This document shows positions 1-41,974 of a stretch of DNA of 41,974 nucleotides, piece by piece. Numbering within the stretch: position 1 is the stretch's first letter; every line of letters begins with the position of its first letter. This stretch comes from Muribaculaceae bacterium (GTDB taxonomy: Bacteria; Bacteroidota; Bacteroidia; Bacteroidales; Muribaculaceae). The translations under genes and the position numbers were made by a program. The notes under the pieces were generated by a model that did not search any database, was not told the DNA's origin, and saw only the letters and a list, made by a program, of their open reading frames with translations. Location of the stretch: positions 1-41,974 of the forward strand of contig JAFYYG010000072.1 of assembly GCA_017557625.1 (NCBI GenBank). The letters run 5' to 3'.

Positions 1-1290
1 CATTCGCGCAACGGTCTTAGCGACCTGGTGAACGAGAACATGACCAATGACCCGCTCTATCCGCTTATCCATTTCACCGACAACGACATCGAGGTGGTAA
101 TCACCCATGCGGCGCAGATGGGCGAGGAGTTCTACTCCTTTGTCAACGGTCAGCACACAACGCAGGGTGGCACTCACCAAAGCGCGTTCCGCGAGGCTCT
201 GTCGCGCACCATCAAGGACTTCTATGGCAAGAACTTCGAGTATAGCGACATCCGCAACGGCATCGTCGCCGCTATCAGCATCAAGGTTGAGGAACCAGTG
301 TTTGAGTCACAGACCAAAATCAAGCTCGGCTCGAGCGTGATGTGGAAAGATGGCCCCACCATCTACAAGTTCATCAATGATTTCATCAAGAAGGAACTCG
401 ACAACTACCTGCACAAAACTCCCGCTACTGCTGACGTGCTGCTCAAGAAGATTCAGGAGAACGAGAAGGAACGCAAGGCGATTGCCGGCGTGACCAAGGT
501 GACCCGCGAGCGTATGAAGAAAGCGGCGTTGCATAACGACAAACTGCGTGACTGCCGTGTTCACTACAACGACAATCGTGGCGACCGACGCGAGGAGACA
601 TGCCTCTTTATCACCGAGGGACTCTCGGCGAGCGGCTCCATCACCAAGATTCGTGACGTGCAGACCCAGGCAGTATTTTCGCTTCGAGGCAAGCCACTCA
701 ACACCTTTGGCGTGGCGCCAGCTGTCGTTTATAAGAACGAGGAGTTCGGACTGCTGCAAGCAGCTCTCAATATCGAGGACGGCATGGAGGGCCTGCGCTA
801 CAACAAGGTGATTATCGCCACCGATGCCGATGTTGACGGCATGCACATCCGTTTGCTGCTGCTCACATATTTCTTGCAATTCTATCCCGAGTTGGTCAAG
901 AGCGGCCACCTCTACATCTTGCAGACTCCTCTGTTCCGTGTGCTCAACCGCAAGGATGCCAAGCGCAAGAGCCGCAGTGCAGGGCGTGAGGCTAAGAAGA
1001 ACAAGGTGGAGACCTACTACTGCTATACCGACGAGGAGCGTGTCGCCGCCATCAACAAGCTTGGCGACAACGCCGAGATAACGCGATTCAAAGGATTGGG
1101 AGAAATCTCGCCCGACGAGTTTGTCGATTTCATAGGTCCCGAGATGCGCCTCGACCGTGTGCGCCTTCGCAAGGAGGACAACGTGAAGCAACTGCTCACC
1201 TTCTTCATGGGCAAGAACACCATGGAGCGCCAGAACTTTATTATTGAAAACCTAGTAATTGAAGACGATGAAGACATCACAGTGCACTGA
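1..1290 (+). CDS. parE: DNA topoisomerase IV subunit B (ParE), 5'-truncated by the window edge
   Basis: This is the C-terminal part of a GyrB/ParE-type type II topoisomerase, the ATPase/TOPRIM subunit that relaxes and decatenates DNA together with ParC. The frame is open from base 1, so the real start lies outside the window; about 429 residues are visible and roughly 200 N-terminal residues (the GHKL ATPase domain) are missing. The transducer-type domain is followed by the TOPRIM domain, with the metal-binding Glu in [11 protein letters not shown] and the acidic pair in [10 protein letters not shown], then the [12 protein letters not shown] and RFKGLGEI motifs typical of the family. ParE is preferred over GyrB because there is no long GyrB tail and because parE beside coaD and an S41 protease is, from memory, a common Bacteroidales neighbourhood. 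The stop codon overlaps the start of coaD. Confidence 0.93.
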
Positions 1291-1762
1291 TGGCAAGCGT
1301 ATTGCCATGTTTCAGGGGTCGTTCGACCCGTTCACCCGTGGGCATGAGTCAATAGTGAGGAGGGCGTTGCCTCTCTTCGACGAGATAGTGGTGGCGGTGG
1401 TGAGCAACATCGCAAAGAAGCCTTTTATGAGTCTCAACAACCGCTTGGAGTTTATCAAGCAGGTTTTTAAGGATGAGCCACGGGTTCGTGTGGTGGCAAG
1501 CGACGGTTTAACAGTCGATGTTGCCCGCGAGGTGGGAGCCACCTGCCTGTTGCGCGGCGTGCGCATGATTCAGGACTTCGAGAACGAGATGCACATGGCC
1601 GAGATCAACCGCCGCTTGGGTGGCATCGAGACTGTGCTGCTCTACACCCTTCCCGAGTTCAGCCACATCAGCTCAACCATTGTGCGCGAACTCTTCAGTT
1701 ACAATCAAGAAGTTAACGAGTATATTCCCGAAAATGCCGATATTCATTTGTTAGGCAAATAA
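1268..1762 (+). CDS. coaD: Phosphopantetheine adenylyltransferase
   Basis: CoaD transfers AMP from ATP to 4'-phosphopantetheine, the penultimate step of coenzyme A synthesis, in the cytoplasm. The nucleotidyltransferase signature [10 protein letters not shown] lies near the N-terminus, followed by the LLRGVR motif and the C-terminal [10 protein letters not shown] motif, all matching the E. coli enzyme. From the ATG at 1268 the protein is 164 residues, the usual length. An in-frame TTG at 1259 is also possible but adds only three residues. The gene overlaps parE by 23 bases, which implies translational coupling; the S41 protease follows after 27 bases. Confidence 0.95.
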
Positions 1763-1789
1763 TTTATGAATTAAAAAGAGAATAAAGAT

Positions 1790-3445
1790 ATGAAAAAATT
1801 TGCAATTACATTAGTTTTATTTGTGGGTGTTTTTGCTCTTGTTGGAGCGCAGTTTGGCAGCACAAGCGGTTCGATGCAGAAACTGCTTAATGCTCAGTAT
1901 GCGATTAACAATTTCTATGTTGATACCGTCAACGAAGATAAACTCATAGAGGAGGCCATCAAGGGCATGCTTGAGAGTCTTGACCCACATTCCACTTATA
2001 CCGATGCCAAAGAGACCAAAGAACTTGAGGAACCTCTGCAGGGTGAGTTCAGTGGCATCGGTATCCAGTTCAACATGAAACAAGACACGCTTTATGTGAT
2101 TCAGACTATTGTAGGTGGACCATCCGAGAAGGTGGGCATCATGGCTGGCGACCGCATCGTTACAGTCAACGACACCACTATCGCTGGCGTGAAGATGAAA
2201 AACAGCGACATTATGAAGCGCTTGCGTGGCAAGAAGGGTACAAAGGTTACTGTTCAGGTAAAGCGAGGCAATAACCCAGAACTTATCACCTTCCGCATCA
2301 CCCGCGACAAAATTCCTCTCTACAGCGTGGATGCAACCTATATGATTGATGACAAGACAGGATATATTCAGATTTCGCGTTTTGGAGCAAAGACTCACGA
2401 GGAGATGGTGGAGGCTATCAAGAAACTTGAGAAGCAGGGTATGAAACAGCTTATCATCGACTTGGGCGACAATGGAGGTGGTTATCTCAATGCCGCTATT
2501 GACATGTGTAACGAGTTCTTGCAGAGACGTCAGCTTATTGTCTATACCCAGGGCAACAACTCGCCACGTCAGGAAGGCAACGCCGATGGCTATGGAGATT
2601 ACAAGGACCTGAAACTTGTGGTGCTTGTTGATCAGTTCTCGGCATCGGCAAGCGAGATCTTCGCTGGTGCAATGCAAGATTGGGACCGTGCGGTGATTGT
2701 TGGTCGTCGCACTTATGGTAAGGGCTTGGTTCAGCGTCCATTCCGCTTCGATGACGGGTCAATGATACGCCTCACCGTGGCACGCTACTACACTCCGTCG
2801 GGTCGCTGCATCCAGAAACCATATACTAAGGGCGACAAGAAGCAGTACGAGGAAGACTTGCTCGACCGCTCTAAGGAGGGCGAGTACTACCACCTCGACA
2901 GCATCCAGTTTAACGACTCGTTAAGCTACAAGACTTTGAAGAATGGTCGCACCATCTACGGTGGCGGTGGCATCATGCCCGATGTGTTTGTGCCCCTCGA
3001 CACTACCGAGAACAGCAAGTATTACCGTGACATGATGGCTAAAGGCATTATGAACCAGTTTGCTGTTGACTATGTTGACAAGCACCGCGCTGAGATTAAG
3101 AGTGCCTACAAAGATGTCCATGACTTTGACAAGCGATTCTCGCTCACCGATGCCGACATAAAGGCCTTTATCGCTATGGGTGAGAAAGATAGCGTGAAGT
3201 TCAATGAGACCGACTATGCCACCAGTGAGAACCTCTTCAAGGCTGTGCTCAAGGGACTCATAGCACGTGATGTATATGCCGATCCAGGTGCTTACACTAT
3301 CATCATCAACCATCGCAACAAGGATGTGCAAGAGGCGTTGCGAGTAATCAACGATGACAAACTTTTCAACTCGCTCCTCAAAGACGGAAACCCTGAGTAC
3401 GACCGCCTTGCTCGCGAGCACAAGGAAAAAAAGACAAAGAAATAA
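1790..3445 (+). CDS. Secreted S41 (C-terminal processing) peptidase
   Basis: A 551-residue CtpA/Prc-like serine protease of the cell envelope. It starts with a signal peptide (basic MKKF, then a hydrophobic stretch ending at VGAQ). A PDZ domain lies at about residues 85-165 and the tail-specific protease domain follows. The catalytic Ser/Lys dyad can be placed by spacing: Ser286 in FSASASEIF and Lys311 in TYGKGLVQ, 25 residues apart as in E. coli Prc. A C-terminal region of about 180 residues follows the protease core. Such proteases trim misfolded or C-terminally tagged envelope proteins; no substrate can be read from the sequence. The gene is 27 bases after coaD and probably shares its transcript. 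A heptamer repeat begins inside its stop codon. Confidence 0.92.
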   Translation: MKKFAITLVLFVGVFALVGAQFGSTSGSMQKLLNAQYAINNFYVDTVNEDKLIEEAIKGMLESLDPHSTYTDAKETKELEEPLQGEFSGIGIQFNMKQDTLYVIQTIVGGPSEKVGIMAGDRIVTVNDTTIAGVKMKNSDIMKRLRGKKGTKVTVQVKRGNNPELITFRITRDKIPLYSVDATYMIDDKTGYIQISRFGAKTHEEMVEAIKKLEKQGMKQLIIDLGDNGGGYLNAAIDMCNEFLQRRQLIVYTQGNNSPRQEGNADGYGDYKDLKLVVLVDQFSASASEIFAGAMQDWDRAVIVGRRTYGKGLVQRPFRFDDGSMIRLTVARYYTPSGRCIQKPYTKGDKKQYEEDLLDRSKEGEYYHLDSIQFNDSLSYKTLKNGRTIYGGGGIMPDVFVPLDTTENSKYYRDMMAKGIMNQFAVDYVDKHRAEIKSAYKDVHDFDKRFSLTDADIKAFIAMGEKDSVKFNETDYATSENLFKAVLKGLIARDVYADPGAYTIIINHRNKDVQEALRVINDDKLFNSLLKDGNPEYDRLAREHKEKKTKK

Positions 3446-3464
3446 GTGTTAAGTGTTAAGTGGG
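3444..3464 (+). repeat. Heptamer repeat, three units of the AAGTGTT type
   Basis: Three consecutive 7-mers (AAGTGTT, AAGTGTT, AAGTGGG) start within the TAA stop codon of the S41 protease. They belong to the intergenic short-repeat family described in the findings. The same unit type occurs, in the opposite orientation, across the stop codon of the NamZ-like gene at 23407-23427. Confidence 0.75.
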
Positions 3465-3482
3465 CACAAGGCGCGCCTTGTG
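3465..3482. repeat. 18-bp perfect palindrome between the S41 protease and the ABC exporter
   Basis: CACAAGGCG is followed directly by its exact reverse complement CGCCTTGTG. As RNA it could form a seven-pair hairpin with a CGCG loop. No T-run follows, so a standard intrinsic terminator is unlikely. It lies between two oppositely oriented heptamer blocks and may be the centre of a larger fold. Confidence 0.7.
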
Positions 3483-3520
3483 ATAGATAATCTATAATAT
3501 CTAGAACTTCTAGAAAAAAA

Positions 3521-3567
3521 CTAAAAACTAAATACTTATAGCTAACAACTCTCAACTCTCAACTACT
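3521..3567 (-). repeat. Degenerate heptamer repeat abutting the ABC exporter start
   Basis: About seven units of 7 bp, each beginning with CT (CTAAAAA, CTAAATA, CTTATAG, CTAACAA, CTCTCAA, CTCTCAA, CTACTAT), run up to and into the ATG at 3568. Read on the minus strand the units begin AGT, which is the opposite orientation to the block at 3444-3464. The tract occupies the place where a leader and ribosome-binding region would be expected. Confidence 0.65.
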
Positions 3568-5502
3568 ATGGCTGGCATGGGACCTGGCATGGGACCAGGA
3601 ATGAGGGGCGGCGGTGGTCGCCGAAACCAGGGGACTGTAAAAATGCCTCCTGGGGGCATGAAGACTGTGGCGCGAATGCTCAAGATGTTGCTCGGCAACT
3701 ACAAGTGGTCGCTGCTGCTGGTGGCGGTGTGCATCTTAGTCACCACAGCTACCACTTTGACCTCCACACTCTTCACCCGCACTCTCATTGACGACTATAT
3801 CGCGCCGCTGAGTGTGGCCTCAAATCCAAACTTTGGTCCTCTGGCAGTGACGCTCTTCAAACTCGCCGCCGTGCTGTTGGTGGGTGTGGGTTGCTCCTAT
3901 CTTAACAGCCGCCTGATGATTAATGTGAGTCAGGGCATGCTGCTTAAGCTGCGTGAAAATTTGTTTGAGCACATGGAGTCGCTGCCCGTCAAGTTCTTTG
4001 ACCAGAACTCACACGGCGATGTGATGAGCGTTTATACTAACGATGTCGATTCTCTGCGCCAGATGGTGGGTAATAGCCTTCCTAACGTGTTCAGCTCGCT
4101 CATTACAATTGTTGCAACCTTCACGAGTATGATAGTCTTGTGCTGGCAGCTCACGTTGCTCACCATCGCTTTGACATGCGTGATGGTCTTTACTACCAAA
4201 TGGCTAGGCGGGCGTTCGGCGACCTATTTCCGCCGTCAGCAGAACGACATGGGAGCTATGAACGGTTTTGTCGAGGAGATGCTCACTGGACAGAAAGTTG
4301 TCAAGACCTTCTGTCATGAGGATGAGGCGATTGAGGAGTTTGAGAAGCTCAATGAGAGTCTGCGAGACAGTGCCTGCAACGCCAACAAGGTCGCAAATAT
4401 TGTTATGCCCATCAATGGCAATCTCTCCAACCTCATTTATGTGACTTGCGCTTCGGTGGGTGCCATGGTGGCCCTCGGTGGGGGAGGACTCACCGTGGGC
4501 ACGCTGGTGTCGTTCCTCACGCTCATCAAAAACTTTACACAGCCTGTGTCGCAAATCAGCAACCAGGTCAACAGCGTGGTGGCGTCGCTGGCTGGTGCCG
4601 AGCGTGTGTTCAATATTATGGACCAGACGAGCGAGGACGACGGCACTGCTACAGTACATCTTGTCAATGTAGAGGAGAATGCCGACGGCTCGCTCACCGA
4701 GACACCGCAAGTCACCCATATTTGGGCATGGAAAAAGCCGGTGGAAGGTGGATATGAACTGGTGAGGCAGCAAGGCGAGGTCGATTTTTCGATGGTTGAC
4801 TTCAGTTATGTGCCCGAGAAGCAAGTGCTCTTTGATATTGACCTTGACACCGATGCAGGCCAGAAAGTGGCCCTCGTGGGCGGCACAGGTGCTGGCAAGA
4901 CCACCATCACCAACCTTATCAACCGTTTCTACGACATTCAGGACGGCACAATCCTCTATGACAATATCCCTATCACCACCATCTGCAAACCCGACCTGCG
5001 TCGGAGCCTCGGTATGGTGCTGCAAGAGACGCATCTCTTCACCGGCACGGTGATGGACAACATTCGCTACGGACGGCTTGATGCCACCGATGAGGAGTGC
5101 ATCGAGGCAGCCAAATTGGTTCACGCCCATGACTTTATCTCGCGCATGGCGCAGGGTTACAACACTATGCTCAACGCCGACGGCGGCAACCTTTCGCAGG
5201 GTGAGCGTCAGCTCATCGCCATCGCCCGTGCCGCTGTCGCCAACCCTCCAGCTCTAATTCTCGATGAGGCGACTAGCAATATCGACACCCGTACCGAGCG
5301 ACTCATCCAGCAAGGAATGGACTCACTGATGCATGGTCGCTCCACCTTTGTCATAGCTCACCGTCTCAGCACCGTGCGCAACGCTGATATCATCGTGGTC
5401 ATGGAGCGCGGCCGCATCATCGAACAAGGCACCCACGATGAGCTCATCGCCCAACAAGGCCGTTACTACCAACTCTACACCGGCCACGGAATTAGCGATT
5501 AA
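3568..5502 (+). CDS. ABC exporter with fused permease and ATPase (MsbA/MdlB-like)
   Basis: A 644-residue half-transporter with an N-terminal six-helix exporter membrane domain (about 45-340) and a C-terminal nucleotide-binding domain (about 404-640). Walker A is GGTGAGKTT with Lys444, the ABC signature LSQGERQ starts at 542, Walker B is ALILDEATS with Asp566-Glu567, and the switch His is His598. All catalytic residues are intact. It is probably a homodimer or heterodimer exporting a lipid or drug-like substrate; the substrate cannot be read. Two oddities are a Gly/Met-rich N-terminus (repeats of GMGP) and a hydrophilic insertion of about 50 residues (about 352-403) between the membrane and ATPase domains. 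The start was chosen because the Met/Gly-rich segment follows the heptamer repeat directly and no earlier in-frame start exists. Confidence 0.9.
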   Translation: MAGMGPGMGPGMRGGGGRRNQGTVKMPPGGMKTVARMLKMLLGNYKWSLLLVAVCILVTTATTLTSTLFTRTLIDDYIAPLSVASNPNFGPLAVTLFKLAAVLLVGVGCSYLNSRLMINVSQGMLLKLRENLFEHMESLPVKFFDQNSHGDVMSVYTNDVDSLRQMVGNSLPNVFSSLITIVATFTSMIVLCWQLTLLTIALTCVMVFTTKWLGGRSATYFRRQQNDMGAMNGFVEEMLTGQKVVKTFCHEDEAIEEFEKLNESLRDSACNANKVANIVMPINGNLSNLIYVTCASVGAMVALGGGGLTVGTLVSFLTLIKNFTQPVSQISNQVNSVVASLAGAERVFNIMDQTSEDDGTATVHLVNVEENADGSLTETPQVTHIWAWKKPVEGGYELVRQQGEVDFSMVDFSYVPEKQVLFDIDLDTDAGQKVALVGGTGAGKTTITNLINRFYDIQDGTILYDNIPITTICKPDLRRSLGMVLQETHLFTGTVMDNIRYGRLDATDEECIEAAKLVHAHDFISRMAQGYNTMLNADGGNLSQGERQLIAIARAAVANPPALILDEATSNIDTRTERLIQQGMDSLMHGRSTFVIAHRLSTVRNADIIVVMERGRIIEQGTHDELIAQQGRYYQLYTGHGISD

Positions 5503-5576
5503 ACCCAAATCGTTCATTAGCTGCGACATGTTTCCTCTAGATTTTTCAGAAAAAATTTTTTTTCTTGCAAATAATA

Positions 5577-5607
5577 GTTGCTATAAATTGTTTTTTGTGT
5601 AATTTTG
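5577..5607 (+). promoter_or_regulatory. Bacteroidetes-type promoter for the NAD(P)HX repair gene
   Basis: GTTG at 5577-5580 is separated by 19 bases from TAATTTTG at 5600-5607, matching the TTTG/TAnnTTTG consensus of the Bacteroidetes primary sigma factor. It predicts transcription from about 5614 and an untranslated leader of about 88 nt. The rest of the gap 5503-5701 is AT-rich and shows no gene. Confidence 0.65.
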
Positions 5608-5701
5608 TGGTTTGAAATGAAAAAGTGTGCCATTTTCTTTTTAAAATGAGATATTCTTTATGAGAATGGCTGTTGCATAACGATAAAACGAGTAATTTGA
5701 T

Positions 5702-7228
5702 ATGAAGATTTTTACCAACGAAGCAATCAGGAAAATTGATAGCGAGACTATAGCCAATGAAGGCATCACGGAACTGGAGCTGATGGAGCGCGCTGCCTCG
5801 GCAGTGACCTATGAGATAATGTCGCGGTGGCGCACCAATAAGCGCATCATCATCTTTGCCGGACCAGGCAACAACGGAGGCGACGCCTTAGCGGTAGCGC
5901 GCATGCTCTACGAGCAGGACTACCACCCCGAAGTGTATTTGTTTAACATTCGTTCGTCTCACTTAAGCGAATGTTGCACTGCTAACCGTCAACGACTGAT
6001 TGACATGGGGAACATCGACTTCACCGAAATCATCGACAATTTCAACCCTCCCGAACTGGGACCTAACGATGTGGTTATTGACGGTCTCTTTGGTTCTGGC
6101 TTGCACAGCCCCCTCAAGGGAGGCTACACCTCGTTGGTTCAGTACATCAACAACAGCGAAGCCTATATCGTAGCCATTGATATGCCATCAGGTCTATTCA
6201 CTGAGTGGAACGAGGGTTTAGACCGTCGCAACATCATCCGCGCCGATCTCACGCTCACCTTTGGCTCAAAGAAGCTGTCTTTCTTCTTCAGCGAGAACGC
6301 AGAGTGCATAGGAGAGTGTATTGTGCTTGACATCGAACTAAGTCCCAAAGCCATAGATTCCACTCCCGCCGACTTCTATCTTGTCGAGAAGGAGGACGTG
6401 AGGGAGACACTGCAGCCGCTCGACCCGTTCATCAATAAATATGATAACGGTACGCTTTACCTCGTGGCGGGCAGCTATGGGATGATGGGGGCCGCAATTC
6501 TTGCTGCACGTGGTGCACAGCGCATTGGCGCCGGACTAGTCACCGTGCATGGACCAGCCAGCGCTAACACCATCATGCAGACCACATGTCCCGAAGCGCT
6601 CTTTGAAGCCGACAGCAGTGACATCTGCACAACTATCATCAACACCAAGCGACGCTATAGCGTAGTAGCATTAGGACCTGGCATGGGCACCAATGACGAG
6701 ACTATCGACGCCGTTGACCACTTCTTGAAAAACTACCGCAAACCATGTCTGCTTGATGCCGATGCCCTCAACTGCATAGCTGCCAGACCCATGCTGTTGA
6801 AAAGCATACCCAAAGGCTCTATTATCACTCCGCACACTGGCGAGTTTGACCGCCTGTTCCAAAAATCCAGCGAACGTGACATTACCGACGAGGCACGACT
6901 CAAGCGCGCCATCAACGTGTCGAGAAACCACAACATCACCATTGTCCTCAAGGGCCACTTCACTATGACGGTACGCCCTGACGGTAAGGTATATATCAAC
7001 AGCAGCGGCAATCCTGGCATGGCAACGGCTGGCAGCGGTGACGTGCTTACTGGCATCATCTCAGGACTTATATCACAAGGCTACTCTCCCGACAGCAGCG
7101 TGTGGATGGGTGTATTTATCCACGGCCACGCCGGAGATATGGCAGCCTCCAAGCAAGGCGAGCTAAGCCTCATCGCCTCCGACATAATAGACAACATAGG
7201 ACCAGCAATTGTGGATATTAAGAAATAG
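5702..7228 (+). CDS. nnr: Bifunctional NAD(P)H-hydrate epimerase / ADP-dependent dehydratase
   Basis: A two-domain metabolite-repair enzyme of 508 residues. The N-terminal YjeF_N domain (about 1-215) epimerises damaged R-NAD(P)HX; it carries GPGNNGGD at residues 54-61. The C-terminal ribokinase-like domain (about 225-505) dehydrates S-NAD(P)HX back to NAD(P)H using ADP; it carries LGPGMGTND and the anion-hole/catalytic motif NPGMATAGSGDVLTG, with Asp447. Length and order match the fused bacterial form. It has its own promoter and stands alone; a long polypyrimidine repeat follows it. Confidence 0.93.
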   Translation: MKIFTNEAIRKIDSETIANEGITELELMERAASAVTYEIMSRWRTNKRIIIFAGPGNNGGDALAVARMLYEQDYHPEVYLFNIRSSHLSECCTANRQRLIDMGNIDFTEIIDNFNPPELGPNDVVIDGLFGSGLHSPLKGGYTSLVQYINNSEAYIVAIDMPSGLFTEWNEGLDRRNIIRADLTLTFGSKKLSFFFSENAECIGECIVLDIELSPKAIDSTPADFYLVEKEDVRETLQPLDPFINKYDNGTLYLVAGSYGMMGAAILAARGAQRIGAGLVTVHGPASANTIMQTTCPEALFEADSSDICTTIINTKRRYSVVALGPGMGTNDETIDAVDHFLKNYRKPCLLDADALNCIAARPMLLKSIPKGSIITPHTGEFDRLFQKSSERDITDEARLKRAINVSRNHNITIVLKGHFTMTVRPDGKVYINSSGNPGMATAGSGDVLTGIISGLISQGYSPDSSVWMGVFIHGHAGDMAASKQGELSLIASDIIDNIGPAIVDIKK

Positions 7229-7258
7229 TGGTGGAAGGTGGGAAGGTGGAAAGTGGAA
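7229..7258 (+). repeat. Purine-rich 7-8-mer repeat after the nnr stop codon
   Basis: About four units of the GGTGGAA/GGTGGGAA type follow the stop codon of nnr directly. The sequence is largely complementary in character to the pyrimidine tract at 7274-7357, so the two could pair in the transcript. Confidence 0.65.
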
Positions 7259-7273
7259 CGATAGATACCCATT

Positions 7274-7357
7274 TCCTCCTTTCTCCTTCTTCCTCCTTCT
7301 TACTCCTTCTTCCTCCTTCATCCTTCATCCTTCATCCTTCCTTCTTCCTTCTTCCTT
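7274..7357 (-). repeat. Polypyrimidine heptamer tract, about 12 units
   Basis: Twelve consecutive 7-bp units can be written in one register from 7274: four of the TCCTCCT/CCTTCTT type, two transitional units, three CTTCATC and three CTTCCTT. The plus strand is almost pure C/T. The run of identical neighbours suggests growth by replication slippage. With the purine tract at 7229-7258 it makes a bipartite, oppositely oriented structure. The remainder of this 410-base gap holds the promoter of the next gene. Confidence 0.8.
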
Positions 7358-7523
7358 CCACTTAACATATCCCATTTTAAGTTAAAATATGTTTTTTGTT
7401 TTGTTTTTGAGCCTTTGTTTTTGATGGGAGGTTACAGATTGTAAGCACCGCATTGGTGGTAAATGCGGGGACTAAAACATAACTTGAGTTTACAAAAGTA
7501 AATGTTACAGAACGTAAAGGATG

Positions 7524-7555
7524 GTTGTCCATATGGGCAGCCATTTGTAATTTTG
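7524..7555 (+). promoter_or_regulatory. Promoter for the NlpC/P60 gene
   Basis: GTTG at 7524-7527, a spacer of 20, and TAATTTTG at 7548-7555 give a good Bacteroidetes promoter. Transcription would begin near 7562. This argues against a start codon for the downstream gene before that point and supports the ATG at 7639. Confidence 0.65.
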
Positions 7556-7638
7556 CACCATCAAATAAAAATAGAATGGCGCAAGAGCGTGTATTGTTAC
7601 ACATCTCTATAGCCTATGTCAAACAAATAATTAGAGTA

Positions 7639-8229
7639 ATGAAGTTATTTTCAAGATTTTTTATTTTCACATTAGTAACTATTTTATCTATTAATTTCAC
7701 AGCAATCGCTGCCGACCCCGAACCCAACCAAATTAGTGGTGTCAACGGTTCGTCTAAATCCATTTCCAAAGAAAACACTAACCCACAAATTGAAAATCTG
7801 CTCAATTTTGCTTACAAATTTAAAGGTGTGCCCTATCGCTTAGGTGCAAACGGTCCTAACCGCTTTGACTGCTCTGGATTCACTAGTTATGTATTCAAGG
7901 AATTTGGCTACAAACTCAACCGTCGTGCCAGCCATCAAGTGTATAACGGCATGAAGGTGGAGCGCGGCAACCTACAGCCTGGTGACCTGGTGTTCTTTGG
8001 CGGACGAAGCAACCGTGGTGGCATAGGCCATGTTGGTATCATTACCGAGGTTGATGACAACGGCCACGATTTCTACTTCATTCATGCTTCAACTCATAAC
8101 GGCATCACAGTGAACCACTCATCCAACAGCTATTATCGGGTGCGTTACCGAGGCGCTTGCCGGGTGATTCAACCTGCAGAACCTCAACTTTCACTTCTTG
8201 ACGAGTTGAAAAAATCAAAAATCGAGTAA
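7639..8229 (+). CDS. Secreted NlpC/P60 cell-wall peptidase
   Basis: A 196-residue secreted cysteine peptidase, most likely a gamma-D-glutamyl-diamino-acid endopeptidase acting on peptidoglycan stem peptides. After a signal peptide (MKLFSRFF, then a hydrophobic stretch to AIAA) comes one NlpC/P60 domain with Cys78 in FDCSGF, His131 in GIGHVGI and a polar third residue His149 in FIHAS, the full catalytic set. No separate SH3 or LysM wall-binding domain is present. The ATG at 7639 is preferred over an in-frame TTG-type start at 7525, because the longer version would place about 38 residues ahead of a clear signal peptide and overlap the predicted promoter. Confidence 0.9.
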   Translation: MKLFSRFFIFTLVTILSINFTAIAADPEPNQISGVNGSSKSISKENTNPQIENLLNFAYKFKGVPYRLGANGPNRFDCSGFTSYVFKEFGYKLNRRASHQVYNGMKVERGNLQPGDLVFFGGRSNRGGIGHVGIITEVDDNGHDFYFIHASTHNGITVNHSSNSYYRVRYRGACRVIQPAEPQLSLLDELKKSKIE

Positions 8230-8238
8230 ATGAAAATG

Positions 8239-8266
8239 GCGGCTGGCAATTTCGTTTGCCAGCCGC
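8239..8266. terminator. Bidirectional terminator hairpin between convergent genes
   Basis: An 11-bp perfect stem (GCGGCTGGCAA with TTGCCAGCCGC) and a six-base TTTCGT loop sit 10 bases after the NlpC/P60 stop and 28 bases after the stop of the convergent ATPase gene. T-rich sequence on both sides is modest. Confidence 0.8.
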
Positions 8267-8293
8267 GCTTACTTTATATATCATCCCTTAGCT

Positions 8294-9886
8294 CTATACA
8301 CTGTTGGGAAAAGCAACGATGTCTTCAATCCCGAAGCACTGCTTGATGGCTTTCCTGATAGATGTTGCTTCTTGTCCATTTCCCTTGAGTATTTTGAGCA
8401 CTATCTTGATATACTCCTCACGGCTTTTCAGTCCACAGAGTCCAGCCACTCCACTCTGTGTGAGCATGAGCTTCTGGTTATATACCATCAGCACCTTTTC
8501 ATAGTTCTTCTTCTGTACATAGACATGGAACTCACGGCAAAGCATCTCATAGATGCCTCGTGGATTTATCTCATTGACGAGGTCAATCATGTGATCTTCG
8601 AGGGCGCTGATATTGCGGAATTTCATATCTACCCTTATCTCGATGTCGTGCTTCACACGGTGACGTGTGTGCATAAGCGCCTGTTGGCGAATCTCGTTAT
8701 CAAAGTTCTTGATAACCGAACGGCTCACGCTGGCAAACACATCATCCTCATTCTTATGACGATATTTAGCTACAGCACGCACCACGCCCTCAAGCATGAG
8801 GATGTTTTCTATCTCGGCAACGTTAGGCACTAGAATTTTCTTCTTGCGAAGGTATTCCACCTCCTTCTCGTCGCGGCGGTCACGGTCAACAATGCCCCAG
8901 CTGTCGAGGTGGTGCAATCCTTCGAGGTCGTTGAATGAGCGCACACTCTCTATAACCTTGTTGCAACTGCCCAATGGCTTGATGGTATATTCCGGGAAGA
9001 CCAAAGCATATAGCCTGGAATCGATACTGTGTTCCTCATCACCCTCGACAAAAAGGACTGGCTTGCGAGTTCCAAGTAGATCGATGTATAGGTTATCACT
9101 CAAGTTGTTACTAGATTTCAGCACTTCATAGTCCCAGATTTCCTTCTCAGGGTTAAAGTCTTTGACCCACACGCACTTGTTGTCAACGCGTGAACTGGCA
9201 AATTCCACATCGTGGGTGCTATATACAAAGGTGCAGTCGGGACGCATTTCTTCAATAACGTTCCACAAGGTGTGCATGATGGAGGGGTGGATAAACGATT
9301 CGGGGTCATCGACAAAAATCACTGCATCTTCCATAGCATAAAGTGTCGCGCCTAAGTAGTAGAGGACAGCTTTCTCGCCATCGCTAAGTCGCAGCGATGA
9401 ATACTTGTCTTTCTGTCCCTCGGTGGTGAAGAGCAGCTTGCCATTCTCGCGCAGAATCTTGTTTTTGGGGAACACCTCCTGCCACATTTTAACAACCTTG
9501 TCGAGTTTGGTCTTAGGAAACGCAATTTCTTCGTTCATCAGACGGTGGGCTTTGAAATTCATCAGGTCGCGGAACTCATCAACCATCATCACGTAGGTGA
9601 GCTTGTCAAACTCAGTGGTGGCAGTGTTGAACACTTGTTGCATATTCTGGTTGAGCTTGTCAAAGCGCTCGGCGATAGAGCCTTTAAGCTGCGGCACCTT
9701 ATCGGCGGTGGCAAAGATGGCCTTAAGCGCCGACATGCGGAACGCCTGGTCGCCGCACTGTTCTACGAGTTTGTTGCAGAACCGCGTCTTTCCAGCACCA
9801 TTGGCACCAATGATAGTCACCTGCCGCACATCACGCAGGATTTCGCCCTTTTTCCCATTTATTTTATTTGGTAGTAATAAGTCCAT
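8294..9886 (-). CDS. AAA ATPase fused to a DUF4435/TOPRIM-like domain
   Basis: A 530-residue protein with an N-terminal SMC/ABC-like ATPase domain (about 20-235): Walker A GANGAGKT with Lys33, signature LSDGEK at 167-172, Walker B VIFVDDPE with Asp193-Asp194, and the switch motif STHD at 223-226. From about 274 follows a DUF4435-type region with the TOPRIM-like acidic set: Glu281 in LFVEGDEE, Asp334 and Asp336 in IVDRDRR, and Glu359 in AEIENIL. This architecture is shared with OLD-family nucleases and with the AAA_15/DUF4435 pair of the PARIS anti-phage system, for which fused forms have been described. A role in defence or DNA repair is inferred, not shown. It is a single-gene unit flanked by two hairpin terminators. 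Confidence 0.8.
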   Translation of the reverse strand: MDLLLPNKINGKKGEILRDVRQVTIIGANGAGKTRFCNKLVEQCGDQAFRMSALKAIFATADKVPQLKGSIAERFDKLNQNMQQVFNTATTEFDKLTYVMMVDEFRDLMNFKAHRLMNEEIAFPKTKLDKVVKMWQEVFPKNKILRENGKLLFTTEGQKDKYSSLRLSDGEKAVLYYLGATLYAMEDAVIFVDDPESFIHPSIMHTLWNVIEEMRPDCTFVYSTHDVEFASSRVDNKCVWVKDFNPEKEIWDYEVLKSSNNLSDNLYIDLLGTRKPVLFVEGDEEHSIDSRLYALVFPEYTIKPLGSCNKVIESVRSFNDLEGLHHLDSWGIVDRDRRDEKEVEYLRKKKILVPNVAEIENILMLEGVVRAVAKYRHKNEDDVFASVSRSVIKNFDNEIRQQALMHTRHRVKHDIEIRVDMKFRNISALEDHMIDLVNEINPRGIYEMLCREFHVYVQKKNYEKVLMVYNQKLMLTQSGVAGLCGLKSREEYIKIVLKILKGNGQEATSIRKAIKQCFGIEDIVAFPNSV

Positions 9887-9936
9887 AGTATTTACCGTTT
9901 TTGGTCACATAATATTTTCAGGTTGTAAAAATAGAA

Positions 9937-9973
9937 AAATGTTGCGGTTTTTCCAAAAAAAACCGCAACATTT
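9937..9973 (-). terminator. Intrinsic terminator of the small secreted protein gene
   Basis: A 16-bp perfect inverted repeat (arms 9937-9952 and 9958-9973, core GTTGCGG/CCGCAAC) with a five-base loop. Read on the minus strand it is followed by a T-rich stretch. It lies 50 bases after the stop of the gene at 10023-10427 and before the ATPase gene start, so it should isolate the ATPase gene from upstream transcription. Confidence 0.75.
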
Positions 9974-10022
9974 GTTGCCTTGAAGTCCAAAAAGAGCGTT
10001 TTAGCAGTTTTTCTATGGCGCT

Positions 10023-10427
10023 CTATCTATAGAAATAATAGGAACGTCCACTGCCAGTTACAACACGTATCTTGTTTTGGTTGACTTGTGTAATACGCAC
10101 TTTCATTGTAGTACGCTTACCGTGGCTCACTCCATTTCCTGAGACAACCAAATAGCCACCACTGGCTCGGCCTGTTAGGGTAAAATACTGCTTATTCACA
10201 CCCTTATCGGTCTCAAAATAGATTACCGAGGCATAACCAGTATGGGGGTTGTAGTTGATAATTATTTGTTCTCCTCCATACTGTTTCACATCTTTGTAGT
10301 AAGTGCCATTCATACTCTTGCTAACGCCAGCGTTAACAGTAGGAGCAGCCACAAAAGCCACAATCCCTACCATCATAAAAGCAAGTAACCCACAAAAAAA
10401 ATGTTTTGTTCTCATAGATATTGACAT
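10023..10427 (-). CDS. Small secreted protein of unknown function
   Basis: A 134-residue protein that I do not recognise. It has a clear signal peptide (basic MRTKHFF, then a hydrophobic stretch ending near VNA), leaving a mature part of about 100 residues rich in Gly, Tyr, Lys and Thr with alternating hydrophobic residues, suggesting a small beta-barrel or lipocalin-like fold. No Cys occurs after the signal region, so it is not obviously a lipoprotein. Met5 (position 10415) is an equally good start. It lies 42 bases downstream of the flavodiiron gene and could be on its transcript. Confidence 0.7.
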   Translation of the reverse strand: MSISMRTKHFFCGLLAFMMVGIVAFVAAPTVNAGVSKSMNGTYYKDVKQYGGEQIIINYNPHTGYASVIYFETDKGVNKQYFTLTGRASGGYLVVSGNGVSHGKRTTMKVRITQVNQNKIRVVTGSGRSYYFYR

Positions 10428-10469
10428 TTATTAGTTCATAAATACATTATTCATTTATGTTATTATTAT

Positions 10470-11657
10470 TCATAATGCCTTGGCAAACTCGCGGCCGTAG
10501 TTTCGGCATTGCTCGATGGCGGCTTGGTCTGGAACCCATTGGATGCGAATACCGTCGTTGATGAGTTCGAAGCCGCAGCCATCAAGCAGGCCACTAAGCA
10601 GCTTCACGCCTTCACCACTCCAGCCGTAGCTGCCAAAGGCTGCCGCCTTCTTGTTCTTGAGCTTCATGCCCTTGGCCATCTCGAGCAATCCTGTAACTGC
10701 ATGGGCCAGACCGTTGTTGATGGTAGGTGACCCAACCAGTACAGCTTTCGAGGCAAAAATCTCGGTCAACACGTCATTCTTATCCTCATGGGCTGCATTG
10801 TAAATCTTTACCTCCACCTCTGGGTCCACCTCCTGGATGCCTCGCGCTATCTCCTGCGCCATGATGCGGGTGCTGTTCCACATAGTGTCATAGACGATGG
10901 TGATTTTGTTCTCCTGATAGTTGGCAGCCCATTCCTGGTATTTCTCGATAATCATGTTGATGTTCTTGCGCCAAATCACACCATGGCTTGGGCACACCAT
11001 ATTGAGCGGCAAGTTCATGGCAAGGATTTCCTTGATCTTGCGTGTCACCATCATGCTGAACGGTGCGAGGATGTTGGCGTAGTATTTCTTTGCCTCATAG
11101 AGCATCTCGGCCATATCCACACGGTCATCATAGAGCGACTCGGTGGCGTAGTGCTGACCGAAGCCGTCGTTGGAGAACAGGATGTTCTCGCCGTCCATAT
11201 AGGTAAACATTGTGTCGGGCCAGTGCAGCATTGGAGCCTCAATGAAGGTGAGCGTGCTGCCGCCAATCTCGAGTTTGTCGCCAGTCTTCACTGTCACGAA
11301 GTTCCAATCCTGATGATAGTGGCCCTGGATAATTGCCTTGCCCTTTGCTGTGCAGTAGATGGGCACGTCGGGAATCTCGCGCATCAGCTCGGGGAGCGCA
11401 CCGCTATGGTCGCTCTCGTTGTGCTGCATGATAATGGCATCGATGGTTTTGATGTCAACCACCTCTTTAAGGCGCGCCACAAACTCTCGGTCGTAGGGGC
11501 CCCACACGGTGTCGATAAGGACAGTTTTCTTATCCTTAATCAGATAGGAATTATAACTTGAACCTTTAAAGGTGGATAATTCATCACCATGAAAATGAGT
11601 AAGTTCCCAATCCACTTTACCCGCCCAAATAACTTTTTCGGTAATTTTCTTAGACAT
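10470..11657 (-). CDS. fprA: Flavodiiron protein (FprA-type A-type flavoprotein)
   Basis: A cytoplasmic oxygen- or nitric-oxide-reducing enzyme that protects anaerobes. The N-terminal metallo-beta-lactamase-like domain (about 1-245) carries a complete diiron site: His79, Glu81, Asp83 and His84 in HNESDH, His145, Asp164 in FSNDGFG, and His225 in CPSHG. The C-terminal flavodoxin domain begins at about 253 with the FMN phosphate loop VYDTMWNST. At 395 residues it has the minimal two-domain form without a fused rubredoxin, so an external electron donor is needed. It has its own promoter. Confidence 0.93.
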   Translation of the reverse strand: MSKKITEKVIWAGKVDWELTHFHGDELSTFKGSSYNSYLIKDKKTVLIDTVWGPYDREFVARLKEVVDIKTIDAIIMQHNESDHSGALPELMREIPDVPIYCTAKGKAIIQGHYHQDWNFVTVKTGDKLEIGGSTLTFIEAPMLHWPDTMFTYMDGENILFSNDGFGQHYATESLYDDRVDMAEMLYEAKKYYANILAPFSMMVTRKIKEILAMNLPLNMVCPSHGVIWRKNINMIIEKYQEWAANYQENKITIVYDTMWNSTRIMAQEIARGIQEVDPEVEVKIYNAAHEDKNDVLTEIFASKAVLVGSPTINNGLAHAVTGLLEMAKGMKLKNKKAAAFGSYGWSGEGVKLLSGLLDGCGFELINDGIRIQWVPDQAAIEQCRNYGREFAKAL

Positions 11658-11689
11658 TGTTTTTTATTATATGTTATTTTAGATATTTG

Positions 11690-11720
11690 CAAAAATAATA
11701 ACACTTATTGATTTGTGCAA
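11690..11720 (-). promoter_or_regulatory. Promoter for the flavodiiron gene
   Basis: On the minus strand, TTG (complement of 11718-11720), 20 bases, then TATTTTTG (complement of 11690-11697). The leader would be about 25 nt. It is divergent from the promoter of the VWA gene; the 230-base gap between the genes holds the two promoters and the repeats listed next. Confidence 0.65.
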
Positions 11721-11793
11721 GTATTTGAACATCAAAACCGATTTTTTCACTATATTACCCTTTTATATTTATTAAATTTTGTTAAATGTGTGA

Positions 11794-11863
11794 TTTTTAC
11801 ACAAAATTATTTTGTTGTGTAAAAATTACATATTAATTTTGTTGCGTCAAATTTACACAACAA
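11794..11863 (+). promoter_or_regulatory. Candidate operator: three TTTACACAA-type half-sites around the VWA promoter
   Basis: TTTTTACACAA at 11794-11804 and its exact complement TTGTGTAAAAA at 11815-11825 form an 11-bp inverted repeat with a 10-base centre. TTTACACAACAA at 11852-11863 is a third half-site and forms a 12-bp perfect inverted repeat with 11812-11823. The middle half-site overlaps the -33 element and spacer, and the third lies just after the predicted transcription start. This is the geometry of a repressor operator; the regulator is unknown. Confidence 0.6.
11811..11841 (+). promoter_or_regulatory. Consensus Bacteroidetes promoter for the VWA/macro-like gene
   Basis: TTTG at 11811-11814, a spacer of exactly 19, and TAATTTTG at 11834-11841 match the consensus completely. 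Transcription would start near 11848, giving a leader of about 40 nt. Confidence 0.75.
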
Positions 11864-11887
11864 TTTAAAAACACAACAATAAAAACT

Positions 11888-13087
11888 ATGATTATCACTA
11901 ACTATTTCAAAAAGATGTTTGGCTTCGATGCCAATGGCAACGGTGTTCCAACCGACAGCCCAGAGAACGAGAACAATAACAGTAACGAACAAACCAGTCA
12001 AGAAAAGGTGAATAATTCAGAGAACAAAAAGGCCCGCATCTACAACCTTATAATCGTGGATGAGAGCGGGTCGATGCGCAGACTCGAGCACGCAACCATC
12101 ACTGGCGTGAATGAGACCATCAATAGTATCCGCAGCGCGCAGAGTGAGTTTGCCGACACCCAAGAGCATTTTCTGACTCTGGTGACCTTCGACTCTCATG
12201 CCAATGCTTTGCCCGTGCGCACCCTTCTCGAGCGTGAGCCCATCAACAAGGTTAAGGAGTTCACGAACTATCATTCCTGCGGCAGTACACCGCTCTTTGA
12301 TGCTATGGGTCAGTCAATCACCGCTCTTTACAGACACATCAAGGACGATGACGACGCCAGCGCTGTAGTCACAGTGCTCACCGACGGTTTGGAAAACGCC
12401 TCCAGGGAGTGGGATGCGCGAAGCCTCAAAGCGCTCATCGAGCAACTTAAACAGGAAGGATGGTCGTTTGCCTACATGGGTAGCGCCCACAACGTGAAAG
12501 AGGTGACCGACTTGTTGTCGATAGAGAGTTACGTCGAATTCAGCCACGACATTCATGGCGTTGATAGCACTTGGGCAAGGGAGAGTTCGGCTAAACGTAA
12601 CTTCTTTAGGAAGATGGACATGGAATACCGACATGGACGCATACAATCAAAAAGGGAATGGATTGAGCGCAAACGTCAGATGGCTAAGGAGTATTACTCT
12701 AAACGAGTAACGCCTGAGTCCATTGACACACTAAAACAGAACGAGATCTTTGTCTTCGGAAGCAACCATGAGGGCATACACAATGGTGGTGCGGCAGCCA
12801 CGGCTATGAGCCAATTTGGGGCAGTTTGGGGGCAAGGCGAGGGACTGCAGGGACGCAGTTACGCCATCCCCACCACAGTGCCCATGCAGCAGATGCAAGA
12901 TGCCGTCAACCAATTTGCCACATTCGCCGACAGCCACCCTGAGATGCGATTCCTTGTCACCCGCGTGGGCTGCGGCAACGCTGGTCTCAACGTCACCGAT
13001 GTCGCCCCTATGTTCCGAAATTGCATCTACCTTGAGAACGTAGCCCTCCCCTTAGACTTCTGGAAAGTCCTTGGGCTGAAGATGTAA
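11888..13087 (+). CDS. VWA domain fused to a macro-like (A1S_2505-type) domain
   Basis: A 399-residue cytoplasmic-looking protein without signal peptide. After a polar Asn/Glu-rich linker (about 18-48) comes a von Willebrand factor A domain (about 50-225) with an intact metal-binding MIDAS: Asp58, Ser60 and Ser62 in DESGS, Thr134 in GSTPLFDA and Asp166 in LTDGLEN. A charged helical stretch (about 230-280) leads to a C-terminal domain (about 284-399) starting EIFVFGSN and containing GQGEGLQGRSYAIP and RVGCGNAGL. These motifs match the A1S_2505-type proteins often found in phages and resemble ADP-ribose-binding macro domains, but I place it there from memory only. Function is unknown; sensing or processing of a nucleotide signal is one possibility. 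Confidence 0.75.
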   Translation: MIITNYFKKMFGFDANGNGVPTDSPENENNNSNEQTSQEKVNNSENKKARIYNLIIVDESGSMRRLEHATITGVNETINSIRSAQSEFADTQEHFLTLVTFDSHANALPVRTLLEREPINKVKEFTNYHSCGSTPLFDAMGQSITALYRHIKDDDDASAVVTVLTDGLENASREWDARSLKALIEQLKQEGWSFAYMGSAHNVKEVTDLLSIESYVEFSHDIHGVDSTWARESSAKRNFFRKMDMEYRHGRIQSKREWIERKRQMAKEYYSKRVTPESIDTLKQNEIFVFGSNHEGIHNGGAAATAMSQFGAVWGQGEGLQGRSYAIPTTVPMQQMQDAVNQFATFADSHPEMRFLVTRVGCGNAGLNVTDVAPMFRNCIYLENVALPLDFWKVLGLKM

Positions 13088-13106
13088 ATAATATAGGTGA
13101 GTATTT

Positions 13107-13147
13107 AAGAACAACTCTTCCTTTAAAATCTCGGAGGAGTTGTTCTT
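13107..13147. terminator. Hairpin between convergent VWA and pepT genes
   Basis: Arms 13107-13121 and 13133-13147 pair over 15 positions (AAGAACAACTC with GAGTTGTTCTT, extended through one G-U pair) with an 11-base loop. It is 20 bases after the VWA-gene stop and 58 bases after the pepT stop. The following T-run is weak on both strands, so it is called a terminator mainly from position. Confidence 0.65.
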
Positions 13148-13205
13148 ATTTCGTGACATTTCCTTTTTTATCTGGAAATGTTACTCTACTCAATTAATTT
13201 AGTGG

Positions 13206-14429
13206 TCATTTCTCTGCGACGATTTTGCAGATTTCTACTACTGTCATCATGGCTTTTTCCATTGCCTGGATTGAGACGTACTCGTAGCGGCCATGCATGT
13301 TCATGCCGCCGGCGAAGATGTTGGGGCAAGGGAGGTTCTTGAACGAGAGCTGGGCTCCGTCGGTGCCGCCGCGTATGGGCTGCACTTTGGGCTTTACGCC
13401 GGCGCGCTCCATGGCCTGCTCGGCAGTCTCAATGATGTGCATCACTGGCTCAATCTTCTCGCGCATGTTGTAGTACTGGTCTTTGAGCTCTACGGTGGCG
13501 ATGTCGCCGTAGGTGCCGTTGATGAAAGCTACGATGCGCTCCACCTCAGCTTTGCGTTCCTCAAAACGCTTGCGGTCGTGGTCGCGGATGATAAAGGTGA
13601 GTTTACACTCTTCAACAGTACCCTCGATGCCAACAATGTGGTAGAATCCCTCATATTTCTCGGTGGTGGCGGGTGTTTGGCTTTCGGGTAGCAGCGACAT
13701 GAGTTTGTTGCCCACGAGGATGGCGTTGATCATCTTGTTCTTCGCCATGCCGGGGTGCACGTTAAGGCCCTTAATGGTGATTTTCGCGCTTGCGGCGTTG
13801 AAGTTCTCATATTCCAGCTCACCCTCAGCGCCGCCGTCCATGGTGTAGGCCCAGTCGCAGCCGAATTTCTCCACGTCAAACTTGTGGGCCCCAAGACCAA
13901 TCTCCTCGTCGGGGTTGAAGCCGATGCGAATCTTGCCGTGCTTCACCTCGGGGTGCTGCTGGAACCACTCGATGGCAGAGACGATTTCGGCTATGCCCGC
14001 CTTGTCGTCGGCACCGAGTAGGGTAGTGCCATCGGTGACGATAAGGTCCTGGCCAATGTGATCGTCGAGTTCGGGAAACTGCACAGGGTCGAGCACGATG
14101 CCTTCCTTCTTGTTGAGGGTAATGGCTCCGCCGGCATATTTCTCGATGATGCGTGGCTTAACATCCTTGCCGCTCATGTCGGGGGCGGTGTCCATGTGGG
14201 CAATGAAGCCTATGGTTGGGATTGCTTTGTCGGTGTTAGCGGGCAGTGTGGCATAGAGGTAGCCGTTGTCGTCAAGCTCCACCTCGCTTAGCCCCATAGC
14301 CTCAAGGTCTTTCTTCAATTCCTTGGCAAAGACCATCTGTGTTGGGGTAGAGGGCGTTACGCCAGAGTTCTCGTCACTTGTGGTTTCAAACTTCACATAC
14401 TTGATAAAACGTTCAATCAATGGTGTCAT
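13206..14429 (-). CDS. pepT: Peptidase T (tripeptide aminopeptidase)
   Basis: A cytoplasmic M20B zinc aminopeptidase that removes the N-terminal residue of tripeptides. Motifs in order are AHMDTAPD (His78, Asp80), LLGADDKAG (bridging Asp141), NPDEEIGLG (general-base Glu175 and zinc ligand Glu176), YTMDGG (Asp198) and, near the C-terminus, RGGTDGAQ and the final His in [10 protein letters not shown]. At 407 residues it is of normal length. In this setting it could process peptides released from wall or dietary protein, but the family is general housekeeping. Confidence 0.94.
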
Positions 14430-14473
14430 AATGATATTTTTAGTTAATGAATTATTTCATGATTATTTTCTTG

Positions 14474-14481
14474 CAAAAATA
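14474..14481 (-). promoter_or_regulatory. Probable -7 element of the pepT promoter
   Basis: The complement reads TATTTTTG, matching TAnnTTTG, 45 bases before the pepT start. No convincing -33 element lies at the right distance, so only the -7 box is claimed. Confidence 0.45.
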
Positions 14482-14613
14482 CAACAAAAAGCCCAAACTG
14501 GTTGCATTTAGAGTTGTTTTTTATCTTTTTTGGTCGTTTGAAAACTGTTTTGGAGAGGTGAGTGGGGTGCAATGCGATAAATTTCACATTCATTATAGAT
14601 TATTTTCTGTTTT

Positions 14614-14647
14614 TTTGTATTTTATTGAAGAAAATGTTGTACCTTTG
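14614..14647 (+). promoter_or_regulatory. Probable promoter of nagA
   Basis: TTTG at 14614-14617 and a strong TACCTTTG at 14640-14647 precede nagA. The spacer of 22 is longer than usual. The predicted leader is about 23 nt. Confidence 0.55.
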
Positions 14648-14676
14648 TGATTGTAATTAGCATTCAGTAGGAAAAT

Positions 14677-15843
14677 ATGTTAACCCAGATTTATAACGGT
14701 CAGATTCTCACCCCATCGGGGTGGATAAATGGCGGCTCGCTGCTCTTTGACGACTCCCGCATCGTGGAGATTCGTAAGAACAGCCACATCGAGCCGCGTG
14801 CCGAGACCGCTATTAACGCTCTGGGTATGTATGTGGTTCCTGGCGGCATAGAGCTTCACTGTCATGGTGGTGGCGGTCACGACTTTATGGAGGGTACTGA
14901 GGAGGCGTTCCGCGCCGCTGTGCTGGCTCACCGCCGTCATGGCACTACGTCAATCTTCCCCACCTTGTCGTCGGCTACTCTGCCGATGATAGAGGCAGCG
15001 GCCCAAACGTGCGACGAACTTATCGAAGACCCCTTCAGCGGCGTTCTTGGCTTGCACCTCGAGGGACCATATTTCAACCCCTTGAAGGCTGGTGCCCAGA
15101 TGCCCGAGCTCATCCGCCTGCCTGACCCCAACGAGTATGAGCATGTTGTGGAAGACTACAACTGCATCAAACGATGGGACTCGGCACCCGAGCTGCCTGG
15201 CGTGATAGAGATGGGCAAATACCTTACCGACAAGGACGTGTTGCCGTCAATCGCCCACACCGCCGCCGAGTATGAACATGTGAAGGAGGCTTATGAGGCA
15301 GGATACACCCATGCCACGCATTTCTATAATGGCATGCCGGGATTCCACAACGTGCGCGAGTTCAAGCACGCTGGCACTGTGGAGGCTGTATATCTGATGG
15401 AGAACATGACCGTGGAGATGATTGCCGACGGCATTCATGTGCCACCCACGTTGCTTAAACTGGTTTATCACACCAAGGGCGTGGAGCGCACCGCTATGGT
15501 CACTGATGCCCTCGCCGTGGCAGCCAGTGACAGCAACAAAGCCTTTGACCCGCGTGTAATAATTGAGGATGGTGTGTGTAAACTCGCCGACCGTTCGGCA
15601 CTTGCAGGCAGCATCGCCACGATGGACCGCCTGATAGCAACCGCTGTCCACATGGCTGAGATTCCGCTTCAGGACGCATGCCGCATGGTTGCCGAAACGC
15701 CGGCAAGGATTATGGGCGTGTATGACCGCAAGGGCTCGCTGCAACGTGGCAAGGATGCCGACATCCTAATTCTCGACAAAGACATAAAACTGCATGCTGT
15801 CTATTGTATGGGACAGCGGGTAAATCTTGAAGATAAAATCTAA
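14677..15843 (+). CDS. nagA: N-acetylglucosamine-6-phosphate deacetylase
   Basis: NagA hydrolyses GlcNAc-6-phosphate to glucosamine-6-phosphate and acetate in the cytoplasm. The 388-residue amidohydrolase shows the expected metal and substrate residues: His61 and His63 in ELHCHGGGG, Glu129 in HLEGPYF, His194 in IAHTAAE, His215 in THFYNGMP and catalytic Asp277 in MVTDAL. It is divergent from pepT and convergent with the salvage cluster, where MurQ makes its substrate GlcNAc-6-P, so it completes the MurNAc route. No nagB is present in the window. Confidence 0.94.
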   Translation: MLTQIYNGQILTPSGWINGGSLLFDDSRIVEIRKNSHIEPRAETAINALGMYVVPGGIELHCHGGGGHDFMEGTEEAFRAAVLAHRRHGTTSIFPTLSSATLPMIEAAAQTCDELIEDPFSGVLGLHLEGPYFNPLKAGAQMPELIRLPDPNEYEHVVEDYNCIKRWDSAPELPGVIEMGKYLTDKDVLPSIAHTAAEYEHVKEAYEAGYTHATHFYNGMPGFHNVREFKHAGTVEAVYLMENMTVEMIADGIHVPPTLLKLVYHTKGVERTAMVTDALAVAASDSNKAFDPRVIIEDGVCKLADRSALAGSIATMDRLIATAVHMAEIPLQDACRMVAETPARIMGVYDRKGSLQRGKDADILILDKDIKLHAVYCMGQRVNLEDKI

Positions 15844-15900
15844 TCCAATTATAAAAACTGCATGAAAAAAATGGTAAAACCAAAAAAACTTCAGGGAAGT

Positions 15901-15932
15901 GTTGCACAGAACAAAAAAAACGCTTACCTTTG
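15901..15932 (+). promoter_or_regulatory. Promoter of tRNA-His
   Basis: GTTG at 15901-15904, a spacer of 20, and TACCTTTG at 15925-15932. Transcription would begin about 15 bases before the mature tRNA 5' end. Confidence 0.7.
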
Positions 15933-15953
15933 CAGTCGCAAATGAAAAAACAC

Positions 15954-16028
<75 letters not shown>

Positions 16029-16034
16029 CAACAG

Positions 16035-16063
16035 AAAAAGACTCCTTCTGGGAGTCTTTTTTT
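16035..16063 (+). terminator. Intrinsic terminator of tRNA-His
   Basis: AAAAAGACTCC, a five-base TTCTG loop, and GGAGTCTTTTT continuing into further T residues form a classic stem plus T-run, seven bases after the tRNA. Confidence 0.9.
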
Positions 16064-16114
16064 GATGTTTTTTGCGAGACCGACGCTCGCAATACTCTGA
16101 CATCATAGATTGGG

Positions 16115-16867
16115 TTAAAACCTTCTGTGCCTTCTAGGTTTGTGATGCTTTCTTGGGTGTCCTTTACCGTGATGTCCTTTACCGTGATATCCTTTGTCAT
16201 TGACATAATTGATGACTGCATCACGCCAAATCAGGTAGCCAGGACCAAGCAGGTGCAGGCCGTCGTTGGTGAGGTCTTCACGGAGTTTGCCGTTCTTGTC
16301 CACGAAGAGCGGATAGAGGTTAATCCAAGTTACGCCTTGCCGTTTGCACACTTCTTCCATGGCACGGTTGCCGTCGATAACCACTTGCTCGCGGCCAGCG
16401 AGGAGTTTCCACATCTGCACGTCGGTGTTAAACGGCAGCATCGACTGAAGATAGATTTCGGTACGTGGAGAACGCTCCTTGATGAGGACGATGAGTTTCT
16501 CCATCACTCGACCAATGCTGTCGCCGTCAACGCCATGTGACACATCGTTCACGCCGCTGAGGATGAAAATCTTGCGAGGCTGGCCCTGAAGAATCGGCTC
16601 CATGCGCTCGTAGAGTCCTTGCACGATGTCGCCAATGATGCCGCGGTTCTTCACGTTAGGGTTGCGGAACAGCTCGTTCCACTCAGCACCGTCGGTAAGA
16701 CTGTTGCCCAGCATGATGATGTCGTTGCGATAAACCGGCAGGTCGTCAAAGTGAGTGGCTCGGCGCACATAGTACTTGTCCTGATTGGCGGTGCGCTCGG
16801 GTGGCTGCGCCTGTAGTGCGGTGACTGCCGCCACCGCTGTTATTAAGATTAAGATAAATCGCTTCAT
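16115..16867 (-). CDS. Secreted SGNH/GDSL-family hydrolase with a basic, His-rich tail
   Basis: A 250-residue secreted esterase-like protein. The signal peptide (MKRFILILIT to about ALQA) is followed by an SGNH domain with the nucleophile Ser56 in GNSLTDG, the oxyanion Gly and Asn107 in GVND, and the Asp202-x-x-His205 pair in DGLHL. Relatives include platelet-activating-factor-acetylhydrolase-like esterases; in a peptidoglycan cluster an O-acetyl sugar esterase is plausible, but the substrate is not visible. The last 27 residues (224-250) are an unusual run of five-residue units such as DKGYH, GKGHH and GKGHP ending Arg/His-rich, encoded by an imperfect 15-bp DNA repeat. It is the last gene of the minus-strand train, 34 bases after murQ. 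Confidence 0.85.
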   Translation of the reverse strand: MKRFILILITAVAAVTALQAQPPERTANQDKYYVRRATHFDDLPVYRNDIIMLGNSLTDGAEWNELFRNPNVKNRGIIGDIVQGLYERMEPILQGQPRKIFILSGVNDVSHGVDGDSIGRVMEKLIVLIKERSPRTEIYLQSMLPFNTDVQMWKLLAGREQVVIDGNRAMEEVCKRQGVTWINLYPLFVDKNGKLREDLTNDGLHLLGPGYLIWRDAVINYVNDKGYHGKGHHGKGHPRKHHKPRRHRRF

Positions 16868-16901
16868 AGTGTGTGTAGAGATTGAGAGTTAATGATTTGT
16901 C

Positions 16902-17723
16902 TTATTCGTTAATGCCACGATAGGCATCGCAGGCTTTCTTCACGCTGCCGTGAAGCAGTAGCAGACGTTTCGCCTCGTCGTAGCCAAGTCCCAGTTCCTC
17001 GACCACCATGCGTGTGCCGCGGTCCACGAGTTTCTTGTTGGTGAGCTGCATGTTCACCATCTTGTTGCCCTTCACGCGCCCCATCTGAATCATCACGCTT
17101 GTTGAAATCATGTTGCAGATGAGTTTCTGGCCTGTTCCACTCTTCATGCGGCTGCTGCCAGTGACGTATTCGGGGCCAACAATCATCTCAATTGGAATCT
17201 CGGCGGCCTCGCTGATGGGAGCGTCAGGGTTGCTGGTGATAGCAGCTGTGAGACAGCCGTGAGCACGCGCGTCGCGCAGAGCGCCAATAACGTAGGGTGT
17301 GGTGCCACTGGCAGCGATACCGATGACGGTGTCGTTGCTTGTTATGTTGTACTCCTGCAAGTCTTTCCACCCCTGCGTCTCATCGTCCTCGGCATTCTCC
17401 ACGGCGTTGCGCAATGCATAGTCGCCGCCGGCAATAAGGCCGATAATCCAGCCTGGGTCCATGCCGAAGGTGGGCGGTATCTCGCTGGCGTCGAGCACAC
17501 CGAGGCGTCCGCTTGTGCCGGCACCCATGTAGAAGATACGTCCTCCGCGCTTCATGCGCTCAACGATGCCCGTGACGAGTCGCTCAATTTGAGGTATAGC
17601 CTTCTGCACCGCATCAGCCACCTTGTGGTCTTCCTGATTGATCTCGGTGAGAAGCTCATGCACGCTCTTCTTCTCAAGGTCGTTGTAGAGAGAGGGCTGT
17701 TCGCTAATCTTTATAAAAGCCAT
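16902..17723 (-). CDS. murQ: N-acetylmuramic acid 6-phosphate etherase
   Basis: MurQ cleaves the lactyl ether of MurNAc-6-phosphate, giving GlcNAc-6-phosphate and D-lactate in the cytoplasm. The 273-residue SIS-domain protein has GAGTSGRLGVLDASEIPP, with Glu81 matching E. coli catalytic Glu83, and NAVENAEDD with Glu112 matching Glu114. The second sugar-phosphate loop is IAASGTTPYV, and SRMKSGTGQK is conserved. It is slightly shorter than the E. coli enzyme but complete. It lies downstream of the MurK-like kinase that should make its substrate, with a repeat-filled gap of 117 bases between them. Confidence 0.95.
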   Translation of the reverse strand: MAFIKISEQPSLYNDLEKKSVHELLTEINQEDHKVADAVQKAIPQIERLVTGIVERMKRGGRIFYMGAGTSGRLGVLDASEIPPTFGMDPGWIIGLIAGGDYALRNAVENAEDDETQGWKDLQEYNITSNDTVIGIAASGTTPYVIGALRDARAHGCLTAAITSNPDAPISEAAEIPIEMIVGPEYVTGSSRMKSGTGQKLICNMISTSVMIQMGRVKGNKMVNMQLTNKKLVDRGTRMVVEELGLGYDEAKRLLLLHGSVKKACDAYRGINE

Positions 17724-17747
17724 AACTTAGTGAGTTTAATTATTTAG

Positions 17748-17790
17748 TAGGAGTAGCTACTAGGAATGACTAGGAATAGTTAGGAATAGC
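17748..17790 (+). repeat. Decamer repeat TAGGAATAGC type, murQ side
   Basis: A related 13-mer is followed by three exactly adjacent decamers, TAGGAATGAC, TAGGAATAGT and TAGGAATAGC. It faces the heptamer block at 17798-17839, which carries complementary TTCCTA cores, so a long imperfect hairpin is possible in the murK-murQ transcript. Confidence 0.75.
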
Positions 17791-17797
17791 TATAGAT

Positions 17798-17839
17798 TTC
17801 CTACTTCCTACTTTTTACTTCTTACTTCTTACTTCCTAC
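17798..17839 (-). repeat. Six heptamers directly after the murK stop codon
   Basis: On the plus strand the units are TTCCTAC, TTCCTAC, TTTTTAC, TTCTTAC, TTCTTAC, TTCCTAC. Read on the gene strand they are AAGTAGG/AAGTAAG units beginning one base after the stop codon. The AAGT core matches the heptamers after the S41 protease and NamZ genes. Confidence 0.8.
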
Positions 17840-17840
17840 T

Positions 17841-18683
17841 TTAATTAGAGTGATACTTGATGAGACCTTCCATTGGGGCTTGAATGATAGTGCCGATGGT
17901 GATGCCGAGCTTGTTGGCAGCTTCAACGAGTACGTCCTTCTGCAACAGGGCGATGGAGCCCACAAAGTTGCAAGGCAATTCTTTGTAGTGTGGGTAGCTT
18001 GCAACGTTGCGCACGAAGAAGTCGGTAAACGAGCGCATTACGATGGCTTTAATAGACGGCTCATTGATGTTGTGCTCAAGGAATGGGGCAAACTGTGCCA
18101 AGAAACGGTTGGCGGCGGGTTTGCGGTAAACACGGTCGATGATGGTGGTGCGGTCGAGGTTGTACTCTTTAAGGAATTTCTCGCACAGGTGCTCGGGGAG
18201 CTGCTTCTTGAGCACATCGCCTACGAGGAGCTTTCCCAACACAGCGCCGCTGCCCTCGTCGCCGAGGATGTAGCCAAGAGGCGACACGTTGTCAACCACT
18301 TTCTCGCCATCGTAGTAGCAGCTGTTGCTGCCAGTGCCGAGGATGCAGGCGATACCCGGCTCACGCTGGCACAGTGCACGTGCTGCACCGAGCAGGTCGG
18401 TGTCAACCTCAATCTTATTGACGTGAGGCATATTGCGCTTGAGCGCGTTAATCACCTGGTTCTTAATCTCGTCGCTGATGATTCCAGCACCGTAGTAGTA
18501 AATCTCGGTAACTTCATACCCTCTAAGGCTGGGCATGAGTTCGTTCATGATGCATTCTGCCATCTCTTCTTCGGTCATGAGCAGTGCGTTCATGCCAGTG
18601 GTGAAGATTTGGGCAACTTTCTTTTTTCCGTTTAGCAGGCACCAATCAATCTTGGTGGAGCCGCTGTCAGCAATTAAAATCAT
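17841..18683 (-). CDS. murK: BadF/BadG-type amino-sugar kinase, probable MurNAc kinase
   Basis: A 280-residue ASKHA-fold kinase. The N-terminal phosphate-1 loop is intact, IADSGSTKIDW with Asp6, and the phosphate-2 and hinge motifs are CILGTGSNSCYYDG and GYILGDEGSGAVLG. Relatives include eukaryotic N-acetylglucosamine kinase and the MurK enzymes of Clostridium and Tannerella, which phosphorylate MurNAc (and in Clostridium also GlcNAc). The assignment to MurNAc rests on its position directly upstream of murQ; specificity for GlcNAc cannot be excluded. A -7-like element lies just before its start, so it may have an internal promoter. Confidence 0.85.
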   Translation of the reverse strand: MILIADSGSTKIDWCLLNGKKKVAQIFTTGMNALLMTEEEMAECIMNELMPSLRGYEVTEIYYYGAGIISDEIKNQVINALKRNMPHVNKIEVDTDLLGAARALCQREPGIACILGTGSNSCYYDGEKVVDNVSPLGYILGDEGSGAVLGKLLVGDVLKKQLPEHLCEKFLKEYNLDRTTIIDRVYRKPAANRFLAQFAPFLEHNINEPSIKAIVMRSFTDFFVRNVASYPHYKELPCNFVGSIALLQKDVLVEAANKLGITIGTIIQAPMEGLIKYHSN

Positions 18684-18715
18684 AATGTTTTATTTTTTAG
18701 TTAATATTATTGTGT

Positions 18716-18723
18716 CAAATATA
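18716..18723 (-). promoter_or_regulatory. Possible internal -7 element before murK
   Basis: The complement reads TATATTTG, matching TAnnTTTG, 33 bases before the murK start and inside the short gap after the NagX-like gene. No good -33 box is seen, so an internal promoter for murK-murQ is only a suggestion. Confidence 0.35.
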
Positions 18724-18746
18724 AAATCAATTTAAGACCTTGTTTC

Positions 18747-20513
18747 TTAAATTTTTATATATATCTTCTTTCTGTAGAGAATATAGCCAAAACACCATGT
18801 GATTAGGACGAACAAGATGGCATATAGGCAAGAAGCTGCTTCAGGATTGCGAGCAGTGATCTCTCCGTTCTTGTCGCGTTCGGCACATGTAATCCATTTG
18901 CACATGTCATGTAGTAACGTATGGATTGTAGTAGATTGTCCTTTTTTCTCACTAGCCTCAAGTGCTTGATTGAAACTATCAATAGCGGAAGTATGAGTAA
19001 TGGTGTCGTTTGCTTCGTCGTTAATCTGTTTACAAACGTATAGTTTTTTTATCAACAGGTCTTTTGGTATAGAGAACACTTCAGTAAGTCCGTTTTCTTT
19101 GTCGTTAGCTTGTTCTAGAGCCATCATAGCACGACTATTTCCTTCACCAGCAGCTTCGGCATAGAGCTTGCGGGCTTTGTCGTGGTTGGTAGTACAGCCC
19201 ATCAATCCGTAGTCATAGATGAGAGCAAGGTTAAATTGTGCATCGTTAATTGCCGAATCTGCGGCCTCTTTTAGTAGAGGTAATGCTTTGTCGCTGTTTC
19301 CTTCGTCCATATATACGAGGGCTAGGTTGAAGCGTGCTTCATTCAAACCTTTCTCTATTGCGGAATTGAAAAGCTCTTTTGCTTTTGTGGTATCGGCATC
19401 AACACCGTTACCTTGATAATATGCAACGGCAAGATTGTTATGTGCTTGAGGTAATCCTTGTTTTACTGCTTCTTTATATAATGATACAGCTTTCTGATTG
19501 TCAGCTGGACGATAGTCGCTTGAGTGGTGAAGAATAACTGCACTGAAAACAATGGCGAGGATAGTGCCAAGCAAGTAACAGAATAGAGGGTTTACACCAA
19601 ATGATTGGAAGAATCGGCACCAATGCTCGCGACCCTTAATGTCGATGATAAAGACAAGCAGGGCAAGAATGCAGGATGCCATACCAGTGGTGATAAGAGT
19701 GTAAGACGATGTCCATGCCTTCTTGCTGCATGGAATGCCATATTGTAGTAGCCACCCAGCGAGTAGCAAGGCAATACCGAGTGTAGCAACTTTTACTACA
19801 CGTTCGCGGTTGTCGCGATACTTGGTTAGGAGATTGCCTACCATAAAACCTATCAGCACATGTGCGATACATGGCAGAGTACTCAGTATTCCCTCTGGGT
19901 CAAGGGCGAGTTTGATTCCGTAAGCGCTTTCGTGATACATGTGATCCTCACCAAGCACGGCACAGTCGATGCGTGAAAGTATATTGGCAGAAGAAAATTC
20001 ATATCCATGGCCAAAACCAAGAATGAAAGCGTAGGCAACGAGGATTATTCCTATTATCCAAGGGATAAATTTGGTTTTGAACAATATGGCAATCATCGAG
20101 CCGAAGAAATAGACTAACGCAAGACGTTGGAATACTCCCAAGATACGCAAGTGGCCGAACATTTTGTCGAAGAAATGAGACTCGGGGTCGTAGAGACCTC
20201 TCAGCCACATTCCGAACCATTGCACCATCCATCCAATGAGGAAAAGGATGATAGTCCTTTTCAGAATCTTGAGAAAGACTTTACTGCTAAACTCAAATTT
20301 GAATTTGCTCAGGGAGAAATACATCGACACACCCATCACAAACATGAAGAACGGGAAAACGAGATCGGTAGGAGTGAGCCCAATCCACTCGGCATGCTCG
20401 AGTGGGGCGTAGATGTGCTCCCACGTGCCTGGGTTGTTAACCAAGAGCATGCCAGCAATTGTGATGCCTCGCAAAATGTCGAGCGATAGGAGTCGTTTGT
20501 TTTCTTTTGCCAT
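18747..20513 (-). CDS. NagX-like (DUF5009/HGSNAT-type) membrane acyltransferase with a nested Sel1-repeat module
   Basis: A 588-residue inner-membrane protein. The N-terminal part (1-330) has the heparan-alpha-glucosaminide N-acetyltransferase-like layout: SLDILRGITIAGML, then EHAEWIGLTPTDLVFPFFMFVMG, where His40 aligns with the catalytic histidine of human HGSNAT, and about nine membrane helices. The usual last helix, ending ILYRKKIYIKI, appears at 560-588. Between them lies a soluble insertion of about 220 residues (about 335-555) with at least three Sel1-type repeats (units around DNQKAVSLYKEAVKQGLPQA, TTKAKELFNSAIEKG and NHDKARKLYAEAAGEG). Bacteroidales relatives are normally near 370-380 residues. 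NagX-type proteins are linked to transport or acetylation of amino sugars, which fits the locus. It follows the dehydrogenase gene after 13 bases. Confidence 0.85.
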   Translation of the reverse strand: MAKENKRLLSLDILRGITIAGMLLVNNPGTWEHIYAPLEHAEWIGLTPTDLVFPFFMFVMGVSMYFSLSKFKFEFSSKVFLKILKRTIILFLIGWMVQWFGMWLRGLYDPESHFFDKMFGHLRILGVFQRLALVYFFGSMIAILFKTKFIPWIIGIILVAYAFILGFGHGYEFSSANILSRIDCAVLGEDHMYHESAYGIKLALDPEGILSTLPCIAHVLIGFMVGNLLTKYRDNRERVVKVATLGIALLLAGWLLQYGIPCSKKAWTSSYTLITTGMASCILALLVFIIDIKGREHWCRFFQSFGVNPLFCYLLGTILAIVFSAVILHHSSDYRPADNQKAVSLYKEAVKQGLPQAHNNLAVAYYQGNGVDADTTKAKELFNSAIEKGLNEARFNLALVYMDEGNSDKALPLLKEAADSAINDAQFNLALIYDYGLMGCTTNHDKARKLYAEAAGEGNSRAMMALEQANDKENGLTEVFSIPKDLLIKKLYVCKQINDEANDTITHTSAIDSFNQALEASEKKGQSTTIHTLLHDMCKWITCAERDKNGEITARNPEAASCLYAILFVLITWCFGYILYRKKIYIKI

Positions 20514-20526
20514 AAACTAAATCTAA

Positions 20527-23319
20527 TTATTGTCTTGTTTGCAATTTTGTCACTTCATCGATTAGGTAGATTAGCGACTGGTAGGGGATGCCGCTGTGGG
20601 TTGTGAGGCCTATCTCGCAGGTGCGGCTGTTGCTGAAGCCGCGGCGTATGCCTGCCGCCTCAATTTGAGGACGGAGCTTGCGCAGGGCGTAGGCGTTGAG
20701 CTCGGGATGCGTGAATCCCTTGTCGCCGGCGAAGCCGCAACATCCCACTCCCTCAGGGATGAGGACATTGGTGGAGCATCGCTTGGCGAGGTCGAAAATC
20801 TTGTTGTCAATCTTCATCAGGCGTGTGGAGCAGGTGAGGTGCAGGGCGATTGGTTCATCGGTTGGCGTGAACTCCAAGTCTTGCGCCACATAGTCGTGGA
20901 CGAACTCCATAAGCTCTAATGGTTTCACTTGCTTCATGTGTTCACGCATTTGGTGAAGACACGGACTTTGGTCGCACATCACGGGATATTTGCCGCCGTT
21001 GCTCGCTTTGAGCAGAGCTTGCTCGAGTTCGTCGGACTTCTGCTGAGCGATGTCGGGCATACCCTTGCTGTTCCAAATCATGCCGCAGCACAGATTTTTC
21101 ATGTTTTCGGGATAGATAACTTCCCAACCTGCTTTGTTGAGGAAAGAAACCACCTTATCCACGAGGTCTATTTCCACTCCATGCTTGTCTTTTCCGAGTG
21201 CTTGGTTGAGGCAACTGGGGAAATAGACGACCTTCTTGTCGCTCGCAGGTTGCTGGAGCGACTTCATTTTGTGGGGTTTGGGTGTAGCGGGAGTCCACAA
21301 TGGAACTCCAACGGCGTGCATCGCCTTGCCCACAGCCCTCACGCCACCGTCACCCAGCACCGAATGTGCTGCACTGGCAACATAGAGTAGTGATTTGAGG
21401 CTGCCTTTAGTAAATGAGAAGTGTCGTGCCACGCTGTTGCCCACACCGTGAGCGAATGTGCCTTTGCCATGTCGCTCGGTGCGCAGGTCGTGTGTGAGTT
21501 CTCCCACATTGATACCCATTGGGCACGATGTGGAGCAAAGTCCGTCGGCAGCGCAAGTTGCTTCGCCGTAGTATTTATATTGTTTCTCGAGGCGTTTCAA
21601 TCGCGCTGGGTCTTCGCCAGTGTCTCTAAGTCGTGAAATCTCACGCTGCACGATGATGCGCTGGCGTGACGAGAGAGTTAGTCCGCTGCTCACGCAATTC
21701 ACCTCGCAGAACCCGCACTCGATGCACTTGTTCACGTTGTCGTTGGTCAAGGGCATGGGTTTGAGGTTCTTGATGAAGCACTCAGGGTCATCGTTGAAAA
21801 TCACGCCCGGGTTGAGGATGCCTTTGGGGTCAAATAGCTGCTTCACGTCGAGCATCACCTGATAGGCCTTCTCGCTCCATTCCTTCTTGACGAATGGCGC
21901 CATGTTGCGGCCCGTACCGTGTTCTGCCTTAAGCGAACCGTCATATTTGTCTATCACCAGCTCCACCACTGCGCGCATCAGATTCTCGTAGCGGGAAATC
22001 TCTTCTTGCGTGTCAAAAGATTGCGAAATTATGAAGTGGTAGTTCCCCTCAAGGGCGTGGCCGTAGATGCAGCTGTCGTCATAGCCGTAGTCGATGAGCA
22101 TCTGTGCCAAGTCAACGGTGGCATCGGGCAAATCCTCAATATGGAATGCCACATCCTCGATAAGCACTGTGGTGCCGAGCGGACGAGTGCCGCCTACGCT
22201 TGGGAAGATACCCGAACGTATTGCCCAGTACTTGCCATAAATCTTTGGATCATCGGTGAAGTTGGCTGGCACATACAGGTGGAAAGGCTCAAGGATAGCC
22301 ATTATCTCGTTGATATTGCTTTGAAGCTCCACTTTGCTGTCGGCAAAGGTTTGGATAAGCACTGCGGTGAGGTTCTCGCCGGTGTTGTCGTCAACGCTGG
22401 CAAGTGATTTCTTGTCGAGAATCTCGGCGCAGTGCACAGGTCCTTTCTTCATAGCCACCACCGCCTCACACGACTCGCGCATATCCTGGAAATAGAGCAT
22501 CGCGCTGGCGCGGCAAGGATATAGGTGGCCGGTCTTCATCGTGAACTCGCTGGCAAAGGCAAGAGTGCCCTCGCTGCCCACGATGAGGTGCGTGATGATG
22601 TCGAAGGGGTCATTATAAAGCACAAATGGCGAGATATTCAGACCCGTAACGTTCTTGATGGAGTATTTGCGACGGATGCGCTCTTTGAGCTCGTCGTCGG
22701 TCATTACTCGGTCGCGAATCTTCTCGATACGCTTGATGAAGTCGGGATGCGACTGCTTGAAAGCGTTGCGGCTTGCCTCGTCGCCAGTGTCAAGCACGGT
22801 GCCATCGGCAAGGACGATGCGCATAGAGAGCATCATGCGGTCGCTGTTGGCGTGTGTTCCGCAGCTCATTCCGCTGGCGTTGTTGATGACAATGCCACCC
22901 ACCATCGCCGAGTTCTTGCTGGCGGGGTCAGGGGTGAAGGTTCGGTTGTGTCGCGCGAGAATCTTGTCAACCTCGCTGCCCACGAGACCTGGTTGCAGCT
23001 TGATGTAGCTTGCGTCGGGTGCCACCTCATAGTTCTCCCAGTTCTTGCCGGCGACGATGAGTATGGAGTCGGTGTTGGTTTGTCCGCTCAGGCTGGTGCC
23101 CGCAGCGCGGAAGGTCACCGGTAGGTGCATCTCGTTGGCGATGGCAAGTAGTTGCGACACCTCTTGCTCATTCATGGAACGCACCACCACTTGTGGGATG
23201 TTGCGGTAGAAGCCAGCATCGGTGCCCCACGCCAGGCAATGCAGGTCGTCGGTGTAGATGCGGTCTTTAGGGATAAACTCCCTGATGCGCTTGAGATATG
23301 TCTTGTGGCTGTCGTCCAT
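20527..23319 (-). CDS. FAD/Fe-S D-2-hydroxyacid dehydrogenase (GlcD-GlcF fusion, YdiJ-like), probable D-lactate dehydrogenase
   Basis: A 930-residue fused oxidoreductase. The N-terminal FAD-binding_4 domain (about 40-265) contains the flavin motif RAAGTSLSGQT and GGIVINNASGMSCG; the FAD-oxidase C-terminal domain contains YGHALEGNYHF and AEHGTGRN (about 418-471). Two iron-sulfur cysteine sets follow, Cys532/535/538/542 and Cys589/595/599. The C-terminal part carries CCG-type motifs (NLCCGMIW and GCCGFAGDKGF) as in GlcF/HdrB proteins. The family oxidises D-lactate or D-2-hydroxyglutarate and passes electrons to quinone or another carrier. Because MurQ four genes on releases D-lactate, D-lactate is the natural candidate substrate here. 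Confidence 0.87.
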   Translation of the reverse strand: MDDSHKTYLKRIREFIPKDRIYTDDLHCLAWGTDAGFYRNIPQVVVRSMNEQEVSQLLAIANEMHLPVTFRAAGTSLSGQTNTDSILIVAGKNWENYEVAPDASYIKLQPGLVGSEVDKILARHNRTFTPDPASKNSAMVGGIVINNASGMSCGTHANSDRMMLSMRIVLADGTVLDTGDEASRNAFKQSHPDFIKRIEKIRDRVMTDDELKERIRRKYSIKNVTGLNISPFVLYNDPFDIITHLIVGSEGTLAFASEFTMKTGHLYPCRASAMLYFQDMRESCEAVVAMKKGPVHCAEILDKKSLASVDDNTGENLTAVLIQTFADSKVELQSNINEIMAILEPFHLYVPANFTDDPKIYGKYWAIRSGIFPSVGGTRPLGTTVLIEDVAFHIEDLPDATVDLAQMLIDYGYDDSCIYGHALEGNYHFIISQSFDTQEEISRYENLMRAVVELVIDKYDGSLKAEHGTGRNMAPFVKKEWSEKAYQVMLDVKQLFDPKGILNPGVIFNDDPECFIKNLKPMPLTNDNVNKCIECGFCEVNCVSSGLTLSSRQRIIVQREISRLRDTGEDPARLKRLEKQYKYYGEATCAADGLCSTSCPMGINVGELTHDLRTERHGKGTFAHGVGNSVARHFSFTKGSLKSLLYVASAAHSVLGDGGVRAVGKAMHAVGVPLWTPATPKPHKMKSLQQPASDKKVVYFPSCLNQALGKDKHGVEIDLVDKVVSFLNKAGWEVIYPENMKNLCCGMIWNSKGMPDIAQQKSDELEQALLKASNGGKYPVMCDQSPCLHQMREHMKQVKPLELMEFVHDYVAQDLEFTPTDEPIALHLTCSTRLMKIDNKIFDLAKRCSTNVLIPEGVGCCGFAGDKGFTHPELNAYALRKLRPQIEAAGIRRGFSNSRTCEIGLTTHSGIPYQSLIYLIDEVTKLQTRQ

Positions 23320-23330
23320 TTTTTTAATGA

Positions 23331-23410
23331 TAGGAGTGGATAGGAATAACTATGAATAACTATGAATAACTATGAACAGCTATGAACAGCTATGAACAGC
23401 TATGATACTT
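23331..23410 (+). repeat. Eight in-register decamers between namZ and the dehydrogenase gene
   Basis: Units in order are TAGGAGTGGA, TAGGAATAAC, TATGAATAAC twice, TATGAACAGC three times and TATGATACTT. Identical neighbours indicate recent duplication by slippage. The unit is clearly related to the decamers at 17761-17790. There are no spacers between units, so it is not CRISPR. Confidence 0.85.
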
Positions 23411-23427
23411 AACACTTATCACTTATA
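23407..23427 (-). repeat. Three heptamers spanning the namZ stop codon
   Basis: The plus strand reads ACTTAAC, ACTTATC, ACTTATA; on the gene strand these are AAGT-type units that start before the stop codon and run past it. They correspond to the AAGTGTT units at the stop of the S41 protease 20 kb away. Confidence 0.65.
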
Positions 23428-24672
23428 AAGGTAATACTTTGAGGACTTTGCTTTGAAAGAATCGTTGTCTTTGTTGAAGTAGTCGATGATGTCTTCCACT
23501 TTGTAGCGCTTGCAGAATCGTTCGCGTATTTCCTTGGTGCCGCACACCTTGTCGAACATAGCATAGCGCTTTGGGTTCTGCTCAAAGAGCTGCTGCTTGG
23601 GGTACATCTCATGAATCACTTGTAGGAAGTAAAACTGAGTGAGCACAAGATTTGCCTTGTCGAGGTCGGTGATGTAAATCTGCACGCCGTGAACCTCTTG
23701 CAAAGACTTGTCAACAGCCACGCTCAGAGCGAAGAATGGCTTGTAGTTGATGGGGCGGAAGTGCATGCCTGGCAGGTTTAGTGCGTTCATGTTCTTGGCA
23801 AGTTCCTCGGCGTCAATCCATGAGGCGGCGAAGCACTCGAAAGGCAACGTGTAGCCGATTCCGGTGTTGAAGATGTAGAGCTCTCCTAAGATTCCGCTCA
23901 CGGGATAGAAGAAGGCGTTCTCGGGGGCGGGAATCTGTGGTGATGGCAACACCCAGGGCATGCCAGTGTCACGGAACTTCATGTCGCGGGTCCAGCCTTC
24001 CATGGGGATGACGGTGAGTTTGCATTTCTTGCCTGTCTTAGAACCTTTGGCGATAATGCCTTCTTCATTAAGGTATTGTGCTAGTTCTCCAGGAGTCAAA
24101 CCATATAGATATGGGATGGCATATTTGCTCACGAAGGAGAAATATCCATCTTCCACGAGGTTGCCTTCCACCTTGTTTCCGCCAAGAGGGTTGGGGCGGT
24201 CGAGGACCATAAACTCCTTATTATGCTTGGCGCAGGCTTCCATGCACACGCCCATAGTGGCATAGAACGTGTAGCTGCGGCAGCCAATGTCCTGAATGTC
24301 ATAGATTAGCACGTCAATGTCTTTCAACATCTCGGCGGTGGGCTCGTGAGTCTTGCCAAATAGCGAGTACATCTTCACCCCAGTAGTGGGGTCAACGGCG
24401 TCGCCTACGGCATCTCCAGCATGTGCGTTGCCACGCACGCCATGCTCGGGACCAAACAACGCCACTAATTTCACTCCAGGTGCCTCATTGAGGATATCAA
24501 CTGTTGATTTAAGGTTATTGTCGATACCACTGGGATTGGTCACTAGTCCCACGCGCTTGCCCTGCAGCTCCTTGAAGCCGCCATCACGCAGCACCTCAAT
24601 GCCTGGTTTCACCACTGCGCTGGCCATAAATGCCACTATCGCTAAAGTTATAAATATAATGTGTCGTTTCAT
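23419..24672 (-). CDS. namZ: DUF1343 exo-beta-N-acetylmuramidase (NamZ-like)
   Basis: A 417-residue secreted protein of the DUF1343 family, whose characterised member NamZ of Bacillus subtilis removes MurNAc from the non-reducing end of peptide-free wall glycans. The signal peptide is MKRHIIFITLAIVAFMASA. Conserved stretches are GKRVGLVTNPSG, the motif LFGPEHGVRG with Glu76 (the position I recall as catalytic in NamZ), YDIQDIGCRSYTFY and VLDRPNPLGG. With MurK and MurQ it would supply free MurNAc. It lies between the AmpG-like gene and the dehydrogenase gene. Confidence 0.88.
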   Translation of the reverse strand: MKRHIIFITLAIVAFMASAVVKPGIEVLRDGGFKELQGKRVGLVTNPSGIDNNLKSTVDILNEAPGVKLVALFGPEHGVRGNAHAGDAVGDAVDPTTGVKMYSLFGKTHEPTAEMLKDIDVLIYDIQDIGCRSYTFYATMGVCMEACAKHNKEFMVLDRPNPLGGNKVEGNLVEDGYFSFVSKYAIPYLYGLTPGELAQYLNEEGIIAKGSKTGKKCKLTVIPMEGWTRDMKFRDTGMPWVLPSPQIPAPENAFFYPVSGILGELYIFNTGIGYTLPFECFAASWIDAEELAKNMNALNLPGMHFRPINYKPFFALSVAVDKSLQEVHGVQIYITDLDKANLVLTQFYFLQVIHEMYPKQQLFEQNPKRYAMFDKVCGTKEIRERFCKRYKVEDIIDYFNKDNDSFKAKSSKYYLYK

Positions 24673-24710
24673 TGTGTTATTGTTTTTTGTTCTTTCGTTT
24701 AATTGTATGC

Positions 24711-24929
24711 TTAGGTCAAAAATTTTGATCTTAGAACAGAAGATTCTTCATTGTTTAGTGTGATAATATAACCATCTGGAAACTTTTGAGGATTATTCCT
24801 TACAGCTTGGTTGATGATTCTAGTTTCAACACCATAAAGTTCAGCGACAGCAAAGTCAAGGATTACATCTTCACCATGCAGATTGATAATTTTGTCGCTA
24901 ACGGACTCATATTTGGTGATGTCACTCAT
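24711..24929 (-). pseudogene. Truncated ORF6N-domain remnant
   Basis: Only 72 residues, but the N-terminal hallmark of ORF6N DNA-binding proteins is clear: a start resembling KIINLHGEDVILDFAVAELYGV, then INQAVRNNPQKFPDGYIITL. Normal ORF6N proteins continue for at least 100 further residues, while this frame stops after SSVLRSKFLT and no continuation was seen in the short gap before namZ. It is read as a decayed mobile or phage-type regulator inserted in the salvage train. It is 35 bases after the AmpG-like gene; a short functional peptide cannot be excluded. Confidence 0.65.
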
Positions 24930-24964
24930 ATCGTAAAGGTCGAAATTTTCTACTTTAGAATGAA

Positions 24965-26998
24965 TTACGATTCACTTTCTTCGCTCTTTTCTTTAAGACC
25001 AAATGATGGGTCAACTTTGATAATTAGTGCTGCGCCAATAGTGAACAAGCAGCAAATCATGGTCCAGATGAAGAAATTCTGATAACCGATGAGGTCTTCG
25101 AGCCATCCTGCAATCATACCCATCATCATAGACAAGGCCATGAAACCAGTGCATATAGCGTAGTGAGCAGTCTTGTATTTTCCTTCGCTATAATAGATGA
25201 GGTAAAGCATATAGGCTGTGAATCCAAAACCATAACCAAATTGTTCAATGAATACACAGATGTTGATGGTTAGGAAACTTTGGTCTTGGGTGAATGACAG
25301 GTAGATGAACGTCAGGCAAGTTAATGACATGCTCCATGCCATTGGGTGTAACCATTTCTTTAGTCCGCCTTTAGCTGCTAAGATGCCGCCAATGATACCG
25401 CCTATTGTTAGACCAATGATACCAACGGTGCCATAAACTATACCTACTTGACTGGTAGATAGGGCCAAACCTCCTTTATCTAATGGATCTACAAGGAACG
25501 GCATGATGATTTTAGTCAATTGTGCCTCGGGGAATCGATAGAAAAGCATGAAAAGAATAGCTGCCACAGTTTGCCAAACAGGGAATTTCGTGAAGAAAGT
25601 CTTAAATGTATCCAAGAAACCTAAAGCAATCTCTTTGGCATTTTTCTTTTCTTGGTTGGCGTCAACTGCTGGTTTAGGCATAGCCCAAGTGTGATAAAGA
25701 GCAATGATTAAGAAAAAGATAGAAAGAACCACAAACACAATTGCCCATGCAAGTGGTATGTTGCCCGACGTGCCTATAAATGATGAAGATACTTTCTCTT
25801 TAATTTTATTGTCAATAGAGAAGTAAATGTAAGCAGGCTTATCCCAGTTCTTGTCATTGAAGACAAATCGTGTTTGGGTGGCCTTAATATCTGTACTTCC
25901 TTTATCATTGGCAATATTTAAGATATATTCTTCTCCAGCTTTAGGCTGTTTGTTTAATCTAACGGCAACTACCGCAAAATTAGATGCTTTGTCATCCGAT
26001 TTCTTCTCTTTGAATTTGTCAGGGAAAGTGGTGGCAATCCAATTCTCTAATCCTGATTTTTCTTCCTCTTTTTTAGTAAGTTTGTCATCAAGAGTAGTTA
26101 TTGTCGAACCATTAGGGTCTTTTCCGTAATAAACGAAATGATCCTTTTGCCAACTAGCGCTATCCAGTTTGAAATCTGTCGTTTCTTGGAAAACAAGTTT
26201 GTCATCTTTTGTGAATTTAGGGTCTGGAATATAGAAACCATTAGCTATGTTTGCATTGTTAATGGAGTCGCTGATTGTTTTGTTGTAATCGGCAAAAGCA
26301 AGAGTGCTGTCCCCCATTTGAGCACTAGAGGCAGCCTTAACAGAAGTGTTGATAGTGGTTGCACTAGTGACAAAATGAATATCATCGGAATTGTTGATGT
26401 CTTCCTCTGGTATCGTAGGCATTTCAGCTACAATCGCGTTAGCATTTGGATCGGCACTTATGTCTATTCTAACTGGATCGAGGCCAGAGTTCATTTCAAC
26501 AACACCAGCTAGAATAACAAGGAGTCCTTGCCCAACTACGGTGGCGATTCTATAGAAAGTAGAGCGAATACCCACAAAGAGTGATTGCTCATGTTCGGTA
26601 AGAGCAAGCATATAAAATCCGTCGGCAGCGATGTCGTGAGTTGCTGATGCAAATCCCATGAGCATAAACACCGCAAAGGTTAGTTGTACCCACCATGATG
26701 TGGGAATAGTGAAAGCAATGCCGGCGAGAGCAATGGCAATGACCCATTGCATTATTAGAACCCACCAGCGCTTAGTCTTAATGATATCAACAAAAGGACT
26801 CCAGAATGGTTTTATAACCCAAGGCAATCCTAACCATCCAGTATAAAGTGCAATGTCAGTGTTTGACATTCCAAGTCGCTTGTACATGATGACCGAAATT
26901 GTCATAACAGCAACGTAAGGAAGTCCTTGAGCGAAATATAATGTTGGAATCCAAGCCCATGGATTTCGTTTTATCGGGATATTCTTTTTATTGCTCAT
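24965..26998 (-). CDS. ampG: AmpG-like MFS muropeptide permease with a large periplasmic insertion
   Basis: A 677-residue 12-helix MFS transporter. The N-terminal motif PYVAVMTISVIMYK, the GLPWVIKPFWSPFVD segment and HDIAADGFYMLAL are AmpG/SLC33-like features. Usual AmpG proteins are 400-500 residues; the excess is a hydrophilic insertion at about 170-410 between helices 5 and 6, a loop that topology places in the periplasm. Its second half (about 340-400) has alternating beta-strand character with a motif like RFVFNDKNWDKPAYIYF that resembles Calx-beta-type or BACON-like sandwiches. AmpG imports GlcNAc-anhydroMurNAc peptides; here the substrate could also be free MurNAc or disaccharide. The neighbours support peptidoglycan salvage strongly. 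Confidence 0.83.
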   Translation of the reverse strand: MSNKKNIPIKRNPWAWIPTLYFAQGLPYVAVMTISVIMYKRLGMSNTDIALYTGWLGLPWVIKPFWSPFVDIIKTKRWWVLIMQWVIAIALAGIAFTIPTSWWVQLTFAVFMLMGFASATHDIAADGFYMLALTEHEQSLFVGIRSTFYRIATVVGQGLLVILAGVVEMNSGLDPVRIDISADPNANAIVAEMPTIPEEDINNSDDIHFVTSATTINTSVKAASSAQMGDSTLAFADYNKTISDSINNANIANGFYIPDPKFTKDDKLVFQETTDFKLDSASWQKDHFVYYGKDPNGSTITTLDDKLTKKEEEKSGLENWIATTFPDKFKEKKSDDKASNFAVVAVRLNKQPKAGEEYILNIANDKGSTDIKATQTRFVFNDKNWDKPAYIYFSIDNKIKEKVSSSFIGTSGNIPLAWAIVFVVLSIFFLIIALYHTWAMPKPAVDANQEKKNAKEIALGFLDTFKTFFTKFPVWQTVAAILFMLFYRFPEAQLTKIIMPFLVDPLDKGGLALSTSQVGIVYGTVGIIGLTIGGIIGGILAAKGGLKKWLHPMAWSMSLTCLTFIYLSFTQDQSFLTINICVFIEQFGYGFGFTAYMLYLIYYSEGKYKTAHYAICTGFMALSMMMGMIAGWLEDLIGYQNFFIWTMICCLFTIGAALIIKVDPSFGLKEKSEESES

Positions 26999-27018
26999 AA
27001 TAATTATGTTTTGGTTGA

Positions 27019-28344
27019 TTAGTATATACTCTTAATTTGTGCGTCAATGAAGTAGTGCAGTAGGATTTGCTGGTAGTTGTAGCCTTTAGCACCCATTACT
27101 GCGGCGCCTATTTGGCAGAGGCCCACACCGTGTCCCCATCCAGCGCCCCGAAGGATAAATTTCTCGGGGAAGCCGTCGGGAATTTCGTTGATTTTCTCTA
27201 CGATAAAGGCCGAGCTGTATAGGCAAGATGTGGAGAGGGCATATCGTATAGACAGTTCCTTGCCAATAGTTTTGGTCATCTTCTCACCCACGATGCGGAG
27301 TTTGTAGAGACGTCCGCTTGTGCCGCGTGCTATTGGTTCGAGGTCGATGATGCGACCATAGTCGTCACCAGTGCGCTCACGGATGATGCGGCTCAGCTCT
27401 TCTTGAGTGTATTCCACACGCCACCGGTAAAAGTCGGTTGTCTCTTGGTCATAATCGTTTAGCACTTGCGAGAGAATCTCTTTGTCGGTGGTGTTGCAGT
27501 GTGCATGTGGTGAGGAAAGAATCCAGTCGGCTGCATTATCTTCGCGGGTAAGGTCGGGGAAGTTCATCTCGTCGTCATCGTCGCGGCGTGCCACCAAATA
27601 GGGGTGGTGGTCGTCTTGCCAGCAGTTCTCAAACTGCTCATACACTCCACCGCACGACTTTGAGAATCGTGCATCGCATAATTCGCCTCCATACATCAGC
27701 ACTTGTCCCCAAGTGGCTTCGATGGCCTGACGCACCGCCTCGGTCGAGGCGCGTGTGATGCCCTGATAACGCTGGCAATGGTCATCGGCGCACACGTCGA
27801 AGTTCACGTGGTCGTCGCGGTCCCACCACTTTATTTCCTCGTCTTCGCTGCTGGTCTCATATTCTTGATGCAGACCAGGTTGTGCTGCTGTAGCAACATT
27901 GTCTTTGTGGATTTGCGCCAGCAGCCAGCTTCGTGAGATTACAGCATGAGCCTTAAGCAGCTCTAATGATGCAGTGGCGCTCATCTCACTGGAAATCACG
28001 CTCAGCAGGTATTCTTCCACCGAGAGAATGTTGATTGCAGTGATTTTGTCATTTTCGACAATGAGATGCAGCGCGCCCCTGAAGGTTTGGTTCTCTTGAC
28101 GGCGCCAATGGAAGCTGACTCCAATAGTCACGTTTTCGAGAGTGAAAGAGTCGCTATCGACATTGTTTGGTTCAAAAAGCAAGTCGTGGTATTTCTTGCC
28201 GTTCCATACCACCATACCCTCGACGCATTGCGCCAGTTGGTTTCCAGTAACTTTCTCGCCGTCAACACGATAGTCGCCGTTGAGTTCAAACTCTATCATA
28301 GGCTCAGTCATGATGCCTACTCTAACTTGGGGAACTTGTGCCAT
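27019..28344 (-). CDS. SpoIID/LytB-domain protein without a visible signal peptide
   Basis: A 441-residue member of the SpoIID family, whose best-known members are lytic transglycosylases acting on peptide-free glycan strands during sporulation. The key region is EYLLSVISSEMSATASLELLKAHAVISRSW, with Glu120 at the position of the catalytic Glu, and the C-terminal signature is RGAGWGHGVGLCQIGA. The N-terminus, MAQVPQVRVGIMTEP, leads straight into a beta-strand domain and shows no hydrophobic signal, unlike what an exported enzyme needs. It overlaps the DUF4922 gene by 23 bases and precedes the AmpG-like gene by 20 bases, so it is co-translated with the former. Confidence 0.83.
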   Translation of the reverse strand: MAQVPQVRVGIMTEPMIEFELNGDYRVDGEKVTGNQLAQCVEGMVVWNGKKYHDLLFEPNNVDSDSFTLENVTIGVSFHWRRQENQTFRGALHLIVENDKITAINILSVEEYLLSVISSEMSATASLELLKAHAVISRSWLLAQIHKDNVATAAQPGLHQEYETSSEDEEIKWWDRDDHVNFDVCADDHCQRYQGITRASTEAVRQAIEATWGQVLMYGGELCDARFSKSCGGVYEQFENCWQDDHHPYLVARRDDDDEMNFPDLTREDNAADWILSSPHAHCNTTDKEILSQVLNDYDQETTDFYRWRVEYTQEELSRIIRERTGDDYGRIIDLEPIARGTSGRLYKLRIVGEKMTKTIGKELSIRYALSTSCLYSSAFIVEKINEIPDGFPEKFILRGAGWGHGVGLCQIGAAVMGAKGYNYQQILLHYFIDAQIKSIY

Positions 28345-29317
28345 AATTAGTTGTTTTATTTAAAGAGTAATATGTTAAGAGATCCCTTAAATTTCTTGCA
28401 ATATCGCCAATTTCCTTGATTGAGAGACACACATCAGAGAGGATGCATTCCACATCGTGAAAAGTAATCTTTTTAAAATCCTTTTCTCTTGCTATTGGCC
28501 ACAATCCCCCTAATTCGGCTGCGGCAGGACTAATAATGAACTGTCCATCACTACATCCATAGCATGAAGGACGATGGTTGCTGCGTGGAAATGCTGCCAC
28601 ATACCATGTTTCGTTTTTATACCAACACAGAATGTTTATCATTGGTTCAGTTTGTCCTTCATGCACAGGCAACCAATTAATGAGGTCAGAAAGCCATTCC
28701 TCGCCATTTTTTAAATTTGGAGTGCTGATGAAGAATACAGGGCAGAACCAATTTACGTTATAACCAAAACAATCTCTGTAATTGGAGTAGATTATAAGAA
28801 TAGTAAGTCTTGGCAGAACATTGCATATTGGCAAGTCTTCACGTAAGCCCGCCTGGAAGTGCATATGGTCGGGGGCCGAAGCTCCGCACTGGGGACCATT
28901 ATATAAAATGACATAATCCTGAAGGTCTTTAGCAATTTGCATCATGTCGCCAATTCGACCCTCGATGCGCTGATTAGTGTGTTCCAAAGTCGATATTGTG
29001 AGGTGTCGCTTGAAGATGGGGTAGGGGTTCACCTGAATTTTATATCTACCTTCCCAAATCACTGCTTGCTGCTCTGAGGGTTGATATTCATTGCACAAGA
29101 AGCATGGACGTTGACTTATTGTTTTGAGGTCAATGTTTACTATAGCTGAATGAATACGTTCAGGATTATACTGTAATACTAAGTCGAAATTATACTTTTG
29201 TATTTTGCGTATGTCGGCCTGTGAGAGACGGTTGTAGTTGTCTCTCACAGTGTCCCATTCATAAAACTGGCGTTTCAACAAATGTGTGACTTCTTCGTTA
29301 TAATTGCGTCTCATCAT
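28322..29317 (-). CDS. DUF4922 protein, HIT-superfamily nucleotide-sugar phosphorylase-like
   Basis: A 331-residue cytoplasmic protein. The motif GASAPDHMHFQAG holds HxHxQ at His151, His153 and Gln155, the active-site pattern of the GalT/Apa2/GDP-hexose phosphorylase branch of the HIT superfamily. An upstream RPCFLC pair (Cys72, Cys75) and a later CYGCSDGQFI segment are further conserved-looking points. This suggests phosphorolysis or transfer of a nucleotide from a nucleotide-sugar or dinucleotide, but no substrate has been established that I know of. The start at 29317 is chosen because its ATG overlaps the TGA of the upstream glycosyltransferase gene (ATGA); a longer frame upward to 29377 would lie inside that gene. 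It overlaps the SpoIID-like gene at its 3' end. Confidence 0.8.
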   Translation of the reverse strand: MMRRNYNEEVTHLLKRQFYEWDTVRDNYNRLSQADIRKIQKYNFDLVLQYNPERIHSAIVNIDLKTISQRPCFLCNEYQPSEQQAVIWEGRYKIQVNPYPIFKRHLTISTLEHTNQRIEGRIGDMMQIAKDLQDYVILYNGPQCGASAPDHMHFQAGLREDLPICNVLPRLTILIIYSNYRDCFGYNVNWFCPVFFISTPNLKNGEEWLSDLINWLPVHEGQTEPMINILCWYKNETWYVAAFPRSNHRPSCYGCSDGQFIISPAAAELGGLWPIAREKDFKKITFHDVECILSDVCLSIKEIGDIARNLRDLLTYYSLNKTTNYGTSSPS

Positions 29318-30822
29318 AGAGCGGTGCAGCAGCAACAGCTTTTTTTGTTCATCGCGATGCGTGCCATGAGCTCCCATGTGCGCATGCGGTCTTTGTAGAG
29401 GTTGTTGTTGTTCATCTTAACCACGTCGGCATTGGCGTCACTGTTGTCGTCCCAGCGGCGGCACAGGTAAACCGGCTCATAGACACGACCTATTTGGTAG
29501 GTGCGTGAGATGTTAAGACCTAATGCGTAGTCCTCGCCGTAGCTAACGTTGGGGAGCATCACTTCACGAAGCACAGGAGTGTAGAATGCGCGGGGAGCAC
29601 CAAGTCCGTTGATGCGCAAGGCGTTGTTGCGGCCGTTCTCGGGAGTCCACTCCTTGTGGTCGATTACGCCGGGAGGAATGGGGTTGCAATGGATGTCAGT
29701 CATCAGGTATGTGCCTACGACCATTGCCACGTTCTGCTCGTAGAAGGCATTAACCATAGTCTGCAAAGTGTTCTCGTCTTTATACATGTCATCGCTGTCG
29801 AGCTGAACAATAAACTTGCCAGCCTTAGAGTGATGAGCGGCGAGATTCCAGTAACCACCAATTCCCATGTCGTAGTAGTCGGCGATTATGTGGATGAGGC
29901 GTGGGTCATTATACTCAGCTATAGCCTCGCGGGTGCCATCGGTAGAGAAGTTGTCAACCACCATGAGGTTGAACTTGAAGTTGGTCTTCTGACAGAGTAC
30001 GCTATCAATGGCATCGCGAATTGTGCGGATGCGATTGCGAACGGGAATCATTACTGTGGCCTCTACTTCAAACTTATCGTGATCAAACTCGATGTGCTTG
30101 AAGTTGGGCACTTCCTTGCCGTCAATCACCTTAACTGGAGGCAGATAGCCGTCAATATCCTTAAGGTGCTCGGTGCACGCAGCTTCCATCTCGATTTGGC
30201 GGCCGCGGTTGCGTGGGTCAACGTAGTCGAAAATCTTCTCGCCACTCTTGCGGGTGTCAAGCTCCACATCGCTGTAAAGATATTCGTTGATGTGGGTGAT
30301 GAGACAGCGTTGCGAGAGTTTGAGGCGCAGATCATAAAGGCCGGCAAACTCGTAAGTCGCCTTCATCGCAGCGGCAGCCTTCTTGAAGCAGTCGGCGCAG
30401 AACACGAGCACTGAGCCGAAGTCAAAGTCATCGCGCAGTGAGCCAATCTGATAGTCAATAACTGGAGCCTTCACAGCGCCCTTGTCGGTCACGTTGTAAT
30501 GGTCGGCATAAACCAGGCCGCTGTCGGTATCGGCAAGAACTTTCACGAAGCGCTCAATAGCGTAAGGCGCGAACTTCAGTGTCACATACTTTGTGTAAAG
30601 CAACGTCACACATGCGTCGCTACGCTCAGCGATAGCCTTCATGGTGGCTGTGGAGGTGAGGTTGTTTACTTTAAGCATCTCGCAGCCGTCGATTGTGCCT
30701 TGAGCCTCCTCGTTGGCGAGCAAATAGATTTTGTTCACTAATGGACTGGCTTTAAGTCCATCTACTGTGGCCTGTGCTTGAGTAGCGTTGGCAAAAGGGA
30801 TAAAGCAATTAATCTTTGTCAT
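29314..30822 (-). CDS. GT2-family glycosyltransferase, copy B
   Basis: A 502-residue cytoplasmic glycosyltransferase with a C-terminal GT-A domain (about 254-480): ATVMIPVRNR, VVDNFSTDGT, and the metal-binding acidic motif LDSDD at 341-345. The N-terminal half (1-235) looks like a second, degenerate GT-A-like unit with LADTDSGLVYADH and a conserved GSLRDDFDFGSV segment. A C-terminal NNLYKDRMRTWELMARIA motif is shared with its neighbour. There are no membrane helices. Donor and acceptor are unknown. It is the second of two tandem paralogues and is translationally coupled to the DUF4922 gene by an ATGA overlap. Confidence 0.85.
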   Translation of the reverse strand: MTKINCFIPFANATQAQATVDGLKASPLVNKIYLLANEEAQGTIDGCEMLKVNNLTSTATMKAIAERSDACVTLLYTKYVTLKFAPYAIERFVKVLADTDSGLVYADHYNVTDKGAVKAPVIDYQIGSLRDDFDFGSVLVFCADCFKKAAAAMKATYEFAGLYDLRLKLSQRCLITHINEYLYSDVELDTRKSGEKIFDYVDPRNRGRQIEMEAACTEHLKDIDGYLPPVKVIDGKEVPNFKHIEFDHDKFEVEATVMIPVRNRIRTIRDAIDSVLCQKTNFKFNLMVVDNFSTDGTREAIAEYNDPRLIHIIADYYDMGIGGYWNLAAHHSKAGKFIVQLDSDDMYKDENTLQTMVNAFYEQNVAMVVGTYLMTDIHCNPIPPGVIDHKEWTPENGRNNALRINGLGAPRAFYTPVLREVMLPNVSYGEDYALGLNISRTYQIGRVYEPVYLCRRWDDNSDANADVVKMNNNNLYKDRMRTWELMARIAMNKKSCCCCTAL

Positions 30823-30840
30823 TTCTATAATATTATAAAA

Positions 30841-32283
30841 TTATTGTTTCTTATTGGTCTTTGTTCCTTTGTTAAGAGCAATTCTCGCCTGCACTTCCCA
30901 GGTGCGCAAGCGGTCCTTGTATAGGTTGTTTACGTTCTCCTGCTCAATGGTGAGGTTGGAGTCGGTGTTATCGTCGCCACGGCGGGCAAGAGTCATAACT
31001 TCCCGTACGCGCCCCACTTTATAGTAGCGCGAAATCATAAGCCCCATGCCGTAGTCTTCGCCATAGCTAGAGCAAGGCAGGCATGTTTCGCGATAGATTG
31101 GAGTGAAGAAGGCGCGTGGGCCACCGATGCCGTTCACTCGCAGCAGGTTGTTTCGGCCGTTCTCATAGGTCCACTCGCGATGGGCGATGATGCCTGGTGC
31201 AACTTCTTCTAAGTCTTTGTTGACAATTTGATAAGTACCAACAACCATAGCTGCATTTTCGTCATAAAATTTGTTGATTATAGTCTCTAGCGCATAAGGA
31301 GTAGCAAAAAGGTCATCGCTGTCAAGCCCTATGGCGAAGCGACCGCAACGCTCATCGTAGATGGCAAGGTTCCAGCATCCACCAATGCCTAAGTCGTAAC
31401 GTTCAGGAATAATGTGAATCAGGTGTGGGTCGTCGGCAAACTCATCGATAGCCTCTGTGGTGCCGTCGGTGGAGTGGTTGTCAACTACAATGAGGTTGTA
31501 TTCAAATCGTGTTTCTTGTTCAAGTACGCTCTTGATGGCATCGCGAATAACATTCTCGCGGTTGAGGACGGGGATGATTACCGAACACTCAACAGGGAAA
31601 GATCCTTCCCATAGGTCAATGTCGCGATATTGAGATGGTTGCAAATAAGCGCCTATCATCTGTAAATGATGAGTGCACACTTTCTCCATCTCAAGTTGTT
31701 TCCAGACAGCGTCGGCAGCTTGATAGTCGAAGATGCGCTCGCCACTGCTGCGGGTGTCGATTTCGCCGCAGGTGTATAGATATTCGGGAATATGCACAAT
31801 CCTTCCAAGTCGCGACAAGGCTAGTCTCACAGCATAGAATCCGGCATAATCCAACGTTTTGAAGGCCAACGATGCATCTCTAACTGCCTTGAAAAAGGTC
31901 TTGGTAGGTATCATGACAATCTGCCCGAAATCGAAGTCATCGCGCAGAGACCCTTCTTGATAGTCAATTAAAGGATGTTTTGCCAGTTGGCCATTTCCCA
32001 AACGCGTATTATGGTCGGCATAGACCATCACAGCATTGGTGTCTTGAGCGACTTTTAGCATGCGACGTAACGCCATATGCCCCATTTCGATTGGAACATC
32101 GTTAAGGATTACAACAAGAAAATCGCTAATGCCGATGATGTCGGTATCGCTCGACCAAGACGCTAGCTGTTGCAAATCATAGTTATAGTGACTGATTTGT
32201 TTGCAGGCCAGGTCTCCTGATGATAAGGACAAAGGCGTGTCAAATACTAAGACTTTTATTGATATGCTGGTGTTGTCGCTCAT
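30841..32283 (-). CDS. GT2-family glycosyltransferase, copy A
   Basis: A 480-residue paralogue of the following gene with the same two-part layout: an N-terminal unit with YADHNTRLGN and GSLRDDFDFGQI, then a GT-A domain from about 233 with CSVIIPVLNR, VVDNHSTDGT and LDSDD at 320-324. It ends with the same NNLYKDRLRTWEVQARIAL motif. The shared GSLRDDFDFG segment in both copies suggests a family-specific binding site. It is separated by 8 bases from the amidase gene upstream and 18 bases from copy B downstream, so the set is one transcription unit. Tandem duplication followed by divergence is the simplest origin. Confidence 0.85.
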   Translation of the reverse strand: MSDNTSISIKVLVFDTPLSLSSGDLACKQISHYNYDLQQLASWSSDTDIIGISDFLVVILNDVPIEMGHMALRRMLKVAQDTNAVMVYADHNTRLGNGQLAKHPLIDYQEGSLRDDFDFGQIVMIPTKTFFKAVRDASLAFKTLDYAGFYAVRLALSRLGRIVHIPEYLYTCGEIDTRSSGERIFDYQAADAVWKQLEMEKVCTHHLQMIGAYLQPSQYRDIDLWEGSFPVECSVIIPVLNRENVIRDAIKSVLEQETRFEYNLIVVDNHSTDGTTEAIDEFADDPHLIHIIPERYDLGIGGCWNLAIYDERCGRFAIGLDSDDLFATPYALETIINKFYDENAAMVVGTYQIVNKDLEEVAPGIIAHREWTYENGRNNLLRVNGIGGPRAFFTPIYRETCLPCSSYGEDYGMGLMISRYYKVGRVREVMTLARRGDDNTDSNLTIEQENVNNLYKDRLRTWEVQARIALNKGTKTNKKQ

Positions 32284-32291
32284 AGATTGTC

Positions 32292-35200
32292 TTATTTCTC
32301 AAAGAAGTTGAGCACTCGGCTCATGAATGTGTTGCGCTCGGTCTCGCTCTTGATGGTCTCGAAGGGGAACCCAACAACCACTGTCTTGTAACCGTAGCGG
32401 CTTGAGGCGATGCCGGCGGGGATGTTGTTCTCGCTGTAGCGCAGGATGGTAGCGCCGCAGTCGTCGCTAGCCTTGATAGCGTCGGGCGACTCAACAGCAT
32501 AGAAATCGCTGTTGAGAGTGTTGTAGAACGACAGTTTGCCCATGCCGTCGCTCATCTTGAGTGTTGACGGCACACTATAGACCTCACCCATGAGAGTGGC
32601 GCGGCCATCGACCCAGGTATAACCCATCACGTTGTTGGCGAAATGTATTTCGTTTTGTGCGGGGGTGTCCTTGTCCCAGATGTCGCTGCCCACGTAAGCA
32701 CCTGTCATCAGCACATTGCCACCGTTACGGGTATAGTCAGTGAGAGCTTTCATAAATTCGCTTGTGAATGCTTTGTAGCGCGAAGGCTTCACGCCGCGTC
32801 CTGTGGGAGTTTCTTTCTGTTTGCCCACAATAATGTCGAGGGCGCAGTATTCTGAGAGGTACACATCGCCATTCTCCACCGCCTTTACGCTGGCAGATAC
32901 AAACGAGTAGCCAGCCTTCATGATCGCCGCGCCGTGTAGCGAGGGATAGTTGAAAGTGTTGCCGGCGATGTTCTGTGTCTCGTAGTTGCTGCGACATGCG
33001 CCGAATCCTGGTGCGTCGTCGTCGCGCCACTCCAAGTTGCGACGGAACTCAAACTGCGAACCGAGGAAGTTGATTTGCTCCATATAGGGCACGCCGTGGT
33101 CTTTGTTGTCGTAGAATCCAGCCATCTTGCCGCTGTCAAACCAGTCAGGACCGCTGATGCGTGTGAAGTCGTTGACCACCATCACGGTGCCTTTGCTGTT
33201 TTTTGCAACACCTAACGAGAGAGTCTCGCTCGGGAAGCTGCGACCGCCCTCGTTCATGGCTATGATTTTGTAGCTGTGTATCTCGTTGTCGTCGATGTGA
33301 ACCGAGTAGTGCGGCTCATCAACAATTTCTATCTCTTTAAATCCGCCGTCGCCCACTTGTTCCATAACGATATATTTCTTAGCCACGGCACTTGCGCACA
33401 AAGGGTCGGGAGTTGACTCCCAGTTGAGCATGTAGAGCGACTCGCTCACTTTGTTGATTGCAAACGCACTGACTGGCAATGGTTGAATGACGCACTCACG
33501 ATGGTCGCGTTTGGCGATGAACTTGGCGATTCCCTTATATATGGAGCGGCTCACGTCAAAGCGGAACTGCGGGTCTAGACCATACTTCATGTCGGCGAAG
33601 TTTTGGTGCGACAGCAGTTCCATAAGCAGTGCCGGCACCTCGGGCACGCGGGCCTCGTAGTAAGCCTTGTCCCACATTCCGCGGCGGGTCCAGTTGGGCT
33701 CGTACTTGGCGCGGATGTCGTTTACCACTTCGGTAGATACGATGTCGGCAAACTGTCTCGAGAGTTCACGGGGTGTACCGTTCTCATATTTGCCGAATTG
33801 CTTGCCGTTCTTGGTGGTGCAATATATGAGAAGCGTGCCGATGATGTCGTCGTTCTTTGTGGTGCCGGCATCGGTGTGTAGGCAGAATGACACATCAACA
33901 GGGACATTCAGACCGGGCTTTCCTGGCAGCACGTCGCTTCCGCCGGCGAGCCAATTGACCCATTCGCCGCGGCTGCGGTAGTCGTCAACATAGTCGTTGA
34001 TGCCGTCACTGGTGGAATACACCTTGTGGGGGAATCCAGACCATTGCAGGAAATAGCGTGCTCCCAAGTGGAACCAGGGGTGGTCGCCGCTGCCCACATA
34101 CTGGTAATCGACGCCTTCCTTGCCCAGGTATTTCATGTCATCGTTCTTTTCGGCGATGGCTCTGTTCTCGGGAGTGGGGAGCGCCACGCGACGCACGATA
34201 TTGCCCTTGCCTCCGCCCACCTTGATGGCGTCGGCGGTGATGACGGCTTTCTTGTCGTCGCTGAGGTTGCTGAGTGTCACCACGTTTTTGTTCATGCCCT
34301 TAGCGAGCTGGAAAGAGCCGAGATACACCCACACACCGCCAGCCATGCTTTGGTCAACCTTGAACTGTTGGCTGCCGTTGAGGGTGTTGATGGTATAAGT
34401 GGCGTCGTGTGCGCTATTTGGCAGCGACTTGTAGCTCACATAGATGGCAAAAGTACCGGCTTCGGGCATGTCCACGTCCCACGATGCTGTGGCAACTTTC
34501 TTTTTGTCTTTCTCCGCCTCGATCATGCGGTATGAGCCTTCCTCAAAAGGGTTCTCGAAGTCTTTATACTCGTTTCGGTTGTAGGCGAAGCCGTTGCCTT
34601 CTCCGTTTTTCCATTTCTTGCCGCCGTTGGTCTCGTGGTAGCCGTTCTGCGCGTTGCCGCCGTCGTTATCGACCACAGCGCCGAAGTTGTGGGTGTCGCG
34701 CTCGCGAGGGTCCCACACATAGGCCCCGGCATTCTCAAGCATGGGCATGATATAGGGAATCATGTAGCTGTGGGTGTACATGTCCTCCACAGTTTGGAAC
34801 AATCGTGCCCGTTGCCATTCCCAGCGGTTGAGGTAAGGCTCAAAATACCATCCATGGCTGGGCCACACCGCCACGATATTTCCGCTCAGACCTTTCTTGT
34901 AATGGCGGCTCTCATCTAAGGGAGTGATAAAGGCGTTGTGCTTGCGCTTATAGGAGTTGTCGAAATCGGAGAAATAGTTCTCGATGTCGTTGCCGGCGAT
35001 GCTGATTGCCACCTTGTGGTCACGGTATTGTTCACCTAGAGCGGCCGAGATGTCGGCTTTAAGACTTTTAATGCTTTCTTGAGAGAACGGCACGTCGCCG
35101 AAATTCTCGCTCAGGTCAATTTTGATGGAGTCGTCAACAACGTCGATGGATTTCACCTTCAGCTCCCCGATGCCCATGTGCTCGGGCATGGTGGAGGTGA

Positions 35201-35315
35201 TTATACGTTGAACTCTATCTGTCTCTTCTTGGGTTAACGCTTGGCCGTGTAATGTCACTGCGCTAATGACAATAGCCGCTACAGCCAATAATGATTGTTT
35301 CTGTTTAAATGTCAT
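32292..35315 (-). CDS. Secreted N-acetylmuramoyl-L-alanine amidase-like protein with nested carbohydrate-binding-like and Fn3 domains
   Basis: A 1007-residue exported protein often labelled xanthan lyase in databases. After a signal peptide (to about HGQA) comes a small domain, then the first part of an Amidase_3-like zinc fold with WPSHGW (His154) and Glu166. At about 260-370 a golvesin/xanthan-lyase C-terminal-type beta-sandwich is inserted (RMIEAEKDKKK to TADAIKVGGG). The amidase fold resumes with CLHTDAG (His480) and the catalytic-type Glu566 in LLMELLSHQ. A fibronectin-III-like domain (about 612-710) and a C-terminal domain of about 290 residues, possibly ThuA/glutamine-amidotransferase-like, follow. 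Cleavage of the MurNAc-L-Ala bond is inferred from these residues. It is the first gene of the main salvage operon. Confidence 0.82.
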   Translation of the reverse strand: MTFKQKQSLLAVAAIVISAVTLHGQALTQEETDRVQRIITSTMPEHMGIGELKVKSIDVVDDSIKIDLSENFGDVPFSQESIKSLKADISAALGEQYRDHKVAISIAGNDIENYFSDFDNSYKRKHNAFITPLDESRHYKKGLSGNIVAVWPSHGWYFEPYLNRWEWQRARLFQTVEDMYTHSYMIPYIMPMLENAGAYVWDPRERDTHNFGAVVDNDGGNAQNGYHETNGGKKWKNGEGNGFAYNRNEYKDFENPFEEGSYRMIEAEKDKKKVATASWDVDMPEAGTFAIYVSYKSLPNSAHDATYTINTLNGSQQFKVDQSMAGGVWVYLGSFQLAKGMNKNVVTLSNLSDDKKAVITADAIKVGGGKGNIVRRVALPTPENRAIAEKNDDMKYLGKEGVDYQYVGSGDHPWFHLGARYFLQWSGFPHKVYSTSDGINDYVDDYRSRGEWVNWLAGGSDVLPGKPGLNVPVDVSFCLHTDAGTTKNDDIIGTLLIYCTTKNGKQFGKYENGTPRELSRQFADIVSTEVVNDIRAKYEPNWTRRGMWDKAYYEARVPEVPALLMELLSHQNFADMKYGLDPQFRFDVSRSIYKGIAKFIAKRDHRECVIQPLPVSAFAINKVSESLYMLNWESTPDPLCASAVAKKYIVMEQVGDGGFKEIEIVDEPHYSVHIDDNEIHSYKIIAMNEGGRSFPSETLSLGVAKNSKGTVMVVNDFTRISGPDWFDSGKMAGFYDNKDHGVPYMEQINFLGSQFEFRRNLEWRDDDAPGFGACRSNYETQNIAGNTFNYPSLHGAAIMKAGYSFVSASVKAVENGDVYLSEYCALDIIVGKQKETPTGRGVKPSRYKAFTSEFMKALTDYTRNGGNVLMTGAYVGSDIWDKDTPAQNEIHFANNVMGYTWVDGRATLMGEVYSVPSTLKMSDGMGKLSFYNTLNSDFYAVESPDAIKASDDCGATILRYSENNIPAGIASSRYGYKTVVVGFPFETIKSETERNTFMSRVLNFFEK

Positions 35316-35342
35316 GATTATAGCAGTTTCAACTTTAGATTA

Positions 35343-35350
35343 CAAAAATA
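35343..35350 (-). promoter_or_regulatory. Probable -7 element of the salvage operon promoter
   Basis: The complement reads TATTTTTG, 28 bases before the amidase start. A TTTG lies upstream at a spacing of about 23, longer than normal. Being after the terminator of the kinase paralogue, this is the best candidate for the operon's main promoter. Confidence 0.5.
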
Positions 35351-35472
35351 CAACAAACATTCGGAATAAAAAACAAAAAAAGTGTGCATTTTTCTTAAAC
35401 GCGTTTTATTTATAGATTATAAACAGATTTTTAGTATAATTTGCATAATATCTCGCATTTTATTGGGTAGTA

Positions 35473-35526
35473 ATCAATGGGGCAATAAGCCCAATTAGGC
35501 CAATAGATCCAATAAGTCCAATTCAT
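35473..35526 (+). repeat. Six degenerate nonamers in the amidase/kinase gap
   Basis: Units of 9 bp in register: ATCAATGGG, GCAATAAGC, CCAATTAGG, CCAATAGAT, CCAATAAGT, CCAATTCAT. The shared core is CAAT. It is another member of the short-unit intergenic repeats, here with period 9. The rest of the gap 35316-35612 holds a promoter element and a terminator. Confidence 0.75.
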
Positions 35527-35544
35527 TCAATTTTTATCAATAAA

Positions 35545-35579
35545 AAATCCATCAAGCCCGAGACGAGCTTGATGGATTT
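35545..35579 (-). terminator. Intrinsic terminator of the second kinase gene
   Basis: A 13-bp perfect stem (AAATCCATCAAGC with GCTTGATGGATTT) and nine-base loop, 34 bases after the kinase stop. On the minus strand a run of six T follows. This separates the kinase paralogue from the amidase-led operon. Confidence 0.85.
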
Positions 35580-35612
35580 AGAAATGTTTTATAGATGTGT
35601 TGTGAAAAGTTG

Positions 35613-36479
35613 TCATTCGGCTTTCATGCCCACCGAGTGATAGACCACTAGTCCTGGCATCGATTCGCTAACGATTTTCTTGACGTTCACGTTGTAGCTG
35701 TAGGCCACTTGCAGCAGAATCTCACTGTAGCGGGTGGCCACCGAGCCTACAAAGCACACGGGGTAGTCTTTGTAGTCATACTGGCAGATGTTGCGGTCGA
35801 AGAATCGCTTTATTTCGTTGGTGACGAGGTTGTAGCAATACTCGTTGTCAAGGTGGTCGGCAAGGAAGAACGAGTAGTTGTGGAGGTTGTTGTTGGCGTA
35901 TGGGTTGTTATACACGGCATCCATCACATTGGCGCTGGTTAGTTTGTTCACAGCATAGAACTCCTCAATCAGTTCTTTGGGAGCTAGGTTTTTGAGAACG
36001 TCGCTCATGAAAATGCGACCCATCGACGAACCGCTGCCCTCGTCGCCCAGGATGAAGCCGCCAGGGGTCACGCTCTTGGTGATGCGCTCGCCGTCATAGA
36101 AGCAGGAGTTGGAGCCGTTGCCTAGGATACACGCTAGCCCCGCCTCGTTCTGAAGCAGTCCGTGAGCGGCACCCACGAGGTCGCTCTCAACAACCACAGG
36201 TGTCTTGAACTGTGCCACGAGCGACAGTTCCACAATCTTGTTGCGCTCTGGGTTGGAGCATCCCGCGCCATAAAAAAACACTTTGTCCCAGCGACGCTTG
36301 AAGAAATCACGAGGTAATTCAAGCCTGATGATGTGGCTTATTTCCCTGCGTGTCAAGAAATAAGGGTTGATGCCTGAGATCACTGCGTGAGCCACCACGT
36401 TGTTGCCGTCAACCAAGCTCCACTCAGAGCGAGTTGACGAACTCTCGGCAATTACTTTAGCAAATTGACTTGCAGCCAT
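35613..36479 (-). CDS. BadF/BadG-type kinase paralogue with an altered phosphate-1 loop
   Basis: A 288-residue paralogue of the MurK-like protein. The later motifs are kept: CILGNGSNSCFYDG, GFILGDEGSGSSMG and CFVGSVA. The N-terminal phosphate-1 loop differs at four key places: IAESSSTRSEW here against IADSGSTKIDW in the murK copy, so Asp becomes Glu12, Gly becomes Ser14, Lys becomes Arg17 and Asp becomes Glu19. It may be a kinase with altered kinetics, a sensor, or an inactive regulator; GlcNAc kinase is the other option. It has its own -7-like element and terminator, so it is expressed separately from the operon that follows. Confidence 0.8.
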   Translation of the reverse strand: MAASQFAKVIAESSSTRSEWSLVDGNNVVAHAVISGINPYFLTRREISHIIRLELPRDFFKRRWDKVFFYGAGCSNPERNKIVELSLVAQFKTPVVVESDLVGAAHGLLQNEAGLACILGNGSNSCFYDGERITKSVTPGGFILGDEGSGSSMGRIFMSDVLKNLAPKELIEEFYAVNKLTSANVMDAVYNNPYANNNLHNYSFFLADHLDNEYCYNLVTNEIKRFFDRNICQYDYKDYPVCFVGSVATRYSEILLQVAYSYNVNVKKIVSESMPGLVVYHSVGMKAE

Positions 36480-36541
36480 TTAACTTTATGAGATTTTAGG
36501 TTTGCTAATATTTGTGATGTGTGAATTTAAATTTCCGGCTG

Positions 36542-36549
36542 CAAAATTA
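36542..36549 (-). promoter_or_regulatory. Probable -7 element for the second kinase
   Basis: The complement reads TAATTTTG, 63 bases before the start codon. No clear -33 element is present. The gap 36480-36667 otherwise shows nothing recognisable. Confidence 0.45.
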
Positions 36550-36667
36550 TAAAAGATTATTTTAATAAACATTAAATATGGAATGTTTAACTAAAAGATA
36601 TAAATATTAACTATCACGCACCGTTGATGTTAACAATGTAAAAAGAGGAGGTTTTCAGTACCAAAAA

Positions 36668-39478
36668 TTATTTTCGTTCAAGCGCTCTGATTATCTCGCC
36701 AACCCAAAGAATCAATGACGTTGCGCCAATGATAATGAGCCAGTCGAGCTTTCTTTCAAAGGGAGTGACATTAAACATTTTCCCGCCACACTCCACAATG
36801 ATAATCTGTCCCACCAAGATGACAGCCGCGATAAGCATGAATCCCCCGCATTCCCTAATATTGTAGAAAGCCGATTTGCCTGTCATGAACGCCTTGGCGT
36901 TGAACATGTTCCAGAACTGCATCATCACAAAGATGGTGAAGAACATACTCAGTTCTTTTTCATTAAGTCCATCATCTCCCGGTCTTAAATGTATCAAGTC
37001 GCTAATAGATTCAACCTGATAATGTTGCATAATCAGCAAAATGACCAGAAGAATTATTGTGAATATACCACCCACTCCAATTATATTCCAATTCATATAT
37101 TTATTTAAGATGGAGTCGGTGTCTTTGCGAGGCCGCTCCTGCATAACCTTGTGACTGGGAGGCAACGAGGCCAGTGCAATGGCGGCGAAGGTATCCATGA
37201 TCAAGTTCACCCAGAGCATTTGAGTTACTGTGAGCGGTGACTTCGTCCCGGTGAAAGCACCGATAAGAACTATCAGACAGGCCACGACATTTATTGTCAA
37301 TTGGAACATAATGAAACGCTGAATGTTCTTATATAATGAGCGTCCCCACATAACTGCCGAGGCTATGGTGCTGAACGAGTTGTCTTGAATGGTCATATCG
37401 CTGGCTTCTTTGGCGACAGCGGTGCCGTCGCCCATCGAAAGACCCACATCGGCGGCATTCAGGGCAGGAGCGTCATTGGTGCCGTCGCCGGTTACGGCCA
37501 CCACATAGCCTTGCTTCTTGAGCAACTTTACGAGTCGTTCTTTGTCTTTAGGTTTGGCGCGTGACACGATTTTCACATCTGGCAGGAGGCTCATGAGTTC
37601 CTCATCGCTCATCGCCGCGAAATCGCTGCCTGTGAGGATGTTTTTGTCGCCATCCTTATCGGTCCATAACCTAATCTGCCGTCCTATCTCTTTGGCGGTG
37701 CCGGGAGTGTCGCCGGTTACAATCTTCACTTGTATTCCCGCGTCGATACATTCTTGGATGGAAGCCGGCACATCGGTGCGCACAGGGTCGGAGATGGCGA
37801 AAATTCCAGCGAATTTCAATTTTACTCCCGTTAATTTGCCATCGTTGAACACATTATCATTTTCATCAAGTTCAAGGTGTGCTAGAGCCAGCGTGCGCAT
37901 AGCCTTGTTTTGATAATCGAGCAGCCGACGCTCATATTCTGCCTTCCTCTCATCAGAGATGCTTGTGGATGCGAGGATTATTTCGGGGGCGCCTTTCACA
38001 AATAGCGTGCGCTTGCCGAGGACCCTGGACATGGCTATTGTTGCCATGTATTTATTCTCGGTGGAGAAGGGCAGGCGGTCAATCACCTCTACTCGTTCAC
38101 GTATTGTAAGGTAGTTGATGCCTCGGTCATGCAGCCAAAGCAGCAAGGCGCCTTCTGTAGGGTTGCCTATAGCTTTTATCGCTGCAGGGGTAGAGAAGTC
38201 GAGATTGGCGGTGGAGTTGACGGCTATCATCTCTTCTAAAAACTCAGGCTGTATGTCTTCGAGCATCTCGCCGGCGACCTGCATCTGGTTTTGTGTGAGA
38301 GTGCCCGTCTTGTCGGTGCAGATAACCGAGGCCGCGCCCATTGTCTCGCAGGAATGCATAGTGCGCGGCAAGGTATTCTCTTTCATCAATTTGCGCATAC
38401 TGAGGGCAAGGCTCAATGTGACACTCATAGGCAAGCCTTCGGGCACAGCCACCACAATAAGCGTGATTGCTATCATAAAGGTATTAAGAAGATAGGAAAT
38501 GAAATCCAACCAATCAATATGTGGAGTAGAGATAAAGTAAGTGATTAGTCGCCCAACAATTACTAGTGCCGCTATCAAGTAACTTGCTTTGGTTATGAAC
38601 TTAGCCAGTTTGTCGAGTTTCTCGCTGAGGGGAGTGGGGTCGCCCTCATTGACCTGGGCGGCCTCAAACACTTTTCCGCTTTCGGTCTTGTCGCCCACGT
38701 TGAAGACTCTTGCCGTGCAATATCCCTCAAGGACGATAGTGCCTTTCAATATGTGATTTGAAGGATAGGTGGCGTCCTTTTCAAAGTCCTCCTCATTGGT
38801 TGTTTTAGTCGCCTGAAGCTCACCCGTGAGTGACGATTCGTTGACAAGCAGATTCAGCGACTCCAAAAGCTCGCAATCGGCGGGGACTTCCTCTCCCGTC
38901 TCAAGAATGACGATATCGCCAACAACGATGTCCCTTCGTGGTACTTGGCTCACATTATTGTTTCTCACCACTTTCACAAGTGTGTCGTCATTGACCTCGT
39001 TAAGGGCCTGGAATGTTTTCTCATTTCTTCGCTCAAGGAAGAATGCCACACCTGTAGCCAACAGCAGAGCGACAATAATGCCTATAGGCTCAAAGAAGAC
39101 AGTGCTGAGGGCATTGTCCCACACATATTCATAAACCGAGATTCCCAATGAGAGGACAAATGCCGCTATAAGAATTTTAAAAAGAGCGTCTTTAAAACCT
39201 CCGAAGAATCCCACCATTATTATCAAAACAGTAGAAAACAGCGCGATATGAGGTATCACCCAAGCAGAATCCCCGATATTTCCAAACCCCAATGACAAGA
39301 TCGACAGTCCAATGCCAAACACGATGGTGCCTATCGCAATCCAATGGGTGCCGGCTTCTTTGAGATTGTCCCAAAGAGTGTGTTTTTTTGGTGGGCTGAA
39401 AACATTTGCACCATGCGTTTTGCGACTCTCAAGTACTTGTGCCTCGGTCAACCCACTATAATGATGCCCTTGTGCCAT
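36668..39478 (-). CDS. P-type Ca2+-ATPase (P2B/PMCA-like)
   Basis: A 936-residue inner-membrane cation pump that exports Ca2+ at the cost of ATP. It has the actuator motif LTGE (217-220), the membrane-4 ion-site motif PEGLP (346-350) characteristic of calcium pumps, the phosphorylation motif ICTDKTGTLT with Asp389, and the hinge motif TGDGTNDAPALN. About ten membrane helices are visible and the length is normal. The C-terminus ends soon after the last helix with no calmodulin-like extension. It lies 48 bases after the TerB/UPF0114 gene and is probably co-transcribed with it. Confidence 0.92.
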   Translation of the reverse strand: MAQGHHYSGLTEAQVLESRKTHGANVFSPPKKHTLWDNLKEAGTHWIAIGTIVFGIGLSILSLGFGNIGDSAWVIPHIALFSTVLIIMVGFFGGFKDALFKILIAAFVLSLGISVYEYVWDNALSTVFFEPIGIIVALLLATGVAFFLERRNEKTFQALNEVNDDTLVKVVRNNNVSQVPRRDIVVGDIVILETGEEVPADCELLESLNLLVNESSLTGELQATKTTNEEDFEKDATYPSNHILKGTIVLEGYCTARVFNVGDKTESGKVFEAAQVNEGDPTPLSEKLDKLAKFITKASYLIAALVIVGRLITYFISTPHIDWLDFISYLLNTFMIAITLIVVAVPEGLPMSVTLSLALSMRKLMKENTLPRTMHSCETMGAASVICTDKTGTLTQNQMQVAGEMLEDIQPEFLEEMIAVNSTANLDFSTPAAIKAIGNPTEGALLLWLHDRGINYLTIRERVEVIDRLPFSTENKYMATIAMSRVLGKRTLFVKGAPEIILASTSISDERKAEYERRLLDYQNKAMRTLALAHLELDENDNVFNDGKLTGVKLKFAGIFAISDPVRTDVPASIQECIDAGIQVKIVTGDTPGTAKEIGRQIRLWTDKDGDKNILTGSDFAAMSDEELMSLLPDVKIVSRAKPKDKERLVKLLKKQGYVVAVTGDGTNDAPALNAADVGLSMGDGTAVAKEASDMTIQDNSFSTIASAVMWGRSLYKNIQRFIMFQLTINVVACLIVLIGAFTGTKSPLTVTQMLWVNLIMDTFAAIALASLPPSHKVMQERPRKDTDSILNKYMNWNIIGVGGIFTIILLVILLIMQHYQVESISDLIHLRPGDDGLNEKELSMFFTIFVMMQFWNMFNAKAFMTGKSAFYNIRECGGFMLIAAVILVGQIIIVECGGKMFNVTPFERKLDWLIIIGATSLILWVGEIIRALERK

Positions 39479-39526
39479 TTTGGTAGTAATAATATAGGAC
39501 TCTGGAAAATATTCAGGAGAATCGTT

Positions 39527-40411
39527 TTATTTGTGTGATTTGTTGGCAATGAACAGTGACACCGCAATTAGAACAACGCCTAAGGCCAGCAGCAAGAGGT
39601 CTTGCGAAGAGTTGATTGAAATTTTAAGAGAATGCTTAAAGAATGATACTATGAGCACCATCAGAATCACTTTGCCCAGCGACGACTTCAGTTCGTCGAT
39701 ACTCGAGATTTGCAGCCATGAAGGTCGGGCGTCAGCTTTGCGTTCTACTGGGTCGATTTTATTGATAAACAGCTCATAAATTCCCATACCTAAGATTATC
39801 AGCACCATAGCGAACAAGAAAATATCCACCGATGAAACAAAGGCTTGCAGTAGATGTTCATAGTTGTTTTCGGCTTCATTGATAGAATTGTTTTCGAAGA
39901 ATTCTCTAAGTCCATAAATGACAACAGCTGAACCTTTGATAAACAATGCCACCGCTGCCACAAGCGAACCCACTACAGCAAATAAGGTGAGGAATCTTGA
40001 GAAGTATAAGCTAGACTCAAACACTCTGGCATAACGACTCTTATAGTTTAGCACTTCGGGAAAGTTGATTGCTTTTTTGCGGAGGTTTCCAAGCAGTTTA
40101 AGGTCTAATTTGTCCATAAAACCTTTAGACTGCAATTTAGCTCGAAGCCATTTGGCCTCGTCATTGTCAATCTCACCGGGACTCGCATCGTCTTCAAGAA
40201 GGAATGAAGATATGGTGTCAACAAAAAGCTTCCCAAACGACCCTGTGATTTTCTCCTTTGTAATGAGGTCCTTAAGCTCAAAAAGAAAATTACATTTCTC
40301 TTTGGTCAGCTCTCCATCAAAAAGAATTTCACGAAGCCCGTTAACATCTTCCTCCGATAATACGCCATCGGCCAATATCAGTTTTTTGTATGCATATAAG
40401 TCCTTTGTCAT
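39527..40411 (-). CDS. TerB-like domain fused to a UPF0114 (YqhA-like) membrane domain
   Basis: A 294-residue protein. Residues 1-120 are acidic and helical with two imperfect repeats around ADGVLSEEDVNGLREILFDG and EIDNDEAKWLRAKL, resembling TerB-type tellurite-resistance domains. Residues 135-290 match the UPF0114/YqhA family: AVVGSLVAAVALFIKG, VDIFLFAMVLIILGMGIYELFI and RPSWLQISSIDELKSSLGKVI, with about four membrane helices. Function is unknown for both parts. The start at 40411 is chosen because the longer frame to 40534 would begin before the predicted transcription start and adds a non-conserved segment. The Ca2+-ATPase follows. Confidence 0.8.
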   Translation of the reverse strand: MTKDLYAYKKLILADGVLSEEDVNGLREILFDGELTKEKCNFLFELKDLITKEKITGSFGKLFVDTISSFLLEDDASPGEIDNDEAKWLRAKLQSKGFMDKLDLKLLGNLRKKAINFPEVLNYKSRYARVFESSLYFSRFLTLFAVVGSLVAAVALFIKGSAVVIYGLREFFENNSINEAENNYEHLLQAFVSSVDIFLFAMVLIILGMGIYELFINKIDPVERKADARPSWLQISSIDELKSSLGKVILMVLIVSFFKHSLKISINSSQDLLLLALGVVLIAVSLFIANKSHK

Positions 40412-40466
40412 AATGTTGGCTCTTGTGTGAAAAAAATAATATGCTGAAATATAGCGTTTTTTGCTC

Positions 40467-40492
40467 TTTGAAGTCAGATATTTGACTTCAAA
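40467..40492 (-). promoter_or_regulatory. 10-bp inverted repeat at the predicted transcription start of the TerB/UPF0114 operon
   Basis: TTTGAAGTCA at 40467-40476 and TGACTTCAAA at 40483-40492 are exact complements with a six-base centre. The predicted start from the -7 box is near 40493, so the repeat is either a 5'-terminal hairpin in the transcript or an operator at +1. Confidence 0.6.
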
Positions 40493-40499
40493 TGCAGGG

Positions 40500-40507
40500 C
40501 AAAGGTA
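40500..40507 (-). promoter_or_regulatory. -7 element for the TerB/UPF0114 - Ca2+-ATPase unit
   Basis: The complement reads TACCTTTG, a strong -7 box and the same octamer as at nagA and tRNA-His. No good -33 element is visible. The predicted leader is about 82 nt. Confidence 0.55.
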
Positions 40508-40610
40508 AGAAAAAAAACTCAGAGTTGAGTACATTTTTTATTAAATAGTATTATTGTAACATTTTTGACATATCCTTGGCGCATTTTTTAGACCAATTGC
40601 AAAAAACAGC

Positions 40611-40637
40611 GTGGGGGAATTGTTCTTAATCCCCCAC
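40611..40637 (-). terminator. Intrinsic terminator of the BspA-like gene
   Basis: GTGGGGGA at 40611-40618 pairs with TCCCCCAC at 40630-40637. On the minus strand the stem is followed by GCTGTTTTTTG, a proper T-run. It lies about 100 bases after the stop codon, so the heptamer tract at 40694-40735 is part of the 3' untranslated region. Confidence 0.85.
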
Positions 40638-40693
40638 ACATAGCGTTATAAATTTTTGTCCTTAATCGTCTTTAAAAAAAACTGGCGTAGCCT

Positions 40694-40735
40694 AACTGTG
40701 AACTATTAACTATAAACTATGAACTATAAACTATT
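40694..40735 (-). repeat. Six heptamers directly after the BspA-like stop codon
   Basis: Plus-strand units are AACTGTG, AACTATT, AACTATA, AACTATG, AACTATA and AACTATT, ending two bases before the stop codon of the minus-strand gene. The same count and position are seen after murK (17798-17839), but with a different unit sequence. Confidence 0.8.
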
Positions 40736-40737
40736 TT

Positions 40738-41974
40738 CTAGTTCCCCAGCAGCACATCATAGACCGCGGTCACGTCGGCGGAAGTGATGTTGCCGTCGCC
40801 GTTTTGGTCGCCATTTACAAGATTTGTTTCGTCATTGTTGAGCAGATAATCGTAGAGTGCCGTAACATCGGCGGCGGTGACATTGCCGTCACCATTCACG
40901 TCGCCATGGATGCCGGCACCCAGGTCGCCCACGATGTTCTTGAATCGTGCCCAGCTCCAAGCGTTGGCGAAGCTCTCCTCTTTGCCTGGAAGCACGTGGA
41001 GTACGCAATCATCCATACTATTAGAAGATGTGTTAGTGAAATAAAAACACAGGCCATAAGAAATCTTGTCATAATAGTCATCCAATTCGGGCATTCCCAT
41101 AATGATGGCGTCATCGCCCAACTTCACATTTGCTGGGTCCACATAAGCGTAGATATGTTTTAGGGAAGTTACGCCTTCGAATGCTAAGTAGCCTATGTCG
41201 GTTACTGATTGAGGAATATTAACCTCTGTCATTTTGGAGCAATCTTGAAAAGCTCTCTTCCCCAATGTAGTGATGGTGTTTGGAAGAATTACTTTTGTTG
41301 CGCCAGTTCCCACTCCACGAGCTCCTATGGCCTTTGTGCCTTCTTTCACGGTGATTGTTCTGTCGTCGGGGTAGGTGCCTTTATAACCAATCGCCACCGG
41401 TCCAGCATATAATATGCCATCAGGTTGCTCTTCGTACCACTGTGTTAGATAAAACACATTAGAAGCGGAAGTATTGCAGCCTACCGAAATAAGAGAATTG
41501 GGGAAGGTGATTTCGGTCAAGTTAGTGCATCTATTGAACGCATAATCACCTATTGCCTTCAAGTTGCTGGGAAAGTTTAAGTAGGTCAAGCTCGAACATC
41601 CTTGGAACGCATTGTCGCCTATATAGTTGAGCGAGTTGGGTAGACGCAACACCGTAATGCCTGAGCATTCGTAGAAGGCTTTGCTTGCTATGGCTGTAGT
41701 ACCTTCGTTAATAGTTATAATGCCCGAGGGTGTGCCCTTATAGGTATATGCTACAGGACCGGCATACACAATGCCGTTGGGCTGATTGTTGAGCCACGCG
41801 GTATTTGTAAACGCATCGAAATCGATAAATCTCACCGAACTGGGAACAGTAATATCTGTCAAGTGGGTGCATTCAGCGAACGCATTGTTGCCAATTGCTT
41901 TAACTTTGTTGGGAATGACCACACTCGTGAGATGATTGCAGGCGTAGAATGCATGATCACCGATTGTCTCGACA
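40738..41974 (-). CDS. BspA-type leucine-rich-repeat surface protein with C-terminal dockerin, N-terminus outside the window
   Basis: The visible 412 or so residues are the C-terminal part of a BspA/LRR_5 protein; the frame is open to the window edge with another repeat (ETIGDHAFYACNHLTSV), so the GTG at 41922 is not the real start. Repeats of about 23 residues follow the pattern IGDNAFQGCSSLTYLNFPSNL, interrupted by two segments containing QPDGILYAGPVAIGYKG-like sequence. The C-terminus holds two Ca2+-binding dockerin-type repeats, DVNGDGNVTAADV and DQNGDGNITSADV. Such proteins are surface adhesins or glycan-binding factors; here the dockerin may serve as a surface anchor or assembly module. 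No export signal is visible because the start is missing. Confidence 0.87.
   Translation of the reverse strand, partial: VETIGDHAFYACNHLTSVVIPNKVKAIGNNAFAECTHLTDITVPSSVRFIDFDAFTNTAWLNNQPNGIVYAGPVAYTYKGTPSGIITINEGTTAIASKAFYECSGITVLRLPNSLNYIGDNAFQGCSSLTYLNFPSNLKAIGDYAFNRCTNLTEITFPNSLISVGCNTSASNVFYLTQWYEEQPDGILYAGPVAIGYKGTYPDDRTITVKEGTKAIGARGVGTGATKVILPNTITTLGKRAFQDCSKMTEVNIPQSVTDIGYLAFEGVTSLKHIYAYVDPANVKLGDDAIIMGMPELDDYYDKISYGLCFYFTNTSSNSMDDCVLHVLPGKEESFANAWSWARFKNIVGDLGAGIHGDVNGDGNVTAADVTALYDYLLNNDETNLVNGDQNGDGNITSADVTAVYDVLLGN

Follow-up and report, generated by a model that had tools for sequence, protein, structure and literature searches.

Peptidoglycan (PG) salvage by Bacteroidales helps to determine the availability of muropeptides and MurNAc in the gut and the mouth. 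The closest described system is the Tannerella forsythia operon Tanf_08345-08385, which according to the accessible parts of the reports on it comprises the genes 'xanthan lyase', gtf, gtf, lytB, ampG, ybbC, murT, murK and murQ (PMC5388701, PMC7670621, PMC10465942), is transcribed as a single transcript under GppX control (PMC5388701) and has a second kinase, K1058, encoded upstream. Its AmpG imports GlcNAc-MurNAc and GlcNAc-anhydroMurNAc, and the published pathway has a gap at the cytosolic breakdown of GlcNAc-(anh)MurNAc, where AnmK is not predicted (PMC7670621). In the accessible parts of these operon papers we found no tests of gtf or lytB. The DUF4922 literature that we found, as far as accessible, concerns plant GGP genes, and none of the titles and abstracts searched, a scope that leaves out most subscription journals, tied DUF4922 or a cytosolic SpoIID protein to PG salvage; the accessible parts of PMC5790795 and PMC6721243 held nothing bearing on the module described here.

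The salvage locus in the Muribaculaceae window

The window, the whole analysed stretch of 41,974 nucleotides from a Muribaculaceae bacterium, contains the following genes:

35613..36479, minus strand: K1058-type second MurNAc kinase (T. forsythia K1058 8ow7, E 7.4e-98)
32292..35315, minus strand: secreted Golvesin_C plus Amidase_3-like protein (PF25275 2.1e-24; PF01520 9.1e-5, below cut-off; hydrophobic N-terminus)
30841..32283, minus strand: GTa, paralogous lineage-specific glycosyltransferase (GT), 480 aa, PF00535
29314..30822, minus strand: GTb, the core GT of the module, 502 aa, tandem GT-A domains
28322..29317 from the ATGA start, minus strand: DUF4922, Apa2-fold, phosphorylase-like protein of the HIT superfamily (listed ORF to 29377, 351 aa)
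27019..28344, minus strand: SpoIID-family protein of the 'long' type, 441 aa, putative cytosolic lytic transglycosylase or muramidase
24965..26998, minus strand: AmpG-type muropeptide permease with a large insert (TIGR00901 E 3.5e-46, below the curated cut-off; MFS_1)
23419..24672, minus strand: secreted NamZ exo-beta-N-acetylmuramidase (PF07075 6.6e-85, PF20732 2.7e-36; hydrophobic N-terminus)
20527..23319, minus strand: FAD-linked oxidase with Fe-S domains (PF02913, PF01565, PF13183)
18747..20513, minus strand: DUF5009 plus Sel1 repeats, in the MurT position (PF16401 6.1e-4, below cut-off; Sel1)
17841..18683, minus strand: MurK-type MurNAc kinase (T. forsythia MurK 8ow9, E 4.5e-89)
16902..17723, minus strand: MurQ MurNAc-6-phosphate etherase (TIGR00274 312 bits, over cut-off)

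Relatives of T. forsythia AmpG, NamZ, MurK, MurQ and K1058 thus lie in the same order as in the published operon, with both kinases matched at E<1e-88, and the window holds an operon of this type. The Golvesin_C and Amidase_3-like gene occupies the 'xanthan lyase' position, and we infer from gene position alone that the DUF5009 gene is the MurT counterpart. Names and positions likewise suggest that T. forsythia lytB is the SpoIID protein and ybbC is NamZ. In contrast to T. forsythia, whose second 'gtf' may itself be a DUF4922 gene, the window holds two GTs together with a separate DUF4922 gene and the FAD oxidase, plausibly a D-lactate dehydrogenase that would act on the lactate released by MurQ. 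A search for T. forsythia's DUF4922 in the genus around genome G495 gave 1 of 11 genomes, a count that is uninterpretable. An earlier note on this DNA had called the activity undescribed; this may be true of the biochemistry, whereas the operon has already been published in T. forsythia (PMC5388701, accessible parts).

The order, gaps and overlaps that the same note had described for the GTa, GTb, DUF4922 and SpoIID genes agree throughout with their minus-strand frames and coordinates. Eight bases separate the amidase-like gene from GTa and 18 bases GTa from GTb, an ATGA at 29317-29314 couples GTb with DUF4922, DUF4922 and SpoIID overlap by 23 bases (28322-28344), and a gap of 20 bases follows before AmpG. 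For DUF4922, the ATG at 29317 or 29314 is a likelier start than the listed upstream ATG at 29377.

GT, DUF4922 and SpoIID genes are co-inherited and often adjacent

Strong DUF4922 matches (over 125 bits) were obtained in 71 of the 295 genomes sampled from the order. All 71 also carry a GT (E<=1e-80), found in three further genomes, and a long SpoIID, found in two others among the matches listed; 72 of the 74 GT genomes (the 71 and G472) have a long SpoIID. The earlier note would have given up the module had its genes rarely been found together, which is the opposite of this distribution. We also inspected the DUF4922 loci of 71 relatives (70 genomes of the order sample and G170) over up to 20 kb, some ended by the contig. 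Counting fusions, a GT was present in 60 of these loci, immediately before DUF4922 in 56, and SpoIID in 51, immediately after DUF4922 in 44. Because GT and SpoIID recur beside DUF4922 in relatives, the arrangement is not due to chance. On a tree of 80 of the order genomes, the GT covaried with DUF4922 in a mean of 8.9 of nine phylogenetically independent pairs, SpoIID in all nine (median p 0.0039) and MurQ in about 6.5 of nine (median p 0.03).

The three genes are also fused in various combinations: GT-DUF4922-SpoIID at three loci (L107, L066 and L218), GT-DUF4922 at five sampled and three named loci, and DUF4922-SpoIID at five sampled and six named loci. Partial sets occur in genomes G439, where in the absence of DUF4922 the GT adjoins a shorter signal-less SpoIID, G472, which also lacks DUF4922 and has a divergent GT, a kinase-like gene and SpoIID, and G292, where SpoIID was the only module gene found; the steps of the module are therefore separable. 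The sequences thus show that the GT, DUF4922 and a SpoIID without apparent signal peptide are inherited together as a unit whose genes are often neighbours and in some genomes fused. Their co-occurrence in 71/71 genomes and the recurrent fusions uphold the earlier proposal that the genes work together within a locus for PG-sugar catabolism. The T. forsythia operon was earlier termed glycosylation related, and the GTs might be merely co-located with PG genes while glycosylating proteins or a surface polymer; this is highly improbable, given that a soluble GT is fused with SpoIID and DUF4922 and co-inherited with SpoIID, and that O-antigen and oligosaccharyltransferase families were absent among the Pfam-scanned window proteins, a subset of its genes.

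A comparison of the gene set with and without AmpG and MurQ had also been proposed. The module is not strictly tied to MurQ, of which 30 of the 71 DUF4922 genomes have no strong match; AmpG was counted at loci: 47 have both AmpG and SpoIID, and in 40 of them AmpG comes immediately after SpoIID.

Enzyme families and active-site motifs

DUF4922 (PF16269, E 5.6e-58) has an invariant HxHxQ motif (His171, His173 and Gln175 in 72/72 rows) that aligns with DHKHLQ of yeast Ap4A phosphorylase Apa2, the second His being the catalytic one in the motif. Its fold is of the Apa2 type, with Foldseek TM-scores of only 0.49-0.62, and its identity to Apa2 and the GalT branch (ADP-glucose phosphorylase, GalT) is about 16%. 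Fold and motif thus support the 'HIT-type phosphorylase-like' label given earlier: DUF4922 is a HIT-superfamily protein of the Apa2/GalT branch with predicted phosphorylase-like activity. Its genetic context, PG sugar salvage, sets it apart from these relatives. That DUF4922 regulates the alarmone Ap4A as its phosphorylase and has no link to sugars is very unlikely, since a housekeeping alarmone enzyme would not be expected to co-occur with a GT and a PG-cutting domain in 71/71 genomes or to be fused to them repeatedly.

The SpoIID protein matches PF08486 (E 1.5e-24), TIGR02669 (over cut-off) and PDB 4rwr (7.4e-29, profile). Glu120 and His179/Cys185/His189/Cys190 are conserved in 52/52 rows; Glu120 aligns with the EM Glu in SpoIID structures and is taken to be the catalytic Glu (compare E88 of B. 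subtilis and E101 of C. difficile), and by eye the H..C..HC motif resembles the C. difficile metal site. The protein therefore shares the domain and the Glu with the SpoIID/LytB lytic transglycosylases of sporulation but differs in having no apparent signal peptide, in its occasional fusion to cytosolic enzymes and in its usual length of about 410-480 aa. In a simple hydropathy check, run in place of a signal-peptide predictor on sequences cut back to begin 15 residues ahead of the homologous region, a hydrophobic N-terminus was seen in 0 of 44 long SpoIIDs vs 13 of 15 short-type ones. We claim the long SpoIID as a family member by domain, with predicted cleavage activity, and not as an exported enzyme; the existence of GT-DUF4922-SpoIID single polypeptides places it in the cytosol. 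We know of no sporulation role of SpoIID in Bacteroidales. As known SpoIIDs cleave denuded glycan (PMC6221140, PMC6635528, accessible parts) and the SpoIIDs of the module retain the catalytic Glu and the metal-type residues, the protein might simply be a cytosolic muramidase or lytic transglycosylase acting on imported denuded oligosaccharides, with GT and DUF4922 shuttling GlcNAc to UDP-sugar pools and nothing new involved. We regard this as unlikely; it leaves the tight tie of GT and DUF4922 to SpoIID, and the fusions, unexplained.

Both GTs match PF00535, and the module GT has the DxD and GED motifs of GT2 enzymes (GT-A fold), conserved among its relatives; GED presumably holds the catalytic base. 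In GTb these motifs lie in the C-terminal GT-A domain, giving one intact active site. By eye, the N-terminal GT-A domain apparently lacks DxD; the rows of the GT-model alignment cover mostly the C-terminal domain, and the N-terminal one is known from K4CP and secondary structure only. This E. coli chondroitin polymerase is the top structural and sequence match and also has two GT-A domains, but their arrangement differs (rmsd 21.7 A across both domains), as does the genetic context, and the N-terminal domain of the module GT looks degenerate. GTa retains DSDD and GED, has lost Q340, Y452, C454 and W457 (GTb numbering) and forms with the copies of L110, L114 and L113 a separate fast clade (support 100/100, 61-row tree). 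A side-by-side GT pair is present in only 3 of 80 named loci, these same three, and two copies (E<=1e-80) in 2 of 74 GT-bearing genomes, G000 and, on separate contigs, G032; the Prevotella genome of L151 has two GTs at distinct loci. One GT per module is normal, the second GT of the window is a rare paralogue from local duplication, and a need of the module for two glycosyltransferases is rejected on these counts; the pair of GTs in the earlier note's module is to this extent not supported.

With its intact GT-A motifs and best solved matches to polymerases, among them K4CP and heparosan synthase, the GT might use NDP-sugars to extend imported MurNAc or GlcNAc into a short cytosolic oligosaccharide for storage or priming. 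SpoIID, the companion of the GT in 72/74 genomes, would then trim this product, and DUF4922 would make or recover the NDP-sugar, a synthetic direction of which Apa-type enzymes are capable (PMC7705103, accessible parts). The fact that the module is encoded alongside MurK, MurQ and NamZ, in a catabolic operon, speaks against such synthesis, and the N-terminal domain apparently without DxD makes an alternating two-sugar polymerase unlikely; we consider forward synthesis possible but rather improbable.

Proposed salvage route and its significance

The reading that we tentatively favour, without counting it probable, is that the block encodes the core cytosolic steps of Bacteroidales PG-sugar salvage, in which a GT/DUF4922 shuttle would split imported disaccharides, with substrates and direction inferred. 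Outside the cytosol, the secreted amidase-like protein would remove peptides and NamZ would trim glycans, and AmpG would bring in GlcNAc-MurNAc and GlcNAc-anhydroMurNAc. The cytosolic SpoIID would attack the MurNAc/anhydroMurNAc bond, and the GT, working in reverse, would transfer the terminal sugar to a nucleoside diphosphate. A reversed GT would energetically need a phosphorolytic partner; DUF4922 would phosphorolyse the NDP-sugar to sugar-1-phosphate and regenerated NDP. The net reaction would be disaccharide phosphorolysis with NDP as a catalytic shuttle. MurK and MurQ would process the freed MurNAc, and the FAD oxidase its D-lactate. Against the shuttle, the intact DxD and GED fit forward synthesis equally, the Apa1/Apa2 reactions run both ways (PMC7705103, accessible parts), and a plain hydrolase would be enough for a catabolic locus.

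It is doubtful that these proteins form a nucleotide-shuttled phosphorylase complex with ATP-independent opening of the 1,6-anhydro ring by the cytosolic SpoIID. AnmK is present in 11 of 71 module genomes vs 188 of 224 others (raw Fisher p 4e-26), and with one genome per family in 2 of 25 vs 80 of 95 (p 1e-12). On the marker tree, 10 of the 21 module genomes fall in a single clade; AnmK differs in about 1.7 of nine independent pairs (median p 0.5), and in all but rare pairings the difference runs the expected way. Within mixed families the observed count was 6, with 6.67 expected. The raw anticorrelation is thus lost after phylogenetic correction and does not support SpoIID as the anhydro-ring opener; 11 module genomes retain AnmK, all with MurQ, and replacement of AnmK by the module is kept as a lead only. 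Replacement of NagZ was dropped as uninformative: 0 of 295 genomes, module or not, reached the NagZ cut-off, and the listed matches were mostly ~1000-aa GH3 proteins.

New here are the near-identical distribution, the covariation and the repeated fusion of the GT, DUF4922 and the long SpoIID without apparent signal peptide. These results point to three specific enzymes, inherited as one unit, as candidates for the gap in the published pathway. Biochemically, both a cytosolic SpoIID enzyme and a fusion of a GT with an Apa2-type phosphorylase would be out of the ordinary. If true, a shuttle complex with a ring-opening SpoIID would amount to NagZ- and AnmK-free PG recycling and could account for the use of GlcNAc-anhydroMurNAc by T. 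forsythia, although AnmK is not predicted there.

Gene order in the window and its Tannerella counterpart

The four genes of the earlier note, GTa and GTb (paralogous glycosyltransferases, GT, PF00535), DUF4922 (PF16269) and SpoIID (PF08486), all lie on the minus strand in the order and with the overlaps described there, and their identities are upheld by Pfam. The amidase-like gene and GTa are separated by 8 bases, GTa and GTb by 18 and SpoIID and AmpG by 20; the GTb-DUF4922 joint is an ATGA at 29317-29314, and the DUF4922 and SpoIID genes overlap by 23 bases. Transcription runs from a K1058-like kinase through a secreted Golvesin_C/Amidase_3-like protein, GTa, GTb, DUF4922 and SpoIID to AmpG, continuing on the same strand with NamZ, an FAD/Fe-S oxidase, a DUF5009 protein with Sel1 repeats, the MurK kinase, MurQ and a GDSL lipase. 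The window is an entire contig of a 3.05 Mb genome (order Bacteroidales, estimated completeness 88%), and its nearest named relative, judged by GTb, is Muribaculaceae bacterium RGIG8108 (97%; the comparison may omit near-identical records). Individual features are:

8294-9886: AAA_21 ATPase fused to DUF4435, an arrangement common among OLD-like or defence-type ATPases
18747-20513, minus strand: DUF5009 protein in the MurT position, 588 aa with a C-terminal Sel1-repeat extension
20527-23319, minus strand: D-lactate-dehydrogenase-like, FAD-linked oxidase that carries Fe-S clusters, its gene flanked by those of NamZ and the MurT-position protein
24965-26998, minus strand: AmpG with a hydrophilic insert of ~235 residues (residues ~172-406) that has no Pfam match over the cut-off
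40738-41922, close to the contig edge: protein that combines BspA-type leucine-rich repeats with a dockerin type I domain

Read by eye, the AmpG insert apparently occupies a periplasmic loop between membrane helices 5 and 6; AmpG reaches at least 590 aa in 20 of 50 order-sample and 20 of 68 named-locus matches, and stays below 500 aa in 27 of 50 and 48 of 68. Many MurT-position DUF5009 copies in relatives measure ~390 aa, and those of two relatives' loci, L112 and L113, 576 aa. The FAD-linked oxidase is a plausible sink for MurQ-made D-lactate.

Because of its gene set and the matches of its kinases to the solved T. forsythia MurK (8ow9, E 4.5e-89) and K1058 (8ow7, E 7.4e-98; kinase names from PMC10465942), the region is, judged from sequence, the counterpart of the published T. 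forsythia peptidoglycan (PG)/MurNAc scavenging region. The order reported there is 'xanthan lyase', gtf, gtf, lytB, ampG, ybbC, murT, murK, murQ, forming a single transcript whose promoter is activated by GppX in an E. coli reporter, and gtf and lytB appear in that account by name, apparently without a functional test (PMC5388701). According to a later study, T. forsythia AmpG takes in GlcNAc-anhMurNAc and GlcNAc-MurNAc and no AnmK is predicted; what becomes of anhMurNAc is left there 'to be explored' (PMC7670621).

A co-inherited GT-DUF4922-SpoIID unit

GT, DUF4922 and a long SpoIID form one co-inherited unit, mostly located beside AmpG and with conserved catalytic motifs. Excluding two weak matches, DUF4922 was strongly matched (>125 bits) in 71 of 295 Bacteroidales genomes; in the class sample it occurred in 6 of 198 genomes, namely the window's and five others of the same order. 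The Pfam family is wider than Bacteroidales: of 14 control genomes, those of Synechococcus elongatus and Lactococcus lactis also have a match over the model's cut-off. The GT (E<=1e-80, at most five candidates scored per genome) was found in 74 genomes, comprising all 71 with DUF4922 plus G439, G472 and G475, and 6 of 76 GT matches, among those listed, contain one in-frame stop. PF08486 is present in 171 of the 295 genomes, and the long form (span 327-417 bases), among the matches listed, in all 71 plus G292 and G472. Three genomes depart from the triad: in G292 only SpoIID was found; G439 has a GT adjoining a shorter signal-less SpoIID relative (412 bits with the long-SpoIID profile, compared with 68-127 bits for 15 short-type proteins), with DUF4922 not found; and G472 carries a variant locus (contig C238, 4131-10733) with a divergent GT, a 399-aa ORF in place of DUF4922 that lacks a Pfam match and that we read as sugar-kinase-like, a GDSL hydrolase, long SpoIID and AmpG. 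Each of ten named genomes with a tested GT locus carries DUF4922 at some position, including eight in which no DUF4922 gene adjoins the GT.

To control for relatedness, 80 of the 295 genomes, 21 of them carrying the module and none of them one of the three exceptions, were placed on a quickly built tree of a ~1000-residue GH3 protein; as a single-gene tree of uneven composition it serves only as a guide. Across nine independent pairs, DUF4922 was tracked by the GT in a mean of 8.9 and by long SpoIID in 9 (median p 0.0039 each), and by MurQ in ~6.5 (median p 0.03, range 0.008-0.45).

Among 71 relatives' loci (70 order-sample genomes and G170, some ending at contig edges), 60 hold both GT and DUF4922, which are neighbours in order in 56; the corresponding numbers are 51 and 44 for DUF4922 and SpoIID, and 47 and 40 for SpoIID and AmpG. 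All three proteins share one frame in L107 (1266 aa, one-contig genome), in L066, where it ends at a contig edge, and in L218 (1257 aa), which lies beside a second AmpG in the Prevotella genome behind L151. Partial fusions comprise five GT-DUF4922 and five DUF4922-SpoIID cases in the sampled loci, to which 80 named loci add three, including the complete genome of Bacteroides xylanisolvens XB1A, and six, respectively. The fused parts are joined by short linkers or none, with BLAST segments -20 to 21 residues apart.

The second glycosyltransferase and AnmK

The two glycosyltransferases had been proposed as parts of one unit, a view that does not hold for GTa, a local addition outside the core. 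In a 61-row tree GTa and the copies from L110, L113 and L114, loci with two adjacent GTs, form a 100/100 clade apart from GTb orthologues. GTa retains DSDD and GED and is substituted at otherwise invariant positions, including Q340 (beside DxD), Y452, C454 and W457 (GTb numbering, same alignment), as would be expected for a copy with an altered pocket.

We also considered that the module replaces AnmK, which is present in 11 of 71 module genomes versus 188 of 224 others. We keep this only as a lead, since the contrast nearly vanishes within mixed families (6 observed, 6.67 expected) and, in the GH3 tree, 10 of 21 module genomes fall into one clade and several separate acquisitions retain AnmK (median p 0.5). 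In the same 295-genome sample, a strong MurQ match (>199 bits) is missing from 171 of the 188 genomes that have AnmK but not the module.

Location and possible role of the unit

In a hydropathy test, with starts cut back to 15 residues ahead of the homology and a mean of 2.0 across 12 residues as threshold, none of 44 unfused long SpoIIDs had a hydrophobic N-terminus; 13 of 15 short-type SpoIIDs of the same order did, as did 24 of 25 NamZ and 16 of 19 amidase-like proteins, but none of 21 MurQ proteins, a cytosolic control. Together with the fusions, this places the long SpoIID in the cytosol, and the unit as a whole is apparently cytosolic.

In the window the triad sits inside a PG-sugar catabolic region. 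The gene arrangement of the earlier note is confirmed and its reading upheld in part: the triad is co-inherited in all 71 genomes with strong DUF4922 and has conserved catalytic motifs, GTa stands outside it, and a glycan from salvaged sugars, with DUF4922 closing a nucleotide-sugar cycle, is conjectural. Tentatively, we infer that the GT may act in reverse, transferring a glycosyl group onto a nucleoside diphosphate (NDP), and that DUF4922 would then phosphorolyse the resulting NDP-sugar; direction and substrates are part of this conjecture. We favour it because such a pairing makes thermodynamic sense, would close the nucleotide cycle and agrees with the fusions. Forward synthesis by the GT would be odd amid MurNAc catabolism genes and we consider it somewhat less likely, although the reversibility of Apa-type reactions raises its weight and lowers that of reverse transfer. 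The operon is already known; the GT-DUF4922-SpoIID tri-enzyme unit within such a pathway is new, and it very probably serves cytosolic PG-sugar salvage.
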